Source: Rhizobium sp. CIAT894 (GTDB lineage Bacteria; Pseudomonadota; Alphaproteobacteria; Rhizobiales; Rhizobiaceae). From it: 64,000 nucleotides of DNA. The translations under genes and the position numbers were made by a program. Below the pieces are notes generated by a model. It did not search any database. It was given only the letters and a program-made list of their open reading frames with translations, and was not told the origin of the DNA. The stretch spans positions 1,057,001 through 1,121,000 of the forward strand of contig NZ_CP020947.1 of assembly GCF_000172795.2 (NCBI RefSeq), read 5' to 3'. Within the stretch, counting starts at the first letter, position 1. Each line of letters starts with the position of its first letter. Below are positions 1-64,000 of this stretch, in pieces.

Positions 1-22
1 TGAAAGCCGCGGGCTTGGTTGT

Positions 23-135
23 GGATCCCAGGGTCGAGCCCTGGGATGACGGAGTGTGGGGTTGGCGTTCTCGCCAAACGCAGCGGCGACGCAGCTTGCG
101 CTCGCCCAGGCTCCGTCGTCCTCGGGCTTGACCCG
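23..135. repeat. RIME/ABC-type palindromic repeat pair
   Basis: A palindrome at 23-54 (ggatcccagggt, cgagccctgggatgacggag) faces a diverged inverse half at 111-135 (ctccgtcgtcctcgggcttg). The same repeat recurs more than a dozen times in the window, always intergenic. It matches the kind of Rhizobium intergenic mosaic element described in the literature. No coding function is seen. Confidence 0.8.
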
Positions 136-158
136 TGGCCGCAAGCACTGCGTTCGCA

Positions 159-443
159 TCACCACAGCGTAAGATAGAGATCATCCCACTCGGGATTCAT
201 CGCCGCGACCAGATCGATCTTCCATTGCCGGTGCCAGCGTTTCAGCGACTTCTCGCGCTGGATCGCACTGCCGATATCCCAATGCTCCTCATACCAGACG
301 AGGCGGGTGCATCCGTATTTCCAGGCAAAGCCGGGCGTCAGCCCCTCGCGATGCTCATAGATGCGGCGCTCCAGATCGGATGTCACGCCGACATAGAGCG
401 TGCCGTTTTTCTGGTTGGTGACGATGTAGACATAGCCCGCCAT
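159..443 (-). CDS. GIY-YIG domain protein (small, UPF0213/YhbQ-like)
   Basis: This 94-residue protein is a single GIY-YIG nuclease domain. It opens with MAGYVYIVTNQKNGTLYVGV, which holds the YVYI and LYVGV strands; the conserved arginine follows at residues 24-25 (LERR), then YEHREG. An acidic-aromatic stretch (VWYEEHWD) and KSLKRWHRQWK follow. The family is structure-selective nuclease-like, but the DNA target is unknown. I start at the ATG at 443 because the longer frame only translates repeat DNA upstream. The gene lies between two inverted palindromic repeats (111-135 and 465-496), a setting that recurs for these genes in rhizobia. Confidence 0.85.
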   Translation of the reverse strand: MAGYVYIVTNQKNGTLYVGVTSDLERRIYEHREGLTPGFAWKYGCTRLVWYEEHWDIGSAIQREKSLKRWHRQWKIDLVAAMNPEWDDLYLTLW

Positions 444-464
444 GCCGGCAGAGTGCTTGGTTGT

Positions 465-669
465 GGATCCCAGGGTCAAGCCCTGGGATGACGGAGGGTG
501 GGGAGGGCGCCGGGCAAGAGGTGAGACGTTTGGGGAATTCCAGCAAAATGCGCAGGCGGCTCGGAAATTGCGCAAAGACGGCTTTCCAACAAAATCAGCG
601 CTGCACTTGCGGTCCTTGCTCCACAGGCTCCCCCACCCTCCGTCATCCCAGGGCTTGACCCTGGGATCC
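465..669. repeat. Inverted pair of palindromic repeats (RIME/ABC type)
   Basis: One copy (465-496, ending ctgggatgacggag) faces an inverted copy (638-669, starting ctccgtcatcccag) about 140 bp away, so the interval can form a long stem-loop. Bases 670-835 hold no recognisable gene. The repeat sits between the GIY-YIG gene and the 3' end of the leftward operon. Confidence 0.8.
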
Positions 670-835
670 ATGCGGTTGGGGCGCTCCGTTTCTGTCGGAC
701 TGACAAGGCGATTGGCCTAGCTGTCTGACGAGGAGAAGAAACACACCTTGCGAACAGAGGGATCGCGGCATGTCCCTTCTCCCCTGGAGAAGGCGGCGGC
801 AGCCGGATCAGGGCTGGCCGCCTGCTCCTGAACTG

Positions 836-1837
836 TCAAAGCGCGGCTTTGACTTTCTCGGCGACATCGGTCGGAACCCATTGCGACCAGACGCTCTCGT
901 CCTGCTGGAGGAAGCGCTTGGCGCCGTCTTCGCCGGTGCCCTGGTTTTCGGTTTCCCAGGCCATGATCTTGCCGACCGTGTCGTTGCTCCAGCCGCGCTT
1001 GTTGAAATAGGCGATGACTTCGGGGCTGGTGCGGTCGGCGAACTTCTTGGTGAGAACGGTCATCACCTTGTCGACCGGCCAGTCGGCGACCTTCGGGTCG
1101 GGGCAGGCGAGGTTGGTAATGCAGCGCTTCCATTCGACGGGATCGGCCGCACCGTTCTGCTTGAGCTTCACCAGCTGATATTTGCCGAGCAGCGCCGTCG
1201 GCGCCCAGTAATAGGTGATGAAGCCTTGCTTGCGTTCATAGGCCTTGCCGATGGCGCCATCGAGGCCGGCCGCCGAACCCGGGTTCATCAGCGTGAAACC
1301 CTTGTCGGCGGCCTTATAGGCCTTGAACAGCTGCGTCGTGACCACAGTCGCGCCCCAGCCTTCGGCGCCGTTGAAGACCACGCCCTTGCTCGGGTCCTCC
1401 TGATCGGGGAAGAGGTCGGGATGGGCAAGCGCATCCTCGACGGTCTTGATCTCGGGATGGGCGTCGGCGACATATTTCGGGATCCACCAGCCCTGGATGC
1501 CGCCATCGGGAAGGGCCGGGGCGCCGAAGACGATCTTGCCTTCCTTCACGCCGCGCGGAACGATCTCCGGCAGCAGGTCGACCCACGTCTCGGACGAGAC
1601 GTCGGGTTCGCTCTTTTCCACCATTGACGTGGTGGTCGGCACCGTGTCGCCGGGAACGGTCTCGACATGGCAGCCATAGCCGTTCTCCAGGATGAACTTG
1701 TCGACGAAGGTCAGGACTTCGGCGCTCTGCGCATTGTGCACGGCGAGCACGACATCGCCGCATTCGGCCGCGTGGGACAGCGATGCGCCGCCGGCAAGGC
1801 CGGCCAGCAGACATGTGGATGCAAGCAGTTTTTTCAT
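836..1837 (-). CDS. Glycine betaine/proline-type ABC transporter substrate-binding protein (OpuAC/ProX family)
   Basis: This 333-residue periplasmic binding protein has a signal peptide (about 1-23, cut after SHA) and a full OpuAC fold. It carries the family's aromatic-rich ligand regions (WVDLLPEI, GIQGWWIPKY, GFITYYWAP). A good ribosome site (agaggga) lies 7 bases before the ATG. It is the last gene of a three-gene leftward operon, 54 bp after the enolase-superfamily gene. No permease or ATPase gene is nearby, so it must work with components encoded elsewhere. The neighbouring racemase/dehydratase suggests a betaine or hydroxyproline-betaine ligand; that is inference. Confidence 0.9.
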   Translation of the reverse strand: MKKLLASTCLLAGLAGGASLSHAAECGDVVLAVHNAQSAEVLTFVDKFILENGYGCHVETVPGDTVPTTTSMVEKSEPDVSSETWVDLLPEIVPRGVKEGKIVFGAPALPDGGIQGWWIPKYVADAHPEIKTVEDALAHPDLFPDQEDPSKGVVFNGAEGWGATVVTTQLFKAYKAADKGFTLMNPGSAAGLDGAIGKAYERKQGFITYYWAPTALLGKYQLVKLKQNGAADPVEWKRCITNLACPDPKVADWPVDKVMTVLTKKFADRTSPEVIAYFNKRGWSNDTVGKIMAWETENQGTGEDGAKRFLQQDESVWSQWVPTDVAEKVKAAL

Positions 1838-1891
1838 TTTCGTTCCCTCTTTTTTGCGGCGTCGGATAGGACAGGGCGCCGCGTTTCCTGT

Positions 1892-3007
1892 TTAGACGTA
1901 GCTGGCCACCGGCTCGCCGAGCACTTCGAGGCGCGGGATAATGCCGAGGCCGGGGGCGGCGGGTGCGGTGACGCGGCCGTTGCGCACGGTAAAATCGCCG
2001 TCGGCGGTCTTGATCGCGACGATGTCGCGGCATTCGAGCACGCAGCGCAGGTTCTTTTCCGGCACCGTCTGGCCGAGATGGACGATCGCCGCGAAGGCGA
2101 TGTCCGAGCCCGTGGTTTCCTGGACGCTGACGGTGTAGCCGGCGGCGACCGAAATATCGCGATGCCGGCGGCCGCGGGTCAGCCCGCCATTCTTGGAGAT
2201 CTTCAGGCCGATGCCTTCGGCGGCGTCGTCACTGATGAGCTGGGCAATCGCCGCATCATCCGTCGCCAATTCGTCGAAGATGATCGGCACATCGGTGCGC
2301 CGGCGCAGCGACAGGCATTCACGCCAGGTGGCGCAGGGGGCTTCGAGCACGAAATCGAGCCCGGCCGGCAACAGCCGCAGCATGCGAAGCGCGGTTTCCA
2401 CAGTCATGCCGCCATTGGCATCGACGATGAAGAATTCGCCGGGCCGCTTGTCGGCGAGCGAGGCGGCAATCCGGGCGGCATCGACGGCCGGCTCGTCGCC
2501 GATCTTGACCGAATGGGCGATGTAACCGAGCTGACGATGCTCGGCCACGCGCCGGCGCATATCGTCCGGATCGCCCATATAAATCGACGAAATGACCGGC
2601 ATTTTCACATCGGTGCGCCCGCCGAGCAGCTCGCAGACGGGCAGGCCGACCGATTTGCCGAAGAGATCCCAGCAGGCGACGTCGAGCGCCGTCTTGGCAT
2701 GGAGATGCCCGACCAGCGCATGGTCCATGGCGTCGTTGATGCGATCGACGCGGCGGGGATCGAGCCCGATCAGACCAGGCGCGATCTCGGCGATGCCTGC
2801 GCGCACGCCGAGCGCGTGCGAGGCGATATAGGTCGAGCCGAACGGCGTGCTCTCGCCCCAGCCCTCCAGCCCGTTCTGCGTGGTGATCCTGACGATCGTC
2901 GCGTCGAAGCTTCTATATTCCCGTCCGCCCGACAGCCGGTAGACGCCGCCCCGGTAGGGCAGATCGACCTTGAAGACATCGATTTCTTCGATTTTGAGTT
3001 CGCTCAT
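1892..3007 (-). CDS. Enolase-superfamily racemase/dehydratase (mandelate racemase-like; hydroxyproline or proline-betaine type)
   Basis: This 371-residue protein has the N-terminal capping domain and TIM barrel of the mandelate racemase group. Visible marks are the start LPYRGGVYRLSGGREY, the HSVKIG segment with the first catalytic lysine (about residue 168), metal ligands in IVDANGG, LEAP and IIFDE, and the second lysine in LKISKNGG. This pattern fits the group containing 4-hydroxyproline-betaine 2-epimerase and cis-3-hydroxyproline dehydratase. It lies between an oxidoreductase and a betaine-type binding protein in one operon, which supports catabolism of a betaine or proline derivative. 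The exact substrate cannot be read from sequence. Confidence 0.85.
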   Translation of the reverse strand: MSELKIEEIDVFKVDLPYRGGVYRLSGGREYRSFDATIVRITTQNGLEGWGESTPFGSTYIASHALGVRAGIAEIAPGLIGLDPRRVDRINDAMDHALVGHLHAKTALDVACWDLFGKSVGLPVCELLGGRTDVKMPVISSIYMGDPDDMRRRVAEHRQLGYIAHSVKIGDEPAVDAARIAASLADKRPGEFFIVDANGGMTVETALRMLRLLPAGLDFVLEAPCATWRECLSLRRRTDVPIIFDELATDDAAIAQLISDDAAEGIGLKISKNGGLTRGRRHRDISVAAGYTVSVQETTGSDIAFAAIVHLGQTVPEKNLRCVLECRDIVAIKTADGDFTVRNGRVTAPAAPGLGIIPRLEVLGEPVASYV

Positions 3008-3015
3008 TTGGGCTC

Positions 3016-3049
3016 TTCTATTCTGGGATGACTTCTATTCTGGGATGAC
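3016..3049. repeat. 17-bp perfect tandem duplication
   Basis: The unit ttctattctgggatgac occurs twice head to tail (3016-3032 and 3033-3049). It covers the last codons of the oxidoreductase gene and the spacer before the next gene, so it probably altered the 3' end of that reading frame. Confidence 0.9.
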
Positions 3050-4162
3050 GAGGACGAGCTTGCCGGCGATGCGCTTCGACAGGAAATCCCGCTGCGCCTC
3101 GACGATCTCGCTCAAGGGGTAGCTCTTGCCGACGAGCGGCCTGAATTCGCCGCGCTCGACATAGGAGACGAGGCTTTCGAAAACGACGTCCTCCTGGAAG
3201 GTGCAGCCGAAGAAGGTCAGGTCCTTGAGATAGAGCGTTCTGACGTCGAGCTCGACGATCGGCCCGGCAATGGCGCCGGCAACGGCGTAGCGCCCGCCCT
3301 TTTTCAAGACGTCGAGCAGTGCGCCGAAGGAGGGTCCGGCGGCCACATCGAGGACGACGTCGACCGTCTCCCGGCCGAGCCCGGCGACGATGCTTTCGCC
3401 GCGCGCAAGCACCGTGTCGGCACCGATCGCCAGCAATTGCCCGGCCTTGTCGGGACTTGCGATCGCCGTAACGGTGGCGCCGCGGCGCTTCGCCAGCTGG
3501 ATCGCCGCCGAGCCGACGCCGCCGGAAGCGCCGGCGATCAGGACGTGTTCGCCGGCGCCGACGGCTGCGCGGTGCAGCATGCCTTCGGCGGTGGAATAGG
3601 CGCAGGGCAGCGACGCCAGCTCGACATCGCTCCAATCGCAATCGACCCTGTATGTCTCGCGCGCCGGCGCCACCGCATATTGGGCAAAGCCGCCATCGCA
3701 TTCCGAGCCGAAGGTCCAGCATTCGAAGGGGCGATAATCGACATGGGAGCGCAGCATGTTGCGCACCAGCACTCGCTCGCCGATCCTGATGGGATCGACA
3801 CCTTCCCCGACATCGACGATACGCCCGCAGCAATCGGCCCCCTGGATGCGCGGAAAGGCGAGTGGCACGCCGGACCAGCTGGCGTCGGCGTCCTGTGCCG
3901 ACTGGAAACCGGCCGCCCCGCCGCTTTCCGTGCCTGTTGTCACCGCCTTGGAGTACCAGCCGATGCGGGTATTGATATCGGTGTTGTTGATGCCGGCCGC
4001 GGCGACGCGGATCAGCACCTCGCCGGCTTTGGCCCGGGGAAGCGGAATGTCCTCGCGATATTCGAGTTTCTCGAAACCGCCATGGCCGGTGAGGAGAACG
4101 CCCTTCATCCGCTCGGGCAGCCCTTGGACGGCCTGTTTCGACCTTGATATCACGATGTTCAT
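3035..4162 (-). CDS. Medium-chain dehydrogenase/reductase (quinone oxidoreductase-like)
   Basis: This 375-residue NAD(P)-dependent oxidoreductase has a GroES-like N-terminal domain (about 20-160, with GINNTDINTRIGWYS and IQGADCCGRIVDVGEGV). A Rossmann domain follows, with the nucleotide motif GASGGVGSAAIQLAKRRGA, and a C-terminal portion ends in IAGKLVLVIPE. It lacks the standard structural-zinc cysteine cluster. As first gene of a leftward operon it is followed after 27 bp by the racemase/dehydratase gene, and it is divergent from a LysR gene. The substrate is unknown. The 3' end lies in a 17-bp tandem duplication, so the last few residues may be recently changed. Confidence 0.88.
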   Translation of the reverse strand: MNIVISRSKQAVQGLPERMKGVLLTGHGGFEKLEYREDIPLPRAKAGEVLIRVAAAGINNTDINTRIGWYSKAVTTGTESGGAAGFQSAQDADASWSGVPLAFPRIQGADCCGRIVDVGEGVDPIRIGERVLVRNMLRSHVDYRPFECWTFGSECDGGFAQYAVAPARETYRVDCDWSDVELASLPCAYSTAEGMLHRAAVGAGEHVLIAGASGGVGSAAIQLAKRRGATVTAIASPDKAGQLLAIGADTVLARGESIVAGLGRETVDVVLDVAAGPSFGALLDVLKKGGRYAVAGAIAGPIVELDVRTLYLKDLTFFGCTFQEDVVFESLVSYVERGEFRPLVGKSYPLSEIVEAQRDFLSKRIAGKLVLVIPE

Positions 4163-4399
4163 GCCTGTTCGGGACCTCGAAAATAGCGTCGCCCAACGCG
4201 CGGCCGGGCACCGGACGGGCGTCTTTTCCTCGCGACATGCTGTCTATGGGTCTTATGAAAGCGGCAGGCAGGCCTTGAAGACAAGACTCATAAAAATCCG
4301 CCATGTGTTGAGCTGAACTCAAGACGGGGTGGTCTGCATGCGTTATCATGACGGAAATATCAACCCGCGCCCCCAGGCGCTGAGATGGGGAGAGGAGCA
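4163..4399. promoter_or_regulatory. Divergent intergenic region between the oxidoreductase operon and the LysR gene
   Basis: The 237 bp between two divergent genes should hold both promoters and the LysR binding site, as is usual for LysR-type regulators next to their targets. I could not identify a convincing palindromic T-N11-A box by eye. Confidence 0.5.
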
Positions 4400-5338
4400 A
4401 TGGTCCGTCGTTTCTATGGTCTGCCGTCGCTGACCGCCCTTGCCACCTTCGAAGCCTCCGCCCGGCACGGCAATTTCACCCTGGCGGCGGCCGAACTCAA
4501 CGTCACCACGGGGGCCGTCAGCCGGCAGATCAAGTCGATCGAGCAGGAACTCGGCGTCGCCCTGTTCGTGCGCACCGGCAAAGGGGTGATGCTGACCGCG
4601 CCGGCCGAGGAGCTGCACCGGGCGCTGGCAAGCGGTTTCAGCAGGGCGTCCGAGGTGGTCAATTCGATCAGGCAGGGAGATAGCGCCCGCAACGTCACGA
4701 TTGCCTGCAGCGAAGTGTTCGGGTCGATGTGGCTCATTCCCCGCATGCCGGATTTCTGGCGGCGCTTCACCGATATATCGGTCGATCACCTGATCGGCGA
4801 CAACTTCAAGGTTTTCCGCCGATCGGAGCTGGAGCTGCGCATCCGCTACGGATCGGGCAAATGGATCGACGAGACGGCGGAATTGCTGTTCGACGATTGT
4901 CTCTATCCGGTCTGCAGCCCCGGTTTCGCCGAACGGCACGCGGGTGCCGCCGCCGCCGATCTTGCCGACCTGCCGCTGTTGAATGTCGAGTGGGTCGAGC
5001 CCGGCTGGACCGGCTGGGAAGAGGTGCTGTTGCGCGGTGGCGTACCCTATCGCGCTGTCAGCGGCAGACGCTTCGGCAAGTTCAGCGTGGCGCTGCAGGC
5101 GGCGATGGCCGACCAAGGCCTGGTCGTCGGCTGGCACCGCCTGGTCGGGCCGCTTGTGGAAAAGGGGGATCTGGTGCGTTTCACCGATCTCGTCGTTCCC
5201 GATCCGGGAGCCTATTACCTCACCTGGAACAACACCCGCGATCTCCCTGCCGCTGCGCTGGCGCTGCGCGACTGGATCAGGATGCTCGCCGAGGAGGAAA
5301 GACGCGCGCCGATGCCTTTGATGCGCCAGCTTCCCTGA
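4400..5338 (+). CDS. LysR-family transcriptional regulator (GcvA-like)
   Basis: This 312-residue protein has the LysR winged-helix domain at residues 7-65 (LPSLTALATFEASARHGNFT, then AAAELNVTTGAVSRQIKSIE) and a periplasmic-binding-like effector domain to the C terminus. The ATG at 4400 is preferred over the in-frame ATG at 4385 because a ggagaggag ribosome site lies just before it. Divergent position next to the oxidoreductase/racemase/binding-protein operon makes it the likely regulator of that operon. The inducer is unknown, though a betaine or proline derivative would fit. Confidence 0.9.
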   Translation: MVRRFYGLPSLTALATFEASARHGNFTLAAAELNVTTGAVSRQIKSIEQELGVALFVRTGKGVMLTAPAEELHRALASGFSRASEVVNSIRQGDSARNVTIACSEVFGSMWLIPRMPDFWRRFTDISVDHLIGDNFKVFRRSELELRIRYGSGKWIDETAELLFDDCLYPVCSPGFAERHAGAAAADLADLPLLNVEWVEPGWTGWEEVLLRGGVPYRAVSGRRFGKFSVALQAAMADQGLVVGWHRLVGPLVEKGDLVRFTDLVVPDPGAYYLTWNNTRDLPAAALALRDWIRMLAEEERRAPMPLMRQLP

Positions 5339-5420
5339 AACCGTCCTGATGGCCGCTTTCTTCGCATGTGCGGCTTGAGCGCGCCACCGACGTCGCTGTT
5401 GCGACTGACGCTCCCCCACC

Positions 5421-5743
5421 CTCCGTCGTCCTCGGGCTTGACCCGAGGACCCATGCGGTTCGGCACCTCGCTTCCGTTGAAGTGGCAGACGATCGCCGAA
5501 CAAATTCAAGCGGAGCGCTTGCGGCATGGATACTCGGGTCAAGCCCGAGTATGACGGAGTGTGGGGGTAGCGATGGGCAAGAGGTGAGACGTCTGGAGGA
5601 ATTCCAGCAACATGCGTGGGCAGTCTTGCGTTGGGATCGGGTGAAATAACAGGCGACAATTCCGACAAATCACCACGCACTCGCGGTCCTTGCCGTACAG
5701 GCTCCCCCACCCTCCGTCGTCCTCGGGCTTGACCCGAGGACCC
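5421..5743. repeat. Three palindromic repeats (RIME/ABC type) between LysR and MFS genes
   Basis: Copies at 5421-5452, 5528-5559 and 5712-5743 alternate in orientation and carry the same ctccgtcgtcctcgggcttg / caagcccgag core. The rest of 5339-5806 shows no gene; short reading frames there are read-through of the repeats. Confidence 0.8.
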
Positions 5744-5806
5744 ATGGCCACAAGCGCTGCGTGTTCTCGTAGCCTCGAGGCCGTGGCCTCAACCGGCGCA
5801 ACAGTT

Positions 5807-7000
5807 TCATCCCGCCGGCGCCGCCACCGGCCTCTTCAGCCTGAGGCCGAGAACCAGCGGCACGGTGAGCGCATAGACGGCGACGACCGACAGCCAGATG
5901 GCGCCCGGCCATTGCTGCCGGACGATGAAATAGACGCTGGAGAAGCCAAGCGGCGCGATGATCGACGCGAGGCTGACGGCCGAGGCCAGCACGCCCTGGA
6001 ATTGGCCCTGGCTGTTTTCATCGACCTGCCGGCTGGCGAGCGACTGCAGCGCCGGCACGCCGATGCCGCCGAGGGTGAAGACCGGCATGATCGCGAAGAT
6101 CATCCAGCCCTGGCCGGCAAAGGCCATGACGGTGAGCGCGATCGAGACGCCGGCGACGCCCGTCAGGATGGCTCCGCGTTCGCCGAGCAGCCTGACCGCC
6201 GGCCCCGGCAGGAAGGCCTGGGCCAGAGCCTGGCAGAGACCGAAGGCGCCGAGCGACAGGCCGATCGACAGCCCGTCCCAGTGGAAGGCGTCGCTGCCCC
6301 AGAGCGCCCAGCAGGTGCCGTAGGCCTCGCCGGTGGCACTGAAGATGAAGAAGATGAGGATGACGGGCAGCAGGCTTTTGACCTCCAGCACCGAGCGCAG
6401 CGGCCTGAGCGGGTTGAGGGCCGCGAGATCGATCTTCTCGCGGCTGCCGGGGCGCGATTCCGGCAGAATGAACAAGGCAAGCAGCAGGTTGGCGCCGTTG
6501 AGCACGGCCGCCGCGATGAAGGGCAGCCGCAGCCAGTGATCGCCGAGCACGCCGCCGAGAACCGGGCCGACGATGAAGCCGAGCCCGAACATGGCGTTGA
6601 ACAGGCCGAAGCGGCGGGCGCGCGTCTCCTCCGGGGAAATGTCGGTGATATAGGCAGTCGCCACCGACATGTTGGCACTGGTCAGCCCGGCGATGGCGCG
6701 GCCGAGAAACAGCGTCGCGAGATTGGGCGCGAAGGCGAGGAAGAGATAGTTGACGGCGGCGCCGGCGAGCGAAATCAGCAGCACCGGCCGGCGGCCGAGC
6801 CGGTCGCTCAGCGCCCCGAGCACCGGTGCGAAGAGGAACTGCATGACCGCGTAAAGAGCGGTCAGCGCGCCGATGGAGGGGGCGACGTTTTCGGCATGGG
6901 TGACATCGCGCAGCAGCGATGGCAGGATCGGGAAAATCAGGCCGATGCCGACGGCATCGAGAATGATGGCGGTGAAGATGACGATAAGGGATCTGGTCAT
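5807..7000 (-). CDS. MFS drug efflux transporter, TetA-like
   Basis: This 397-residue polytopic inner-membrane protein has about 12 hydrophobic segments. It carries the MFS motif A (GALSDRLGRRPVLL, about residues 62-75) and the second-half counterpart near residue 265, as in drug/proton antiporters of the TetA(A/B/30) type. Family members exchange a drug-metal complex or another toxicant for protons. No tetR gene diverges from it (7001-7459 has none), unlike true tet determinants, so it is more likely a chromosomal efflux pump of unknown substrate than a proven resistance gene. Confidence 0.85.
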   Translation of the reverse strand: MTRSLIVIFTAIILDAVGIGLIFPILPSLLRDVTHAENVAPSIGALTALYAVMQFLFAPVLGALSDRLGRRPVLLISLAGAAVNYLFLAFAPNLATLFLGRAIAGLTSANMSVATAYITDISPEETRARRFGLFNAMFGLGFIVGPVLGGVLGDHWLRLPFIAAAVLNGANLLLALFILPESRPGSREKIDLAALNPLRPLRSVLEVKSLLPVILIFFIFSATGEAYGTCWALWGSDAFHWDGLSIGLSLGAFGLCQALAQAFLPGPAVRLLGERGAILTGVAGVSIALTVMAFAGQGWMIFAIMPVFTLGGIGVPALQSLASRQVDENSQGQFQGVLASAVSLASIIAPLGFSSVYFIVRQQWPGAIWLSVVAVYALTVPLVLGLRLKRPVAAPAG

Positions 7001-7410
7001 GGTGCGTTCCGGGTCGACGCAAGCCTGCAGCGCCCGGCGGAACGGTTCCCGCCTTCATCAAAGCGAGAAACGATTCCAGCCTCTGTGACCGCGCCATCTC
7101 CCGGAAACACCAGGAGAATGGCTCGGCACGCCGATGGCTCACGATGACGCCTGACACTGTCAGGACTTTGGTTTCTGGGAGGTGCTGGCCGAACCATGGC
7201 TGAAGCGCATGGATGGCGTGTACTCGACCGCCTGGACGACCATTCGTCCACCTGTTTACTCCGCCACTGAGCGGATCAAGGGAGGCAGCCGCTTTTCGCG
7301 ACGGGCAATTCATACGCCGGATGGCCGGGGGCGGCAAGTCTCTTTTGGGAAGGGCGGGGAGGCAGCCTTATGCAACCTCCTTCCGGGAGCAAAGGGCTGA
7401 CCAAAACAAA
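7001..7410. other. Intergenic region with no supported gene
   Basis: Reading frames here lack ribosome sites and family resemblance and overlap each other on both strands. The promoter of the MFS gene should lie at its left end. I see no RNA or repeat family here. Confidence 0.5.
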
Positions 7411-7434
7411 ACAGGCGGCACATCGGCCGCCTGT
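7411..7434 (-). terminator. Rho-independent terminator of the lipoprotein gene
   Basis: A perfect 9-bp stem acaggcggc/gccgcctgt with a 6-base loop is followed, on the minus strand, by tttgttttgg. It lies 25 bp past the stop of the leftward lipoprotein gene. Confidence 0.85.
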
Positions 7435-7459
7435 CTTTGCATCTCGGACAAACCGGCCG

Positions 7460-7867
7460 TTATTTCTGTTCGGGCGCCAGGAACTCGGCGCAATAGGACG
7501 GGCCGTCCACGCCGGGAATGTCGGCGACGGTGCGGATGTCGCGGATCGTGTAATCGGAGCTGGTGGTGATTTCGGCCTGGCAGCGCAGATAGGCGGTGCG
7601 GGCGGCGGAAATCTGCTTGCCGCGCTTGCCGTCGGCGCCTTCGGCATATTTTGCCGGAATGCGCACGGTCTTGTAGCCGCCGCGCCAGGTATAGACGGTG
7701 GTGGCGCCTTGCTCGCTATCGCTGATCGGCGGCCCGTAGGCGGCAAAGAAGATGCCGGCCGATTTGCCGACCCAGCGGGCCTCGATCGGATTGCCGGCGG
7801 AAGGAATGGTCGTGCATCCGGCAAGCCCAATTGCAAGCCCGGCCGCGGTCATCGTGCGGAATTTCAT
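7460..7867 (-). CDS. Small lipoprotein of unknown function
   Basis: This 135-residue protein has a lipoprotein signal (residues 1-17, lipobox LAGC with the acylated cysteine at 18). It should be exported and anchored in the outer membrane. The mature part contains YTWRGGYKTVRIPAKY and two cysteines (in LRCQAEI and SYCAEF) that could form a disulphide. A ribosome site (aggga) precedes the ATG and a clear terminator follows, so it is a monocistronic gene. I do not recognise a named family beyond conserved rhizobial lipoproteins. Confidence 0.8.
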   Translation of the reverse strand: MKFRTMTAAGLAIGLAGCTTIPSAGNPIEARWVGKSAGIFFAAYGPPISDSEQGATTVYTWRGGYKTVRIPAKYAEGADGKRGKQISAARTAYLRCQAEITTSSDYTIRDIRTVADIPGVDGPSYCAEFLAPEQK

Positions 7868-8129
7868 CGTGTCGTCCCTGATCTCTAGCGCATTGGCTGC
7901 GACGCCGCTTTTGCCGCGGCTTCGCCTGTCCCGTCGAGCCCTTTAGCGCGGAACCCGGCAAAAGAAAATTGCCCCTGTAGCACTTCCCGACGATTTGCTC
8001 CGGGTGTGTCTTTTTGCTGCAGCAGCGCATCGCCGGTTCTGTCATCAACCCGTCAAAAATTCCGCCGGTTTTTTGGAATTTGGTGCTTGTGCAACCGGAT
8101 AGGCTGTTCTATAGAGGCGCCGCTGGTCA

Positions 8130-8206
8130 CGGAGTGTAGCGCAGTCTGGTAGCGCACCACGTTCGGGACGTGGGGGTCGAGTGTTCGAATCACTCCACTC
8201 CGACCA
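8130..8206 (+). tRNA. tRNA-Pro (anticodon CGG)
   Basis: The acceptor stem CGGAGTG/CACTCCG closes a full cloverleaf. The D arm contains AGCGCAGTCTGGTAGCGCA, the anticodon stem is CCACG/CGTGG around loop TTCGGGA (anticodon CGG), and the T arm is GAGTG-TTCGAAT-CACTC. The CCA end is encoded. A terminator follows directly. Such genes are common phage integration sites and phage-type genes start within 3 kb, but no integrase is adjacent. Confidence 0.97.
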
Positions 8207-8212
8207 GCTAGA

Positions 8213-8237
8213 AACCCCGCTTCGGCGGGGTTTTTCA
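8213..8237 (+). terminator. Terminator of tRNA-Pro
   Basis: An 8-bp stem aaccccgc/gcggggtt around a ttcg tetraloop is followed by a short T run, 6 bases after the tRNA CCA end. Confidence 0.9.
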
Positions 8238-8302
8238 TGTCTGCTGATGTCAGCAAAAAAATTCACAGTATGTTCCCCGACCTCGGATCCGTCACGGTTT
8301 GC

Positions 8303-9397
8303 CTAAACGCCGTAACGCACGGGGTCTTCGCCGACTTCCGCCATGCCTTCGGCAAGGGTGGACATCAGCTGTTCACGGCGAGCCGGCCGCATCAATGACA
8401 GTCCGCGCGCGATGGCCTCACGCCACGACTGGCCGCGTTCCCACGCCTCGCAATAGGCGAGCGCAAGATCGGAATGGCGGCGGGTGGCGCCCATCGCTTC
8501 GAAGAGATGGGATGCCTGCTGCACGTCCTTTTCACGTTTGAGCGCGCCGTTGTCGTCGTTCTGTCTGCGCGAGGCGACGATCAGCTTGTGGACGGCGTAA
8601 CGCTCCGGAGCGGGAACGTTGACCGTAACGCCGCTCTTGTGAAGGAGCACGGTCCTGATCGGGTTGTAGATGAGGTAATCGAGAAACCGAAGAGGCTCTG
8701 CGGAAATTCCCCCAAGCGCCGGCATATCGGCGGGCTTGTTCTGGTTGTCGTCGCTGCCGGTATTCGGCGTCAGGAACTCGACCTTGTAATTCCTCGAATT
8801 CACGAACTGGGTCGAGCGTGTCGGATGGTTGAGATGCGGCACCTCCCGGAAGGTCGGATCCAGCTTTTCGAGAACCTCTCGAATGGGCGGAATGCTGTCG
8901 CCGACCGCCGTCGAGATCGAATGAAACTGGGCGAAGCCGGCATCGCCCGTCTGCATCAGCGCGGTCGGCAGCCGAACGCCGAGCACGCCGGAATAGGTGT
9001 GGAAGGCCACGGTGCCGACGAGAACCGCGCGCAGGCGGAACAGTCCTGCATTGGCCAGCGCCTCGATGACGTCGCCGGTAAACCTGGGCGGCGCGTTCAT
9101 GCCGCCTTCTCTTGTCAGAGTGGCCACCATGCGCCGCCGGTTTCTGAGATCGTCCTTGATCGCGCCGAATTCGCCGACCCTTTTCGTCACCTCCTCGTCG
9201 CTCTTCGGCCCGACATAGGAGCGTTTGACGCCGTCTTGGCCGGGAAGGTCGAAATACCAGTATTCCTTGCCCTTCACCGGGACGGAGACGAACCGACCCT
9301 CCAGCGGAAACTCGGCGACGAAGCTTCCATCCAGCGAACGCTGACCGAGCTCGGCCAGCATGGTCTGGTACATCAGGTCGATCTCGCGGACGGGCAT
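8303..9397 (-). CDS. Nucleotidyltransferase-fold protein (GSU2403/NTP_transf_8 family)
   Basis: This 364-residue protein resembles the GSU2403-type nucleotidyltransferase family (PF12281). Visible parts are the segment EYWYFDLPGQDGVKRSYVGP, the core VLVGTVAFHTYSGVLGV (about 125-141), and late conserved YLIYNPIRTVLL and PERYAVHKLIVASRR. Family members are poorly characterised; some relatives act in toxin or defence contexts. I place the start at 9397 (MPVREIDLMYQ) because the longer frame would translate through a 30-bp palindrome. Two such palindromes lie just upstream, so expression is probably tightly controlled. It stands alone, with no antitoxin-like partner upstream. Confidence 0.8.
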   Translation of the reverse strand: MPVREIDLMYQTMLAELGQRSLDGSFVAEFPLEGRFVSVPVKGKEYWYFDLPGQDGVKRSYVGPKSDEEVTKRVGEFGAIKDDLRNRRRMVATLTREGGMNAPPRFTGDVIEALANAGLFRLRAVLVGTVAFHTYSGVLGVRLPTALMQTGDAGFAQFHSISTAVGDSIPPIREVLEKLDPTFREVPHLNHPTRSTQFVNSRNYKVEFLTPNTGSDDNQNKPADMPALGGISAEPLRFLDYLIYNPIRTVLLHKSGVTVNVPAPERYAVHKLIVASRRQNDDNGALKREKDVQQASHLFEAMGATRRHSDLALAYCEAWERGQSWREAIARGLSLMRPARREQLMSTLAEGMAEVGEDPVRYGV

Positions 9398-9409
9398 GGA
9401 TTCTCTCGC

Positions 9410-9439
9410 GTTATAACTTTCCTGCAAAAAGATTATAAC
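9410..9439. promoter_or_regulatory. Palindromic operator-like site 1 upstream of the nucleotidyltransferase gene
   Basis: A 30-bp near-palindrome starts gttataactttc and ends gattataac. It lies 13 bp before the proposed start codon and is nearly identical to the site at 9478-9507, 68 bp away. Confidence 0.75.
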
Positions 9440-9477
9440 CCCGATTTCCATCGGCGGAAAGCCCGGCCTTCTCCGTG

Positions 9478-9507
9478 GTTATAACTTTCTCGCAGAAAAG
9501 TTATAAC
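9478..9507. promoter_or_regulatory. Palindromic operator-like site 2 upstream of the nucleotidyltransferase gene
   Basis: A 30-bp near-perfect palindrome starts gttataactttc and ends gaaaagttataac. Its arms are better matched than those of the partner site at 9410-9439. Four gttataac-type half sites thus cover the promoter. Confidence 0.75.
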
Positions 9508-9638
9508 GACACGCGATTGCACCGCAACGCGATGGCTTCGGCGCTTCCCGAACCAGCTTTATGCGCCGCGCTTTCGAATCAACCGGAACGAGTCCCAAAG
9601 TGATTCGTTGAGTCGCGTTCGGTGTGAGATACTGCGCC

Positions 9639-9878
9639 ATGAGCAGGCGACGAAGCTTCAAACCGGTGAAGATCACCATCAATGGCAAGGTCAGGACGGT
9701 CTATAATGTCGTCCAGGCCGGCAACGCTTTGCTGAACGACTGGCCCGACCAGACGCCGGCGGCCAAGGTTGCCGAGCGGCTTGTGCTTGACGTCTTCAAC
9801 GATGCCGCCGAGCCCGAGCAGGTGCGCCGGGCCTTCATTACCGCGGCCAAGGCGAGCGATATCAAATATAGTTCCTGA
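9639..9878 (+). CDS. DUF982 family protein
   Basis: This 79-residue protein has the DUF982 pattern: a strand-rich N terminus (FKPVKITINGKVRTVYNV), a central helix with LLNDWPD, and a second helix ending FITAAKASDI. DUF982 proteins are small, of unknown function, and largely restricted to Rhizobiales, where they occur in many copies. I choose the ATG at 9639 over the upstream GTG at 9624 because homology begins with MSRRRSFKPV. Confidence 0.75.
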   Translation: MSRRRSFKPVKITINGKVRTVYNVVQAGNALLNDWPDQTPAAKVAERLVLDVFNDAAEPEQVRRAFITAAKASDIKYSS

Positions 9879-9904
9879 TCGGTCGTGCTGGGCTAAGCTT
9901 GGGC

Positions 9905-10132
9905 TTACTTCCAAGATGCCTGCTCCTGATTGGCGAGGTCCTCGCTCTTGAACCGCGTCTCCATCCAGGCGGCGGTGACGACCGCGGCGAGGAAGCCGAA
10001 GGCGAGGCAGGTGATGGCCTGCTTGCGCCAGGAGATGAAGCTTACCGGCGCCGCGGTGAGGGGCTTTTCCGCGCAATCACCCGGCGGGCAGGCGCAGCCG
10101 GAAAAGGCCTTGACGATGCAATCGGCAGACAT
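9905..10132 (-). CDS. Small membrane protein of unknown function
   Basis: This 75-residue protein has a cysteine-rich N-terminal part (CIVKAFSGCACPPGDC) and one hydrophobic segment (about residues 38-56, AITCLAFGFLAAVVTAAW). The start is backed by a ggggagcggag ribosome site. It follows the 10144-10407 gene by 11 bp in the same direction, so both form a leftward operon behind two repressor-type operators. This places it in the phage's left operon. I recognise no family. Confidence 0.65.
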   Translation of the reverse strand: MSADCIVKAFSGCACPPGDCAEKPLTAAPVSFISWRKQAITCLAFGFLAAVVTAAWMETRFKSEDLANQEQASWK

Positions 10133-10143
10133 CTCCGCTCCCC

Positions 10144-10407
10144 TCAGGCGTAAAGCTGATCGTGATCGGTCATGCCCATAATCTCACGGGCATAGCGGTA
10201 ATGCTCCTCGACGGAGGCGCGGGCGCCGCGCAGCCAAGAGGGGCCGCGGACCGCGTGTTCGGGACGGCGCAGGAAGGCGAAGCCGAGGGCGCCCATGCGC
10301 TGGGCCTCGATCGCCATATAGGCGCTGCAGTCGCTCATCCCCAGCACGCCGTTCCAGCGGACGTCGCGCTTGCTCTCCTCGGTCTCGATATTGCGGATGT
10401 GCTGCAT
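10144..10407 (-). CDS. Hypothetical protein, first gene of the phage left operon
   Basis: This 87-residue soluble protein (IETEESKRDVRWNGVLGMSD near the start, then EHYRYAREIMGMTDHD near the end) has no recognised family. A ribosome site (aggaca) precedes the ATG. Two operator-type sites (10448-10498) lie 40-90 bp upstream and match those at the repressor gene, so it is probably silenced in the lysogen. Its job is unknown; a small early lytic or immunity function would fit its position. Confidence 0.65.
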   Translation of the reverse strand: MQHIRNIETEESKRDVRWNGVLGMSDCSAYMAIEAQRMGALGFAFLRRPEHAVRGPSWLRGARASVEEHYRYAREIMGMTDHDQLYA

Positions 10408-10447
10408 CGCCCTGTCCTCTGCCTGCCGGGTCGGCTTGAGAGTGAAA

Positions 10448-10498
10448 GGTATATATAATACCCAATCGCGTCAATCGGAAAAGGTATAAAAAATACCT
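10448..10498. promoter_or_regulatory. Two phage operators (ggtat-N5-atacc) at the left promoter
   Basis: Sites at 10448-10462 (ggtat atata atacc) and 10483-10497 (ggtat aaaaa atacc) are perfect palindromes in their 5-bp arms. Their centres are 35 bp apart. They match three sites at 11854-11927 beside the repressor gene, so the same protein should bind both clusters. Confidence 0.85.
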
Positions 10499-11205
10499 CA
10501 ATGATTGACGAGGTACGAATCATAGGCGTATGTCTGGATGCAGTGATTGGGCGACCGGGTGCAACTCCCGAGCTGACGAAGCCCAGCGGCGCGGGAAGCG
10601 AAAGTCCTTAAGTGCGCTGTCAGAAAATCAGGACGAGGGCGAAGCGAACGGCCCCTCTGGCACGTGTCCCATCCCGGCTCCGGCCTTCAGGACCCTGGCC
10701 AATGCTCTCCCGGCTTCATGGGCTTTGCTCATGGGGTAGGGGGAAGCTTTGGCCGGAACCCTCCCTCACCAGCCTTCAGGAGCGAAGATAGAGAGATAGA
10801 AAACAAGCCTATCTTGGAGTCTGATGCTGCGAGAAAAACGGTAGGGCGCAACGAGATCGGAATCGCCGCCGCGGTGATCAGGCCCAGGCCTTGGGACCGC
10901 CGAATTTTCGATTCGTGGGTGAGGGCTGCCGAAGGATATTTCCCTCGGCAAGACGGGTGGTGTCCGGAGTTTCGCAATGTCTCGTTTCAAAGGAGGGTGC
11001 CCCGATGACCCTGAGTGATCCCGATCGCCGGATCGGGAGATCGGAGCGGGATCCTACAGGCCGTACATTTCGCGCGCGGCGCTGAAGGCCAGGAGAAGCA
11101 CCGCTGATGTGACGATATAAAACCAAATTCTGCCGGCGCGCGACGAGGGGCGGATTATCTTGATTTCCTTGACAAATAAGGTTTATTGCAGCGTTTTTCC
11201 GAGTC
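10499..11205. other. About 700 bp without a supported gene
   Basis: No open frame here has both a ribosome site and protein-like composition. On the minus strand, bases 11054-11165 could encode a short hydrophobic peptide ending ...REMYGL right after the repressor gene, but it has no standard start codon. Several G/C-rich inverted repeats (for example around 11019-11036) could be RNA structure, but no known RNA family is recognised. Confidence 0.4.
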
Positions 11206-11853
11206 CTACATCTCGATGATCGATCGGCGGACGCGGCCGACGATGGTGACGGCGCCCTGGAATTGCGGCGGCGGCACATCCTCGTAGGAGGCGGGCTGGA
11301 AGGGCGGGTCGTCGTTCGGGCGGTAGCGCTTGTAGGTGGCGGCCCCGGTTTCGTCGGCGACGACATAGAGCGCGTTCGGCGCCAGGCGCTTGTCGCGCAG
11401 GTTGACGAAGATGATCGAACCCGGCGGCGAGATCTTGTTCATAGAATTGCCTTCGACCTCGAGCGCGATCCATTCGCCATCGGGAAGATCGAGTGCGGCC
11501 ACCGTCGGGAATTCCGAAAAGTCGGTGATCGGCGCCTGCTCGCTCAGCTGGCCGGCGCTGACCCAGGAGATCTTCGGCACGTCGGCGACGGAGACCGGCA
11601 GTTCATCCGGATCGAGCGCATTGCCGGTTCCGAACTGCAGCCAGTTGGGATTGACCTTGAAGGCGCGGGCATACTTCTTCGCATCGGCGATGCCGAAGCC
11701 GTTGCGGCCGGATTCATGCGCCTTGTAGACATTGACGTTCCAGCCGAGCCGATCGACGATCGCCTTCGGCCCGGCAAAGCCGGCGTTCTTCCTGGCCATG
11801 ACCAGCCGCTTTGCGCGTTCTTCGCGCTCAAATTGTTCCTGATCTTTCAACAT
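11206..11853 (-). CDS. Phage repressor: HTH plus S24 (LexA/CI-like) peptidase domain
   Basis: This 215-residue protein has an XRE-like helix-turn-helix (about 12-75) and a C-terminal S24 autoproteolysis domain. The catalytic serine is in EGNSM (residue 137), the lysine in ATYKRY (residue 175), and the Ala-Gly cleavage site is at residues 100-101 (WVSAG). Proteins of this kind hold a prophage silent and cut themselves when RecA filaments form. It faces a divergent rightward operon, with three matching operators in the 77-bp gap and two more at the left operon. This is the immunity switch of the element. Confidence 0.93.
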   Translation of the reverse strand: MLKDQEQFEREERAKRLVMARKNAGFAGPKAIVDRLGWNVNVYKAHESGRNGFGIADAKKYARAFKVNPNWLQFGTGNALDPDELPVSVADVPKISWVSAGQLSEQAPITDFSEFPTVAALDLPDGEWIALEVEGNSMNKISPPGSIIFVNLRDKRLAPNALYVVADETGAATYKRYRPNDDPPFQPASYEDVPPPQFQGAVTIVGRVRRSIIEM

Positions 11854-11927
11854 GATATAAATTATACCCTAAAAAAAGGTATATGTAATGCCCTATTGCG
11901 CTTGACAGATCGGGTATTAATTGTACC
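11854..11927. promoter_or_regulatory. Three phage operators and the rightward promoter
   Basis: Palindromes of form ggtat-N5-atacc lie at 11854-11868 (gatat/atacc), 11878-11892 (ggtat/atgcc) and 11913-11927 (ggtat/gtacc). The first touches the repressor start codon and the third abuts the rightward gene. A ttgaca box at 11902-11907 may be the -35 of the rightward promoter, with the third operator covering its -10 region. Confidence 0.85.
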
Positions 11928-11930
11928 CTA

Positions 11931-12164
11931 ATGCCCATGACACAGAACGAAATCATCCATAGCCGGGCCAGCCTTTCCCGCGAGATCCGGCGCTGCGGCG
12001 CCCGCTACAGCGGCTGCCCGATCTGCGCCAAGGCGCTGTCGATCGCCGAGGTGATCGAGCGCCACTGCGAGGCCTGCGACCGGCCGACAAGCCCCAAAGA
12101 GATGCTGGAGATCTTGCCCGGCGCCTCTGCCATCACCGATCCCGACGGCGTCACCCCTCCCTGA
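11931..12164 (+). CDS. Small zinc-finger-like early phage protein
   Basis: This 77-residue protein has paired cysteine motifs, CPIC (about residue 29) and CEAC (about 46), separated by a helix. That is the spacing of a small zinc ribbon or treble-clef-like fold. It is the first gene right of the operator cluster, so it should be the earliest product after induction. A second ATG at 11937 is equally possible. No family is recognised. Role in early gene control or host takeover is inference. Confidence 0.65.
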   Translation: MPMTQNEIIHSRASLSREIRRCGARYSGCPICAKALSIAEVIERHCEACDRPTSPKEMLEILPGASAITDPDGVTPP

Positions 12165-12293
12165 CGGCGATCGGCGGCCGGCGTCGCTGCCCTCCCTCGG
12201 CGACGCCGGCCTCTTAATCCCCTGCTTCTGTGGCCCAACCCGTGTGCGCGGGAATAACGAGCCGCGCTCGAAATCGAAAAGAAGGATGAAACG

Positions 12294-12569
12294 ATGAGCA
12301 TCCCTGCCAAAACAGCCCCAGCGCAGCGCGAAGACGCCCGCATGAGCGCGCTCGAGCTCTTCCGCACCGGCCGGGACTATATCGAAATCTCGGCCATCCT
12401 CGGAATGTCGGTGCCGTCGGTGGAAAGCGAGATCCATCGGCTGCGAAGCGCCGAGAAGGGCGACACCGCGGGGCAGGTCCATGCCGGCGCGGAGCCTCGC
12501 CGGTTTCCCCGCCGCCCGCTCCAGCCGGGCATGCCGATCAATTTTGCCCGCGGGCGGCGGCGGGTTTGA
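12294..12569 (+). CDS. Small helix-turn-helix phage protein
   Basis: This 91-residue protein has an N-terminal half (about 18-52) that reads as a winged or simple helix-turn-helix: LFRTGRDYIEISAILGMSVP followed by SVESEIHRLR. The second half is arginine-rich and probably disordered. A ribosome site (aaggatg) precedes the ATG. It sits in the rightward early operon and is likely a small regulator. It is too short to assign to a named family. Confidence 0.6.
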   Translation: MSIPAKTAPAQREDARMSALELFRTGRDYIEISAILGMSVPSVESEIHRLRSAEKGDTAGQVHAGAEPRRFPRRPLQPGMPINFARGRRRV

Positions 12570-12595
12570 GGCCGGCCCCCAGAAAAGGAAAACGC

Positions 12596-12976
12596 ATGGC
12601 GAAGCAAACAAAGGCCAGGGAAACCGGGGACCGCGACATCATGGACATCCTCAGCCCGGTGCTGGGGGAGGAGCTGGCGGCGGCCGTCATCGAACATCGC
12701 AAGCGCACGCTGAGGCGGCCGCTGACGGCTTACGCAGCCCGGATCCAAGCCAGGGAATATCTGCTGACCGGCGATCCGGCCGGTGCTGCCGAAATGCAGA
12801 TCTTCCGCGGCTGGCAGGCGATCAAATGCGACTGGTACCTCAAGGAGAAGGCGCGGGAGGCCCAGTCGATCAACAGCAGCACCAGAAGGACGACAGTCGA
12901 TGCCGCAAGAGATTTCCTCTCCGGTGAAGATCATAGCGGGGATGCTTTCGGGTTTCCCGGCATCATCAGGCACTGA
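12596..12976 (+). CDS. Hypothetical early phage protein
   Basis: This 126-residue, mainly helical protein (ILSPVLGEELAAAVIEHRKR, then LTAYAARIQAREYLLTGDPA) has no recognised family. The ATG at 12596 follows an aaaagga ribosome site, and the frame upstream of it is not protein-like. Its 3' end overlaps the start of the next gene by 77 bp, a coupling typical of phage early operons. Confidence 0.65.
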   Translation: MAKQTKARETGDRDIMDILSPVLGEELAAAVIEHRKRTLRRPLTAYAARIQAREYLLTGDPAGAAEMQIFRGWQAIKCDWYLKEKAREAQSINSSTRRTTVDAARDFLSGEDHSGDAFGFPGIIRH

Positions 12977-13337
12977 TCCCGACATGCAGATCCGCGCCTA
13001 TCTGCTGGCCATCGACGGCATCCCGCTGGAGGCGGTCTGGCAGGCCGCCAAACTCTTCATCTCCGGAAAGGTCAAGAACCATAACCGCGCCTTTGCCCCG
13101 AGCTGCGCCAGTTTTGCCGAGCAGTGCCGCCGTCAGCAGGCGGTAATCGAAGTGCAAAGCCGCCAGCGCCCCGAGCGGCCGCCCGAGACGCCGCAGCCGA
13201 AAGTCGCGGCCTACAAGATGCAGCTGCTGCGCGACGCGGCGAACGGCAGCCGCAACGCCCGGCGGGAACTGGCGAAGATGTTTCCCGACAACCCGATTAT
13301 TGCAAAAGCCGCACGGCACGAGGAGGCATTGAGGTGA
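12900..13337 (+). CDS. Hypothetical early phage protein
   Basis: This 145-residue protein starts at the ATG at 12900 behind an agaagg ribosome site. Residues 25-60 resemble segments found in phage replication accessory proteins (IRAYLLAIDGIPLEAVWQAA, then KLFISGKVKNHNRAFAPSCA), with a basic helical C terminus. It overlaps the upstream gene and ends in the gtga that starts the next gene, so translation is coupled. Function is not assigned. Confidence 0.65.
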   Translation: MPQEISSPVKIIAGMLSGFPASSGTDPDMQIRAYLLAIDGIPLEAVWQAAKLFISGKVKNHNRAFAPSCASFAEQCRRQQAVIEVQSRQRPERPPETPQPKVAAYKMQLLRDAANGSRNARRELAKMFPDNPIIAKAARHEEALR

Positions 13338-13630
13338 GAGGCCTATTCTGGACGGAAGACAAGATCGTCAAGGCGCAGACGCTCTGGCAGGAGGGGCTCT
13401 CGGCACGAGAGATCGCCAACCTGTTCGGATCGAAGAAGAACACCGTCATCAACATGGCGCGCCGCAACCGCGACAGGTTTCCCGCCAGGCAGGATGCCAG
13501 GCATGCGCCGCCCGAGACGCGTGAGGCGAAAGCGCCGATCCGCCATCCCGACCGGGTCACGCGGGTGACGCTGTCGGGTGCGCATGTGACGATGCCGCGC
13601 GTGCCCTGCATCGATGGGCCGGCGTCATGA
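13334..13630 (+). CDS. GcrA-like regulator, phage-encoded
   Basis: This 98-residue protein (GTG start in a gtga overlap) has a GcrA-type N terminus: FWTEDKIVKAQTLWQEGLSA (residues 5-24) followed by REIANLFGSKKNTVINMARR. In Caulobacter and relatives GcrA binds sigma70 and acts at promoters with methylated GANTC sites to drive cell-cycle genes. This copy keeps the DNA-binding helices but has a short basic tail and lacks the full GcrA C-terminal sigma-binding domain. It could redirect host cell-cycle transcription or act as a late-gene activator; both are inference. Confidence 0.78.
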   Translation: MRGLFWTEDKIVKAQTLWQEGLSAREIANLFGSKKNTVINMARRNRDRFPARQDARHAPPETREAKAPIRHPDRVTRVTLSGAHVTMPRVPCIDGPAS

Positions 13631-13854
13631 GCCCCGCCATCAAGAGTCGGCCCATCAAGAACAACGTCACCCCGCGCGAAACCGAAATCATCGGCTGGAT
13701 GGCGGCGGGAAAGACCGCCGCCGAGATCGGCACCATTCTCGGCATATCGCCGGTCACGGTGAACACGCACATCGCCAACGCCAAGGCGAGCCTCGGCGTT
13801 TTCAAGGATACCGCGCTCGTCGCCGCCGCTTTGCGCAACGGCATCATTCGATAG
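13627..13854 (+). CDS. LuxR-type helix-turn-helix protein (stand-alone)
   Basis: This 75-residue protein is only a LuxR C-terminal HTH: TPRETEIIGWMAAGKTAAEI (residues 15-34), then GTILGISPVTVNTHIANAK. It has no sensor domain. The start codon overlaps the stop of the GcrA-like gene (atga). Together the two genes look like a regulatory pair at the end of the early operon. Late-gene activation is a reasonable guess. Confidence 0.8.
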   Translation: MSPAIKSRPIKNNVTPRETEIIGWMAAGKTAAEIGTILGISPVTVNTHIANAKASLGVFKDTALVAAALRNGIIR

Positions 13855-13867
13855 AAGGACAATCAGC

Positions 13868-14461
13868 ATGGGTGGCAAAGCAGCCAAGGTTAAGACACAA
13901 CGGGCAAACAAGGGCGCCGGCCGGCCGCGCAAGGAAAATGTCGAGCGGTTTCCCTGCGGCAAGATCAAGCCGTTCGAAACCGAGAAGGACAATATCAGCG
14001 TCGCGCTATCAGCCCGCCGCCGCATCCACGGCTTCGGCCGGACGGTGAGCGACGAGACGGTCAAAAGCCCGTTCGCCGGTTATACGCTGGGGCGCATGTT
14101 CCTCGACGGCCTGATCACCGCCGAGCAGCGCCAGGCCGGCGACGACTATGCCGAGGCGATGGCCCGCTACCACAAGACCACGGGCATCCCGGCCCCGAGC
14201 CCCAGGGCGCAATCGCTGTTCGCCGTCAAAGGCCACGAAGGCGAAGTCACCGAAAGCCTCGCCGACCGCGCCCGCAAGGCCAGCAACCGCATGATGGCCC
14301 TGCAGGCCATCCTGCTGCGCTGCCAGGACGGCCCGCAGGTCAGGAGCACGGTCTATAACGTCACGGTGATGGACTACGAACACCTGCGCCAGATGCCGCC
14401 GCAGCAATTGCTGTGGCTGCGGCGGGGGTTGATTGCGCTGCGCGCGGCGAGGGGTGGGTGA
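13868..14461 (+). CDS. Hypothetical phage protein at the end of the early block
   Basis: This 197-residue protein has a basic start (KTQRANKGAGRPRKENVE), a middle helical region (LGRMFLDGLITAEQRQAGDD, then YAEAMARYHKTTGIPAPSP) and a C-terminal helix. Proteins of this look sit just ahead of terminase genes in related prophages, as I recall, but here the frame is followed by an AT-rich cargo gene and then host-type genes. Function unknown. It marks the last supported gene of the first phage block. Confidence 0.65.
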   Translation: MGGKAAKVKTQRANKGAGRPRKENVERFPCGKIKPFETEKDNISVALSARRRIHGFGRTVSDETVKSPFAGYTLGRMFLDGLITAEQRQAGDDYAEAMARYHKTTGIPAPSPRAQSLFAVKGHEGEVTESLADRARKASNRMMALQAILLRCQDGPQVRSTVYNVTVMDYEHLRQMPPQQLLWLRRGLIALRAARGG

Positions 14462-14526
14462 TTGGGGCCACCTAGGTGTTTGATCCTAATATTATACTTT
14501 GTGTACCCAAGATGGAGGTGCTATGA

Positions 14527-15354
14527 ATGAGTTTTGGCTGGAATCGTCGGCTTGTGAGGCAAATCTACCTGGACGAGGCAGGGACTTCGGCTAATGACAC
14601 TCACGCTGTCGTGGCAGGGCCTGTTGTCCACGCAGATGACGTTCTTATCCCCCTTCAGACTCACATACATTCTCTAGTTGAAGAATTTATCCCCAAAGAA
14701 GACCATAACAGTTTTGGCGTATTCCATATGACTGACTTATGGAACAACGGGAAATATTTCAAAGACAAGAGTGTTTGGACTTGGGAAAAGAAAAAGCCAA
14801 TTATTGATGCGCTTACAGACATTCCTAGACACTTTAAGCTGCCAATAGTGATGCAGTTCATTGAGCGTTCAAGTTTTGTAGAAGAGCATCCAGAACTCAA
14901 GGCTGGCGACGTTGATCTAGCTATTACGGCAATTGCGTTCTCAGCATGTGAGATGGTGGCTGAATCCCTGATGCGCTCGGTTTATCAAGATGAGATAGCT
15001 CAAATAATCGCCGAGGATAACGACCACACCAGAAAGTTAATTAAGGAGGCACATAATTCATTCCGTGATCCGAGGAAGTGGGCAGATAACGAAATGGGGA
15101 CCGATATTTTCCCCTTCCGTCACATACAAAACGGCGTTCTTTTCGCCGCTAAGGGCGAATCCCCCGCACTGCAAGTTGCTGATATGTGCGCCTTTTTCAT
15201 AAGGGGGCACCTTCGGGGCCAAAGGAATTCGGATCAGTACTACAATAAATTGAAACCTTGGATGTGTGTTTTTCCAAAAGGTGAGGCCGAATATTTTCCT
15301 AGTCTTCGTCCTTCGTATCCATTCGGTCCATTGGTGATGGTTTATGGAGAATGA
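14527..15354 (+). CDS. DUF3800 family protein (RNase H-like fold), AT-rich cargo gene
   Basis: This 275-residue protein has the DUF3800 start IYLDEAGTSANDTHAVVAGP (residues 13-32) with the acidic DEAG motif. It also carries FHMTDLWNNGKYF in the middle and the C-terminal ESPALQVADMCAFFIRGHL. The fold is RNase H-like and function is unproven; such genes occur as scattered cargo in phages and defence regions. A ggaggt ribosome site precedes the ATG. Base composition is visibly richer in A and T than all neighbours, so it was acquired separately. It lies exactly where the phage block stops. Confidence 0.8.
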   Translation: MSFGWNRRLVRQIYLDEAGTSANDTHAVVAGPVVHADDVLIPLQTHIHSLVEEFIPKEDHNSFGVFHMTDLWNNGKYFKDKSVWTWEKKKPIIDALTDIPRHFKLPIVMQFIERSSFVEEHPELKAGDVDLAITAIAFSACEMVAESLMRSVYQDEIAQIIAEDNDHTRKLIKEAHNSFRDPRKWADNEMGTDIFPFRHIQNGVLFAAKGESPALQVADMCAFFIRGHLRGQRNSDQYYNKLKPWMCVFPKGEAEYFPSLRPSYPFGPLVMVYGE

Positions 15355-15995
15355 TTTTCCTCATGCTTCCTTCGAACTCAACATCTCTTTCATCTACTTC
15401 AAGCTCTAGGTGTTTTGTCGCTTCAGCCGGTGGAGCCAGAAGGGTGTCTGGGTGGCGTGTCTTCGAAGCGATGTCGGATGACAGTGATTTTGTATGTTCG
15501 AGGTCAAGCCGATAGAGCGCTCCGTCCGGCGAGAATGCCTTGGCTGCATTGTGCATCAGAGCAAGGGTCTTCCCGTTCGCCAGGGCATCGCCGGCCATCC
15601 ATTGCCTGCGGCTGCGGCCATCGATCGCCCGCAAGAGCATGCCCTCCGGCGCACGTCCCTGAAGGAACAAGGCGCCATCGCGTGTCGGGATCGGCGCGGC
15701 GACAGGAACGCCCGTTTGCCGGAGATGGGTGAGAAAAGCCGTTTCGTTTTTGACGTCGGCTGGACCACGCGCGCGCTGATGCGAGAGGCGGAAGACATAG
15801 CGCTCGCTGTCTCCGCCAACGGCTAGATAAACGTCGTTCAGGCCGCGTTGAAGCAATCGGCAAGAGACCGGCCTGCCAGGGGATAATGCGGAGTGATGAA
15901 CCGTTCGACCGCCTCGACCTGAGGAGTTGAATAGAGCGGATAAAGTCGAGCATGGGCGTTGTTCCAGGGCTTGGCGAGAAGGGCATTTCCTAGAT
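15299..15995 (-). pseudogene. Aminoglycoside phosphotransferase-like (APH/PF01636) gene, frameshifted and truncated
   Basis: Two frames on the minus strand together give the N-terminal half of an APH-type kinase. The upstream part (ending VERFITPHYPLAG) reads in one frame. The lower part (CRLLQRGLNDVYLAVGGDSE, FLTHLRQTGVPVAAPIPT, LMHNAAKAF) reads in another, with the shift near 15875. Similarity stops about 15494 after YRLDLEHT, and the rest of the frame is unrelated sequence, so the catalytic HxDxxxxN and DxD regions are gone. This is a dead gene whose 3' half was lost at the same junction where the AT-rich DUF3800 gene arrived. It is not a resistance gene. Confidence 0.75.
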
Positions 15996-16464
15996 TACGG
16001 GGAGTAAAGGCGGCGCTGGCGGCCGTCCGGGTTGCCAGTGCTTGTTTGCAGACGCTCGCAAGGTGTGAACCCGAAACCCCTCCCCAACCCCTCCCGACAA
16101 GGGGGAGGGACTAACGTGTGGCACCGCTGCAGATAACCTCCAACGCACCAATCCGTGGAACGGCAACACCGGCAAGGCCTCTTCTTTTAGTCGCCGCCGG
16201 GGACCGCAGCTTCCCTTGTGGGGAGGGGTTGGGGAGGGGGCTTGGCCGCCGGCGCCAACCGGACAGCCGGAACTCAAGGCCTGGGGATGACGGAGGGGGC
16301 GCGAGTGCCGCTGAAAGAATGCGACGCGCTGGTTTTGGCGTGTAACAGGAGCGGGCCGCACAGAGTATCGAAGTGCATGGCTGTGTTGTTACGCACCTCC
16401 GCACGGCCCATCATACTTACGATCGGCAAAGCTTCTTGTTCCCGAGACGATGGAAAAATTATCG
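15996..16464. repeat. Intergenic G/C-rich inverted repeat, no gene
   Basis: A block at 16075-16110 (aacccctccccaacccctcc) and its inverse at 16211-16241 (gtggggaggggttggggagg) form a roughly 165-bp hairpin element. This is a second dispersed repeat family, different from the RIME type. No gene is supported in the interval. Confidence 0.65.
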
Positions 16465-17160
16465 TCATCCTTTCACCACCGAAAAGAACAGAAACCGCGG
16501 TGTGGTCGTCAAGCTCCGATAGGCCTGCGGGAGCAGCGTGGCGGCGCGGGGATCGGGCTGCGGTTCGCTGACGATATCGATCTGAAATCCGGCCGCCTTG
16601 AGGGCGTCGAACATGGCGTGCAGCGGCCGGTGCCAGAAACGCATGGCGATCTCCTGTCCGCCGCGCTGCCAGGTCTCGTCGAAGCTGTAGGTCTCGAAAT
16701 AATTGTCGCGGCCGCTCGACGGGTGATCCATGAAGGGGTGGTGGGTGGAGAAAACCAGGCGGCCGCCTTGAGGCAGCAGCCGGTTGAATTCCCGGAGCGC
16801 GCCCGACCAGTCCGGCAGATAATGCAGGACGAGCGAGGCGAGGATCAGTTCGAACGCCTGATCCTCGAACGGCAATGCTTCGCCGAGATCCGCCTGCAGC
16901 AGGCGTGCGCGTCCTTCCAGGCGGCGTTGCGCGATCTGCAGCATGCCGGCGCTGGCATCGATCCCGGTCACCACGGCCCCGCGCTCGACAAGCGCTGCCG
17001 CATGCGCCCCGCCGCCGCATCCGGCATCGAGCACCGAAAGCCCGGCGACCGCGCCGGCCAAGGCAAGAATGGCCGGCCGCTCGTAATAGGCATTCCAGGC
17101 ATTGGCCTCATTATCCGCGTCATAAGCGGCCGCGAAGGCGTCATAGTCATTCTCGGCCAT
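16465..17160 (-). CDS. SAM-dependent methyltransferase (class I)
   Basis: This 231-residue protein has a type-11 methyltransferase fold. The SAM-binding motif I is VLDAGCGGGAHAAAL (about 49-63), an acidic end of strand 2 follows in VTGIDAS, motif post-I is in LLQADLGEALPF, and motif III is in LLPQGGRLVFSTHHPF. The ATG at 17160 has a ggaaagg ribosome site; the much longer upstream frame runs through repeat DNA. Substrate unknown; UbiE/COQ5-like small-molecule methylation is the nearest comparison. Confidence 0.88.
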   Translation of the reverse strand: MAENDYDAFAAAYDADNEANAWNAYYERPAILALAGAVAGLSVLDAGCGGGAHAAALVERGAVVTGIDASAGMLQIAQRRLEGRARLLQADLGEALPFEDQAFELILASLVLHYLPDWSGALREFNRLLPQGGRLVFSTHHPFMDHPSSGRDNYFETYSFDETWQRGGQEIAMRFWHRPLHAMFDALKAAGFQIDIVSEPQPDPRAATLLPQAYRSLTTTPRFLFFSVVKG

Positions 17161-17584
17161 GGTTTGCCTTTCCGGTGTCGGACGATTGCGTTGGGTCATG
17201 CATGTTTGGTTAAGGGGCAGCCGCACCATTTTTGCGAGAATCGCCGGCGAATGCAAGCTGATGCGGAGCGCATGGCGGCGCCACGGCCGAGAGGTCGTGC
17301 CGTGGCCGCCCCCCTCTGCCCTGCCGGACCCGGGGCGAGCCACGGGTCTCGCCCGTCCTTCGGACCCCCCACAGGTGGGGAGATTGGCTAGGCGCGATGG
17401 TTTCCCTAAACAACTGGTGTCACAGCAGGGCGAACCGGTAGAGGGACGGGAAGGTTTCGCCACTCGTGATCTCCCCACCTGTGGGGGAGATGCCCGGCAG
17501 GGCAGAGGGGGGCTTGAACGGCACATCGGCAGAAATGGGAGGACGGAGATCGGGGGCGCGGTTTCGCCAAACTCCCGGCTGAGG
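17161..17584. repeat. Long inverted repeat between methyltransferase and deaminase genes
   Basis: Segments around 17308-17329 (ccgcccccctctgccctgcc) and 17487-17513 (inverse) flank an inner pair, cacaggtggggagat / atctccccacctgtg. The interval can fold as one large hairpin. No gene is supported; frames here run through the repeat. Confidence 0.65.
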
Positions 17585-18058
17585 CTAAGCCTTGCCCAGG
17601 TGTTTCGGCCAGAATTCCTGATGCACTGTGGCGGCTTCGTCTTCGAGGTTCGTCGGGCCAACCACGGTGACGATGCGTGCGCCGGTTTGCAGCACCGCCC
17701 GGCTCGGCACGTTCAGGCCGACCCCTGCCATCTCGCCCAGCCGGGTTTCGGAGCACGCAAACACCATATGCCCGATGCCCGACCAGTAGATCGCCCCGGA
17801 GCACATCGCGCACGGCTCCGTGCTGGTGTAGAGCGTGCAGTCGGCGAGAAAACCGGTGTCGTAGTGCTGCGCCGCAGATTTAACCAGGTTCATCTCGGCG
17901 TGGTTGGTCATGTCGTGGCCGGTGAAGACGCTGTTTTCGGCGCGCAGGATGACCTCGCCATCCTTCACCAGCACCGAGCCGAATGGTTCGTCGCCGCGGT
18001 CCATCGCGGATCTCGAGAGCGCAATCGCCTCGCGTAAAAACAGCTCGTGATCTTCCAT
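17585..18058 (-). CDS. Nucleoside/cytidine-type deaminase (zinc-dependent)
   Basis: This 157-residue protein has the deaminase zinc signature: HAE at about residues 54-56 (MTNHAEMNLV) with the proton-shuttle glutamate, and PCxxC in STEPCAMCSGAIYWSG (about 83-87). The pattern resembles guanine deaminase and tRNA-adenosine deaminase relatives. Lack of a tRNA-binding C terminus favours a free base or nucleoside. The ATG at 18058 gives the usual family length; the upstream extension is not conserved-looking. It acts in the cytoplasm; exact substrate is not readable. Confidence 0.88.
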   Translation of the reverse strand: MEDHELFLREAIALSRSAMDRGDEPFGSVLVKDGEVILRAENSVFTGHDMTNHAEMNLVKSAAQHYDTGFLADCTLYTSTEPCAMCSGAIYWSGIGHMVFACSETRLGEMAGVGLNVPSRAVLQTGARIVTVVGPTNLEDEAATVHQEFWPKHLGKA

Positions 18059-18260
18059 CAGAGTCTCCCCAAAGGTTAGAGCCGGACGATTTTGTCTTGA
18101 ATCGGAGGGAATTCCAAGGGCTGCAAATCCGATTGACGATCGGCGGAGCGGATCGAGTGCAGACACCCGGACCTTACGAAAATGTATAATCCCGGCGAGG
18201 TCCCGGTGAGATTTGGGGCGCAGGCTTGGCGCCGTCATTGCCAAGTCGAGGCCAGTTCTC

Positions 18261-19091
18261 ATGAATATGCGTGCCACACCTGCCGCCCTTCTGCCGGCGA
18301 TCCATCCGGTCAGCCTGCGGCTCGATACCTATCTGATCAATCTCGACCGGGCGCCGTTGCGCCGGTTTCGCATGGAACGGCTGCTGACGGATTTTGGCCT
18401 TGCCTTCGAGCGGGTGGCGGCAGTCGATGGCGCGGGGCTGAGCCTGCCGCATCCGGGCTTCGACGAGGCGGCCTATCTCAGCCGGCACGGCCGCCGGCCG
18501 AACCCTTTCGAGATCGGCTGTTATCTGAGCCATGTCGAATGCGCCAGACGCTTCCTGGCCGGCCATGCCGAATTCGCGCTCGTTCTGGAAGACGATCTCG
18601 ACTTCGACGACGATCTGACTGAGCTGCTCGAAGCCGCCCTCGAACACCATGAGCGTTGGGATATCCTGCGGCTCTCCACCGTCAATTCCGGGAAAAAGCA
18701 CAGGGTGGAGACGCTGACGGCGTCGCGCTCGCTGGCCATCGCGCTGACCCGCGAGAAGGGGTCCGGCGCCTATCTCATCAACCGCAAGGCGGCAGGCTGG
18801 ATTACCGGCGCGCTTTTGCCCATGCGCCTGCCCTATGATCTCGCCTTCGATCTGGAGTTCGATGCGGGGCTGAACGCCTGTTTCGTCGATCCGCTGCCGG
18901 TCAGCCAAAGGGCGGATGGCCATTCCCAGATCCAGGCGGGGCTTTCGGCCTACCGGCTTGGCCGCCGCCGGCCGTGGAGCGTCCTGCCCTATCGCACGGC
19001 GGCCGAGCTGCGCCGGTTTACGCGCCGCTTGCGCCGTCTTGCCGCCTTGCGCATGAGCATTCAGGACGTCTCCTCCGAGACCGGCGATTAG
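18261..19091 (+). CDS. Glycosyltransferase family 25 (LPS biosynthesis-type)
   Basis: This 276-residue protein has the GT25 marks: LDTYLINLDRAPLRRFRME (about 21-39), GCYLSHVECARRFL, and the acidic nucleotide-sugar motif LVLEDDLDFDDDL (about 110-122). A later catalytic-region pair, GSGAYLINRKAAGWI, follows. GT25 enzymes add galactose or similar sugars to lipopolysaccharide core. The ATG at 18261 is preferred to the upstream frame because similarity starts after it. It stands alone between a deaminase gene and a two-component system. Confidence 0.85.
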   Translation: MNMRATPAALLPAIHPVSLRLDTYLINLDRAPLRRFRMERLLTDFGLAFERVAAVDGAGLSLPHPGFDEAAYLSRHGRRPNPFEIGCYLSHVECARRFLAGHAEFALVLEDDLDFDDDLTELLEAALEHHERWDILRLSTVNSGKKHRVETLTASRSLAIALTREKGSGAYLINRKAAGWITGALLPMRLPYDLAFDLEFDAGLNACFVDPLPVSQRADGHSQIQAGLSAYRLGRRRPWSVLPYRTAAELRRFTRRLRRLAALRMSIQDVSSETGD

Positions 19092-19153
19092 GACGTCTCG
19101 GAGAGGGCGTTCACCCCAGGTGAGCAGTTAGGACTGCTCACCCATGTGAGCGC

Positions 19154-20554
19154 TTAGGGGCGCTCATCCGGCATGAGCGGAAAGGCGATCGAGAGGGTGA
19201 GGCCGGGATGATTGTCGGCCATGCTGATCTCGGCTGAATGCAGGTCGGCGATCGCCTTGACGAGGCTGAGCCCGAGCCCGCTTCCGGGCGTCGTGCGGCT
19301 CTTGTCGAGCCGGTAGAGACGCCGGAAGACCTTGTCTCTTTCGCCGGCGGGAATGCCGGGGCCGGTATCGGCGACCGAGACGATGGCGCGGCCGCCCCGG
19401 CAGCGGAGCGCAACCGTGATATCGGTGCCGGCAGGGCAGTGGTTGATCGCATTCTCCACCAGGTTGGCGATCATCTGCGTCAGCAGATCGCGGTCGCCCC
19501 GGATGAGCGCCGGACAGCGCTCGGTGATCCTCAGCGATTTCAGCGCATCTTCGGCGACATCGGCATAGACCTCGGAAATGACGGCGAGCACAGCGTCGAT
19601 ATCGGTTGCCTGGAATCGTTCCTTGCGGGCGCCGGCCTCGATCTGCGAGATGCGCAGCAGCGCCTCGAAGGTGGCGTTGATCCGGTCGCTCTCGTGCCTC
19701 GCCTCGTCGAGAAGGGTCGAAACGTCAGCCTGCCGGTCATTTCCCGCCACTGCGGCATCGAGCGTCAGCCGCAGCCTGTTGAGCGGCGTTTTCAGATCAT
19801 GGGCGATATCGGTGCTCACCTGCCGCATGCTCTCGACCAGGCTCTGCAGCCGCACCAGCGCCGCGTTGATCTGGATCGCCACCGTGTCGAGATCGTCGCC
19901 ATTGCCGCTGATCGGAATGCGGGCGTCGAGCGCGCCGTGGGAGACGTCGTTCATGGTGAGGGCCACCCTGTCCAGCCGCGCCTGGGCGCGAAGGGCGAGA
20001 AAGACGCCGCCGCCGATCGCCGTCGCCACGACGATCGCTGCCGCCCATTCGAAACTGACCAGCACGATCCGCAGCATCTCGTCGACATCGTTGAAGTTTT
20101 CGCCGACCACCAGGCTGTAGGGGCCGATCGTCGATACCTGCATCCGGTAGCGTTCATGGCCCTTCAGCGCGACGTCGCGCGAGCGGACGGTATAGACGCC
20201 GTTCGGGATAGGCGGTGCGGCGAAATTGCCGGCGAGCTTTTTGCCGGCATGGTCGGTCAGCGAATAAAGCCCGTCCGAGGTCGACTGGAAGCTCGCATAA
20301 TTGTTCAGCGTATTGACGAGATCCTGGGTGTCGCCCGGCTCGTAAGTCGAGACGATGAGCGAATTCATCTCGGTCAGCGACTGTTCGAGATCGCGGGAGA
20401 GGCCGAGGTCCAGCATGTGATAGATGACCGCGCCGCTCAGAAAGAAGGTGACGACGAAGAGCACGCCGAAGGTGACGGCAAGCCGGAACGGCGTGCTCCG
20501 GCGCAGGCTGGAGAAGGATGCCGAAAAGCGTGTGCGGTCGGGAAAAATCATCAT
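19154..20554 (-). CDS. Sensor histidine kinase
   Basis: This 466-residue inner-membrane kinase has a transmembrane segment at about 25-47, a periplasmic loop to about 162, a second transmembrane segment at about 163-187, a HAMP linker, and a HisKA domain with phospho-acceptor His252 (DIAHDLKTPLNRL). The ATPase domain has an N box (NLVENAINH) and G boxes (VADTGPGIP, GSGLGLSLVKAI). It is the second gene of a leftward pair with the OmpR-type regulator upstream, separated by a 108-bp interval that contains a large palindromic repeat. The signal is unknown. Confidence 0.92.
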   Translation of the reverse strand: MMIFPDRTRFSASFSSLRRSTPFRLAVTFGVLFVVTFFLSGAVIYHMLDLGLSRDLEQSLTEMNSLIVSTYEPGDTQDLVNTLNNYASFQSTSDGLYSLTDHAGKKLAGNFAAPPIPNGVYTVRSRDVALKGHERYRMQVSTIGPYSLVVGENFNDVDEMLRIVLVSFEWAAAIVVATAIGGGVFLALRAQARLDRVALTMNDVSHGALDARIPISGNGDDLDTVAIQINAALVRLQSLVESMRQVSTDIAHDLKTPLNRLRLTLDAAVAGNDRQADVSTLLDEARHESDRINATFEALLRISQIEAGARKERFQATDIDAVLAVISEVYADVAEDALKSLRITERCPALIRGDRDLLTQMIANLVENAINHCPAGTDITVALRCRGGRAIVSVADTGPGIPAGERDKVFRRLYRLDKSRTTPGSGLGLSLVKAIADLHSAEISMADNHPGLTLSIAFPLMPDERP

Positions 20555-20561
20555 GTTCTAC

Positions 20562-20661
20562 AGCGCGTCGCATCAAACTTGATTCATGCGACGCGCTTTC
20601 GTCCTTTGTTTTTATGCATGTCGTTATCCCGGAACCGCTGCACACTTCCGGGCGAACATGC
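20562..20661. repeat. Dispersed palindromic repeat (gcatgtcgttatcccgg family)
   Basis: A hairpin gcgcgtcgcat/atgcgacgcgc (20562-20596) is followed by a unit at 20614-20661 (tcgttatcccggaaccgctg core). The latter recurs inverted at 39351-39400 inside the phage region. It sits between the regulator and kinase genes, so it may attenuate kinase expression. Confidence 0.75.
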
Positions 20662-20662
20662 A

Positions 20663-21361
20663 CTAACGCGGCGCATGCAGGCTGTAGCCGGTGTTGCGGA
20701 TCGTGTGCAGGAGCTGGGCCTGGAACGGCTTGTCGAGCTTGGCCCTGAGGCGGCTGATATGGGTCTCGACGACACTGGTCTTCGGATCGAAGTGGAAATC
20801 CCAGACGCGCTCGAGCAGCATCGTCTTGGTGATCACCCGGCCTTCGCCGCGCATCAGCACCTCGAGCAGGGTGAATTCGCGCGGCTGCAGTTCGATCACC
20901 TGTCCGGCGCGCCGCGCCTCGCGCCGGATCAGGTCGAGCTCGAGATCGGCGACCTTCAAGACCGTGCGCTGCTCCTGTACCGGCGGCCGCCGGCCGAGCG
21001 CATTGACGCGGGCCAGAAGCTCGGAGAAGGCAAAGGGTTTGGTGAGATAATCGTCGCCGCCCGCCTCCAGCCCCTCGACCCGGTCGTCGACGCCGCCGAC
21101 CGATGTCAGGAACAGCGCCGGTGCGCCGACCTTGGCAGCCCGCAGCGACCGGACGATCGCCAGCCCATCGAGGCCCGGCAGCATGCGATCGACGACGATG
21201 ACGTCATAGGCCTCGCGCTGCGCCTGAAACAGCCCGTCGCGGCCGTCGCCGATGACGTCGCAGACATGGCCGGCCTCGGAGAAGCCCTTGGCGATATAAT
21301 CGGATGTCTTGGTATCGTCCTCGATAAGCAGGATTCGCATCGGCCCGATCGCTTTCGCCAT
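20663..21361 (-). CDS. OmpR-family response regulator
   Basis: This 232-residue regulator has a receiver domain with acidic pocket IEDD, phospho-acceptor Asp58 (VVDRMLPG) and the conserved lysine in LTKPF. The C-terminal winged helix carries LQPREFTLLEVLMRGEGRVI and VVETHISRLRAKLD. It pairs with the kinase gene just downstream. The start could be the ATG at 21361 or the one at 21340 (MRILLIEDD), which fits family length better. The target genes are unknown. Confidence 0.92.
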   Translation of the reverse strand: MAKAIGPMRILLIEDDTKTSDYIAKGFSEAGHVCDVIGDGRDGLFQAQREAYDVIVVDRMLPGLDGLAIVRSLRAAKVGAPALFLTSVGGVDDRVEGLEAGGDDYLTKPFAFSELLARVNALGRRPPVQEQRTVLKVADLELDLIRREARRAGQVIELQPREFTLLEVLMRGEGRVITKTMLLERVWDFHFDPKTSVVETHISRLRAKLDKPFQAQLLHTIRNTGYSLHAPR

Positions 21362-21480
21362 GCCTGTAGCGATCAGATCTAGCCGAGGGGGCGGCTTGGC
21401 CGCAACTTACGGATTGGTAAGGCGAGGGGTGGGCAGCGGCGCAGCACATTCCCGCCGCCGACAGATCCGCGCAGCCCCGA

Positions 21481-22818
21481 TCAGCTGGTGATCCGCGGGG
21501 CGCTGACGATCTTGCGGAACAGGGCTTCCATTGCCTCTTCGATGCCGTCGGTGGGACTGACCGCGAAATAGAAGCCGGGGCTTGCGCATTCTTCCATTTT
21601 TGCGGCGATGCTGGTCTCGAAGGGCTTCACCCAGTCCTTGTAAAAGTTGTTGTCGGGCAGGGGCAGGTAGGTCGTATAGAGGACGGCGACCTTGATGCCG
21701 CGATCTTTGAGCTTCTTGCAATAAGTCGTGTCGATCGGTTCGATGCAGCGTCCGCCGTTGGCGCCTTTCGGGCTGGTGCAGCCGGCCGGCTTGTAGCTGT
21801 CGCCAACACCGTCAGCGACGAAAAACACGATCTTCTGGCGATCGGCATTGCTGGTGCCGGTGCCGATGTTGCCCTTGATTTCGCCTTCGATGCCTTTCAG
21901 CGCTTCGTCAAAGCTCGTCTGCTGGTCGTTGTAATAGTTCTGAAAGGGAATGCTCATCAGTTTGATCATATTCGTCGCGTCTGCCACGGCGCCAAGATCA
22001 TAGTCGAGGTCGGAGACCTTGAAGAGCTTGGCGGCTTTGGCGTCCTGCGCGGTCTTGCCGAACGTATAGGCAGCCACCCGGAATTGGCTTGGCATGGACT
22101 GCGTGTCCTCTGCCTTGGCCATCAGGGCTTTCACGGCAGCGGCGACCACGTCGATACGGATGGTCACGCCATTGTTGCGTGCGACATTGTAATAGCTGTT
22201 CTTGTCCTCGACGCCCTTTTCCGAAACGATGTGGCATGCGAAGGCGCAGTTTTTATCCTTGCCGCCATCATGGCCGTTGGCCGTGGCTTTTTTCATCGCG
22301 GCGATGTCGTCGGTGGTCGCCCCAACGCCCATCGACGGGGTGTTGTCCAGCAGCATGAAGAAATCCATGTAGGACGGCGTCTCGAACTGGGCGGTTGCCG
22401 CCCCGGTCACGGCGATCTCGTCAAATCCCATCACCTGCATGAAGGTTGTGGGCATCGCCGCGTTGAAGGATACGGTCGAGCTGAGCGTGCCGCCCTTTTT
22501 CTGAACGCTGATGTCGACCGTCACCGGCACGTCGCCCTGTTTTTTGGACATCTGCGAAAAGAAGATCTTCTGCGCTTCGGATTTTCCGAGCGTCAGCGAC
22601 CCGTCGCCCGACATCGTGTTGGCCTGCGTCGCCGCCTCCGAAGTCGGTGTGATCGATCCCACGGCTGCCGCGTCCGCAGCGGCATAAAGCTCGGTGCGCA
22701 AAGACAGGGCATTGCCGAAATCAATGGCTGTACCGGCCACCCCCAGCAGCGGAACGACGAGCAGCGCCGTCATGATTCCGAAGTTGCCGGATCGGTCAGA
22801 GATGAAACGATGCAACAT
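21481..22818 (-). CDS. TadG-like pilus/vWA domain protein
   Basis: This 445-residue protein has a TadE/TadG-type N-terminal membrane anchor (SGNFGIMTALLVVPLLGVAG, about 10-29, then AIDFGNA). A long extracytoplasmic part follows with a vWA-like domain starting YMDFFMLLDNTPSMGVGA. The metal-site sequence is DNTPS, not the usual DxSxS. Cysteines are paired in CAFACH and CTSPKGANGGRC. TadG proteins are assembly or surface components of Flp pili, but no other tad genes are nearby. The ATG at 22818 is chosen because the anchor begins there. Confidence 0.85.
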   Translation of the reverse strand: MLHRFISDRSGNFGIMTALLVVPLLGVAGTAIDFGNALSLRTELYAAADAAAVGSITPTSEAATQANTMSGDGSLTLGKSEAQKIFFSQMSKKQGDVPVTVDISVQKKGGTLSSTVSFNAAMPTTFMQVMGFDEIAVTGAATAQFETPSYMDFFMLLDNTPSMGVGATTDDIAAMKKATANGHDGGKDKNCAFACHIVSEKGVEDKNSYYNVARNNGVTIRIDVVAAAVKALMAKAEDTQSMPSQFRVAAYTFGKTAQDAKAAKLFKVSDLDYDLGAVADATNMIKLMSIPFQNYYNDQQTSFDEALKGIEGEIKGNIGTGTSNADRQKIVFFVADGVGDSYKPAGCTSPKGANGGRCIEPIDTTYCKKLKDRGIKVAVLYTTYLPLPDNNFYKDWVKPFETSIAAKMEECASPGFYFAVSPTDGIEEAMEALFRKIVSAPRITS

Positions 22819-23004
22819 GCAAAGGCGGCCTTCCCGTGGGGGCTGTGTCACAGCCCGATCGCGATGCGGCGATCACTAGCAGCCGAACTTAAACCAAAGG
22901 CAAATACGTCTGGTTGTGTTCTAACTAAATTGCGCGGGAATTCGCGGTCGCCATCATCCGCGCCGCGGGCGCGTTCGCTCGTCGGCGCCCACATCTTTGG
23001 GCCG

Positions 23005-23349
23005 TCAACCCGTCATCAGTTGCTCGGGAAGCTGTCCGTAAGCCGTCAGAATAGCCCTGACCAAGCCGGGAAAGCGCTCGTCCAGTTCCGGGCAACGGGT
23101 CTGATTGCGCATCTCCACCCCCTGGCGCTCGCTGCGGATCAGCCCGGATTCGCGCAGCACCTTGAAATGGTTCGACAGCGACGATTTCGGAATGACGCGG
23201 TCGCCGAGATCGGCGAGCGCTGAACAGGTGCCGCCGCAGGCGGCGCCGGCGAGCTTGGCGAAGATCGCAACGCGCTCGGGATCGGAGAGCGCATAGAGGA
23301 TCGCCTCGGGCTTGATGTCCTCCAGGGCTGGGTGAAAGAGCGGTCGCAT
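23005..23349 (-). CDS. ArsR-family transcriptional regulator
   Basis: This 114-residue protein is a winged-helix repressor of ArsR type: LYALSDPERVAIFAKLAGA (about 18-36), the recognition helix SSLSNHFKVLRESGLI (about 56-71), and the wing RSERQGVEMRNQTR. Cysteines at the start of the second helix region (CGGTCSAL) could sense thiol or metal signals but do not match the classic ELCVC box. It is divergent from the SDR gene with a shared 107-bp promoter region containing an inverted repeat, so it probably represses that gene. Confidence 0.9.
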   Translation of the reverse strand: MRPLFHPALEDIKPEAILYALSDPERVAIFAKLAGAACGGTCSALADLGDRVIPKSSLSNHFKVLRESGLIRSERQGVEMRNQTRCPELDERFPGLVRAILTAYGQLPEQLMTG

Positions 23350-23386
23350 GAATTTTATATAGTGCCTCTTGAAACCGAGATCAACA

Positions 23387-23411
23387 GTTCCGAATTTCTG
23401 AACTACGGAAC
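23387..23411. promoter_or_regulatory. Inverted repeat, candidate ArsR operator
   Basis: The arms gttccg (23387-23392) and cggaac (23406-23411) lie in the divergent ArsR/SDR promoter region. Inner bases extend the dyad partly (ttccgaattt, ctgaactacggaa). Confidence 0.55.
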
Positions 23412-23456
23412 AAGGCCGTCAATTCCGGCGGCCGTCCGGATCAGAAGGAACAAGAG

Positions 23457-24203
23457 ATGGCTAAGCTCACAGGGAAGGTCGCAGTGGTCACGGGAGCCTC
23501 CAAAGGCATCGGCGCCGCGATCGCCAAGGCGATGGCGGCCGAAGGTGCGCAAGTGGTGGTCAATTACGCCTCGAGCAAGGCGGGAGCCGACGCCGTCGTC
23601 GAGGCGATCGGGGCGGCCGGCGGCAAAGCCATCGCGGTGCAGGGCGACGTTTCCAAAGCCGAACAGGCGCAGGGCGTGGTCGAGGCTGCGGTCAAGGAAT
23701 TCGGCAAGCTCGACGTGCTGGTCAACAACTCCGGCGTCTATGAATTCGCGCCGATCGACGAGGTGACCGAGGAGCAATATCGCCGCATCTTCGATGTCAA
23801 TGTTCTCGGCGTTCTCCTCACCACCCAGGCGGCAGCCAAGCATCTCGGCGAGGGCGGCAGCGTCATCAACATCTCCTCGGTCGTCACCAGCCTGGGCCTG
23901 CCGGCCACGGCCGTCTACACCGGCACCAAGGGCGCCGTCGAGGGCATCAACAGCGTGCTTGCCAAGGAGCTTGGCCCGCGCAAGATCCGCGTCAACGCCA
24001 TTCTGCCGGGCATGGTCGAGACCGAGGGAACCCACACGGCCGGCGTCATCGGCTCGGATTTGCAGCAGACCATGGTCGCCCAGACGCCGCTCGGCCGCAT
24101 CGGCCAGCCGGACGATATCGCCGGCATCGCCGTCTTCCTCGCTTCCGACGATGCCCGCTGGCTGACCGGCGAACGGCTGGTCGCAAGCGGCGGTTTCCGC
24201 TGA
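23457..24203 (+). CDS. Short-chain dehydrogenase/reductase (FabG-like)
   Basis: This 248-residue classical SDR has the NAD(P) motif TGASKGIG (12-19), the NNSG-type motif at 90-93, and catalytic residues Ser140, Tyr154 and Lys158 (YTGTK). The usual C-terminal end is GERLVASGGFR. It uses NAD(P)H to reduce or oxidise an unknown carbonyl or alcohol. An ArsR gene diverges from it. Its last codons lie in the start of a roughly 200-bp direct repeat that recurs after the cyclase gene. Confidence 0.92.
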   Translation: MAKLTGKVAVVTGASKGIGAAIAKAMAAEGAQVVVNYASSKAGADAVVEAIGAAGGKAIAVQGDVSKAEQAQGVVEAAVKEFGKLDVLVNNSGVYEFAPIDEVTEEQYRRIFDVNVLGVLLTTQAAAKHLGEGGSVINISSVVTSLGLPATAVYTGTKGAVEGINSVLAKELGPRKIRVNAILPGMVETEGTHTAGVIGSDLQQTMVAQTPLGRIGQPDDIAGIAVFLASDDARWLTGERLVASGGFR

Positions 24204-24396
24204 GATGTGAGTGAAAAGCGCGCGCTTCTCGAGCGCGCGCATACGCGGATACCGGTCCACCCACCCTCCGTCGTTCTCGGGCTTGGCCGGGGAGATCCAT
24301 GCCGGCCGCCTCGGCTGCGACCATGGATTCCAGGCTCAGGGCCTGGAATGACGGAGGTTGAAGGTGCGTTTCTGCCCGACGCGCCGGCGGCGCAGC
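24185..24396 (+). repeat. Long direct repeat, copy 1 (with two RIME halves)
   Basis: This runs from the SDR 3' end (aagcggcggtttccgctgag) through a hairpin (gcgcgcgcttctcgagcgcgc) and repeats at 24266-24298 and 24325-24356. It resumes as 26327-26499 on the other side of the cyclase gene with few differences. Copy 2 lacks about 45 bp, the first RIME half. Confidence 0.8.
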
Positions 24397-24478
24397 GCCT
24401 CGCTGTGACAGAGATGGCAGATATGCGCCGCCAGCGCATATCCATTGATCGACGCTTGGGGATTGTCCCCGCCCGCTG

Positions 24479-26185
24479 TCACGTCTCCGGTAGGCCAGCC
24501 TTTCGGAAGCCCTCGACAAAGTGGTCTCGCACAGATGCATCGCGCAGCGGCTGGGAGCTGAGCCAATGACCGATCGTGAAATGAGGGTGGGCGATCAGGA
24601 ACAATTCTGCTTCTCGCCGCGCCTCCTCATGGTGGCCCAGCTGCGCAAGCGCAGCAGCCAGGAATTTGCGTGAGTTGGTACGATACGTGTCTTTCCTGCG
24701 GAGTGTCGCGGTTGCCGCCTCATAGTCACGCGCGGCGTATTGCGCCTGCCCAAGATGACAAAGATACCAGCAGGCCGGATAGGGATTGAGCCGCAGAGCT
24801 TTTTCGATCTGCGCCAGTCCGTCGGCAATCCTGCCGTCCAGCACTGAAATATCCGACATGGCGGCCCAGGTGTCGGCGTGGTTGGGGTCCAGTTCCAGGG
24901 CCTTGGCGAAGGCCGCCTCCGATTCCTCCCATCGCCGCTCATAGGCCAAAATGGTCCCCAGAACGTAACGGCAGCCGGCATCGTTGGGATCCAGGTCGAC
25001 CGCCTTCTGCGCTGATGTCGCCGCCATCCGACGGTTCGGATCTTCGGGCTCGCCGAAATGAGTCCAGGCGAGCCAACGGTTATAGGCGAGCAGACCGAGC
25101 GCCTCGGCATATGATGGCTCGAGTCTGACCGCGCGCTGGAGCAGCATATAGGCCTCGCGCTCGGTTTGCGGCGACTCTTCCGTCAGCAGGCGGGCGCGCA
25201 CACACAGGTCGTAGGCCTCGAAGTTCTTGGGCCGATTGCGTGGCGGCGGGGTGGTCAGCCGGCCGACGAGGGCTTCGACAATCTTGGCGTTAACCTCATC
25301 CTGCAATTCGAAAACATCTTCCACCGTCCGGTCGAACCGCTCGGCCCACAAGTGCCCGCCGGCAAGCGCGTCGATCAATTGGGCATTGATGCGGACACGG
25401 CCCATTGCGCGTCTGGCGCTTCCCTCCAGGACGTAGCGGACGCCGAGTTCCTGGGCGACCAGCTTTACGTTGACCGGCTTGCCCTTGTAGCCGTAGACGG
25501 AATTGCGCGCGATGACGAACAGACCGGCCGTACGGGAAAGATCGGTGATCAGGTCTTCGGTCAGGCCGTCGACGAAGGGCGCGTCGGCTTCATTCCCACT
25601 CATATTCGTGAACGGCAATACAGCGATCGAGGGACAGTCGGGCAGCGGCAATATGCTCTGCAGCGCATCCGGCCAATGCCACACATGGACAGGGCGGGTC
25701 AGGTTCTTCAGGTAGCGTTCGCCTGCGTCGAAGAACCGGTCGTCGATCTTGCCGACGATCTCGCCGTGAACGCCGGCTGAAATGCAGATACCTCCCGGCG
25801 CGGCCTGTGTCTCCAGGCGCGCCGCGACATTGACCCCGTCGCCGAGGACGTCTGAACCATCGTCAATGACATCTCCGAGATTGACGCCTACACGTAAAAG
25901 TAGTCGCCTGTCTCCGGATGCCTCGACAGGAGTGTTCGCCCGTTGCATTTCCAGCGCTGCTTCGACCGCGTCCACCGCGCTGCCGAATTCGACCAGGAAG
26001 CCGTCGCCCACGACCTTGAAGATGCGACCGTTGTGGCGCATCACCGCCGGCTCGATAACGCCAGAACGGAGTTCCCTGAGGTTCTCAAGCGTTGCGACTT
26101 CATCAGCCTCCATCAGGCGTGAATATCCCACCACATCGGCAACGACGATGGCAGCGAGACGACGCTGAAGAGATTGATCCGTCAT
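24479..26185 (-). CDS. Class III adenylate/guanylate cyclase with TPR C-terminal region
   Basis: This 568-residue protein has a class III cyclase domain (about 10-175) with metal-binding aspartates in VVADVVGYSRLME (Asp17) and VVGDGFLVEF (Asp61), and the transition-state arginine in GDGVNVAARLE. It continues with a domain found in CyaI-like rhizobial cyclases (SIAVLPFTNMSGNEADAPFV, then DGLTEDLITDLSR) and TPR-like repeats from about 350 to 540. It should make cAMP in the cytoplasm under protein-protein control. It is bracketed by long direct repeats, so this gene may have been inserted as a unit. Confidence 0.9.
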   Translation of the reverse strand: MTDQSLQRRLAAIVVADVVGYSRLMEADEVATLENLRELRSGVIEPAVMRHNGRIFKVVGDGFLVEFGSAVDAVEAALEMQRANTPVEASGDRRLLLRVGVNLGDVIDDGSDVLGDGVNVAARLETQAAPGGICISAGVHGEIVGKIDDRFFDAGERYLKNLTRPVHVWHWPDALQSILPLPDCPSIAVLPFTNMSGNEADAPFVDGLTEDLITDLSRTAGLFVIARNSVYGYKGKPVNVKLVAQELGVRYVLEGSARRAMGRVRINAQLIDALAGGHLWAERFDRTVEDVFELQDEVNAKIVEALVGRLTTPPPRNRPKNFEAYDLCVRARLLTEESPQTEREAYMLLQRAVRLEPSYAEALGLLAYNRWLAWTHFGEPEDPNRRMAATSAQKAVDLDPNDAGCRYVLGTILAYERRWEESEAAFAKALELDPNHADTWAAMSDISVLDGRIADGLAQIEKALRLNPYPACWYLCHLGQAQYAARDYEAATATLRRKDTYRTNSRKFLAAALAQLGHHEEARREAELFLIAHPHFTIGHWLSSQPLRDASVRDHFVEGFRKAGLPET

Positions 26186-26271
26186 GTGAGAACAAGCCCA
26201 ACGACCAAATTAGCAAGTTATTGTTCAACTGCGGGTGAGTCAACAACAAGTGGTGAGAGGTAGCGTCCAGG

Positions 26272-26345
26272 CGATCTCCACCTCCATCGAGCCGTCATCC
26301 TTCTTTGTGACCGACGGCGTCGAAGTAAGCGGCGGCTTCCGCTGA
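26272..26345 (+). pseudogene. Remnant of an SDR gene 3' end
   Basis: In frame, the bases give IEPSSFFVTDGVEVSGGFR and a stop, which is the typical C-terminal end of short-chain dehydrogenases. Nothing of the rest of the gene is present. It marks the start of the second copy of the direct repeat and suggests a deleted or recombined SDR gene. Confidence 0.65.
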
Positions 26346-26499
26346 GATATGAGTGAAAAGCGCGCGCTTCTTCAGCGCGCGCATACGCGAATACCGGTTG
26401 GACCCACGCCGGCCACCTCGGCTGTGGCATGGATTCCAGGCTCAAGGCCTGGAATGACGGAGGCCGGAGGTGCGTTTCCGCCCAAGCCGGCGCGGCAGC
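26327..26499 (+). repeat. Long direct repeat, copy 2 (with one RIME copy)
   Basis: Near-identical to 24185-24396 apart from a missing internal RIME half. It includes the same gcgcgcgcttc/gcgcgcgc hairpin, the palindrome at 26431-26462 and a shared tail ggtgcgttt. The two copies flank the cyclase gene as direct repeats. Confidence 0.8.
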
Positions 26500-26712
26500 C
26501 CGCAAGTTCACGCCCAACGACTTGTGTGAGCAGCTTCGGAGTCTCTGGATGGATCGTTTTGAACGCGTCTGCAGCCCCGCTGGCAATTCGGGAACAGCTC
26601 CTGCGTCTTCAGGTCAAAGCGGTCTCAAACCGAACACCTCTGGCGCCTTGCAGCGGTTCAGGGCATCCTATGATGGCCGAAAATTGTGTTCATGGCAGTT
26701 GGAGGAATGCCG

Positions 26713-28674
26713 ATGCGCTGCTTTACCGTGCTTGGACCTTCGCAGACCGGAAAATCGACAGTGGTGGAAAAGCTCGGCTCCCTGGAGGGGGCGCCGAGAA
26801 AATCCAGGTCCCCTTATGGATTGAACCTCACGGAATTCACCTTTGGAAACGAGGCGTGGTGTGCGCTGGATGCGCCAGGACCCAACGAAGCGTTGGCGCA
26901 TGCACAGCACGCGCTTCTTGCCAGCGACGCCTGCATCCTGTGCGTTTCATCGGCACCGGAGGAGGCCGTGCTCGCCGCGCCCTATCTCAGGATCGTCGAA
27001 GCCTCGGGGACGCCGTGCATCCTCTTCGTCAACCGGATGGACGAACCGAGAGGGCGGCTCAGGGACGTGATCGCCGCGCTTCAAGACTACGCCAGCCACA
27101 CGCTTTTGCTTCGCCAGATCCCGATCCGCGAGGGGGACAGGATCATAGGCAGTTGCGATCTGATTTCGGAACGGGCGTGGCGCTACCGGGAAGGCCAGAC
27201 TTCGGCGCTGATCGCAATCCCCGAAAGCATCGCCGAGCGCGAGCACGAAGCGCGCAGCGAGCTCCTGGAACACCTGTCCGAATTCGATGACTGGCTTCTC
27301 GAGGAATTGGTCGAAGATCGCGAGCCGCCCAGCGACGCCCTTTATGCCATTTCATCGCGGGTTCTGCGCGAAAACAGGATTATTCCAGTCCTGATCGGTG
27401 CCGCAAGTCACGGCAACGGCATGATGAGGCTGATGAAGGCGCTGCGCCACGAGGCGCCGCCGGTAGGGATTCTGAGACAGCGCCTGGCTCGTGCGGGCAA
27501 TGTCGATGAAAACAAGCTGACCGCCGTGAGCTTCCATGCCTATCATCGTCAGAATATCGGCAAGACGGTGCTGGTGCGTGCGTTTGGTGAGGGACTGCGG
27601 CAAGGCGCATTACTGGGCGGCTCCGGCCTCGGCGCCGTGCAGGATCCCGCAAACGGACGGTCCAGCGCGGCGATCACGCCTGCACCGGGGGATGTCTTCG
27701 CAACGGTCAAGTCCGACCACTTGCCCGTCCCGTCGCTGTTGACATCAGGCGCGGCGATCGCCCCGCCCGAATGGACAGAGCCACCGACGCCGATGCTTGA
27801 AAGGATCCTGGTCCCGGGCAGCGACCGCGATGAAAACAAGCTCTCCGAAACGCTGGCAAAACTTTCCGAGACGGATCGCGGTCTTGTCGTTTTGCAGGAG
27901 GAAGGCACCGGCGCCCAGCTCGTCCGCGCCCAGGGCCCGGTACATCTGCGCGATCTCTGCCGAACCCTGTCCGACGTCTTCCACATCGACGTCACCGATC
28001 GAACGCCCAGCCCGATCTACCGCGAGACAATCGCGAAGCCCTCCGAGGTTCACTACCGGCATCGCAAACAGACCGGCGGTGCCGGGCAATTCGCGGATGT
28101 GAAGCTGAGCATTCGCCCCAACGAGCGCGGCCGGGGCTTCACCTTCAGCGAAACCGTCAAGGGTGGCGTCGTTCCACGCAACTACATCCCTGCCGTCGAA
28201 GCAGGCGCGCGCGAAGCGATGGAGAAAGGGCCGCTCGGGTTCCAGGTCATCGATGTCGGCGTAACGCTGTTCGATGGCCAGTACCATGCGGTCGACAGTT
28301 CGGAACACGCCTTCAGGACTGCGTCGAAAATGGGAGTGCGACAGGCGCTTTCCGAAGGGGCGGCCGTTTTAATGCAACCGGTCTTCCGCAGCGAAATTCA
28401 CATTCCGTCGATCTATTCCGGCAGCCTCGTCCAGATCGTCTCCGCTCTCAAGGGTCAGGTTCTCGGCTTCGACCGGGATGAAACCGCCAAGGGATGGGAC
28501 ATCTTCCGGGCACTCGTTCCGGGCGGCGCACTCGACGATCTGGCGCGGGCGCTGCGCTCGGCGACGCAGGGCATTGGTTACTTTTCCAAGACCTTCGATC
28601 ACTTCGAGGAGCTATACGGCAAGGAAGCGGACGCCATCGTGAGAGCACGCGAGGAAGCAGGCGTCGCACACTGA
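26713..28674 (+). CDS. Elongation factor G-like GTPase (FusA-like paralogue)
   Basis: This 653-residue protein follows EF-G architecture. The N-terminal G domain has a P-loop GPSQTGKST (about 7-15), DxxG as DAPG and G4 as NRMD (not NKxD). Domain II lies at about 255-340, and domains III-V include TPSPIYRETI and the conserved TGGAGQFADVKL. It is about 40 residues shorter than housekeeping EF-G, and the switch region is reduced. The ATG at 26713 is chosen for its ggagga ribosome site. Such paralogues are conserved but untested and should bind ribosomes. No partner genes are adjacent. Confidence 0.85.
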   Translation: MRCFTVLGPSQTGKSTVVEKLGSLEGAPRKSRSPYGLNLTEFTFGNEAWCALDAPGPNEALAHAQHALLASDACILCVSSAPEEAVLAAPYLRIVEASGTPCILFVNRMDEPRGRLRDVIAALQDYASHTLLLRQIPIREGDRIIGSCDLISERAWRYREGQTSALIAIPESIAEREHEARSELLEHLSEFDDWLLEELVEDREPPSDALYAISSRVLRENRIIPVLIGAASHGNGMMRLMKALRHEAPPVGILRQRLARAGNVDENKLTAVSFHAYHRQNIGKTVLVRAFGEGLRQGALLGGSGLGAVQDPANGRSSAAITPAPGDVFATVKSDHLPVPSLLTSGAAIAPPEWTEPPTPMLERILVPGSDRDENKLSETLAKLSETDRGLVVLQEEGTGAQLVRAQGPVHLRDLCRTLSDVFHIDVTDRTPSPIYRETIAKPSEVHYRHRKQTGGAGQFADVKLSIRPNERGRGFTFSETVKGGVVPRNYIPAVEAGAREAMEKGPLGFQVIDVGVTLFDGQYHAVDSSEHAFRTASKMGVRQALSEGAAVLMQPVFRSEIHIPSIYSGSLVQIVSALKGQVLGFDRDETAKGWDIFRALVPGGALDDLARALRSATQGIGYFSKTFDHFEELYGKEADAIVRAREEAGVAH

Positions 28675-28707
28675 AACGTGTTTTCGCTCAACTCGCCGCC
28701 GGGAAGA

Positions 28708-29646
28708 CTATCGCGAGGTTTCCAGGCGGCGATCGCCGCCCAGAATGTTCAGCCAGGCGCGCGACACTTTCTCCGCGCCCGAGCCCCCGATATGGCAATC
28801 GTCATAGCGGTCGTCTCCGTCGAGTAGCGCGTCGGAATTGACGCCCTCGCGGATGCCGTGGCCGCTTTTTGACAGGGCCACCTGCGCCTGCACGATCGCA
28901 TTGTCCGGAATATGCTCCTTGAAGCCGCCGTTGCTCGGCTCCAGGCATTTCGATGCGATCGAAATGTAAACGGGAGCTTCGACGCCGTGCTGACGCAATG
29001 TGTCGACCATCGATATGAAACGTTCCTGGTAGGCCTGCGCGGTGGTGCCCAGAACCAGGTCCGCCTCTCCCTGCACCCAGAGGACGCTCGTTATCCGGTA
29101 ACCGGAATCCTGAAGCTGTTTTATTGTATCGATCAGCACGGGATTGATGTCACCGCCTGTCGCCCATCGTGCGACCGGAGATCCGGAATAGGCGAGAGGC
29201 GCGAGGACGACGCTGTCATTTTGCCCCGATGCGATCAAATCATTGCCAAGCAGCGTCCAGTACTCTCCCTTGGTATCGGTCGATCCAAGAAGGGGCGACG
29301 CCGCGATGAAGCACTTGCTGTCAAAGGCGTTGACGACGTGAGGGCCATAATTCGACCGGTGCCGTTGTCCACCGTCATTGGCCGCGTTCGATTGGCCGAG
29401 AATGAGCAGGACAGCAGTTCGATCCGTTTGAACCGGGCAGGTCACAGGCGTTTTTGTTTCATCCCCGATCAATCGTTCCTTGTCGTCGAACTTGTAACGG
29501 CTTGGAGCTGCTGCCTTCTGTCCGCCAACCATTTTTCTCAGCGCGGAAAGTTGCGGCCAGGGAAAGATCTCATGTCTCGCGCTCATGCCGCCGAGAAAGT
29601 ACATAGCAATCATGGCGATCAGGCCGACTGTGAGCGTTTTGCGCAT
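28708..29646 (-). CDS. SGNH-type acetylesterase (sialate O-acetylesterase-like, PF03629)
   Basis: This 312-residue protein has an N-terminal signal anchor (about 5-20) and a SASA-type hydrolase domain. The nucleophile block is LILGQSNAAND (about 81-91), a middle block is SVLWVQGEADLV, and the catalytic Asp/His end is DDRYDDCHIGGSG. It should act in the periplasm or at the membrane, removing acetyl groups from sugars, possibly on exported polysaccharide. It is monocistronic on the minus strand. Acetylxylan-type specificity cannot be excluded. Confidence 0.85.
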   Translation of the reverse strand: MRKTLTVGLIAMIAMYFLGGMSARHEIFPWPQLSALRKMVGGQKAAAPSRYKFDDKERLIGDETKTPVTCPVQTDRTAVLLILGQSNAANDGGQRHRSNYGPHVVNAFDSKCFIAASPLLGSTDTKGEYWTLLGNDLIASGQNDSVVLAPLAYSGSPVARWATGGDINPVLIDTIKQLQDSGYRITSVLWVQGEADLVLGTTAQAYQERFISMVDTLRQHGVEAPVYISIASKCLEPSNGGFKEHIPDNAIVQAQVALSKSGHGIREGVNSDALLDGDDRYDDCHIGGSGAEKVSRAWLNILGGDRRLETSR

Positions 29647-29931
29647 GTCGTCACCTCTTAATCATCATCCGATGACGAATCGAGGCTGGTTCAGCCGCGA
29701 AGGTTCCTCTAAACCAGCCATATCTGCTTGCTCGGGCGTGATCGTTCAGAAAGAATTCGTCATGAAGATCGATGCCCGTCGCTGCTTTCAATTATAGCCC
29801 GGACCAGTGATTGCAATCATCCAGTTGGATGAGAGGTCACAGATTGGCGGCGAGGACACAGTCGGCGCGGAGCGCCGGTGACAGCCGGAGCCTGACGATG
29901 TGGAGGGCGCGATGATTGTTCTGGAAGCGGC

Positions 29932-30744
29932 TTACGGCCCGTTTCCCTGCAGCGCTTCCACGAAACGGATCACGTCACCGATCATGCTGTCGTTCCACAT
30001 ATCGTTGTGACTCGCACCGTCATAGATCACCATCCGCTTGGGCTCGGGTGCGATGCGGTACAACGCCTGGCCTGAAGAAAGCGGGATGCTATCGTCAAGC
30101 CGGCCGTGGAGGAACAACTTCGGTTGTCTTACCTTGGCGATGTTGAGGTCCGAGCGAAAGGGATCCTTGAGCAGAGCCTCGACCGGCAGGAACGGATAAT
30201 GCGTCTGCGCAACCGACAGAACCGACAGGTAAGGAGACACAAGGATGACGCCCGCGGCCGGCCTGTTTCCAGCCGTATTCACGGCAACGCCGGTGCCAAG
30301 CGACCGGCCCAGCACAACGATCCGGCTTCCGGTGTGTGCCGAAAGCCAGTCGAACGCCGCGATGCCGTCCGTCAGCAGCCCCTGCTCGCTGGGCGAGCCG
30401 GTCGATCCGGGATAGCCGCGATAGGAAATCGCCAGCAATCCGATCCTCCGCGCGGCCAGCGCCTGTGCGAGGAACCCGTAATTACCGACGCTATCGCCGT
30501 TTCCGAAAAAGAGGAGCACGCAGGGCTTGTCGCTGTCGCCCTGGCTGTACAATCCCCGAAGCATCTCTCCGTCGGGCGTCTTGACGTGGACCGTCTCGCC
30601 CCAGTTCGCATGCTCCGGAACCGGTGTGGCGCCTGCTCCGGGATAAAGCAGGGTTCGCTGAGAAAAATAGACCAGCCCGACGAGCGCCATGTAGGCGATG
30701 ACCGCCATCAGCGGCAGGATCAGCAAGTACCTTGTAGCGCTCAC
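29932..30744 (-). CDS. Membrane-anchored alpha/beta hydrolase (BEM46-like)
   Basis: This roughly 270-residue protein has one N-terminal transmembrane segment (LILPLMAVIAYMALVGLVYF, about 8-27) and an alpha/beta hydrolase domain. The nucleophile is in VVLGRSLGTGVAV, the acid in LHGRLDDSIP and the histidine in YDGASHNDMW. The start is uncertain: a GTG at 30744 keeps the whole anchor, while an ATG at 30708 loses part of it. Bases further upstream are not protein-like. Related enzymes are membrane-bound esterases or thioesterases of unknown substrate. Confidence 0.8.
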   Translation of the reverse strand: MSATRYLLILPLMAVIAYMALVGLVYFSQRTLLYPGAGATPVPEHANWGETVHVKTPDGEMLRGLYSQGDSDKPCVLLFFGNGDSVGNYGFLAQALAARRIGLLAISYRGYPGSTGSPSEQGLLTDGIAAFDWLSAHTGSRIVVLGRSLGTGVAVNTAGNRPAAGVILVSPYLSVLSVAQTHYPFLPVEALLKDPFRSDLNIAKVRQPKLFLHGRLDDSIPLSSGQALYRIAPEPKRMVIYDGASHNDMWNDSMIGDVIRFVEALQGNGP

Positions 30745-30967
30745 GACAGAATGTACCCGCCGGTTTGAAGTGCCCAGAACGCGTTGCAGCAACCGCGGAC
30801 CGTTGCGGCGTGGCTCAGCGTAGCGGCAATATATGCACGAAGCTTTCCTGCAGAGAAGAGGGTCGAGGCCCGTCCTTCGACTGCCGCGGGGTGATCGGCT
30901 GCGCCGTTGTCTTGCTTTCTCCACCAACCAAACTACGGTGCCGGCAGGGTGATTTGGGGGTGAGTGC

Positions 30968-31504
30968 TTGCGTTTCTTTGCAGCTTTGACGATTGCAATC
31001 CTATCGAGCCAGGTGCAGGCGGTTGCGTGCCCTCTCGATGATACCTTGAAGCTCTGCGTGTTGAATGGCCGAAGCCTGTCTGCCCTGCACAGCGGCGTCG
31101 ATCGCGGTGATTGGAAAGTCGACGCGATTAGTTCTCCGGTCAATGCAATTTCGGAGCCTCGAACCGGCCGCGAGATTTACACGATGCCGAGCGGGCAGCG
31201 GTTCGCCATATATTTTCAGGAATACCAAAATCTCTTTTCGTCCAACTGCTCATTCGATTTTTTCTTAGCCTTGGGCAAGGGCGGTCAGGAAGGGATGCGT
31301 TGTTCGAACGCTGAACTTGAAGCCTTCGAAGCCGGGCTCTCTGCTGCCTCTTTGGGTCGGATAACGAAAGAACGCAGGCAAGGCGGCACGGCTTATTTGA
31401 TAGAGGACCGGAACGCGTGGGTAACGGTAGTGGTCACAGACAGCGGCACGCCGCAGGATGTTTCGAACGCGTGGGTCGAGACTTCAGTCGTCAAAGGGCC
31501 GTAG
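30968..31504 (+). CDS. Secreted hypothetical protein
   Basis: This 178-residue protein has a signal peptide (RFFAALTIAILSSQVQAVA, about 2-20) and a mature region with cysteines at CPLDDTLKLC and later C-S pairs that could form disulphides. The start is a TTG at 30968 behind a ggggg-type ribosome site. The composition is less GC-biased than neighbours. No family is recognised. It is probably periplasmic. Confidence 0.6.
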   Translation: MRFFAALTIAILSSQVQAVACPLDDTLKLCVLNGRSLSALHSGVDRGDWKVDAISSPVNAISEPRTGREIYTMPSGQRFAIYFQEYQNLFSSNCSFDFFLALGKGGQEGMRCSNAELEAFEAGLSAASLGRITKERRQGGTAYLIEDRNAWVTVVVTDSGTPQDVSNAWVETSVVKGP

Positions 31505-31639
31505 AGCCTGACGAATCTCTGTCGGCGGCTGTACCACGGTCGTCCTGGCAGAGCGGCGCCGGCTCCTCCTCCCGCCAAGGAACAAAATCCGCATGGTGAG
31601 GTTGGGATTGCGATAAGCAAAAAACCATCGGAGGAACTC

Positions 31640-31981
31640 ATGCGGAAATCTCTTCAGTTCATCCTGGTCGGGCTGGCGGCCATGACCGGCTTGACGGTTT
31701 CGCCGACGATCGCGGCGGCGCAGGATCTGGAATTCCGGATCGGCCCCGGCGGCGTCGGCGGTTACGATCGGGATCGCGACCGTGGTCGGTATGACTTGTA
31801 TGACCGCCGCGGGCGGCGCGGCTGCGATCCGGAAGATGCGCTCGACATCGCCCGCGGCGAAGGCCTTCGCCGGGTGCAGATCGTCCGCATGTCGCCGCGC
31901 AGCATCGTCGTCCAGGGGATGACGCGCCGGGGACCGGAGCGGATGTTCTTCGCCAACCGGCGCGGCTGCCCGGAAATCTGA
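31640..31981 (+). CDS. Small secreted hypothetical protein, Asp/Arg-rich
   Basis: This 113-residue protein has a clear signal peptide (about 1-27, ending AAAQ). An Asp/Arg/Tyr-rich linker follows (YDRDRDRGRYDLYDRRGRRG), then a compact conserved C-terminal part with two cysteines (RGCDPEDALDIARGEGLRRV and NRRGCPEI). Similar secreted proteins are common in rhizobia with no known role. A ggaggaa ribosome site precedes the ATG. Confidence 0.75.
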   Translation: MRKSLQFILVGLAAMTGLTVSPTIAAAQDLEFRIGPGGVGGYDRDRDRGRYDLYDRRGRRGCDPEDALDIARGEGLRRVQIVRMSPRSIVVQGMTRRGPERMFFANRRGCPEI

Positions 31982-32116
31982 CCGGCAGGCGTGCGGCAAG
32001 GCGGACGGCCGGGCCTTTGAGTGCCCGGCGCGGAACCTTTGGCCGCTCCGGACATTGCTGCCCATGCAGCGCTCTGCTTGCGCCTGCGGTCTTTAACGCC
32101 ATGGGAGGATTTCATC

Positions 32117-32659
32117 ATGATGAGCGGTCAATTGAAGGCGCTTCTCGCCGTTCTTGCCGTCGCCGGTTATCAGAACAGAGACAAGATCGGGGAGCTTCTG
32201 CGCGGCATCCAGAACCCGCAGCCGGCCGACCCGCAGCAGGCGCCTGAAGGCCAGCAGCCGGGCGGGCTTGGCGGTCTCCTCGGCGGGCTCGGGGGCTCCG
32301 GCGGTTTGGGAGGACTGCTCGGCGGGCTGACCTCCGGCAGCATCGTCAGCGGCGGTCTCGGCGATCTCCTCAAGACCTTTCAGCAGAACGGCCATGGCGA
32401 CACGATCGACTCATGGGTCAAGCCCGGGCAGAATGCCGAGATCAATGACGGCCAACTGGCCGAAGCCCTCGGCCCCGATGTTTTGAACGAGATCGCCAGA
32501 AATACCGGCCTCTCGCGTGAGGAAATCCTCGGCCGGCTGAGCCGCGATCTGCCGAAGGCCGTCGACGATCTGACGCCGCAGGGGAAAGTGCCCACGGCGG
32601 AAGAGGCGTTTTTGTCTTCGGCGAGCCAGGCGACATCCGGGCGGCCGAGCAGCATCTAG
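32117..32659 (+). CDS. YidB/DUF937 family protein
   Basis: This 180-residue protein has the YidB-type layout. An N-terminal helix MMSGQLKALLAVLAVAGYQN is followed by a glycine-rich middle (repeats of GGLGGLLGGL, about 50-75). The conserved C-terminal domain reads GHGDTIDSWVKPGQNAEIND and GLSREEILGRLSRDLPKAVD. Function is not established; it is a cytoplasmic or membrane-associated conserved protein. The ATG at 32117 follows a gggagg ribosome site. Confidence 0.85.
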   Translation: MMSGQLKALLAVLAVAGYQNRDKIGELLRGIQNPQPADPQQAPEGQQPGGLGGLLGGLGGSGGLGGLLGGLTSGSIVSGGLGDLLKTFQQNGHGDTIDSWVKPGQNAEINDGQLAEALGPDVLNEIARNTGLSREEILGRLSRDLPKAVDDLTPQGKVPTAEEAFLSSASQATSGRPSSI

Positions 32660-32696
32660 CCTGCTCTTGCGATAAGGGCGCGCGATCGGCGGGCAT

Positions 32697-32728
32697 GGAT
32701 TCCAGGCTCAAGGCCTGGAATGACGGAG
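32697..32728. repeat. Palindromic repeat (RIME/ABC type)
   Basis: A single copy (ggattccaggctcaaggcct core, ending gacggag) lies between two convergent genes, YidB-like and the hydrolase. Confidence 0.8.
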
Positions 32729-32788
32729 GTTGGGGAGGCGGTTCTGCCAAACCCGGCCGGCACACGATCTTGCGCAGGTGACCGGGCT

Positions 32789-33634
32789 TCAGTTCGCCAG
32801 GTAGTTGCGAAGAAAGGCGTGAACGCTGCGGATCGATTTTTCCGCGGCGTCGGGATTGTATTTTTCGATATGACCCAGCACCCTTCGTCCCACCTTGAAT
32901 TCCGGGGCATCGAAATCGTGGTAGGTGCCCTTGTAGATATCGAGCTCGATCGGCGGGCCGTTGTCGCTCAGGCGGGCAAGCCGCTTGCGGCAATGTTCAG
33001 CCGGGCTCCAATTGTCTCGATCGCCGGTCATGATCAGGGTTGGCACCGTCGCATCGCCCTGATTTGCGTCGCAGGCGGGGTAATAGGCGACCGCCGCCCT
33101 GAATTTGCGCTCCATCAGCTGTTCGTTGCCTTCGATTTTCGTGGCGTCGAGCGTCACCGTGCCGCCGGCCGAAAAGCCCATCAGCGCGACGCGCCCGATA
33201 TCGACAAAGCCTTGTTTCGATAGGAAATTCAAAGCGCCATAGGCGTCGAAGACGCGATCGGGGAGAGGGCTTTGACACGTGTCCTGAATGTTGCGGGTGG
33301 TGAAGCTGTCGACCACCAGCACGGCGTAACCCCATCGGACCAGCCGCTGCGGCCAGAGGCCTTTGACGCTCAAACGCAGGCCGTCGCAGCCATGCAGAAT
33401 GACGACGGCCGGGAAGGGGCCGTCACCCTGCGGGCGGGATAAATAGCCGAGCAATGGCGTGCCCGACGGTTGGGAGAGAATTTCGCCTTGTTCGGCAGCC
33501 TTGCGGATTCGAAAGGCGCTGAGCTTGACGGGCACGCTTTCGAACCGCACCAATTCGTCGGCATCGGCCGGGTTTCCCGCAAGCGTGACGCTGAGAAACG
33601 CGGCAAGGCAAAGAAAGAGTCTCGCGGCTTTCAC
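32789..33634 (-). CDS. Secreted dienelactone hydrolase-like protein
   Basis: This 281-residue protein has a signal peptide (AARLFLCLAAFLSVTLAG, about 3-20) and an alpha/beta hydrolase domain. Conserved blocks are VVILHGCDGLR, nucleophile Ser in ALMGFSAGGTV, Asp in MTGDRDNWSP and His in GTYHDFDAPEF. The GTG at 33634 is chosen because ggtggagg lies 6 bases before it; the longer frame runs into repeat DNA. It is probably periplasmic. The nucleophile is serine, not the cysteine of true dienelactone hydrolases, so esterase activity is more likely. Confidence 0.85.
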   Translation of the reverse strand: MKAARLFLCLAAFLSVTLAGNPADADELVRFESVPVKLSAFRIRKAAEQGEILSQPSGTPLLGYLSRPQGDGPFPAVVILHGCDGLRLSVKGLWPQRLVRWGYAVLVVDSFTTRNIQDTCQSPLPDRVFDAYGALNFLSKQGFVDIGRVALMGFSAGGTVTLDATKIEGNEQLMERKFRAAVAYYPACDANQGDATVPTLIMTGDRDNWSPAEHCRKRLARLSDNGPPIELDIYKGTYHDFDAPEFKVGRRVLGHIEKYNPDAAEKSIRSVHAFLRNYLAN

Positions 33635-33752
33635 GGAACGCCTCCACCGTTTGACCGAAGCCTGGTGATTGTACGCCGGAGCTGAAAGGCTGGCAAAGCG
33701 GGCGGGGCGGCGACCATCGCCGTGGGAGGTTCTTGATCGCTCTGCCATTGTG

Positions 33753-34540
33753 GATTTGCCACGGAACTCACCTCTTGCTCCGTCTTCCCAGGGCTTGCCC
33801 CTGGGATCCATGCCCGCTGCTGGTGGAGGCAAGGTGGATTCCAGGCTCAAGGCCTGGAATGACGGAGTTTCGGGGTAACGTCCGCATATCGCTGCCGGCT
33901 CGGAAATCGATCGAAGTTAGCGCTTGATCACCGCCTGGCGGATCACTTAAGACTACCGTAAATCCAAGCTGCGAAATTTGAATCCAGAGGTGATGTCGAC
34001 GGTCAAGTCGGCGCCGCCCTTCGAACGCATGCGCCGTTCGCCAAGGCTTGCGAACCGGTCCGCGTCAGAGCCGCCACCGCAGATTTGCCAGGGAGCTTAC
34101 CCTTTGCTCCGTCTTCCCAGGGCTTGACCCTGGGGTCCATGCCCGCTGCTGGTGGAGGCAAGGTGGATTCCACGCTCAAGGCCTGGAATGACGGAGTTTC
34201 GGGGTAATTTCCGCATATTGCTGCCGGCTCGGAAGTTAGTGCTTGATCACCCCCCGGCGGATCACTTAAGACTACCGTAAATCCAAGCTGCGAAATTTGA
34301 ATCCAGAGGTGATGTCGATCGGCGCCGCCCTTCGAACGCATGCACTGTTTGCCAATGCTTGCGAACAGGGGCTTGCGAACACGGGCTTGCGGACGGTCAG
34401 CGTCCGAGCTGCCATCTCAGATTTGCCATAGCGCTCACCCCTTGCTCCGTCTTCCCAGGGCTTGACCCTGGGATCCATGCCCGCTGCTGGTGGAGGCCAA
34501 GGTGGATCCTCGGGTCAAGCCCGAGGAGGACGGAGCAAGA
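33753..34540 (+). repeat. Tandem direct repeat of about 330 bp, 2.4 copies, with RIME palindromes
   Basis: Units start with gatttgcca at 33753, 34082 and 34420 (periods of about 329 and 338 bp). Each has paired palindromes (33778-33809/33836-33867, 34109-34140/34166-34197, 34446-34477/34503-34534). The first two also share gatcacttaagactaccgta and a following stretch. The array ends just ahead of the first late phage gene. The 33635-34621 interval holds no gene. Confidence 0.85.
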
Positions 34541-34621
34541 GTTGAGCGCTGTGGCAAATCTACTGAAGCAGCATCGTGCGGCCGCATCGGCAGCGCATCC
34601 ACCATCACAAGGAGAACTGCA

Positions 34622-34858
34622 ATGGACCCTTCGATTGCTCCGGCCTCGCGGGCCGCCGTTGTGACGCCGAATGACAGTGCCATTGTCGGGGCGCGCGCGC
34701 TCTATATCGGCACGGCGGGCGATGTGGCGATTGCGCTGCGGCGCGACGTGGATCCGGTCGTCTTCAAGAGCGTGCCGGCCGGGACGATCCTGCCGGTGCA
34801 TGCGGCGATCGTGGCGCTGACCGGGACCACGGCCTCCAACATCATCGCGCTGTTCTGA
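34622..34858 (+). CDS. Small phage protein, first gene of the late operon
   Basis: This 78-residue, beta-rich protein (GARALYIGTAGDVAIALRRD, then VVFKSVPAGTILPVHAAIVA) resembles small phage proteins that precede terminase genes. They may be capsid or spike accessory proteins, and function is not known. An aaggag ribosome site precedes the ATG. It starts a run of closely spaced rightward genes (19 bp to terminase small subunit). Confidence 0.65.
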   Translation: MDPSIAPASRAAVVTPNDSAIVGARALYIGTAGDVAIALRRDVDPVVFKSVPAGTILPVHAAIVALTGTTASNIIALF

Positions 34859-34876
34859 GCTTCAGACGCAATCTCC

Positions 34877-35347
34877 ATGGGCAGACCGACCAAGTTCACC
34901 CAGGCGCTGGCGGAAAAGATCTGCGAGCGGATCGCTGACCGGGAAAGCCTGCGGACGATCTGTCGGGATGAGGATATGCCGGCGAAATCGACGGTGCTCT
35001 CCTGGCTTGCCGATGAAAGCAAGGCGGCCTTTCGGGCGCGTTATGCGCTGGCCCGCGAGATCCTCGCCGACGGTTTCGTCGACGAGCTGGTCGAGATTGC
35101 CGACGACCGCAGCAATGACTGGATCGAAAAGAAGAATGCTAGCGGCGAAACCACCGGCTGGCAGGAGAACGGCGAGGCGATCAGGCGCTCGCAGCTGCGC
35201 ATCGCCACGCGGCAATGGGTCGCCGAGAAGCTGAGGCCGAAGAAATACGGCGCCAAGGCCGAGCCCGAACAGGGCGTCACCGGCGAAGTCTCGCAATTGC
35301 TGGAAGATATCAATGGCAAAACCCGCGGACTTCCAAACGGCGGTTGA
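34877..35347 (+). CDS. Terminase small subunit
   Basis: This 156-residue protein has an N-terminal helix-turn-helix for packaging-site recognition (FTQALAEKICERIADRESLR, then TICRDEDMPAKSTVLSWLA). A central helical region and a basic C-terminal part (QWVAEKLRPKKYGAKAE) follow. It overlaps the large-subunit gene by 35 bp. It marks phage DNA for packaging and regulates the motor. Confidence 0.88.
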   Translation: MGRPTKFTQALAEKICERIADRESLRTICRDEDMPAKSTVLSWLADESKAAFRARYALAREILADGFVDELVEIADDRSNDWIEKKNASGETTGWQENGEAIRRSQLRIATRQWVAEKLRPKKYGAKAEPEQGVTGEVSQLLEDINGKTRGLPNGG

Positions 35348-36884
35348 CCAGTTTTCCGACTGGCGCTGGCGGCTGAACAATCTCTACTGGATCACCGACA
35401 AATCAGGCCGGCGCGTCAGGTTCGAAATGAACGTGATGCAGACGACCTTCTTCGAGCAGATGCATTATCTGAACGTGCTTTTGAAGGCCCGCCAGCTCGG
35501 TCTCACCACCTTCATCCAGATCTTCATGCTCGATGCCTGCGTCTTCAACCGGGATATCAGGGCGGGCACCATCGCCCATACGCTCGGCGACGTGCAGACG
35601 ATCTTTCGGGACAAGATCAAATACCCCTATGACAATCTGCCCGAAGGCATTCGCAATGCCGTGCCCGTCGTCAGGACCAACCAGACCGAACTGCTGCTCG
35701 CCAACAATTCGAGCATCCGGGTCGGCACCTCGCTGCGGTCGGGAACGCTGCAATATCTGCATATTTCCGAATATGGAAAGCTCTGCGCCAAATATCCCGA
35801 GAAGGCGAGGGAAGTCCGCACCGGCGCTCTGAATACGGTGCAGGCCGGCCAGCTGGTCTTCGTCGAAAGCACGGCGGAGGGCCAGGAAGGGCATTTCTAT
35901 TCGCTCTGCGAGGACGGCCAGGTCAAGCAGCGCCAGGCGGCGAAGCTGACCGAACTGGACTTCAAGTTTCATTTCTTCCCCTGGTGGAAGGAGCCGCAAT
36001 ATTCGATCGCGGCCGATGGCGTCATCCTCAGCGATGCTTTCGTCAAATATTTCCGCCAGCTCGGCGAACAGGGGATCACGCTGACCGACGGGCAGAAGGC
36101 CTGGTACGTCAAGAAGGCCGAAACCCAGCTCGGCGACATGAAGCGCGAATATCCCTCGACGCCCGCCGAAGCCTTCGAGGCGAGCGTCGAGGGCGCCTAT
36201 TACGCCGATCAGATGGCGGTGGCCGACGCCGAGGAACGCATCGGGGTTTTCCCGCATGTCGATGGTTATCCGGTTCATACCATCTCCGATATCGGCATGG
36301 ACGACACCAACAGCGTCTGGCTGTTCCAGGTGCTGCCCGGCCGGGTGCGGATGATCGGTTATTTCGAGCATACCGGCACCGGCATGGACGGCATGCTCGA
36401 TGAGCTGGCACGGCGCAGTACCGAGCACGGCTATGTCTACGGCGTGCACAACATGCCGCATGACATCAAGGTCAGGGAATGGACGCGCGGCGGCATGACC
36501 CGCATCGAGATCATGCTGAGAGAGGTCAGGGCGCGCGGTCTCGGCACGGTGCGCAAGGTCGAGCGCGCCTATGTCCATGACCGCATCAACGGCACGCGGC
36601 GCATTCTGGCAAAGGTCGAGTTCGACCAGGCCGGCTGCATCGAGGGCATCAAGTGCCTGAGGAACTACCGCAAGGACTGGGACGAGGATCTCGGCGTCTT
36701 CCGCGACGAGCCGCTGCACAACTGGGCCTCGCACGGCGCCGACGCTTTCGGCGGCCTGGCGATCATCTTCACCGGCCTGGCGCCGGAACCCTTGAAGCCC
36801 GCACCGAAGGCGCTGGCGACCTTCCAGACGATGACATTCAACGAATTTGCCGATTCCACCCCGAGACAGAGCGAGCGTGTTTGA
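35313..36884 (+). CDS. Terminase large subunit (DNA-packaging motor)
   Basis: This 523-residue protein has an ATPase domain with a Walker A of the terminase type, KARQLGLTT (58-66), and Walker B region LHISEYGKL (149-157). The C-terminal RNase H-like nuclease domain has catalytic aspartates near SDIGMDDT (325-332). It cuts concatemeric DNA and pumps it into the procapsid. The last bases overlap the portal gene start (tgatg). Neighbouring small subunit and portal genes confirm the assignment. Confidence 0.92.
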   Translation: MAKPADFQTAVDQFSDWRWRLNNLYWITDKSGRRVRFEMNVMQTTFFEQMHYLNVLLKARQLGLTTFIQIFMLDACVFNRDIRAGTIAHTLGDVQTIFRDKIKYPYDNLPEGIRNAVPVVRTNQTELLLANNSSIRVGTSLRSGTLQYLHISEYGKLCAKYPEKAREVRTGALNTVQAGQLVFVESTAEGQEGHFYSLCEDGQVKQRQAAKLTELDFKFHFFPWWKEPQYSIAADGVILSDAFVKYFRQLGEQGITLTDGQKAWYVKKAETQLGDMKREYPSTPAEAFEASVEGAYYADQMAVADAEERIGVFPHVDGYPVHTISDIGMDDTNSVWLFQVLPGRVRMIGYFEHTGTGMDGMLDELARRSTEHGYVYGVHNMPHDIKVREWTRGGMTRIEIMLREVRARGLGTVRKVERAYVHDRINGTRRILAKVEFDQAGCIEGIKCLRNYRKDWDEDLGVFRDEPLHNWASHGADAFGGLAIIFTGLAPEPLKPAPKALATFQTMTFNEFADSTPRQSERV

Positions 36885-39019
36885 TGGAAGATGAAGCAAC
36901 GGCTCCAGAGGGCGGAGAACATTGGGATCCGGCAAAGGTCGGCGCCCACTGGCAGCAGGAACTCGAGCGCGCCCAGCGCTATTTCAAGTCCTGGCACGAC
37001 CGCTGCGTCAAGATCGAGAAGATCTATCTCGACCAGCAATCGGACCAGACGAGCGCCGCCAAGCGCCGCTTTCCGATGCTCTGGGCCAATACGTCGGTGA
37101 TGCAGCCGGCCGTCTATGCCCGCGTGCCGCAGCCTGTGGTCGAGCGCCGCTTCAAGGATGCCCAGCCGGTGGCGCGCATCGCCTCGGAACTGGTCGAGCG
37201 CAATCTCGCCTATACCGGCGACGAGGCCGATCTCGATTCCATCATGCGGGCGGTGCGCGACGATTTCCTGCTCTGCGCCCGCGGCACGGTGTGGCTGCGC
37301 TATGAGGCCGATTTCGAGCCGCTCGACATGGGCGTCCAGCCCTCGGACCCGGCGGTAGCCCAAGGTCCTGGCGCAGGCTTGCCCGGAGGCATCGGCGGCG
37401 AGATCGGCGCCATGGGCGGTCCTCAGCCCGAGGTGATCGCCGACGAGCGCGTGTGCATCGATTATGTCCACTGGTCCGATTTCCTGCATTCGCCGGCCCG
37501 CCGCTGGAAGGATGTCACCTGGGTGGCGCGGCGCGTGCCGATGACCGACGAGGAGATGGAGAAGCGCTTCGGCCCCGACGCGATGGCATCGCGGGCGGCG
37601 GAAGGTGCCGCCGGCAAAAAGGGCGAAAGCCAGGCCGAGCGCGCCGAAAACGAGGGCAAGACCCATATCTGGGAGATCTGGTGCAAGAGCGAGAATTATA
37701 CCGTCTGGATCGCCGACGGCGCGCCGGTGGCGCTTGAGGTTTCCGAGCCGCCGCTGGAGCTGACGCATTTCTGGCCGTGCCCGCGCCCGGCCTACGGCAC
37801 GATGTCGACGAGCTCGCTGATCCCGGTTCCCGATTATGTCTATTATCAGCAGCAGTGCGACGAGATCGATCTCTTGACCAAGCGCATCAACAAGCTGACC
37901 GATCAGCTCCGGCTGAAGATCTTCTATCCCTCCGGCGACGGCGCGATCTCGCCGGCGATCGAGAAAGCGATGCGGCCTGAGAACGACATGGTCATGGTGC
38001 CGATCCCGGAATGGGCGGCGTTCACCGACAAGGGCGGCTCGAAGGCGATCGTGACGCTGCCGATCGATGAGGTGCAGAAGGTGATCGTCGCCTGCATGGC
38101 GGCGCGCAAGCAGCTGATCGAGGATGTCTACCAGATCACCGGCATATCCGACATCGTGCGCGGCGACACGCAGGCGTCGGAGACGGCGACGGCGCAGCGC
38201 ATCAAGAGCCAATGGGGTTCGATCCGCATCCGCGACCGCCAGGCGGAGCTCGCCCGCTTTGCCCGCGACATCATCCGCCTTGCCGGCGAAATCATCTGCG
38301 ACCAGTTCCAGCCGGAAACGCTGATGCTGGTGAGCGGCATCAAGCTTCCCACCATGGCCGAGAAACAGCTGGTGCAAATGCAGATGCAGCAGATGCAGAT
38401 GGCGGCGCAGCAGGCGGCCATGCGGGCGCAGCAGACCGGTCAGCCGGCCCAGTCGTCCCCAGGAATGGCGCCGCCCGAAATGCCGCCGCAGCTGCAGCAG
38501 ATGATGGGGCAGCCGACGATCGACGAGGTGGTGCAGCTCCTGCGCAATGACAGCATTCGCGGCTTCCAGATCGAAATCGAAACGGATTCGACCATCGAGC
38601 CCGACGAGGACGCCGAAAAGCAGCGCCGCATGGAATTCGTCCAGATGGTCGGCGGCTTCATGCAGCAGGCCGGCGCCATGGCGCAGCAGAGCCCGATGCT
38701 GGTGCCCGTCATGGTCGAGACGCTGCTCTTTGCCGCCCGCGGCTTCCGGGCCGGCCGTCAGCTGGAAAGCACGCTGGAGCAGGTGGGCGCTCAGCTCTCG
38801 CAGGCCGCCAGCGCCCCGAAACCGGAGCCGCAGCCTGCGCCCGGCGAGATGATCAAGCTGAAGACCGCTCAGGTGAAGGCCGGCGCCGAACAGCGCAAGG
38901 CCGAGCTTGGCGTGGCGCAAGCCGAGATCGAGCACCGCGCCACGGTGGAAAAGGCGCGCGGCGAGATGGCGGCGCAGGCGATCGATCAGATGCGCTCTGC
39001 GCAATCCCTCTACCAATAA
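36884..39019 (+). CDS. Portal protein (P22-like)
   Basis: This 711-residue protein is close in length to P22 gp1. It shows the portal N-terminal part (YFKSWHDRCVKIEKIYLDQQ), the wing/stem region (YYQQQCDEIDLLTKRINKLT, then DQLRLKIFYP), and a long Gln/Met-rich helical C-terminal barrel (about 480-600, repeated QMQ). The ATG overlaps the terminase stop. Twelve copies should form the DNA channel at one capsid vertex. Confidence 0.9.
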   Translation: MEDEATAPEGGEHWDPAKVGAHWQQELERAQRYFKSWHDRCVKIEKIYLDQQSDQTSAAKRRFPMLWANTSVMQPAVYARVPQPVVERRFKDAQPVARIASELVERNLAYTGDEADLDSIMRAVRDDFLLCARGTVWLRYEADFEPLDMGVQPSDPAVAQGPGAGLPGGIGGEIGAMGGPQPEVIADERVCIDYVHWSDFLHSPARRWKDVTWVARRVPMTDEEMEKRFGPDAMASRAAEGAAGKKGESQAERAENEGKTHIWEIWCKSENYTVWIADGAPVALEVSEPPLELTHFWPCPRPAYGTMSTSSLIPVPDYVYYQQQCDEIDLLTKRINKLTDQLRLKIFYPSGDGAISPAIEKAMRPENDMVMVPIPEWAAFTDKGGSKAIVTLPIDEVQKVIVACMAARKQLIEDVYQITGISDIVRGDTQASETATAQRIKSQWGSIRIRDRQAELARFARDIIRLAGEIICDQFQPETLMLVSGIKLPTMAEKQLVQMQMQQMQMAAQQAAMRAQQTGQPAQSSPGMAPPEMPPQLQQMMGQPTIDEVVQLLRNDSIRGFQIEIETDSTIEPDEDAEKQRRMEFVQMVGGFMQQAGAMAQQSPMLVPVMVETLLFAARGFRAGRQLESTLEQVGAQLSQAASAPKPEPQPAPGEMIKLKTAQVKAGAEQRKAELGVAQAEIEHRATVEKARGEMAAQAIDQMRSAQSLYQ

Positions 39020-39036
39020 GCAGCGGGGAGCAAAAC

Positions 39037-39348
39037 ATGAGAGAACGCTATTGCCGCGTCTGCGGCGGCTGGCACGCACTCGACCAATGGCCGCACAGTT
39101 GCATGCCGGCGCGAAATGCGGCGCAGTCCGATCTGCCGGCACCGCATTTCGTCAGCGACAGCATCGATATCCGGTCGATGCATGACGGCCGGCACTACAC
39201 CTCGAAAGCCAAGTTGCGTTCCGAGTACCGCGCGGCCGGCGTGGAAGAAATCGGCAATGAGAAACCCCGGCCGATCGAAAAACCGACGACGGATCGCAAC
39301 GAGATCCGCAAGGAGCTGCGGCGGGTCTACGCCGAATACAACGCCTGA
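39037..39348 (+). CDS. Small phage protein with zinc-finger-like N terminus
   Basis: This 103-residue protein begins MRERYCRVCGGWHALDQWPH, where CxxC and later His/Cys (PHSC) may bind zinc. A charged C-terminal helix follows (RNEIRKELRRVYAEYNA). A gggga ribosome site is present. Similar proteins lie between portal and scaffold genes in related phages. Function unknown. Confidence 0.7.
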   Translation: MRERYCRVCGGWHALDQWPHSCMPARNAAQSDLPAPHFVSDSIDIRSMHDGRHYTSKAKLRSEYRAAGVEEIGNEKPRPIEKPTTDRNEIRKELRRVYAEYNA

Positions 39349-39350
39349 CG

Positions 39351-39400
39351 CATGTTGCCCGGAAGTGTGCAGCGGTTCCGGGATTACGACATGCACAAAG
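39351..39400. repeat. Dispersed chromosomal repeat inside the phage late operon
   Basis: This is an inverted copy of the unit at 20614-20661 (core gtgtgcagcggttccgggat). It lies between two phage morphogenesis genes, so a host repeat has inserted or been copied into the prophage. Confidence 0.8.
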
Positions 39401-39440
39401 GCTTAACCGGGCATCAATCCCCGACATAGGAAATTTCCCA

Positions 39441-40457
39441 ATGGATATGGAAGACCTCAACGAGGCCGGCAACGGCAGCGAAGATTTCGGTGCGTTCGAC
39501 GACAAGCCCGTCAGCATCCGCGACAGCCTGAAGGCGGCGATCGATACCGTCGAAGGCACTGGACCGGGCGATATATCAGGCCAGTCACGCGACGGCGAAA
39601 ATGGCCGCTTCCTGGCCAAGGGCCAGGAGCAAGCCGGCGCCCAGCAGATGCTGCAGGCTGAGAGTCGCGGGCAGGGCGCCGAACAGTCTGCCGCCGGCAG
39701 CAGCCGGGTGCCGCCCGGCTGGTCGGCGGAAGCCAAGGCGCAGTTCACCAGCCTTCCCGGCGAAGTGCAGGCGGCGATCGCCAAGCGCGAACAGGAGGTC
39801 GATAACGGCTTCCGCGTGCTGCAGGATTACAGGGGCCTCGAGGAGTTCACGCCGCTGATCCGCCAGGCCGGCATGACCCATGCCGATGTCATGCGCCGGG
39901 CGATCGACTGGGAAAAGGCGCTGATCCGCGATCCCGTCAACACCGTTCTTCACGTCGCCAAGGTGGCCGGGGTCAATCTTCACGCCCTCGTCAACGGTCA
40001 GACGGGGGAGGCCCTGCAGCGCAATGCGCAGCAGGTACAGCCACAGCCTCGATCCATCAATGTCGAGGCCACGGTCGAACATGTTCTGCGGAAAAGGGAC
40101 ACCGAAACTCAAGTCGATGCCTTCCTTTCCGACCCGGCAAACGCGCATGCCGAAGATGTGCTTGACGATATGGTCGCCCTTATCAACGCCGGGCGGGCAT
40201 CATCGCTTCAGGACGCCTACGACGCCGCATGCTGGATGCGCCCGGACATTCGCCGCCAGTTGATCAGCCAGACTGCGCAGCCCGTCCGAGACCACCAAGC
40301 CCAGAGGGCCGCAGCGGCAGATCAAGCCCGCCGCGCCTCGCGATCCATCTCTGGTTCTTCCGCACCGGGCCCGACCCGCGATGCGGCAAGGGGCCAGCCC
40401 ACCTCCATCCGCGACTCGCTGCGCGACGCCATGCGTTTTTCGCGCGGCCAAGTCTGA
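39441..40457 (+). CDS. Phage scaffold-like protein
   Basis: This 338-residue protein lies directly before the capsid gene and is rich in Gln, Ala, Arg and charged residues. It has a conserved central helical part (FTSLPGEVQAAIAKREQEVD, then NGFRVLQDYRGLEEFTPLIR) and a basic C terminus. The same short motif SIRDSL(R/K) opens and closes the protein (about 29 and 326). Position, composition and length fit an internal scaffold that guides capsid assembly. No protease is encoded beside it. Confidence 0.75.
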   Translation: MDMEDLNEAGNGSEDFGAFDDKPVSIRDSLKAAIDTVEGTGPGDISGQSRDGENGRFLAKGQEQAGAQQMLQAESRGQGAEQSAAGSSRVPPGWSAEAKAQFTSLPGEVQAAIAKREQEVDNGFRVLQDYRGLEEFTPLIRQAGMTHADVMRRAIDWEKALIRDPVNTVLHVAKVAGVNLHALVNGQTGEALQRNAQQVQPQPRSINVEATVEHVLRKRDTETQVDAFLSDPANAHAEDVLDDMVALINAGRASSLQDAYDAACWMRPDIRRQLISQTAQPVRDHQAQRAAAADQARRASRSISGSSAPGPTRDAARGQPTSIRDSLRDAMRFSRGQV

Positions 40458-40498
40458 TCAAAGGCCAATTCTGATCAAAGGCCAAGTCTGATTAAAGG
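40446..40498 (+). repeat. Triplicated 17-bp unit before the capsid gene
   Basis: Three copies of ggccaagtctgatcaaa (second ggccaattct..., third ending gattaaa) cover the scaffold stop codon and the capsid ribosome site. Each unit boundary gives an aaagg sequence; only the last is spaced correctly to the capsid ATG at 40507. Confidence 0.85.
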
Positions 40499-40506
40499 AA
40501 CGATCG

Positions 40507-41481
40507 ATGCCCATCTCGCCCAATCTCTCTGAAATCGTCACCACGACGCTGCGCAACCGCAGCGGCACGGTCGCCGACGACGTGACGAAGAACAACGGTC
40601 TTCTCACCCGTCTGAACAGCCGCGGCCGCAAGAAGCCGATCTCCGGCGGCCGCACCATCGTCCAGGAACTGCAATATCAAGAGAATGGCAGCTTCAAGCG
40701 CTATTCCGGCTACGATATCCTGAACGTCCAGCCCTCCGACGTCATCACCGCCGCCGAATACGATCTCAAGCAGGCCGCGGTCGCCGTCTCCATGTCCGGC
40801 CTCGAACAGCTGCAGAATTCCGGCGAGGATGCGATCCTCGACCTGCTCGAGCAGCGCATCGAGAATGCCGAAACGACGCTGAAGAACAACATCGCGCTCG
40901 ACTGCTATTCCGACGGCACGGCCGATGGCGGCCGGCAGATCGGCGGCCTGCAGCTGCTGATCTCGACCTCGCCGACTTCGGGCACCGTCGGCGGCATTTC
41001 GCGCGCCACCTGGGGTTTCTGGCGCAACCAGAAATTCTCGGCCTCGGCCGATGGTGGTGCGGCCGCCACCAATGCCAACATCCAGAGCTACATGAACCGG
41101 CTCTATATGTCCTGCGTGCGCGGCTCCGACGCCCCCGATCTCGTCGTTGCCGACAACAACTTCTTCCGCCTCTACTGGGAATCGCTGCAGGCGATCCAGC
41201 GCATCACCTCGGCCGACAAGGGCATGGCCGGCTTCCAGTCGCTGCAATATATGGGCGCCGACGTGATCTTCGACGGCGGCTTCGGCGGCGGTGCGCCTCT
41301 GAACCAGATGTTCTTCCTCAACACCAAGTACCTGTTCTACCGCCCGCATCGCGACCGCGACATGGCGCCGATCGGTGACGAGCGCATGAACACCAACCAG
41401 GATGCCTTCGTCCAGCTGATGGGCTTTGCCGGCAACCTCACCATGAACAACGCCTTCCTGCAGGGCGTGCTGTTCGCCTGA
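40507..41481 (+). CDS. Major capsid protein
   Basis: This 324-residue protein has the look of an HK97-fold coat protein of the P22/podovirus-type variety. Visible parts are an N-terminal arm (PNLSEIVTTTLRNRSGTVAD), GGRTIVQELQYQENGSFKRY, a spine-like helix (AILDLLEQRIENAETTLKNN), and a C-terminal part with IGDERMNTNQDAFVQLMGFA. Genes for scaffold before and tail connector after it support the call. Hundreds of copies should form the shell. Confidence 0.85.
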   Translation: MPISPNLSEIVTTTLRNRSGTVADDVTKNNGLLTRLNSRGRKKPISGGRTIVQELQYQENGSFKRYSGYDILNVQPSDVITAAEYDLKQAAVAVSMSGLEQLQNSGEDAILDLLEQRIENAETTLKNNIALDCYSDGTADGGRQIGGLQLLISTSPTSGTVGGISRATWGFWRNQKFSASADGGAAATNANIQSYMNRLYMSCVRGSDAPDLVVADNNFFRLYWESLQAIQRITSADKGMAGFQSLQYMGADVIFDGGFGGGAPLNQMFFLNTKYLFYRPHRDRDMAPIGDERMNTNQDAFVQLMGFAGNLTMNNAFLQGVLFA

Positions 41482-41505
41482 TCGTCCACGAAAGGAACAA
41501 AGCAA

Positions 41506-42291
41506 ATGTCGGTCGCTACAATCCAGTCCGATCGTCTTGGCGCGAACCCGTTCGTCGTCGAAGGCCCGATCGTTTCCGGCTCCGGTATTCCCGGACCGAA
41601 CTTCGCCCTCGGTGCTATCGCCGGCGGCGATCGTGAATCCGAATGGGTCTATTGCCAGCTGGTGCTCGCCTCGCAGACGACCCTTCAGCCCGGCCAGTGG
41701 TTCCAGTGGACCCGGGATTATGTCGCCTCGCTGCTGACGACGGCGGCGGCCGTCGTCGGCCAGCGCTGCGGCGTCTTTTCCGGGGCCGCCCAGCCGCCGA
41801 CGCTGACCGGCGGCCCGGTCGGTGCCGTCACCCTTGCCGCCGGCACCTATTACATCTGGCTGCAGCGCAACGGCCAGGCGCCGTCGCAGGTGGCGACCGC
41901 AACGGCGGCCCTCGTCGTTGCCGAAACCACCGCCACCGCAGGCCAGGCAAGCGCCCCGGCCTCGGCGACGACGACCACCAAGGCGATCGCCAACGTCAAC
42001 TTTGCGGCCGCCAACCAGACGTTCACCGCAACCACCGTCAACGGCTCCAACCTGCTGACCAGCCTTTCCGGCCTCAATGCCGGTTCCGGCCCGTTCATCG
42101 GTGCGGCGGTTGCCGGCACGGGTATATCAGGCGGCACGACGATCTCGGGCATCACCTACAACCCGAACGGCGTCGTCCAGAGCATCACGCTCTCGGCCAA
42201 TGCCACCGCCAACGGCACTGCTATCACCATTACCGCGACCGGCGTGCTGGAGGCGACTTTGATGCGGCCGTTTCTGTCGAAGGTGAACTAA
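41506..42291 (+). CDS. Capsid decoration-like phage protein
   Basis: This 261-residue protein has an N-terminal beta domain (about 1-140). A Thr/Ala-rich linker follows (TTATAGQASAPASATTTTKA), then a second repetitive Gly/Thr-rich beta domain. It lies directly after the capsid gene by 24 bp. Composition and position suggest a head decoration or stabilising protein. No named family is recognised. Confidence 0.65.
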   Translation: MSVATIQSDRLGANPFVVEGPIVSGSGIPGPNFALGAIAGGDRESEWVYCQLVLASQTTLQPGQWFQWTRDYVASLLTTAAAVVGQRCGVFSGAAQPPTLTGGPVGAVTLAAGTYYIWLQRNGQAPSQVATATAALVVAETTATAGQASAPASATTTTKAIANVNFAAANQTFTATTVNGSNLLTSLSGLNAGSGPFIGAAVAGTGISGGTTISGITYNPNGVVQSITLSANATANGTAITITATGVLEATLMRPFLSKVN

Positions 42292-42297
42292 GCAATC

Positions 42298-42319
42298 GGC
42301 GGGCGTTTCGGCGCCCGCC
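42298..42319 (+). terminator. Hairpin after the decoration gene (possible attenuator)
   Basis: An 8-bp stem ggcgggcg/cgcccgcc with a 6-base loop starts 6 bp past the stop. It lacks a strong T tract, so it may be only a partial terminator or an RNA-stabilising stem. Confidence 0.5.
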
Positions 42320-42348
42320 ATGGCTAGTTTCAACGCTGCACACTTCTC

Positions 42349-42433
42349 TTCCGTCATGCTCGGGCTTGTCCCGGGCATCTGCTGCCGGTCGATACGTAGC
42401 AGATCCTCGGCACAAGGCCTGGGATGACGAGAG
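42349..42433. repeat. RIME-type palindromic element within the phage region
   Basis: Inverted halves around ttccgtcatgctcgggcttg and caaggcctgggatgacgag lie 40 bp apart. This is a host-type repeat inserted between two phage genes. Confidence 0.75.
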
Positions 42434-42489
42434 GAGATGTTTCCCCCGCCCATTCCTCATCTCCCCGCCATCAACAGCGAGCAACCATC

Positions 42490-43056
42490 ATGCCCGACAA
42501 CACCGGAATCTATGCCTCCTTCAGCCTCGAACCGGTCGAACAGACCTTTCTGACCGAGAAGGAAGGCCGGCCGATTTTTGCCGACAAGGAATTCGTCCGC
42601 ATCTTCATCGCCGGCGACAAGCACACCGAAGTCTACCGCGAGGTGACCGACAACGACAAGCAGCGCTTTGCCGACGCCTATAAGCGCTTCAAGGAAGGGG
42701 CCGAGGCCCGCGAGCAGCTGACCGGCACGCCGCTTTCGCAATGGCCTTATCTCAAGCCCAGCCAGATCAAGGAGATGGAGGCGGTGAATATCTATACCGT
42801 CGAGCAGCTCGCCGCCCTTTCCGACACCGCCAAGCAGAAGATCGGCATGGGCGCCACCGAGCTTGTCGCCGCCGCCCGGGCCTATCTGGCAACCGCCGAG
42901 AACTCCAGCGCGGCGTCTGCCTTTGCCGCCGAAAACGAGCGGCTGAAGGGCGAAGTCACCCGCCTGCAGGAGCAGATGCGGGAGATGGCCTTGCGCTTTG
43001 AGGCGCTCGAAAAGGAAGGCGAGGGCGGCAAGGGGCGCGGCCGGCAAGCGGGCTGA
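42490..43056 (+). CDS. Phage protein with C-terminal coiled coil
   Basis: This 188-residue protein has a conserved N-terminal region (VEQTFLTEKEGRPIFADKEF, then VRIFIAGDKHTEVYREVT). A helix-hairpin-helix-like part follows (VNIYTVEQLAALSDTAKQKI), and a coiled coil (about 143-180, AENERLKGEVTRLQEQMREM). It lies between capsid and tail genes. It could be a head-completion or packaging-associated factor. No family name is certain. Confidence 0.7.
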   Translation: MPDNTGIYASFSLEPVEQTFLTEKEGRPIFADKEFVRIFIAGDKHTEVYREVTDNDKQRFADAYKRFKEGAEAREQLTGTPLSQWPYLKPSQIKEMEAVNIYTVEQLAALSDTAKQKIGMGATELVAAARAYLATAENSSAASAFAAENERLKGEVTRLQEQMREMALRFEALEKEGEGGKGRGRQAG

Positions 43057-43275
43057 GGAAGCGCTGACGCAAGCGGCCCCCTTGTATCTGCACGTTAGTA
43101 ATTTCGTGCGATGGAAGCGATTGAGCCTCTGGCCGGGTGGCCACCCGGCCAGAGGCGTGACGAAGTCGCCCGCACCCCCTCCGGTTACAACCGTGGATGA
43201 GCCTGGGATCTTCGTCATCGTCACGTACGACCGAATAGTCGCTTGGCTTCAACCGCACGCACAAGGCAGGTTACC
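43057..43275 (+). ncRNA. Candidate bridge-RNA region of the IS110 element, with a 32-bp perfect palindrome
   Basis: IS110-group elements encode a guide-like bridge RNA in the non-coding DNA upstream of the transposase. This 219-bp region has that position and size and includes a perfect palindrome at 43125-43156 (gcctctggccgggtgg and its inverse) followed by further possible stems. The RNA itself is inferred, not shown. Confidence 0.45.
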
Positions 43276-44214
43276 GTGAACAGAGTTATATGTGGAGTGG
43301 ATGTTTCGAAAGACTGGCTGGATGCGCATATCCGCCCATCCGGGACGTTTAAGCGTTTCGGCAACGATGCGGCCGGCATCGGCGCGCTTGCTGGGCTCTG
43401 CCGGGCCGAGAATGTCGAACTCGTCGTCATGGAGGCGTCGGGCGGTTACGAGCGGCAGGCCTTCCTGCTGTTGTGGGAGTTTGGGATCGCCTGCGCGCTT
43501 GCCAATCCGCGCCATGTGCGCCGCTTTGCCGAGGCCATGGGCTTTCTGGAAAAGACCGACCGCATCGACGCGGCGATGATCGCCCATTACGCCGAGACCA
43601 AGCGGCTGTCTGCCCTGTCGCCGCCGAAAGCCGCGCAGTTGCGCCTGTCGGCGCTGATGACGCGGCTGTCCCAAGTCACGCGAGACCTGATCGTTCAAAA
43701 GCAGCGCCGCAGTGCGGCCGGCGATGGGGCGATCGTGGAAAGCCTCGACGAGGTGATTGCGCTTTTGATGCGCCAGGGCAGCAGGCTGGAAGGCGAGATT
43801 GCCTCAATGATCGATGACGATCCGCTCTGGGCCTGCCTCAATCGGGCCTTTCGCTCGGTCAAGGGTGTGGCCGACCGCACCGTTGCCCGGCTGATGGGCG
43901 AATTGCCCGAAATCGGCCGGATCTCCAACAAGGCGATCGTCAAGCTGGCCGGCCTGGCGCCGATTGCCAACGACAGCGGCAAACGCAGCGGTCCCCGGCC
44001 GGTGCGCGGCGGACGCTCCGGACCGCGCGGCATCCTGTTCCTGGTCGCCGCCGTCGCGGCCAGACACGATCCGCATCTGGCTGCCTTCAGGCAAAGGTTG
44101 CAGAGCGCAGGCAAGCCGAAGATGGTCGTCCGTATTGCTCTCGCCCGAAAACTCCTGGTCATTCTCAATGCAAAAGCACGAGATGCGCGAAGAGAATTCG
44201 AACATGCAACTTGA
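43276..44214 (+). CDS. IS110-family transposase (DEDD recombinase)
   Basis: This 312-residue protein has an N-terminal RuvC-like DEDD domain with acids at Asp9 (GVDVSKDWLD), Glu53 (VVMEASGGYE), Asp95 and Asp98 (KTDRIDAAM). The C-terminal Transposase_20 domain (about 190-260) holds FRSVKGVADRTVARLMGELP and serine-rich SGKRSGPR...GGRSGPRG, where the catalytic serine should lie. All key residues are present, so the element may be active. The GTG at 43276 fits family starts (NRVICGVDVSKD). Confidence 0.92.
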   Translation: MNRVICGVDVSKDWLDAHIRPSGTFKRFGNDAAGIGALAGLCRAENVELVVMEASGGYERQAFLLLWEFGIACALANPRHVRRFAEAMGFLEKTDRIDAAMIAHYAETKRLSALSPPKAAQLRLSALMTRLSQVTRDLIVQKQRRSAAGDGAIVESLDEVIALLMRQGSRLEGEIASMIDDDPLWACLNRAFRSVKGVADRTVARLMGELPEIGRISNKAIVKLAGLAPIANDSGKRSGPRPVRGGRSGPRGILFLVAAVAARHDPHLAAFRQRLQSAGKPKMVVRIALARKLLVILNAKARDARREFEHAT

Positions 44215-44228
44215 CAACCCAGATAGTC

Positions 44229-44341
44229 GCTCATCCGCCCTACGGGCACCTTCTCCCCGCGGGGGAGAAGAGGGAATCGAGACCTCGCGGCATAACCCCT
44301 TCGCCCCAACGGGGAGAAGGTGCCGGCAGGCGGATGAGGGG
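44229..44341. repeat. Inverted-repeat element after the IS110 transposase
   Basis: The pair cgctcatccgccctacgggc / (inverse at 44310-44341) flanks inner stems ttctccccgcgggggagaa and cgccccaacggggagaagg. This is a further host-type dispersed hairpin repeat, between the IS and the next phage gene. The IS may have targeted it. Confidence 0.7.
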
Positions 44342-44405
44342 GCTGCACGGCACAACCTTCAAGCAAATTCACCCACGCCAACCGCCCTGAACCGGAGATC
44401 CGCGC

Positions 44406-45113
44406 ATGTCGCTCTTGACCATCATTCAGAACGTCTGCGCGGAGATCGACCTCGATCCGCCGACGGCTGTCATGTCCTCGGCGGATCCGCAGATCATGCA
44501 GCTGCGCATCCTCTCCACCCGCGCCGGCCGCGATCTGATGCGCGAGCATGACTGGTCGGCGCTGCTGGTCGACAGGCAGTTCACCGCGACGGGTGTCAAC
44601 CCCGAGCCGGCCGAGCCGCCCGCCGATTGGGACCGCTTCGCCGCCAATGCGAAGATCTGGAACGCCGCGCGTCTCTGGCAGCTGAACGGCCCTGTGGAGC
44701 CGCAGACCTGGCAGCGCCAGACGATCCTGAACGCAAACCCGGTGCCGCAGATCTGGCGCATGGCCGGCGGCAAGCTCGACATTTACCCGAACGCCGCGGG
44801 CGAGACGATCAGATACGAATATATCTCCGGCTTCTGGGTGGCGGTGAATGGCGGGTCGAGTTTTGCCGGCAATTGGGCCAACGACACCGATACCGCCCGT
44901 TTCCCCGAAGATCTTCTCGAACTCTCGCTGATCTGGCGCTGGAAGCGGGCCAAGGGCCTCGATTACGGCGAGGAGATCGCCAGCTTCGAGCGATCCAAGG
45001 AAGCGGCGATCGGCGCCGATCGGGCGGCAAGCCCTGTCGACCTCTCGCTGTCGGCGAGGGGTGAGGCGCGCGAGAATTATTGGCCCGGCACGATCACGGT
45101 GGCAAATCCATGA
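44406..45113 (+). CDS. Phage head-tail adaptor (P22 gp4-like)
   Basis: This 235-residue protein starts with MSLLTIIQNVCAEIDLDPPT and has conserved LRILSTRAGRDLMREHDWSA and PEDLLELSLIWRWKRAKGLD segments. These are typical of tail accessory or adaptor proteins in P22-like podoviruses. It is followed by an overlapping gene for the gp10-like tail hub. It should attach below the portal and help close the filled head. Confidence 0.8.
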   Translation: MSLLTIIQNVCAEIDLDPPTAVMSSADPQIMQLRILSTRAGRDLMREHDWSALLVDRQFTATGVNPEPAEPPADWDRFAANAKIWNAARLWQLNGPVEPQTWQRQTILNANPVPQIWRMAGGKLDIYPNAAGETIRYEYISGFWVAVNGGSSFAGNWANDTDTARFPEDLLELSLIWRWKRAKGLDYGEEIASFERSKEAAIGADRAASPVDLSLSARGEARENYWPGTITVANP

Positions 45114-46933
45114 CCCGCAGACCTGTCCCTCCGAATGGGCGCACCGGCCGCGTTTCGCCGGGCAAAGACTGGATCGCGCCGATCGGCGGCTGGCGAACCG
45201 ATGTCGAGATGGCGGATATGCCTGCGGATGCGGCGTTTCAGCTCGACAATTTCTTTCCCGAGGCCAATCGCGTCCGCGCCCGCTACGGTTTCCTCGCCTT
45301 CTCAACCGGCCTTGGCGGCGACGTGCAGACGGTCATCCCCTATTCGGGCGTCAGCAACAGGCTGTTTGCCGCCGCCGGCGACAAGATCTTCGACGTGACG
45401 GTCGGCGGGGCCGCCGGTGCGCCGGTCGTTTCCGGCCTCTCCAGCGCCCACTGGTCGGTGCAGCAATATACCAACCCGGCCGGCCAGGAATTCCTGCGCC
45501 TGGTCAACGGCCTCGACACGCCGCTGCTCTTCAACGGCACCTCCTGGACGAACAATTTTCTCACCGGCACCGCAACGCTCGCCACCCAGAACGTCGCCGT
45601 CCGCAACACAGCCTATACGCTGAGCTTTTTCGGCACCGGCTCGGTCGCGCTTTCCGGCGCCTTCACCGGCACGCTGAACGGCACCGGCGTCAACAACCGG
45701 GTGTCGCTCACCTTCACGCCGGCGGCCGGCACGCTCACCGTCACCGTGACGGGGTCGGTCACCAATGCGCAGCTGGAAAAAGCGTCGGCCGCCACACCCT
45801 ACGTCGCCTCGACGATGATATCAGGTATATCCGATGCCTCGCTGCTGATCGCGGTGACGGCCTATCGCTCGCGCCTGTGGTTCATCGAGAAGAACTCGAC
45901 CAATGTCTGGTATCTCGCCACCGATGCCGTCAGCGGCGCGGCAACGGTTCTGCCGGTCGGCGGCAATATGAAATATGGCGGCACGCTGGTTGCGATCAAC
46001 GTCTGGACGATACCGGTCTCGACCGGCCTGCAGCAGTGCCTGGTGCTGATCTCCTCGGAAGGCGAGGTGATCGTCTTCCAGGGCTCCGATCCCTCGAATG
46101 CGGCCAATTGGAGCCTCATCGGCACCTTCAAGCTCGGCCGGCCGCTTGGGCTCGATCGCTGCCTGCTGTCGGTCGGCGCCGATCTCGCCATCATGACGAC
46201 CGACGGCATCGTGCCGATCACCAAGGCGGTGCAGCTCGATCGCGGCGCCACCAGCCTGGGCGCGATCACCGCCAGGATCGGCCCGACATGGCGCGAGACG
46301 GTGGCCGCCACCGGCACGACCTCTGGGGAGTGGCAGCTTTCGAGCTTCCCGGCCAGGCAGATGGCGATTGTCAACCTGCCGTCGTCGTTCGGTCCTTATC
46401 AATATGTGATGAACACCGAGACCGGAGCCTGGTGCCGCTTCGTCGGCATGCCGGCCTCCTGCTGGGCGAGCTGGCAGGACCGGCTGTTCTTCGGGGCGGC
46501 CGACGGCACGGTCTACGAGGCCGAGGTCGGCGCCAACGACAATGGCGTGGCGATCGACGCGCTGATGGTCGGTGCCTGGAGCCGCTATGGCGACGGGCTC
46601 TCGACCAAGCTCTCGAAGCTGATCGGCGTGACGGCGCAGATCGGCGTGTCCACGGTGATGTATGCCGGCATCTCCGTCGACTACCAGACGAAGATCCCGA
46701 CAGCGCTTCTCTCCTCGGTCGAAAACAATGCGGCGGCGAAATGGGGAACGGCGATCTGGGGCGTGTCGAAATTCCCCGGCATTTCGCTGGTGCGCAAATT
46801 CGCCTCCGCCGGCGGGGCGGGGTCGGCGCTGGCGCCGACGATCCGTGCGCTGATCTCCGGCTCCTCAGGCTCCGTCTCCGAGGCCGCCGTCGTCGGCGGC
46901 TCGGTGCTTTACGAAAAGGGCGCGCCGATTTGA
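45110..46933 (+). CDS. Tail hub / DNA-stabilisation protein (P22 gp10-like)
   Basis: This 607-residue beta-rich protein begins with APIGGWRTDVEMADMPADAA and QLDNFFPEANRVRARYGFLA, typical of gp10-like tail needle/hub proteins. The middle has repeated short beta strands and Thr/Gly-rich parts, and the C-terminal half contains LGRPLGLDRCLLSVGADLAI. The ATG overlaps the previous stop (atga). It should plug the portal and connect to receptor-binding parts. Confidence 0.85.
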   Translation: MTRRPVPPNGRTGRVSPGKDWIAPIGGWRTDVEMADMPADAAFQLDNFFPEANRVRARYGFLAFSTGLGGDVQTVIPYSGVSNRLFAAAGDKIFDVTVGGAAGAPVVSGLSSAHWSVQQYTNPAGQEFLRLVNGLDTPLLFNGTSWTNNFLTGTATLATQNVAVRNTAYTLSFFGTGSVALSGAFTGTLNGTGVNNRVSLTFTPAAGTLTVTVTGSVTNAQLEKASAATPYVASTMISGISDASLLIAVTAYRSRLWFIEKNSTNVWYLATDAVSGAATVLPVGGNMKYGGTLVAINVWTIPVSTGLQQCLVLISSEGEVIVFQGSDPSNAANWSLIGTFKLGRPLGLDRCLLSVGADLAIMTTDGIVPITKAVQLDRGATSLGAITARIGPTWRETVAATGTTSGEWQLSSFPARQMAIVNLPSSFGPYQYVMNTETGAWCRFVGMPASCWASWQDRLFFGAADGTVYEAEVGANDNGVAIDALMVGAWSRYGDGLSTKLSKLIGVTAQIGVSTVMYAGISVDYQTKIPTALLSSVENNAAAKWGTAIWGVSKFPGISLVRKFASAGGAGSALAPTIRALISGSSGSVSEAAVVGGSVLYEKGAPI

Positions 46934-47346
46934 TCGTCTGCCAACCCAGTGAGGAGATCGCCGCCTGGGTGGGCGGCAGGATCGGCGTCGCCTTCCACCC
47001 GCCTTACACCACGCTTGCCCATATCGACCGCGGCCGGATCATCGCCGGCTTCGTCTTCAACGTCTGGACCGAACATGACGTCGAGGTTTCACTCGCCGCC
47101 GACCGGCTGTCGCTGACGCTGATGCGATCGGTCTTTGCCTATGTTGTGCATCAGCTCGGCTGCCGCCGCGCAACCGCCAGGACACGGGCCGACAATATCG
47201 ACGCCCAGACGATGCTCACAAGGCTCGGCGCCCGTCTGGAAGGCCGCCAGCAGGCCTATTTCGGCGACTGCGACGGCCTGCTTTACGCAATCATGAAGGA
47301 GGATTTTCCCTATGGTCTCCACGCCGAAGGCCCCGAAGGCGCCTGA
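46930..47346 (+). CDS. Phage GNAT-like protein
   Basis: This 138-residue protein starts at a TTG (46930) overlapping the stop of the tail hub gene. It reads as a GNAT-type fold with a strand pair (ACxY-like GRIIAGFVFNVWTEHDVEVS) and helix LMRSVFAYVVHQLGCRRATA. Similar small acetyltransferase-like proteins occur at this position in podovirus-like phages. Substrate unknown. The 3' end overlaps the next gene by 35 bp. Confidence 0.7.
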   Translation: MIVCQPSEEIAAWVGGRIGVAFHPPYTTLAHIDRGRIIAGFVFNVWTEHDVEVSLAADRLSLTLMRSVFAYVVHQLGCRRATARTRADNIDAQTMLTRLGARLEGRQQAYFGDCDGLLYAIMKEDFPYGLHAEGPEGA

Positions 47347-48316
47347 TCCGACCCAGACCGCAGCGGCGCAGACGGCCACCAACGTCGACACCGCCATCGC
47401 CAATGCGGGACTGAGCCACACCAACCAGTACACGCCGGATGGTTCGCTGGAATACAAGAGCAGCGGCTACCAGACGATGAAAGACCAGACCGGCAAGACC
47501 TATCAGCTGCCGACCTATTCCGCCTATCAGACCTATTCGCCCGAAAACCAGGCGATCTACGACCAGACGCAGCAGACCCAGCTCGGCCTCGCCAGGCTCG
47601 CCAACGACCAGACCGGCAAGATTTCCGGTATCCTCGGCACCAATGTCGATCTGAGCGCCGGCAATGTCGACAAATATGTCAACGATCACTGGCAGTCCGG
47701 CTTCAACAATCAGTGGGATCGCGATCAGGCGAGCCTCGACCAGAGCCTGGCCGACAAGGGCATCTCGATGGGCTCGGCGGCTTACGACAACGCCATGCGC
47801 GATTTCTCCACCCGCAAGCAGGCCGCCTCCGACCAGTATCTCGGCGACATGTATTCGAATGCCCAGAATTCAATCGTGACCGAGCGCAACCAGCCGCTGA
47901 ACGAAATTTCGGCGCTGATGTCGGGCTCGCAGGTGCACCAGCCGAGCTATGTCAATTCGCCGACAACGCAGCTGCCGAATGTCGACCAGGCGGGGCTGAT
48001 CAACGAGAACTTCAACCAGAAAATGGGCCTCTACGATCGCCAAGTCTCCCAGTCCAACGCCGCGATGGGCGGCCTCTTCGGCCTCGGTGGCTCGTTGCTC
48101 GGCGGCTGGGCAAAATCCGACCGGCGGCTGAAGGAAGACATCAGACGGGTCGGCAGCCTGGATAACGGCCTGCCGGTCTACGCATTCCGCTACAAGGACG
48201 GCGGCCCGATGCAGCTCGGCCTGATGTCCGACGATGTGCGCAAGACCCATCCGGACGCGGTGTTCGAGCATGCCGACGGCTTCGACCGCGTCTTCTACGA
48301 AAGGGCAGTGGCATGA
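47312..48316 (+). CDS. Phage tail protein with C-terminal S74 chaperone/endosialidase-type domain
   Basis: This 334-residue protein has a Gln/Asn/Tyr-rich body (about 1-240), a short glycine-rich hinge (GGLFGLGGSLLGGW), and a C-terminal S74-type intramolecular chaperone. It begins SDRRLKEDIRRVGSLDNGLP (about 270-289), where the Ser-Lys pair is catalytic, and continues PVYAFRYKDG. S74 domains trimerise fibres or spikes and then cut themselves off. Here the S74 domain sits on a protein in the ejection-gene region rather than on the obvious tail fibre. Confidence 0.78.
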   Translation: MVSTPKAPKAPDPTQTAAAQTATNVDTAIANAGLSHTNQYTPDGSLEYKSSGYQTMKDQTGKTYQLPTYSAYQTYSPENQAIYDQTQQTQLGLARLANDQTGKISGILGTNVDLSAGNVDKYVNDHWQSGFNNQWDRDQASLDQSLADKGISMGSAAYDNAMRDFSTRKQAASDQYLGDMYSNAQNSIVTERNQPLNEISALMSGSQVHQPSYVNSPTTQLPNVDQAGLINENFNQKMGLYDRQVSQSNAAMGGLFGLGGSLLGGWAKSDRRLKEDIRRVGSLDNGLPVYAFRYKDGGPMQLGLMSDDVRKTHPDAVFEHADGFDRVFYERAVA

Positions 48317-48621
48317 TTCCAACGATCTTCGCCGGCAATACCGGCAGGACACAGGGCGACATCGACGACAAGCGCAAGCAACTGGCCTACGCCATGCTGC
48401 AGCAGGGCATGGATACGAGCCCGGTGCAATCTCCATGGCAGGGAGCTGCGCGGTTGGCGCAGGCGCTGATGGGTGGTCTGGAAATTAGGCAGCAGAATGA
48501 GGCGCAGCGGGCAGGGACTGCCGAGGCCCCCACCGCGCCGACGAGCACGCCTTCCACTCCGTTGGCGAAGTTTCCCGGCTTCCTCTCATCGCTGTTTAGC
48601 GGCCAGCGCAATGTTCCATGA
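48313..48621 (+). CDS. Small hypothetical phage protein
   Basis: This 102-residue protein (atga overlap with the S74 gene) is rich in Gln, Thr, Ser and Pro after residue 60 (TAEAPTAPTSTPSTPLAKFP) and has a helical N-terminal part (DIDDKRKQLAYAMLQQGMDT). Position among ejection-type genes suggests a virion component. No family is recognised. Confidence 0.6.
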   Translation: MIPTIFAGNTGRTQGDIDDKRKQLAYAMLQQGMDTSPVQSPWQGAARLAQALMGGLEIRQQNEAQRAGTAEAPTAPTSTPSTPLAKFPGFLSSLFSGQRNVP

Positions 48622-48780
48622 ATAGCGCGCGGACTTGGCTGTCCAGAGTTAAGTCAGCGCTCTGAGGCCGGAGCCCTTGAGCCGCTTTCGCCCAACCTGC
48701 CCGTCCGCGGTTGAAGTAGACGTCAACAAGCGGCCGTCCGGAAAACCTTACATCGATCCCCAAATCCCCAGGAGCCTTTG

Positions 48781-50532
48781 ATGTCAAACTTTAAAGAAGC
48801 CCCGGCATTGAAGAAAATGCCCCGCCTTGGGGCCGCCCCCAATACGGGGCAATCCGGCGAGCAGACAGGACAGAAGCGCGAGCATAACCCGCTCGAGAAA
48901 CTGATCACTGGCGAGCTGCAGACGCCTGAAGAGCCTTCGATCGTTGGCGATGTGGCGAAGAGCTTCGGCAGTGGCATTGCCCGTGGTGGTGTCGAGCTCG
49001 TCATGTTCCCGGTGACCGCAAAACGTCTCTTGGAGCAGGGCACGGAATACGTCTACAACCAAGGTATCGATCTCGGTCGATCCGCCCTCGGCATGCCGCC
49101 GGTGAGTGACGAATGGAAAGCCAAAGTCCAGCAAGCTAAGGACATGAACTGGCTTGATTTGGATAAAGCCATCTATAGCGGCCAAGACTATGTTCGTGGG
49201 GCGATGGATGACAATCTATATGCGCCAAAGACACTCCCCGGAAAATATGCGGAAACGGTTGGCGAGTTCGTTCCGGGCGCGCTTACTGGTGGATCCAGCA
49301 ATTTGCTGACGAACATCGGCAAATTCGCCGTGATCCCTGGAGTTGCCAGCGAAGCTGCAGGGCAGTTCACCAAAGACACGAAATTGGAGCCATATGCTCG
49401 CCTCGTCGGCGCGCTTCTCGGCTCCGGTATTGTTCCAGCTGGAGAACGTTTAATTACGCCGCTACCGGTCTCCGCCGAGCGACAGATGATGAATCAGACG
49501 CTGAAAAACGAAGGGATTGATGCTGTGTCGGGGGGGCAGGCGTCCGGCAGTGTCGCCTTACGCAACGCCGAAGGCGACCTTGGCGGAGCAGCGGCGCAAG
49601 AATTGAACAGACAGCAGGGCGACCAATTCACCCGCGCGGCACTTGCTCGTGCAGGCATCGACGCCAACCGCGCCACGCCTGAGGTTATGGTTGAGGCACG
49701 GACGCGCATCGGCGATGGTTTGGATATGCTGGCCGTCAATCACAGCCTGATCCCGGATCAGCAACTCGTCGACGACATCACGACTGCTATGGGCGGCTAC
49801 AATAGTGTTACGGGGGAAGGGGCGCGTGCGCCGCTCCTCAAGAATTCGGTAGTTGATATTGCACGTCTGGCGAACGGTGAGACCTACAAAGCGGTCCGCT
49901 CTCGACTTGAAGACGCACAAGCGCGTAGCTGGAACGATCCGAATCTTTCGGAAGCATTGTCCAGCATACGCAACGCAATGGATGACGCCATGGAGCGATC
50001 GATCGCGGTGCAGAATCCGAATAGCTTGAGCGGGTGGCAGGAGGCAAAGCGTCAATACCGCAATTTTCTGGATCTGGAAAGGGCCGTCGCCGCTGCGGGC
50101 GAGGATGCTCGGAAAGGCATCATCTCTCCATCGCACTTGCAGAGCGCCACGAGACCGCAGAACCCTCGCGCGCTCGCCCAAGAGGATGGGGATTTCACCG
50201 CCCTGGTAAAGGCAGGGGAAGAAATCCTCAAACCGCATTCCAGTTCCGGTGGCTCACCGGTGCGCAGTTTTATCCAAAAAGGCATTACGGCTCTTGTTAG
50301 CGCCGGCGCGGGCGCTAAGTTGGCTGGCGGTCATGGAGCAATGCTCGGCGCCATAGCCGGCGGCGCTGTCCCCTATGCGGCCGGAAGAATTCTTTTATCT
50401 TCCCCGGTTCGCGCCTACCTCCAGAACCAACTGATCCAGCCCACACGTCTAACTAACCCGCGGGTCGCTGCGCTTGCTCAAGCCCTTCTTTCGCAGCAAG
50501 CCGCTCAAGGGCAGCAACAACCAAATCGGTAG
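48781..50532 (+). CDS. Internal virion/ejection-type protein
   Basis: This 583-residue protein lies where P22-like phages encode DNA-ejection proteins. Features are a disordered start (about 1-45), alpha-helical middle with IRNAMDDAMERSIAVQN and RQYRNFLDLERAVAAAGED, and a glycine/alanine-rich hydrophobic stretch near 500-535 (ALVSAGAGAKLAGGHGAMLG). That stretch could insert into the host membrane. Base composition is less GC-rich than the upstream morphogenesis genes, so this module was probably exchanged separately. The ATG at 48781 is chosen. Confidence 0.65.
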   Translation: MSNFKEAPALKKMPRLGAAPNTGQSGEQTGQKREHNPLEKLITGELQTPEEPSIVGDVAKSFGSGIARGGVELVMFPVTAKRLLEQGTEYVYNQGIDLGRSALGMPPVSDEWKAKVQQAKDMNWLDLDKAIYSGQDYVRGAMDDNLYAPKTLPGKYAETVGEFVPGALTGGSSNLLTNIGKFAVIPGVASEAAGQFTKDTKLEPYARLVGALLGSGIVPAGERLITPLPVSAERQMMNQTLKNEGIDAVSGGQASGSVALRNAEGDLGGAAAQELNRQQGDQFTRAALARAGIDANRATPEVMVEARTRIGDGLDMLAVNHSLIPDQQLVDDITTAMGGYNSVTGEGARAPLLKNSVVDIARLANGETYKAVRSRLEDAQARSWNDPNLSEALSSIRNAMDDAMERSIAVQNPNSLSGWQEAKRQYRNFLDLERAVAAAGEDARKGIISPSHLQSATRPQNPRALAQEDGDFTALVKAGEEILKPHSSSGGSPVRSFIQKGITALVSAGAGAKLAGGHGAMLGAIAGGAVPYAAGRILLSSPVRAYLQNQLIQPTRLTNPRVAALAQALLSQQAAQGQQQPNR

Positions 50533-50570
50533 CGTAACACGCCAGCAGTCGTTTCTTCCGGAGAAGACCA

Positions 50571-51929
50571 ATGCCCAGAAACCCATCAACCGGCGTCTAT
50601 TCCAAACCCGCCGGAACGACACCCTCCGTCGGCCAGGTCATCGACCCGGCGCCGTGGAACGCGCTGACCACCGATCTTGGCAACGAAATCACCAATTCGC
50701 TGCCGCGCGATGGCTCGGCGCCGATGATCGCACCGCTCAAGGCTGCCGGCGGAACCGTGTCCGCGCCGGGCGTCGGCTTCGCCTCGACCCCGCAGACCGG
50801 CCTCTATCTGAAGGGCGGCGGCCTGCTGGGCTTTGCCCAGAACGGCGTCGACGTCTCGTTCGATCACGCTTTGGTCTATGCGGCCAAGTCGGGCGATTAC
50901 ACAGCACTTGCATCCGACGACAACGCGGTTCACCGCTTTACCGCGGCCGCGACGCTCACCCTGAGCGCAGCGGCAACGCTCGGCGCAAACTGGCACTATT
51001 GCGTCATCGCCGATGGCGGGGATGTGACGATCGATCCGAACGGTTCGGAGACGATCGACGGTGCGGCTACGCTCGTCCTCAAGGACGGCTATAGCGTCAA
51101 CATCATATGCTCCGGTGCGGCTTTGTTCACCAACAAGCTCTTCGCCAGGATCCAGAGTAAAGCCGACAGCGCGGCGGTCGGCGATTTCGTCGTCGGGCTC
51201 ATCCTTTCCAACAACGGCGGCAGCCCGAACACCCATATCGATTTCACCGCCGGCTCTGCCAGATCAGGGTCGAGTTTCGTTTCCAGCGCGGCGTCGTTCA
51301 CCAAAAGGGTGACGGGAACATTTGCGGCCGGAACAGGCGCAGGCGGCCTCGACGCCGGCGCGGTGGCGGCAAATGCGACATATTTCGCCTATGCCTTGCG
51401 CAAGGATGCGGATCTGTCTTTCGACGTTGTTCTCTCGACATCGGCAACCATCGGCGGCGTCACCACGACGCTGCTCACCGGCTATACCATCGTGAAATGC
51501 ATCGGTGTGGTGCTGACCGATGGAAGTTCGAATATTCGGCCGTTTATCCTGTACCCACGTGACGAATATACCTTCGTGACGCCGGTCAAGGATGCTGTCA
51601 GTGCTGCTATCTCTACGAGTTCGGCGCTTCTGGCGCTGACAGTGCCAAATGGAGTGAAGGTCAAGACGAAGCTGCGTTTCGAACTCACGTCGTCGGCAAC
51701 CACTAACGCTGCACTGTTATCCGACCCTGCACAAGGTGTGCTTGTTGCCGGCGCCGGCAGTGACGGCGCCAACGTCGGCTCTATTCAGGTAGCGAGCGGT
51801 TTCGCAGTGGGATCGCAGGAGATTTGGACAAATACAAGTCGGCAAATTCGCATGGCAGTGGGCGGCTCTACCGGCAGCATCTGGATATGGACCGATGGCT
51901 TTCATTTCCTTTGCGGAAGGAGCTCTTGA
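50571..51929 (+). CDS. Tail fibre/spike protein
   Basis: This 452-residue, beta-rich protein has an N-terminal anchor-like region (VGQVIDPAPWNALTTDLGNE, ITNSLPRDGSAPMIAPLKAA) common in rhizobial phage fibres. A long Ala/Gly/Ser/Thr-rich shaft follows, then a C-terminal part ending in cysteine-containing FHFLCGRSS. A ggaga ribosome site precedes it. It should be the receptor-binding protein. The surface-glycan island follows it directly. Confidence 0.7.
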   Translation: MPRNPSTGVYSKPAGTTPSVGQVIDPAPWNALTTDLGNEITNSLPRDGSAPMIAPLKAAGGTVSAPGVGFASTPQTGLYLKGGGLLGFAQNGVDVSFDHALVYAAKSGDYTALASDDNAVHRFTAAATLTLSAAATLGANWHYCVIADGGDVTIDPNGSETIDGAATLVLKDGYSVNIICSGAALFTNKLFARIQSKADSAAVGDFVVGLILSNNGGSPNTHIDFTAGSARSGSSFVSSAASFTKRVTGTFAAGTGAGGLDAGAVAANATYFAYALRKDADLSFDVVLSTSATIGGVTTTLLTGYTIVKCIGVVLTDGSSNIRPFILYPRDEYTFVTPVKDAVSAAISTSSALLALTVPNGVKVKTKLRFELTSSATTNAALLSDPAQGVLVAGAGSDGANVGSIQVASGFAVGSQEIWTNTSRQIRMAVGGSTGSIWIWTDGFHFLCGRSS

Positions 51930-51979
51930 ATAAGCTCCACACCTGTGTTTGACATGCCGCCATCACGCCAGGAGTAGAA

Positions 51980-52540
51980 ATGGCACAGGTCGACAAGGCA
52001 TCCTATCGTAATCGAGGCGGCTTAATCCAGCGGCTCGTCACTGCTTATAAGCGCTTCCGCCACTTCACCGCGGCCGGCGAAAATCTCGTGGTGAAGCCCA
52101 GCGCTGAGTTTCGCATGGTCGGTCATGCCGTCCTTGAGGTCGGCGATAACGTCACGATCCAAGACCAGTCGTTCTTCCAACTTACAATGCCAGAGCCCAA
52201 AGTCTTCATCGGCAATAACACCGTAATCGGCCGCCGCAACATCATCACGGCGAAAAACCGGATATCGATCGGTAATGATGTCTTGATCGGCTCTGATGTC
52301 CAGATCATCGATCACGGCCACGGCATGAGGCGCGATACGCTGATCAGGCTTCAGAAGGCCGAAATCGGCTTTGTCCAAATTGGTGATGATGTCTGGATTG
52401 GGGCAGGCGCCAAAATATTGATGAACGTCACGATCGGAACCGGTGCCGTGATCGGAGCAAATTCCGTCGTCACGTCCGATATTCCCGATTATGCGATCGC
52501 GGTGGGTTCGCCAGCGAAGGTCATCAAATATCGCACTTAA
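51980..52540 (+). CDS. Hexapeptide-repeat acyltransferase
   Basis: This 186-residue protein is a left-handed beta-helix acyltransferase. Hexapeptide repeats run from about 50 to 170 (VLEVGDNVTIQDQSF, VFIGNNTVIGRRNIITAKNR, VQIGDDVWIGAGAKILMNVT). The active-site histidine region is QIIDHGHGMRRD and the usual end is VVTSDIPDYAIAVGSPAKVI. It probably moves acetyl or succinyl to a sugar. A caggag ribosome site precedes the ATG. As first gene after the tail fibre it opens the surface-modification island. Confidence 0.88.
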   Translation: MAQVDKASYRNRGGLIQRLVTAYKRFRHFTAAGENLVVKPSAEFRMVGHAVLEVGDNVTIQDQSFFQLTMPEPKVFIGNNTVIGRRNIITAKNRISIGNDVLIGSDVQIIDHGHGMRRDTLIRLQKAEIGFVQIGDDVWIGAGAKILMNVTIGTGAVIGANSVVTSDIPDYAIAVGSPAKVIKYRT

Positions 52541-52760
52541 CTTACATCCGGGGAGCGTAAATTGAGGTTGAATTTCCAACGCGCCGGTTCCGGTGCTGTC
52601 TCGAGCGCAGGAAAGCTTGCCTGGCGTCCATCGGTACGGTCGTCCTTCGTGGTTCTCCGGTTTGGCTCCTTTTTATGCCCGACCTTGTGGATGACGCTTG
52701 CCATTCGTTCAAGACTTGCAGTCAGCGCCAATTAGCCAATCTACCCCGAGCACGTCACAT

Positions 52761-54464
52761 TCACCGAGGCGATTGGCAATAGGGGCCATCAAGAGTTAGG
52801 AGATGCCTTGCCGCATAGTGTTCAGGATCTCTTATCTTGGTGATAAAAGCACTCACCATATAGGACCACTTGCTTTGCACGTCGCGTCCGCGATGAACGA
52901 TGTAGAGGCATCCTGGAACGTCAACCGCCGCATCTTCGACTTTCGACCAGGCTCCCAAGAACCGTTTGAAATTGCCAACAAATCCCGACCAGCCGCCATA
53001 CGCAGTCATGGAATCATAATCCAGGATCAAGGCGTCGTGTTTCCCGGTCGCGGCCTCGTGCAAGCCGGCATATTCTCCCAGTCCGGGCATCGTATCGAAT
53101 GCGTTCAGGCCAGATCTATCGAGGATCACGTAATTGCGGCTTTGCAGGGAAGGGGTATTCCTGATGGTATCGGCAAAAGCCTCCTGGCGCAGGTGGTCCA
53201 CATAAAAAATGGCATAAACAAACCACCAATTTACAATGAACACCGCTATCAAGCCGGCAAATGAGGCCACTTTGATCCGATGACGGATCCCGGGATTCTT
53301 CGCCGGTAAGACGGCACATGTGATCTTGAAAAGGCCCAGGGTCGAAAAGGCGGCGCCAAACGGAAGCAGCACTTGAAAGCGGGTCGCCATCCAAGGCTCA
53401 TAGGAGGGTTCCTTCCCAACCAGGACATAGGCCGAGGCTCCAAGACCCAACAGCACGACACCGATGCCTATCAATCCTTTTCCATTGCATTTGACTTCCG
53501 TGTCGCTCCCCGAAGAATTTGCTCCAATCAAGTAAACAAACAACAGGGCAGCCAAAAATATCGCCAGGGCAGCGGGTTTTCCAATGTATATTCCATCATA
53601 TGGGAGAATGTATAAAATTATGACTTTGATTTCCGAAAATATTGTGCCGAAATTGATGTCGATGACATTGTAGCTGGCGGCAAACATGCCGGTTTTCTTG
53701 AATAGGAAATGTTGTATTACGGTGTAAAGGAAGGGCAGTAGCAGGATTGCCACCGTTCTCTTTATAACAAATTTGAATTTGCTTAAATAGTTTCTATAAT
53801 GAATCGGATCTGTTGAAGTCTCGGCTTTCTTGTAAAGCAGGATGGCAGCGATGAAAAAGACCAATAGAAAGGGCGGTATCAGAGCGTTGAACTGAAAGGA
53901 AAACATAAATAAAGCGTAAGAAATATACTCTGTATATAAATTTTTATTTATCACTGAAATTACAAAAATATACAACGCAAAAACAAATAGCAGTAGAAAA
54001 AATAGCCCTGGATTATTTATAGCGGCAATCCCGGCAAAATTAACCGGCAAAGCTGCTGCGAGTAACGACAGGGCTGTTGCATCAGATTTTGAAAAATCGA
54101 AAGATTTTAAGATAAGATAGAATACATGAATGATGAGGTAACCGAGCGCAAAGGTCGAGAAAGCGTAAAACCACCAGCCGATCACTTGAACGGCATAATG
54201 ATAATATCCGAGAAGCGGAAATCCGGCCTGGGTAAAAACTGATACAAGCATTTCTTTGCTGGCGCCGGAAAGGCTCCAGTCATCCCAATATCGTGCACCC
54301 GATAAAAGAAAGATGGGAAGGTGGGCGCCCATATAAACGAGAAATATTTGCAATTCAGCTCTTTTGAAAAGTCCTTTCATGTCGGGCATCTTATGGCTTT
54401 CCTTGGACATGCGGGACATCCATTTTTGTACAAATGATCGGTATTGCGTTGTCGGCTCTGTCAT
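52761..54464 (-). CDS. Polytopic membrane protein, candidate GtrC-type glycosyltransferase
   Basis: This roughly 567-residue protein has about 10-12 transmembrane segments and a C-terminal soluble domain (about 440-567). The early loop LLSGARYWDDWSLSGASKEM contains acidic residues as in GT-C and Gtr serotype-converting transferases. It is markedly AT-rich compared with all flanking genes and runs opposite to them, so it has a separate origin. Start codon could be TTG at 54473 or ATG at 54464. It probably uses a lipid-linked sugar made and flipped by the neighbouring genes to modify surface polysaccharide; this is inference. Confidence 0.7.
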   Translation of the reverse strand: MTEPTTQYRSFVQKWMSRMSKESHKMPDMKGLFKRAELQIFLVYMGAHLPIFLLSGARYWDDWSLSGASKEMLVSVFTQAGFPLLGYYHYAVQVIGWWFYAFSTFALGYLIIHVFYLILKSFDFSKSDATALSLLAAALPVNFAGIAAINNPGLFFLLLFVFALYIFVISVINKNLYTEYISYALFMFSFQFNALIPPFLLVFFIAAILLYKKAETSTDPIHYRNYLSKFKFVIKRTVAILLLPFLYTVIQHFLFKKTGMFAASYNVIDINFGTIFSEIKVIILYILPYDGIYIGKPAALAIFLAALLFVYLIGANSSGSDTEVKCNGKGLIGIGVVLLGLGASAYVLVGKEPSYEPWMATRFQVLLPFGAAFSTLGLFKITCAVLPAKNPGIRHRIKVASFAGLIAVFIVNWWFVYAIFYVDHLRQEAFADTIRNTPSLQSRNYVILDRSGLNAFDTMPGLGEYAGLHEAATGKHDALILDYDSMTAYGGWSGFVGNFKRFLGAWSKVEDAAVDVPGCLYIVHRGRDVQSKWSYMVSAFITKIRDPEHYAARHLLTLDGPYCQSPR

Positions 54465-54611
54465 TGTTTTCAATCAATGTCAAAGTCGAATGAGCCATCG
54501 AAGATGACGGCTAATCCAATGAATGGGACCGATAGACAGGTGCAATAGCAACGAGCGTGATTCGGTTGCCGAACGTGCGCGGTTGATAAACGGTCCTCGG
54601 CTAAGTCACTG

Positions 54612-54667
54612 TTTGCAAACCGAGCGGTTCTCTTAATATAAATTTGCAAACCAATCAGTTCCTTTAA
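54612..54667. promoter_or_regulatory. Imperfect direct repeat in the divergent glycan-island promoter
   Basis: The 25-bp units tttgcaaaccgagcggttct.. and tttgcaaaccaatcagttcc.. have a 31-bp period (three helix turns), both ending ttaat. They lie between the divergent membrane-protein and aminotransferase genes in an otherwise gene-free 359-bp interval (54465-54823). They may be a pair of sites for one regulator. Confidence 0.5.
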
Positions 54668-54823
54668 TGGAAAAATGTATCGTCGCGAGCGTGGTGGCCT
54701 ATGACCGCAGTCCTGGCGGAATATCACTTGTCTTATGTGGATTATAATTTAATTAGGGGCGCAAAGCGGGGGCTTTTTTGCTATCGAGCCTTTGACGCTA
54801 TACGCTGTTTCGGATGTTCGTGA

Positions 54824-55951
54824 ATGAATCGTGTCTCTTTTGCATTGCCTCACCTGATCGGGAAGGAGGCGCTCTATCTCAATGAATGCCTTCTCTCGGG
54901 CCAGTGGGGCGGCGATGCAAGCTTCACAAAGCGATGCCATGCGCATCTGGATTCGATGTACGATGCCAGCACGCTTCTGTGCCACTCGTGTACCGCCGCC
55001 TTGGAAATGGCCGCAATGCTTCTCCGCCTCGGGCCGGGGGATGAGGTTATCATGCCGTCGTTCACCTTCGTGTCGACGGCCAATGCGGTGGTGCTGCGAG
55101 GAGCTGTGCCGGTATTTGTCGACATTCGCAGCGATACGCTCAATATCGATGAAACGCTGATCGAGGCCGCCATCACGCCGAGAACCAAGGCGATCTTCGT
55201 CGTTCACTACGCCGGAGTGGGTTGCGAAATGGAGCCTATTCTGGCTATCGCCTCGCGCCATGGACTGGCTGTGGTGGAGGATGCAGCCCAGGCTTACCTG
55301 GCGTCCTGGAAGGGGCGTGCTCTCGGAACATTCGGCCAGTTGGCCACCCTAAGCTTTCATCAGACCAAGAATATTGTCTCCGGTGAAGGTGGGGCTTTGA
55401 TCATCAATGATCCCGCTCTCGTCGAGCGAGCGCAAGTTATCCGGGAGAAGGGCACTAATCGCTCCCAGTTCATTCGCGGCGAAGTGGCCAAATACGATTG
55501 GCAGGATATGGGGTCCTCCTTCCTGCCATCTGATTTGGTGGCTGCCGTGCTCCTGGCTCAGCTTGAATACGCCGAAGATCTGACGCGGCAGCGCCTTTCG
55601 CTGTGGCATGCCTACGACGCAATATTCAAAGCGGCCGGCCATAACGGGTTGCGCCTTCCTGAAATTCCGGCCGACGCTGCACATAACGGACATATCTATC
55701 ATCTGCGCTTCGCCAATCTTGAACGTCGCGAAGAAACGCGCCGCAAATTGGTGGCAGAAGGCATAGGGGGCGTTACGCACTATGTTCCGCTGCATTCTTC
55801 GCCGGCCGGTGAACGATATGGACTCACGCCCTCGTCGATGGCGGTCACCAACCAGACGGCCGATACCCTGCTTCGGCTGCCCCTGCATGGCGGACTGACC
55901 GAGGCAGATATTGCCCGCGTCGCGAGCCGGGTTCTGGAATTTGCGCAATGA
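54824..55951 (+). CDS. DegT/DnrJ/EryC1 sugar aminotransferase (WecE/RffA-like)
   Basis: This 375-residue PLP enzyme has the sugar aminotransferase pattern. The start LPHLIGKEALYLNECLLSGQ is typical, followed by CHSCTAALEMAAMLL, Asp153 (VVEDAAQAY), and the Schiff-base lysine Lys182 in SFHQTKNIVSGEGGAL. Sequence matches dTDP-4-amino-4,6-dideoxygalactose transaminase closely in layout. It should convert a nucleotide keto-sugar to its amino form in the cytoplasm. It is first of a rightward run; the next start overlaps its stop by 4 bases. Confidence 0.9.
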   Translation: MNRVSFALPHLIGKEALYLNECLLSGQWGGDASFTKRCHAHLDSMYDASTLLCHSCTAALEMAAMLLRLGPGDEVIMPSFTFVSTANAVVLRGAVPVFVDIRSDTLNIDETLIEAAITPRTKAIFVVHYAGVGCEMEPILAIASRHGLAVVEDAAQAYLASWKGRALGTFGQLATLSFHQTKNIVSGEGGALIINDPALVERAQVIREKGTNRSQFIRGEVAKYDWQDMGSSFLPSDLVAAVLLAQLEYAEDLTRQRLSLWHAYDAIFKAAGHNGLRLPEIPADAAHNGHIYHLRFANLERREETRRKLVAEGIGGVTHYVPLHSSPAGERYGLTPSSMAVTNQTADTLLRLPLHGGLTEADIARVASRVLEFAQ

Positions 55952-56832
55952 AACGTTGTTTGGCGTGCGATGCCGTGTATGAGGCGGACATCTGGCGATG
56001 CCCCAAATGCGACACGATCGTGCCTCTGGAAGATGGTTTCCTGACCTTTGCGCCCGCGCTTGCCCATGACAATGACGGTTTTGCGAGCAGTTCACATGAA
56101 CAGCTTCAGGCCCTGCAGCATGGCAGCTTCTGGTTTCGGGCCAGAAACCGCCTGATCACAGATCTTGTGCGACGGTATTTTGTCAAAAGCCAACGGGCGC
56201 TGGAAGTGGGATGCGGCACGGGCTTCGTCCTCACGGCTTTGCGCGAGGCTCTCCCGCAGGCGGTCCTGTGCGGCAGCGAGATCTATCTGAACGGCTTGCC
56301 TTACGCGCGCGAGCGGTTGAAAGGGGCGGGCCAGCTTTTCCAGATGGACGCGCGCGACCTCCCTTTCCATGGGGAATTCGACTTGCTTTGTGCGTTCGAT
56401 GTGCTGGAGCATATCGACGAGGACGAGCTGGTCTTGCGGCAAATGGCCCAGGCCCTGCGGGCGGATGGTGGAGTGTTGCTGGCTGTTCCGCAACACCCCG
56501 GCCTTTGGAGCCGCAACGATGATCTGGCATTCCACAAACGCCGTTATCGGCGCGGCGAACTGGAGCAGAAATGTGCGGCCGCTGGTCTCGATGTGATTTT
56601 CTCGACATCATTTGTGACGAGCCTGTTGCCGGTTTTCGCGCTCCAGCGCGCCACGCGCAGCCGCTCCAAGGATCATGATCCGGCGCGGGAGCTGCAACTG
56701 CCTCGGTTCGTGGACAGGTCGTTCGAGATGTTGCTGGATGGCGAACGACAGCTTATCCGCCTCGGGGTGCGCTTGCCGGCCGGCGGATCGCGTTTCGTGG
56801 TGGCAAGAAAGACTGCAGGTGCGCGGTCATGA
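55948..56832 (+). CDS. SAM methyltransferase with N-terminal zinc ribbon
   Basis: This 294-residue protein has a four-cysteine zinc ribbon at the start (Cys4, 7, 18, 21: CLACDAVYEADIWRCPKC). A class I methyltransferase domain follows with motif I LEVGCGTGFVLTAL (about 85-98), acidic strand 2 GSEIYLNG, and FDVLEHIDEDEL. C-terminal basic segments (RATRSRSKDHDPARE) may contact a carrier. Zinc-ribbon methyltransferases of this type methylate nucleotide-linked or lipid-linked sugars. Overlaps on both sides show translational coupling. Confidence 0.85.
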   Translation: MKRCLACDAVYEADIWRCPKCDTIVPLEDGFLTFAPALAHDNDGFASSSHEQLQALQHGSFWFRARNRLITDLVRRYFVKSQRALEVGCGTGFVLTALREALPQAVLCGSEIYLNGLPYARERLKGAGQLFQMDARDLPFHGEFDLLCAFDVLEHIDEDELVLRQMAQALRADGGVLLAVPQHPGLWSRNDDLAFHKRRYRRGELEQKCAAAGLDVIFSTSFVTSLLPVFALQRATRSRSKDHDPARELQLPRFVDRSFEMLLDGERQLIRLGVRLPAGGSRFVVARKTAGARS

Positions 56833-57539
56833 AACGTGTAGCGATCATACAGTCAGCTTATGTTCCCTGGCGCGGCTTCTTCGACCTTATCGGTCGCTGC
56901 GATGAATATATCATTTATGATCAGGTCGCCTACAGCAAAGGCCACTGGCACAATCGGAACAAGATCAAGACTGCAACGGGCACGCGCTGGATCACCATTC
57001 CCGTGGTGACTAGCGGCAGGTTGGGGCAGCCCATCGAGGACGTTGAAATCAAGGGCGATTGGGCCGAGGGGCATTTTGCCCAGATCCGTCAGGCCTATAA
57101 GGCCGCACCCGCCGCCAAGCTCGTTCTTCCTGTTCTCGAAGCGCTCTACAGCCAGGCCGGGAAATTGAAATTTCTGACTGAAGTCAATGAGTTGTTCCTC
57201 AGGCATTTCGTCGAAGCGTTAAAGCTGGATGTTCTGATCACACGCGACAGAATATATGCGCCGCACTCGACGCGAAGTGAGCGCGTTCTTGCCACTTGCC
57301 TTGCGGCCGGCGCGACACATTATTTGTCGGGTCCGTCCGCGAAAGTGTATTTGGACGAAACAATGTTTCGGGATGCAGGGATCACGGTGGAGTGGATGAG
57401 TTATGGCCCTTATCCGGAATACCCCCAGCTTCACGGTGTTTTCGACGGGCAAGTCAGCATCATAGATCCTATTCTGAATGGGCACGGGGCTGGATCTGTG
57501 ACCGCGCCCGGCCCGCAACAGGGAGCAGCAGCATGGTAA
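56829..57539 (+). CDS. WbqC-like family protein
   Basis: This 236-residue protein has the WbqC family start AIIQSAYVPWRGFFDLIGRC (5-24). It continues IYDQVAYSKGHWHNRNKIKT with conserved His/Asn/Arg, TRWITIPV, and the late GATHYLSGPSAKVYLDETMF. WbqC-like proteins occur in O-antigen clusters and have been linked to amino-sugar or glycine/N-acyl modification. The biochemical role is not settled. The start overlaps the methyltransferase stop (atga). Confidence 0.88.
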   Translation: MKRVAIIQSAYVPWRGFFDLIGRCDEYIIYDQVAYSKGHWHNRNKIKTATGTRWITIPVVTSGRLGQPIEDVEIKGDWAEGHFAQIRQAYKAAPAAKLVLPVLEALYSQAGKLKFLTEVNELFLRHFVEALKLDVLITRDRIYAPHSTRSERVLATCLAAGATHYLSGPSAKVYLDETMFRDAGITVEWMSYGPYPEYPQLHGVFDGQVSIIDPILNGHGAGSVTAPGPQQGAAAW

Positions 57540-57621
57540 GCCGTTTGACCTTCATGCGCAAAGCCGAAGATGCTCGGCCGTCTGGGCACGCAACTGAGCA
57601 GGCTGGCTTCGCATATATCGG

Positions 57622-58572
57622 ATGCAAACTGTGAATTACTCGATTGTCGTGCCCATCTATGGCGATGGCGGTTTGGCCCGAGACCTCTGTGTGGAAGTTC
57701 AGCGGGTCATGCGTGCATTTACAGGTCGCGAGGATCTTGGGGCGATACTGGAGTTGATTTTCGTTAATGACGGTAGCCGGGACAACAGCCTTGAGCTGTT
57801 GCTTCCGTTGCAGGCCGAGTTCGATTTCGTCAGGATCATCGATCTGTCAAGAAATTTTGGCCAGCATATTGCCATCGCTTGCGGGTTTCGCGAGGCCGCG
57901 GGCGATGTCGTCATCCGAATGAATGTCGACATGCAGGATCATCCGGACCAGATTCCAGCATTGCTCGAGCATATGGCGGCGACGAAGGCGGACATCGTGA
58001 TCGGACAGTACGAGCAACGCGAAAGCCCGCTGATCAATCGCATGACCGCTCGGCTCTATTATAGTTTTTTTCGAATTATGACCGGTCTCGATTCGCCTCA
58101 GAACACGTCTCCCCTGCGGGTGCTGAGCCGCCGATACGTCAATGCTTACAATTGCCTGACAGAAAAGACGCGGTTCCCCCAAGGTCTTGATCAATGGTTA
58201 GGCTTCTCGCCACGTTACACTCAAATTGCCCACCGGCCGCGACTGAAGGGCAGGTCTTCCTATAATTTCTGGTCACGGCTGCGGCTGGGGCTTGATGGGC
58301 TGCTGTATTTTTCCGAGCGTCCGCTGATCATAATGATGTCGCTGGGGCTGTTCCTCAGCGCATTTGGTACAGTGATGGGCTTGTTGCTTGTGGTGATGCG
58401 CCTGTTTTTGACCAACATCGAACCCGGCTTCACGGCTCTTGCTGCAATCGGCCTATTTGCTTTTGGTGTCCAGCTGATTTGTTTGGGAGTTGTCGGCTTT
58501 TACGTCGGAAAGATTTTCAAGGAAGTTCAAAATCGTCCGCTCTACATCATCAAGGACAGATTTTGGAGCTAG
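57622..58572 (+). CDS. GtrB/ArnC-type polyprenyl-phosphate glycosyltransferase (GT2)
   Basis: This 316-residue protein has a GT-A domain with SIVVPIYGD, FVNDGSRDNSLEL (48-60), ASP-rich VIRMNVDMQDHPDQIP (98-113) and LSRNFGQHIAIACG. Two C-terminal transmembrane segments (about 236-262 and 270-296) follow. Enzymes of this type load a sugar on undecaprenyl phosphate on the inner face of the membrane. It is the central step of the serotype-conversion-like pathway here. Confidence 0.92.
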   Translation: MQTVNYSIVVPIYGDGGLARDLCVEVQRVMRAFTGREDLGAILELIFVNDGSRDNSLELLLPLQAEFDFVRIIDLSRNFGQHIAIACGFREAAGDVVIRMNVDMQDHPDQIPALLEHMAATKADIVIGQYEQRESPLINRMTARLYYSFFRIMTGLDSPQNTSPLRVLSRRYVNAYNCLTEKTRFPQGLDQWLGFSPRYTQIAHRPRLKGRSSYNFWSRLRLGLDGLLYFSERPLIIMMSLGLFLSAFGTVMGLLLVVMRLFLTNIEPGFTALAAIGLFAFGVQLICLGVVGFYVGKIFKEVQNRPLYIIKDRFWS

Positions 58573-58609
58573 AGATATCAACTGCTTAGCCACAAATCAG
58601 AGATAGACC

Positions 58610-59374
58610 ATGTCGCACGAATCCACCACCATCAGCTATTCACCTTCCACCAGCATCGACGCTAGGCAGAAGATATTCGAATTGCAGAAGACCTATCCTG
58701 CAACGCCGGAGGAAAAAGAGCGTTCGCCCGGTCTTTTCCTGCGTGGTTCATTGCTGGCACGTATTCTGGCGATCCGGGATATTTATGTGCAGATCGTCGA
58801 TATTCCGGGCTCCATTTTCGATATTGGCACATGGCGCGGCCAGACTGCCGTGCTATGCGAGAACCTCCGGGCCATTTACGAACCTCTGCATCTCAATCGT
58901 CGAATTGCCTGTTTCGACACGTTCGAGGGCTATGTCGGCTTCTCCGACAAGGATGCTCCATCCGAGCTGCATCGCGACGGCACCTATGGCGTCGGAGGCG
59001 AGGAATATGCTGCCTATCTCGACGAATTGCTGAAGCTGCATGAACAATCCAACGCCATGGGAAACAATTTCGGCAAGCATAAGGTGATTAAGGGGGACTG
59101 CTGCGAGACTATCCCGAAATATTTCTTTGACAATCCCCATGAATTTGTGGCGCTCGCCTTCTTCGATGTGAATTCGTATCAACCGTCGCTCGAAGCCTTC
59201 GAGGCTGTTTGGCAGCGGATGGTACCGGGCGGCATTGCTGCTTTTTGGCAGTTGACCAGAAATGTCATTCCGGCTGAAGGACGCGTTTATGCAGAGAACA
59301 TCGTCGGCAGATACGGCCATAGTCTGCACCGATGCCCTACCTATCCTGGGCTATGTTATCTGAAAAAGATCTAA
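58610..59374 (+). CDS. TylF/MycF-type O-methyltransferase
   Basis: This 254-residue protein has the macrocin-O-methyltransferase pattern. It has PGSIFDIGTWRGQTAVLCEN (SAM site), RRIACFDTFEGYVG with the metal/substrate loop, VIKGDCCETIPKYF, and the acidic ALAFFDVNSYQPSLEAFEAV. TylF relatives methylate sugar hydroxyls and need Mg2+. In this island it should methylate the amino-sugar or its precursor. A 37-bp gap separates it from the glycosyltransferase gene. Confidence 0.87.
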   Translation: MSHESTTISYSPSTSIDARQKIFELQKTYPATPEEKERSPGLFLRGSLLARILAIRDIYVQIVDIPGSIFDIGTWRGQTAVLCENLRAIYEPLHLNRRIACFDTFEGYVGFSDKDAPSELHRDGTYGVGGEEYAAYLDELLKLHEQSNAMGNNFGKHKVIKGDCCETIPKYFFDNPHEFVALAFFDVNSYQPSLEAFEAVWQRMVPGGIAAFWQLTRNVIPAEGRVYAENIVGRYGHSLHRCPTYPGLCYLKKI

Positions 59375-59399
59375 CTCGCATTTTTCGCTTGGAGTGCAC

Positions 59400-60851
59400 A
59401 TGAAACGGGTGGTGCTGGGAAACGGCGTTGTAGGACTGTCGATCGCTTTCGGCTTGCTGCGGCGCGCAAACGCGTCGGATGAAATCGTGGTGGTCGGCCC
59501 CCCGCAACGTCCAGGGTCCGCGACGCTTGCAGCGGCGGCCATGCTCAATTCCTTCGCTGAAATTGAGCATGGCGGTCTCGATACCGATATCGATCTCTTT
59601 CGATTTGAGATGAGTCATCGGGCAACGCGCCTCTGGCCCGCTTTTGAGCAGTCACTTATCGACGCAGCGGGGGACACACTTCCCTCTGGTTGCTCTGCCT
59701 GCCAGGGATGCTCGGGCGGCGGATGCTTTAAGTCAGGCACTTACGTCGTCAACAACAATGCCGCCGACGATCTCGATGACCTTAATTTCGACGCCATTCT
59801 CACTGCGCTGATCGATTTCAACGAGCAACACGACGTTGTTTCGCCGAAAGACATTCCCCACTACAAGCCGCACCAGCGTTACCGCGCGAGCCGCGCCCTC
59901 TTCATTCATAACGAGGGCTGGTTTAATCCGCGCATCATGCTGGAGAAGATGGAGGGTGCGCTACGCCGAGCGCCGAATGTGCGCTTCATCGAAGAAGGTG
60001 TCGATCGCTTTAACCATGCGGATGGGGCGATCACTTATGTCACTCTGATGTCCGGCAAACAGCTCGAAGGCGACCAGTTTGTCCTGGCTACCGGCGCAAC
60101 GGCGTGGGACGTCCTCGATCGCAGCGGGCTGCGGGACGTAATCCAGCGCATCTTCTATGGCATCGGCACATCGATAGAAATCCGCAGCCCCGATGACGCA
60201 CTCTCCCATGTCATCCGGACCCCCAACCGCGGCCTGGCCTGTGGCCTGTATGCTGCCCCCTATTTCCAAGGGCCAAACGAACCGAACGATCACGTGCTCG
60301 TCGGGGCCAGTAACTTTATCGCGCCGCAGCTCCATGCGCATGGCCGCCTGACGAGCATAGAAGGCCTGCTTAATGGAGCCATAAAGCAAATTAACAGCAA
60401 TTATTACCGGGCCGACCTGATCCGTGTGAACGTCGGTGCGCGACCTAACAGCCAGGACACCTACCCGCTGCTCGGCAAGACGTCGATCGATAATCTTTTC
60501 GCTGCCACGGGAACAAAGCGAGACGGATTCCATCTCGCACCTTTGATCTCCGAGGTGATGGCCAAGATGTTGCACGGTGAAACCGTTGACGAGCGTTACG
60601 CACTTTTTGCACCTAGTCGTAAGCCGCTGCGCACGATGACGCGGGATGAAGCTGTCTCGAAAGCCGTCCGTCACCAGATGAGCGCTGCCTACCAGCACGG
60701 ATTTTCGCCTGCGACGAGCCGCATGCCGGATCAAATTGCGGCAAACATGCGCGACGCCGTGGAACGTTTGCACGATCAGGTCGGCGCCAAGGACTGGGGC
60801 ATACCGCCTGAAATGCTTGACATGTATCGCTACGGACATGCCATTCCATGA
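59400..60851 (+). CDS. FAD-dependent oxidoreductase (DAO-type) with four-cysteine cluster
   Basis: This 483-residue protein has an N-terminal FAD-binding motif (VVLGNGVVGLSIAFGLLRRA, about 4-23) and a DAO-like body, and a C-terminal FAD loop (LFAATGTKRDGFHLAPLISE). Between them lies an unusual insertion with cysteines at 98, 101, 104 and 109 (CSACQGCSGGGC), spaced as for an iron-sulphur cluster or zinc. The ATG at 59400 has a ggag ribosome site. It may oxidise an amine or hydroxyl on the sugar; the substrate is unknown. Confidence 0.78.
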   Translation: MKRVVLGNGVVGLSIAFGLLRRANASDEIVVVGPPQRPGSATLAAAAMLNSFAEIEHGGLDTDIDLFRFEMSHRATRLWPAFEQSLIDAAGDTLPSGCSACQGCSGGGCFKSGTYVVNNNAADDLDDLNFDAILTALIDFNEQHDVVSPKDIPHYKPHQRYRASRALFIHNEGWFNPRIMLEKMEGALRRAPNVRFIEEGVDRFNHADGAITYVTLMSGKQLEGDQFVLATGATAWDVLDRSGLRDVIQRIFYGIGTSIEIRSPDDALSHVIRTPNRGLACGLYAAPYFQGPNEPNDHVLVGASNFIAPQLHAHGRLTSIEGLLNGAIKQINSNYYRADLIRVNVGARPNSQDTYPLLGKTSIDNLFAATGTKRDGFHLAPLISEVMAKMLHGETVDERYALFAPSRKPLRTMTRDEAVSKAVRHQMSAAYQHGFSPATSRMPDQIAANMRDAVERLHDQVGAKDWGIPPEMLDMYRYGHAIP

Positions 60852-60915
60852 TCAATGAGGTCTTGAGAGCATGGCAGTCTGTCCCTGATACTATTTGCGA
60901 CCGGAGCGCAACGCC

Positions 60916-61278
60916 ATGAAGTTGCTTCTGGCGATCCTGCCGACTGTCATGCTTACGCTGTACAGTCAATTTATCACCAAATGGCGCGTCGGAGTGCTGT
61001 CGGAGCAGGTTGGCTCTGCCGCCGTACTGGCAAGGGTCATTCGCTATCTGAGTGATCCATTTATTCTTTCATCCTATGCTATGACACTTATCGCGTCGAT
61101 CGCGTGGTTCGCCGTGCTCGAACGCTATGAACTGTCATTGGCCTATCCGATCTTCATCGGTGTGATGTTTGCTTCTGTGACGGTTGGAGGAATGCTCGTC
61201 TTTGGTGAGCCGGTAACGGCCATCCGGCTTTTTGCTATTGTGTTGATCTTCCTAGGAATTATCGCTGGCACGCGTTAA
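60916..61278 (+). CDS. SMR/ArnE-like four-helix membrane protein (candidate lipid-linked sugar flippase)
   Basis: This 120-residue protein has four hydrophobic segments (about 3-18, 42-65, 72-88 and 95-117). It carries the EmrE/ArnE-type helix LERYELSLAYPIFIGVMFAS with Glu and Tyr in the usual places and ends GEPVTAIRLFAIVLIFLGII. ArnE/ArnF and GtrA proteins of this size move undecaprenyl-linked sugars across the inner membrane. Being last gene of the island with a GtrB-type enzyme three genes before supports a flippase role. The ATG at 60916 is chosen over a TTG upstream. Confidence 0.82.
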   Translation: MKLLLAILPTVMLTLYSQFITKWRVGVLSEQVGSAAVLARVIRYLSDPFILSSYAMTLIASIAWFAVLERYELSLAYPIFIGVMFASVTVGGMLVFGEPVTAIRLFAIVLIFLGIIAGTR

Positions 61279-61587
61279 GTGTGTGATCCAAGGCGACCTG
61301 CTATGGCCTGTTGAGTGCACTGGCTGGCCTGCTGCCGTCTTCGCAGACACCGAGATAAGGTGTTGGACGAAACACAGAGTTGGAACGCAGAGAAGCAGGA
61401 AACGGCCTGCTCTTCGCCTAGACCCAAGACCATCTCGTTGAACGTGATGTCCTTTTCTCTTCGGTCATGTCGAAGATAAAATCCTCATAAGCATCCAGAC
61501 TGGAGCCGCGGCGCTACCCCAGCGTCTTCCTCCGTGAGCCGCGCGCACCGCGACACCCAACATTTATCACAACCCGGAGCCCACCCC
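61279..61587. other. Intergenic interval between glycan island and lysis genes
   Basis: These 309 bp hold no gene with a ribosome site. This is the junction where the phage late operon resumes after the island. I see no terminal repeats or site-specific recombination sequence by eye. Confidence 0.5.
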
Positions 61588-61842
61588 ATGCTCGTCCATA
61601 ACTGGCGCGCCGTGATCAAGCACGCCTGGTCCGTCCGCCTCATGGCGCTGGCGCTGCTCTGCATCATGCTTGAGCCCGTCATCAATTTCGTCGCGGCAAC
61701 CTGGGTGTCGCGCAATCTCTACATCCAGCTCGCCATGTCGGCGGCAACGGGACTTTTCGCCGTTGCGGCGATCGTCGCCCGCATCTTCGTTCAGCAGAAA
61801 ATCTCAGGAGAACTGAATGGCAAACCGCCTGCAGAAGGGTAG
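61588..61842 (+). CDS. Holin-like membrane protein
   Basis: This 84-residue protein has two transmembrane helices (VRLMALALLCIMLEPVINFV, about 16-35, and LAMSAATGLFAVAAIVARIF, about 48-67) and a short charged tail. It overlaps the lysozyme gene by 26 bp. Small size, helices and position before the endolysin point to a class II-type holin that forms the lesion in the inner membrane. Confidence 0.78.
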   Translation: MLVHNWRAVIKHAWSVRLMALALLCIMLEPVINFVAATWVSRNLYIQLAMSAATGLFAVAAIVARIFVQQKISGELNGKPPAEG

Positions 61843-62281
61843 TGCCGCAGCTGCCATGGCTGTGGCGCTGGTCGGGTCGTTCGAGGGATTGCGGCAGAAT
61901 GCCTATCCCGATCCGGCAACAAAGGGGCAGCCGTGGACGATCTGCTATGGCAGCACCAATGGCGTCAAGCCTGGCGACCACAAGACGGTGGAGCAGTGCA
62001 AGGCGCTGCTGGCGCTGGAGCTCGACACCTATGCGCGCGGCGTCGAAAGCTGCGTGCGCGTGGCCCTGCCGGATGCCCGCTTCGTGGCGCTGACCTCCTT
62101 CGCCTATAATGTCGGCGTCAAGGCGGCCTGCGGCTCGAGTGCGGTCAGGCTCATCAATCAGGGCAGGACGGCCGAGGGCTGCGAGGCGCTGTTGAAGTGG
62201 AACCGTGCGGCCGGCATCGTCTTTCCGGGCCTCACCCGGCGCCGGCAGAAAGAGCGGCAATTCTGCCTGGAGGGCATCTGA
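61817..62281 (+). CDS. Phage lysozyme/endolysin (GH24)
   Basis: This 154-residue protein has the T4/R21 lysozyme pattern. Catalytic Glu23 is in GSFEGLRQNAYPD with Asp32 at the E-8-D spacing, and the threonine is in PWTICYGSTNG. The helical lobe includes ALTSFAYNVGVKAACGSSAV, and the C-terminal region is FPGLTRRRQKERQFCLEG. The N terminus is weakly hydrophobic (about 9-20), so a signal-anchor-release form is possible. It degrades peptidoglycan for release. Confidence 0.92.
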   Translation: MANRLQKGSAAAAMAVALVGSFEGLRQNAYPDPATKGQPWTICYGSTNGVKPGDHKTVEQCKALLALELDTYARGVESCVRVALPDARFVALTSFAYNVGVKAACGSSAVRLINQGRTAEGCEALLKWNRAAGIVFPGLTRRRQKERQFCLEGI

Positions 62282-62643
62282 TGTTCTCCGTTCTCGACAC
62301 GCTCAAGATGGGCGCCGGCATCGCCGCCGGGCTGGTGCTCTATCACCTCTATGCCGTTTCGATCGGCTATCCCTCGGCGGCCCGGCAGGCCCGCGCCGGC
62401 TATATCATGCTGGCCGAGAAGGCTGCGGCCGAGGCGAGGGCGGCCGAGATGGAGCGCCAGCGCAATGCGGCCTCGCTCGCCACCGAAGAGAACCGCAAGC
62501 GCCTTCTCGCCGCGGAGGCGGCTGAGCAGGCGGCCAGAGACACACTCGAAATCGAGATCCAATCCTATGAGCTTCAGCTTTCGGAAAAGAACCGCGCTTG
62601 CGCTGTCACTGCTGCTGATCGCCAGTGGCTGCTTCGCCACTGA
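62281..62643 (+). CDS. Rz-like inner-membrane spanin
   Basis: This 120-residue protein has an N-terminal transmembrane segment (MGAGIAAGLVLYHLYAVSIG, about 10-29) and a long coiled-coil periplasmic part (about 45-100, AEKAAAEARAAEMERQRNAA). It starts in the lysozyme stop and overlaps the Rz1-like gene by 77 bp in another frame. It should span the periplasm with the lipoprotein partner to fuse inner and outer membranes at lysis. Confidence 0.88.
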   Translation: MFSVLDTLKMGAGIAAGLVLYHLYAVSIGYPSAARQARAGYIMLAEKAAAEARAAEMERQRNAASLATEENRKRLLAAEAAEQAARDTLEIEIQSYELQLSEKNRACAVTAADRQWLLRH

Positions 62644-62875
62644 GCGGCTGAACAGGGCCTCAGCGATGAAGGGGCAAACGGCAGCCGGCATCACGCTGCC
62701 GCCCTTGCCCGACGATCTGCGCCGGCAGGAAGCGCATGCGCCCGTGCTCGAAGGCGAGCCCGTCATCGCGGTTCTCGCCCGCGAGCGCCAGGCGCTCGAC
62801 CGCGCCAATGCCCGCCAGGGGCGCAGCGTGCAATTTTATGACGACCTCACCAGCAGATATGGAGCGCGCCGATGA
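62567..62875 (+). CDS. Rz1-like outer-membrane lipoprotein spanin (embedded start)
   Basis: This 102-residue protein has a lipoprotein signal (RKRTALALSLLLIASGC, lipobox ending Cys22) and a Pro/Arg-containing short mature part. It begins inside the Rz-like gene in the +2 frame, the usual nested arrangement. It is longer than lambda Rz1, with an Arg/Glu-rich helical C terminus (VIAVLARERQALDRANARQG). A frame search that ignores overlap would miss or misstart it. Confidence 0.85.
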   Translation: MSFSFRKRTALALSLLLIASGCFATERLNRASAMKGQTAAGITLPPLPDDLRRQEAHAPVLEGEPVIAVLARERQALDRANARQGRSVQFYDDLTSRYGARR

Positions 62876-64000
62876 CGCTTGCACTCGGTATGGGACTCGG
62901 TCCTTCATTCGCGAACGCTATGGCCGATGGCCATCCGGATTGGGTGCCGGACCCGAACCGCTATATGCCCTTCTCGATGGGATGGCGCTGGCCGGCCGGC
63001 TTCGTGATGGCGGCCGGCACCGGGCTCGGCGCGGTCGGCGGAATTCTCGCCATGGCGAATGGTCCGTGGGACATCACGTCGCCGAGGTTCCACTTTTCAG
63101 GTTGGGCATGCACGGAGGGCAGCAACGCTCCGCAGGAGATTGTCTATCCGACGGCGGCGTTCGATATCGGCTGCGACATCTCGACCGACCGCATCAACTG
63201 GGTTCCCTTCGACTTCGCCGGCAGCGCAAGCTTCAATATGCCCGCGCAGAACCAGGGAACATGGGCTACGGCGAATATCACGCTTCCGAAGGACTCGATC
63301 TTTTATCTGCGTCCGAAGCTGCTGATCGCCGAAGGGCAGTCCTATATCGGCAACTACCGCATCCAGAAACATCGCAATGAGAAGATGTGGGGAGCGGCGG
63401 ACTGGACAGCCCTGCAGGCTTTGATGGATGGGGACGCACCGAACACCGCCGCGCTCGACCAGTTCTACAATACGGTCGGCAACGCCAGCAACAGCCAGCT
63501 CCTGCTCTACGGCCCCGATCTGATGGTGGGGCTCGGTTGGGATGGCCGGCCGATCCCGATCATTCTCAATGACAGCCTTGTGGAGCGCCAGGAAATATCC
63601 GCTTCAGCGGACGCTCGCAGGAACCTCGGCCTATGGCGTCGATGGCTGGATGAGCCCGATCCGAAGCAGGGCAGGCTCGTTGGCCTGATCATGGGCGTGC
63701 CCGGGTCAAAGGCCGCGAACGAGCTGGCGGGCTCCGGCGCCACGATCGCGACAAGGCGATGGGCAATCATCGACGAGGTGAAAACGCTCAATGGCGGCAA
63801 GAACTGCTGGACCGGGATCGCTGCCATTGAGGATGGGTCGAACGACAACAGCGCGACCCTGTCGACCTGGCAGAACGCTATCTACTCCTTGACCTCCACG
63901 CGATTTCTCGGCCGCTATCCCGGCGCCAGGATGCTCGCAGTTCCGATCCCGGGGCGCACCAGCGTTGGCACGAGTCTCAACTTCCAGACCGTCGCAGGGC
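62872..64000 (+). CDS. Large phage protein after the spanins, incomplete at the window edge
   Basis: The ATG at 62872 overlaps the Rz1-like stop (atga). The frame stays open for 376 codons to the end of the window. The start (MTLALGMGLGPSFANAMADG) is followed by MPFSMGWRWPAGFVMAAGTG and a beta-rich region. Middle segments are DSIFYLRPKLLIAEGQSYIG and LIMGVPGSKAANELAGSGAT. No named domain is recognised. Position after lysis genes and composition suggest a virion surface or depolymerase-type protein. Because it has no stop in the window, it would not appear in lists of closed frames. Confidence 0.75.
   Translation, partial: MTLALGMGLGPSFANAMADGHPDWVPDPNRYMPFSMGWRWPAGFVMAAGTGLGAVGGILAMANGPWDITSPRFHFSGWACTEGSNAPQEIVYPTAAFDIGCDISTDRINWVPFDFAGSASFNMPAQNQGTWATANITLPKDSIFYLRPKLLIAEGQSYIGNYRIQKHRNEKMWGAADWTALQALMDGDAPNTAALDQFYNTVGNASNSQLLLYGPDLMVGLGWDGRPIPIILNDSLVERQEISASADARRNLGLWRRWLDEPDPKQGRLVGLIMGVPGSKAANELAGSGATIATRRWAIIDEVKTLNGGKNCWTGIAAIEDGSNDNSATLSTWQNAIYSLTSTRFLGRYPGARMLAVPIPGRTSVGTSLNFQTVAG

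Follow-up and report, generated by a model that had tools for sequence, protein, structure and literature searches.

Known systems and the locus examined

Several described systems resemble parts of the locus reported here. According to the accessible part of PMC3688519, the phage gtrABC clusters (P22, S. flexneri phages and the Salmonella gtr operons) combine a GtrB-family polyprenyl-phosphate GT2 with a small membrane protein and a unique polytopic protein, all of them phage-borne. In the available excerpt of PMC3927599, the viosamine island for flagellin glycosylation in Pseudomonas syringae uses an aminotransferase to make a 4-amino-6-deoxy sugar, which is then N-acylated and methylated. 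WecE/ArnC/ArnE-type pathways follow a comparable logic of aminotransferase, polyprenyl-phosphate transferase and SMR-type flippase. Finally, the accessible text of PMC10156733 describes Orf1 of BD-12 biosynthesis, which is grouped with N-formimidoyl fortimicin A synthase. Its substrate is a glycine-bearing amino-sugar, the glycine being put on by another enzyme; its Cys281 forms the transfer adduct, and its E426 is essential for product, the E426Q mutant retaining glycine oxidation but giving no product.

The window considered here is a stretch of 64,000 nucleotides from Rhizobium sp. CIAT894. A preliminary description had listed nine genes between a tail fibre and a holin, and all nine ORFs exist at or near the places it gave, flanked by a fibre-position gene on one side and the holin and lysozyme genes on the other. 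Its proposal of a single nine-gene island was not borne out, as the unit consists of eight genes, next to a phage-resident acyltransferase gene. From sequence comparisons, it seems reasonably likely that this unit is a swappable cassette for a surface glycan, housed in a phage remnant that has long been resident, and that its product would be a 4-amino-6-deoxy sugar that is methylated and bears a glycine-derived group on its amine.

The carrier element

The phage-derived element occupies positions 33700..64000 of the window (forward strand), with a left edge at about 33.7 kb and a right edge outside the window, at about window position 66.4-66.8 kb (in locus L032); both edges were placed where the similarity of the flanks to other species ends. 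A tRNA-Pro at 8130 was ruled out as the attachment site because the element begins near 33.7 kb. Gene matches include the small and large terminase, portal, major head, tail protein, holin and lysozyme, and the prophage content is limited to late genes, from the terminase at 34877 through the lysozyme and an esterase. The holin (61534..61842, forward) matches phrog_1356 at 1e-4 and DUF7940, and the phage lysozyme (61817..62281, forward) matches PF00959 at 2.2e-39.

Comparison of the flanks shows that the element has one chromosomal site, common to many species. A search limited to the tyrosine integrase family PF00589 gave five matches genome-wide, four of them over the cut-off and none within about 0.8 Mb of the prophage (the nearest lies at 0.276 Mb, the prophage at 1.09-1.12 Mb). 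The PF00589 search of this genome thus found no integrase belonging to the prophage itself, such as a functional temperate phage would have. Six late genes have dN/dS values of 0.02-0.24 across five species, and at the corresponding site in genome G005 only the acyltransferase and the holin-lysozyme region remain. The carrier is best read from these comparisons as a long-resident, fixed-site phage remnant. Of the lysogenic-conversion system first proposed, the phage-borne gtr-like logic is supported; conversion by a mobile phage is weakened by the fixed site and the lack of a nearby tyrosine integrase. A literature search on lysogenic conversion by Rhizobium prophages found nothing on point among the results listed.

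Extent and inheritance of the cassette

The eight-gene cassette, here called cassette A (52736..61412), was delimited by comparison with the cassette-free loci L163, L164, L166, L172 and L173. Its left end falls at 52735/6. Because the corresponding end in the window is too divergent to compare, the right end was set by analogy with L034, L036 and L187 (133-137 bp) at about 134 bp past the flippase stop. In L187 and L034, a 10-bp repeat flanks the cassette at both ends. The insertion site is well defined, lying between resident genes and before the holin, and phage structural and lysis genes are found on both sides, so that the cassette is carried by the phage.

Among 37 genomic loci, cassette A is inherited as all or none, with all eight genes present in five; it also occurs on six IMG/VR contigs. 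Six of the 37 carry, upstream of the fibre gene, a different cassette B with another GT2, flippase-like protein and methyltransferases, and no locus has both (0/37). The cassettes at this phage site are swappable, and other strains have different ones or none. The cassette genes are under purifying selection (dN/dS 0.05-0.30), and the G+C content per kb is 45-59% in the 52-62 kb interval vs 57-67% in the preceding phage genes.

The hexapeptide-repeat acyltransferase (51980..52540, forward; WbbJ-like, Pfam Hexapep 6.9e-16) is present in four of the five cassette-A loci and in 12 of the 32 without cassette A, and its dS is 1.08-1.67 vs 0.18-0.57 in the cassette genes; on these comparisons we assign it to the phage family, outside the cassette. 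The neighbouring fibre-position structural gene (50571..51929, forward) is allelic, with roughly 45-92% identity between loci, some of them partial; it has no Pfam match, and the name "fibre" is that of the preliminary description. A known anti-phage defence set was rejected after PADLOC analysis of nine proteins, in which the single match was that of the methyltransferase domain of the 55948 gene to mads_2 (4.4e-9).

A quartet of cassette genes, encoding a WecE-like aminotransferase, a WbqC protein, a TylF-like methyltransferase and a flavoenzyme, recurs in loci outside this phage. In 12 distant loci, none of this phage's genes was found and the gene orders are other than that of cassette A. 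TylF lies immediately upstream of the flavoenzyme in 12/12, with DegT in 11 and WbqC in eight; no WbqC was found within the 20 kb examined around the Orf1-type gene of G187, or in the 14 kb of L202. Half of these loci (6/12) have flagellar genes nearby (FliD and FliS clusters in six, a flagellin cluster in five), and four of the distant loci encode a cytoplasmic-type transferase of ~1,190 aa. The possibility that the gene order is that of an ordinary chromosomal locus lacking phage genes holds to the extent that the sugar genes occur together in 12 such loci, but their orders differ, and among the loci examined the complete eight-gene order is found only in this prophage family.

Products of the cassette genes

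The DegT aminotransferase (54824..55951, forward) is of the WecE type, predicted to act on C4 of a dTDP-4-keto-6-deoxyhexose. It scores 515.6 bits against NCBIfam NF008687 (cut-off 375) and 478.9 against TIGR02379 (cut-off 434.85), and matches PDB 6blg at 7.6e-119; the Lys182 previously singled out is in place, in the motif FHQTK182 as counted on the alignment. It is followed by a class I methyltransferase (55948..56832, forward; Pfam Methyltransf_11, 1.1e-14) with an N-terminal zinc-ribbon-like CxxC pair read from the sequence. The next gene (56829..57539, forward) encodes a WbqC family protein (Pfam WbqC 3.4e-60; 204 bits vs a gathering score of 21.3), proposed to be an N-glycyl (aminoacyl) transferase; this role is reportedly suggested in the Pfam note on WbnG. 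A PDB profile search with this protein gave no matches at E<=5, hence no solved relative. Literature searches on WbqC and glycine, wbnG and N-acetylglycyl found nothing on point among the results listed, and the accessible part of PMC10117803 has nothing on WbqC or glycine. The TylF-like sugar O-methyltransferase (58610..59374, forward) is nearest to CalS11, a TDP-rhamnose 3'-O-methyltransferase (PDB 4gf5/3tos, 3.5e-34).

Three membrane-related products would form a gtr-like core. The GtrB/ArnC/PgfS-type polyprenyl-phosphate glycosyltransferase (57622..58572, forward) matches phrog_841 at 2.4e-66 over residues 7-313 and the PgfS model at 188 bits, under its cut-off of 500; none of 133 matching phage records reaches 60% identity (best 36.5%). 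The proposed flippase (60916..61278, forward) is an SMR/DMT-superfamily protein with four hydrophobic segments. PF00893 is found in 8/8 family members at E<=1, the window copy scoring 18.5 bits, under the cut-off of 23.7, and the family profile matches SMR structures at 2e-4. Its start is probably 60916 rather than 60895, since the first seven codons contain a stop in three of eight other translated prophage copies. No GtrA match appeared among the Pfam, NCBIfam and PHROG results for this protein, and the cassette is therefore classed as gtr-like, not gtrABC. The polytopic membrane protein (52761..54473, reverse) is a candidate GtrC-like (GT-C) transferase with seven hydrophobic segments in a simple scan and a SARYWDDW motif. 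It has no matches in Pfam, NCBIfam, PHROG or PDB (profile search at E<=5), its predicted model reaches a pLDDT of only 34.3, and it shares 24% identity with its cassette-B counterpart (E 8e-18). Because the first 20-28 codons are not conserved, its start is probably at 54419 or 54389. The divergent intergenic region (54474..54823) contains a conserved TTGTCTTATGTGGATTATAATTT block, seen in a nine-row alignment whose rows are partly non-independent, which is a possible promoter; a consensus promoter/terminator scan gave counts about equal to those of shuffles, with no excess.

The flavoenzyme (59394..60851, forward), earlier called a DAO oxidoreductase, does belong to the DAO family, but it is a relative of N-formimidoyl synthase rather than a generic oxidase. 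It has a C-terminal extension and matches 7xyl/7xxp (N-formimidoyl fortimicin A synthase/Orf1) at 1e-48 over 432 aa, compared with 3.6e-13 for glycine oxidase, so that generic glycine or sarcosine oxidase was rejected as its best name. In 15/15 homologues, the Orf1 residues C281 (Cys283 here), A54, A56, M57, N299, R342 and R368 are kept, including the glycine site (A54, M57, R342, R368). At the catalytic Cys281 position, Cys is lacking in 6/6 ordinary DAO-family proteins covering it, one being gapped there. The enzyme is filed as a relative and not a member of the N-formimidoyl synthases because E426 is replaced by Gln in 15/15 homologues. Since the H284/Y294 dyad is also replaced, by Tyr and Leu/Val in 15/15, and the acceptor-site E312/E313 are lost in a stretch where the local alignment is uncertain, its chemistry may differ from that of Orf1. 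Across 398 genomes of the phylum, DAO homologues at E<=1e-20 were found in this genome alone.

Proposed pathway and alternatives

In the proposed pathway, host RmlA and RmlB would supply dTDP-4-keto-6-deoxyglucose (a search of the host for RmlB gave two matches over the cut-off), and DegT would add an amino group at C4. WbqC could then join glycine, or a like acyl group, to this amine, and the Orf1-like flavoenzyme may oxidise a second glycine and use it as the source of a formimidoyl-type group that it places on the free amine. The TylF-like and zinc-ribbon enzymes would methylate the sugar, the GtrB-like enzyme would load it onto undecaprenyl phosphate, the SMR protein would flip it, and in the periplasm the polytopic protein would attach it to a polysaccharide of the cell surface, of which O-antigen is the likeliest. 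The comparisons establish which genes are present, their all-or-none inheritance, the purifying selection on them, their family relationships and the recurrence of the quartet; the individual reactions, their sequence and the glycan target are inferred. A new lipid-linked amino-sugar, as initially suggested, thus remains the best reading of a gtr-like core accompanied by an aminotransferase, methyltransferases and a flavoenzyme. In its fullest form, which we hold only tentatively, phage-borne N-formimidoyl(glycyl) chemistry of the aminoglycoside type would act on surface sugars to give an O-methylated 4-(N-formimidoylglycyl)amino-4,6-dideoxyhexose, the cassette by the fibre gene being one of several that can be exchanged in a domesticated fixed-site element that may spare its own cells through the modified surface.

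With the same cassette and delivery, the flavoenzyme might be merely an amine- or glycine-type oxidase acting on the acyl-amine of the sugar, with no formimidoyl transfer. This is rather unlikely: the DAO family and the invariant Gln at the E426 position, where the Orf1 mutant oxidises glycine without product, would suit it, but the adduct-forming Cys that ordinary relatives lack and the much closer match to Orf1 than to glycine oxidase do not. The target could also be a different polymer of the cell surface, or else a glycoprotein, for example flagellin, in line with the flagellar genes near half of the distant loci; we regard this as improbable, since four of the distant loci have the ~1,190-aa transferase, while the phage cassette is without one and in its place encodes a GT2, a flippase-like protein and a polytopic protein. 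That the locus is the decaying cargo of a dead prophage, with no present function, appears very improbable. The lack of a nearby tyrosine integrase and the reduced site in G005 fit such decay, but it is at odds with the low dN/dS of both the cassette and the late genes and with the all-or-none presence of the cassette.

Comparison with known systems

With this cassette, the gtr principle would no longer be confined to moving glucose but would take in a sugar pathway of its own, with several steps, encoded at a phage-derived locus. A fixed phage site in Rhizobium at which whole glycan cassettes vary by species probably helps to diversify the surfaces of symbiont strains. The flavoenzyme family is so far known from antibiotic biosynthesis, and the FAD/cysteine reaction of aminoglycosides would here be linked to surface glycans, elsewhere probably to flagellin; our search on formimidoyl and glycan found nothing on point, being too loose to show absence.

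Compared with gtrABC, cassette A has a divergent polytopic gene and five additional enzymes with which it would synthesise the sugar itself, and its small membrane protein is SMR-like, whereas the accessible part of PMC3688519 describes GtrA. With respect to WecE/ArnC/ArnE-type pathways, the ArnC, ArnE and PgfS models all score under their cut-offs for cassette A proteins. The 1,173-aa transferase of the viosamine island resembles the ~1,190-aa one of the four distant loci; in that island, as the excerpt of PMC3927599 has it, acyl-carrier-protein enzymes provide the N-acyl group and VioT is used, in contrast to WbqC, an Orf1-like enzyme and a membrane GT2 route in cassette A. Finally, the flavoenzyme shares with the Orf1 described in the available text of PMC10156733 the DAO family, the C-terminal extension, the glycine-site residues and the catalytic Cys281, but differs in the E426, H284 and Y294 substitutions, in a changed acceptor site and in its gene context, which is that of a surface glycan rather than an antibiotic.

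Cassette A and Its Alternatives

All nine ORFs that the preliminary description had placed between the tail fibre and the holin were found, bounded by the gene in the fibre position and by the holin/lysozyme genes. They encode a hexapeptide acyltransferase (51980-52540), a polytopic protein matching no family (52761-54473, minus strand), a WecE-type aminotransferase (54824-55951; 515.6 bits vs. a cut-off of 375), a methyltransferase (55948-56832), WbqC (56829-57539), a GtrB-like protein (57622-58572; phrog_841), a TylF-like methyltransferase (58610-59374), an FAD enzyme (59394-60851), and an SMR-like protein (called at 60895-61278, although its true start is probably 60916). This region is more A+T-rich than the neighbouring DNA. 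We refer to the last eight genes, within 52736-61412, as cassette A.

A survey anchored on the structural genes covered 36 fetched genomic loci plus the window (37 in total), the fetched loci being anchor matches above about 280 bits, with one short contig (G161) left out and weaker matches outside the sample. There, as in a second survey of viral contigs, a gene was counted as present at 40% identity over 40% of its length. The search for the gene set in other prophages, proposed earlier, was successful: cassette A is complete in 5 of the 37 genomic loci, two of which additionally carry an acyltransferase-3 gene. A rival set, cassette B, has all eight of its genes in four loci and five of the eight in two, and no genomic locus among the 37 carries both. 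Small acyltransferase-3 or methyltransferase sets occur in 12 loci, and 14 have none of the tested sets (two of these 14 are distant elements and one is a short contig). Of 114 viral contigs, the 80 best were surveyed: cassette A was found on six, B on three and both on none, with the fibre and lysozyme genes not both visible in 43 of the 80. There is some overlap between IMG/VR contigs and genomes (the selection values of L004 and L034 are nearly identical), and they are not independent of each other.

Cassette B lies upstream of the fibre gene as an operon in the opposite orientation. All six loci encode two FkbM methyltransferases, another methyltransferase, an N-terminally extended GT2 and an LPG_synthase_TM flippase-like protein, and in four of them there are three more genes: one for an additional methyltransferase, one for a fatty-acid desaturase-like protein, and a divergent one for a polytopic protein with 24% identity to that of the window (E 8e-18). 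The full form is seen in L161, L168, L172 and L173, and the short form in L157, L158, L093 and L148. That A and B share a plan but differ in chemistry supports placing them in one function class. Two more polytopic proteins, matching no assigned family, lie in the fibre-to-holin interval of relatives (L174:8904-10889 and L107:16531-17730), with no GT2 neighbours in view.

The hexapeptide acyltransferase is present in 4/5 cassette A loci and 12/32 others. Its dS is 1.08-1.67 vs. 0.18-0.57 for the cassette genes, which indicates that the cassette copies have a more recent common ancestor than this neighbour. Left-flank similarity to cassette-free loci stops at 52735/6. An imperfect direct repeat of 10 bp (AGCTAATTTA/AGCTAATYTA) is found at the cassette ends in L187 and L034; it is absent from the left end in L036 and is short enough to be due to chance.

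The Carrier Element

The element runs from about 33.7 kb to about 66.4-66.8 kb in window positions, with the genes for the small and large terminase subunits, portal, major head and tail between 34.9 and 45.1 kb. Its late genes are under purifying selection across five species (major head dN/dS 0.02-0.06). The right-hand flank continues after the element in 15 of the 36 fetched loci, ten of which reach the LacI-type regulator itself, while several others stop short of the flank and more distant copies are located elsewhere; the left flank is the same in all five genomes compared. A search limited to tyrosine integrases (Phage_integrase) gave five matches in the genome, none closer than about 0.8 Mb, and only about 1.2 kb separates the element start from the small terminase. 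At the corresponding place, an early and regulatory region is present in Bradyrhizobium phage ppBjS10J-1, a distant relative. Given the shared flanks, the lack of a nearby Phage_integrase, the short pre-terminase DNA and the late-gene selection, we read the element as phage-derived DNA at a fixed site, either a remnant or domesticated, and not as an evidently active temperate phage. The portal ORF has stop codons in 4/5 relatives, probably within an over-called N-terminal stretch, since the family match begins only at residue 89.

Several other features were observed. Immediately before the small terminase (33753-34535) are direct repeats spanning a few hundred bases, which relatives share. 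An IS110-family transposase ORF (Pfam; 43243-44214) within the structural region looks like a strain-specific insertion, because five aligned relatives skip about 43.1-44.2/44.4 kb. An SGNH/lysophospholipase-like esterase follows the lysozyme from 62872 on (L032:1872-3467; 34-97% identity among loci). At the same chromosomal site, genome G005 (L211) keeps the acyltransferase and holin-lysozyme region, with the head-tail genes absent.

The Flavoenzyme and a Proposed Glycine Step

The FAD enzyme had been labelled a DAO oxidoreductase; its closest solved relatives are N-formimidoyl fortimicin A synthase/Orf1 of BD-12 biosynthesis (1e-48 over 432 residues), with glycine oxidase far weaker (3.6e-13). 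Orf1 oxidises glycine at one site; through Cys281, a group derived from this glycine then reaches a second site, where an amino-sugar bearing a glycyl residue accepts it, and the E426Q mutant gives no product (PMC10156733). In the window's enzyme and 14 homologues, Cys281, A54, A56, M57, N299, R342 and R368 are conserved in 15/15. In all 15, the E426 position is Gln, the H284 position Tyr and the Y294 position Leu or Val; E312/E313 are not conserved in the alignment. A Cys281 equivalent was absent from all six ordinary DAO-family proteins with a match covering the position (one via a gap; eight tried). Judged from these residues, the enzyme is an Orf1 relative; the name N-formimidoyl synthase was rejected, because the Cys and glycine-site residues are kept but E426, H284, Y294 and E312/E313 are changed.

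Of 148 genomes in the genus, five carry the phage-type flavoenzyme. One more match, in Rhizobium G187 (L212), is an Orf1-type enzyme (33%) with C281 kept and E426 apparently kept, and no other cassette genes lie beside it within the 20 kb fetched.

WbqC, a putative glycyltransferase by its Pfam description, would fit an Orf1-like partner needing a glycyl amine. We infer this glycine link from two neighbouring genes, WbqC and the flavoenzyme. The host has two RmlB proteins above the curated cut-off. In BD-12, the glycyl group is added by a Fem-like enzyme (PMC10156733).

Relation to Known Systems

A scan of the genome collection found 14 flavoenzyme loci, two of which are the window's prophage (Rhizobium chutanense and Rhizobium phaseoli) and 12 of which are distant (55-72%). 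In all 12, the TylF-like gene is immediately upstream of the flavoenzyme gene; DegT is inside the locus in 11 and WbqC is present in 8, three of the other four being short or beginning at a contig edge. FliD and FliS clusters are nearby in six and a flagellin cluster in five, as assigned by Pfam on L193 (flagellin, FliD, FliS) and by clustering on the rest. The flagellar-type loci resemble the viosamine island, in which VioT, the transferase, is 1,173 residues long (PMC3927599): L193 and three others have a transferase of about 1,170-1,200 residues. GT2 and the SMR protein both occur in L192 and L202, one of the two in L197, L198 and L199, and weak matches (27-28%) in L200; the layout of these loci approaches that of the phage cassette. 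In L202, a Mesorhizobium MAG, polytopic proteins adjoin both genes.

Among 50,697 phage records, the flavoenzyme had no match at E<=1e-5, WbqC had one (24%), and the GtrB-like protein had 133 (best identity 36.5%). Plasmid relatives of the flavoenzyme are at 28-31% in the 8 matches listed out of 18. Six IMG/VR contigs carry cassette A. ppBjS10J-1 has no annotated glycan cassette, although most of its proteins are "hypothetical". Cassette A is best read as a variant of the phage surface-modification type and not a separate category.
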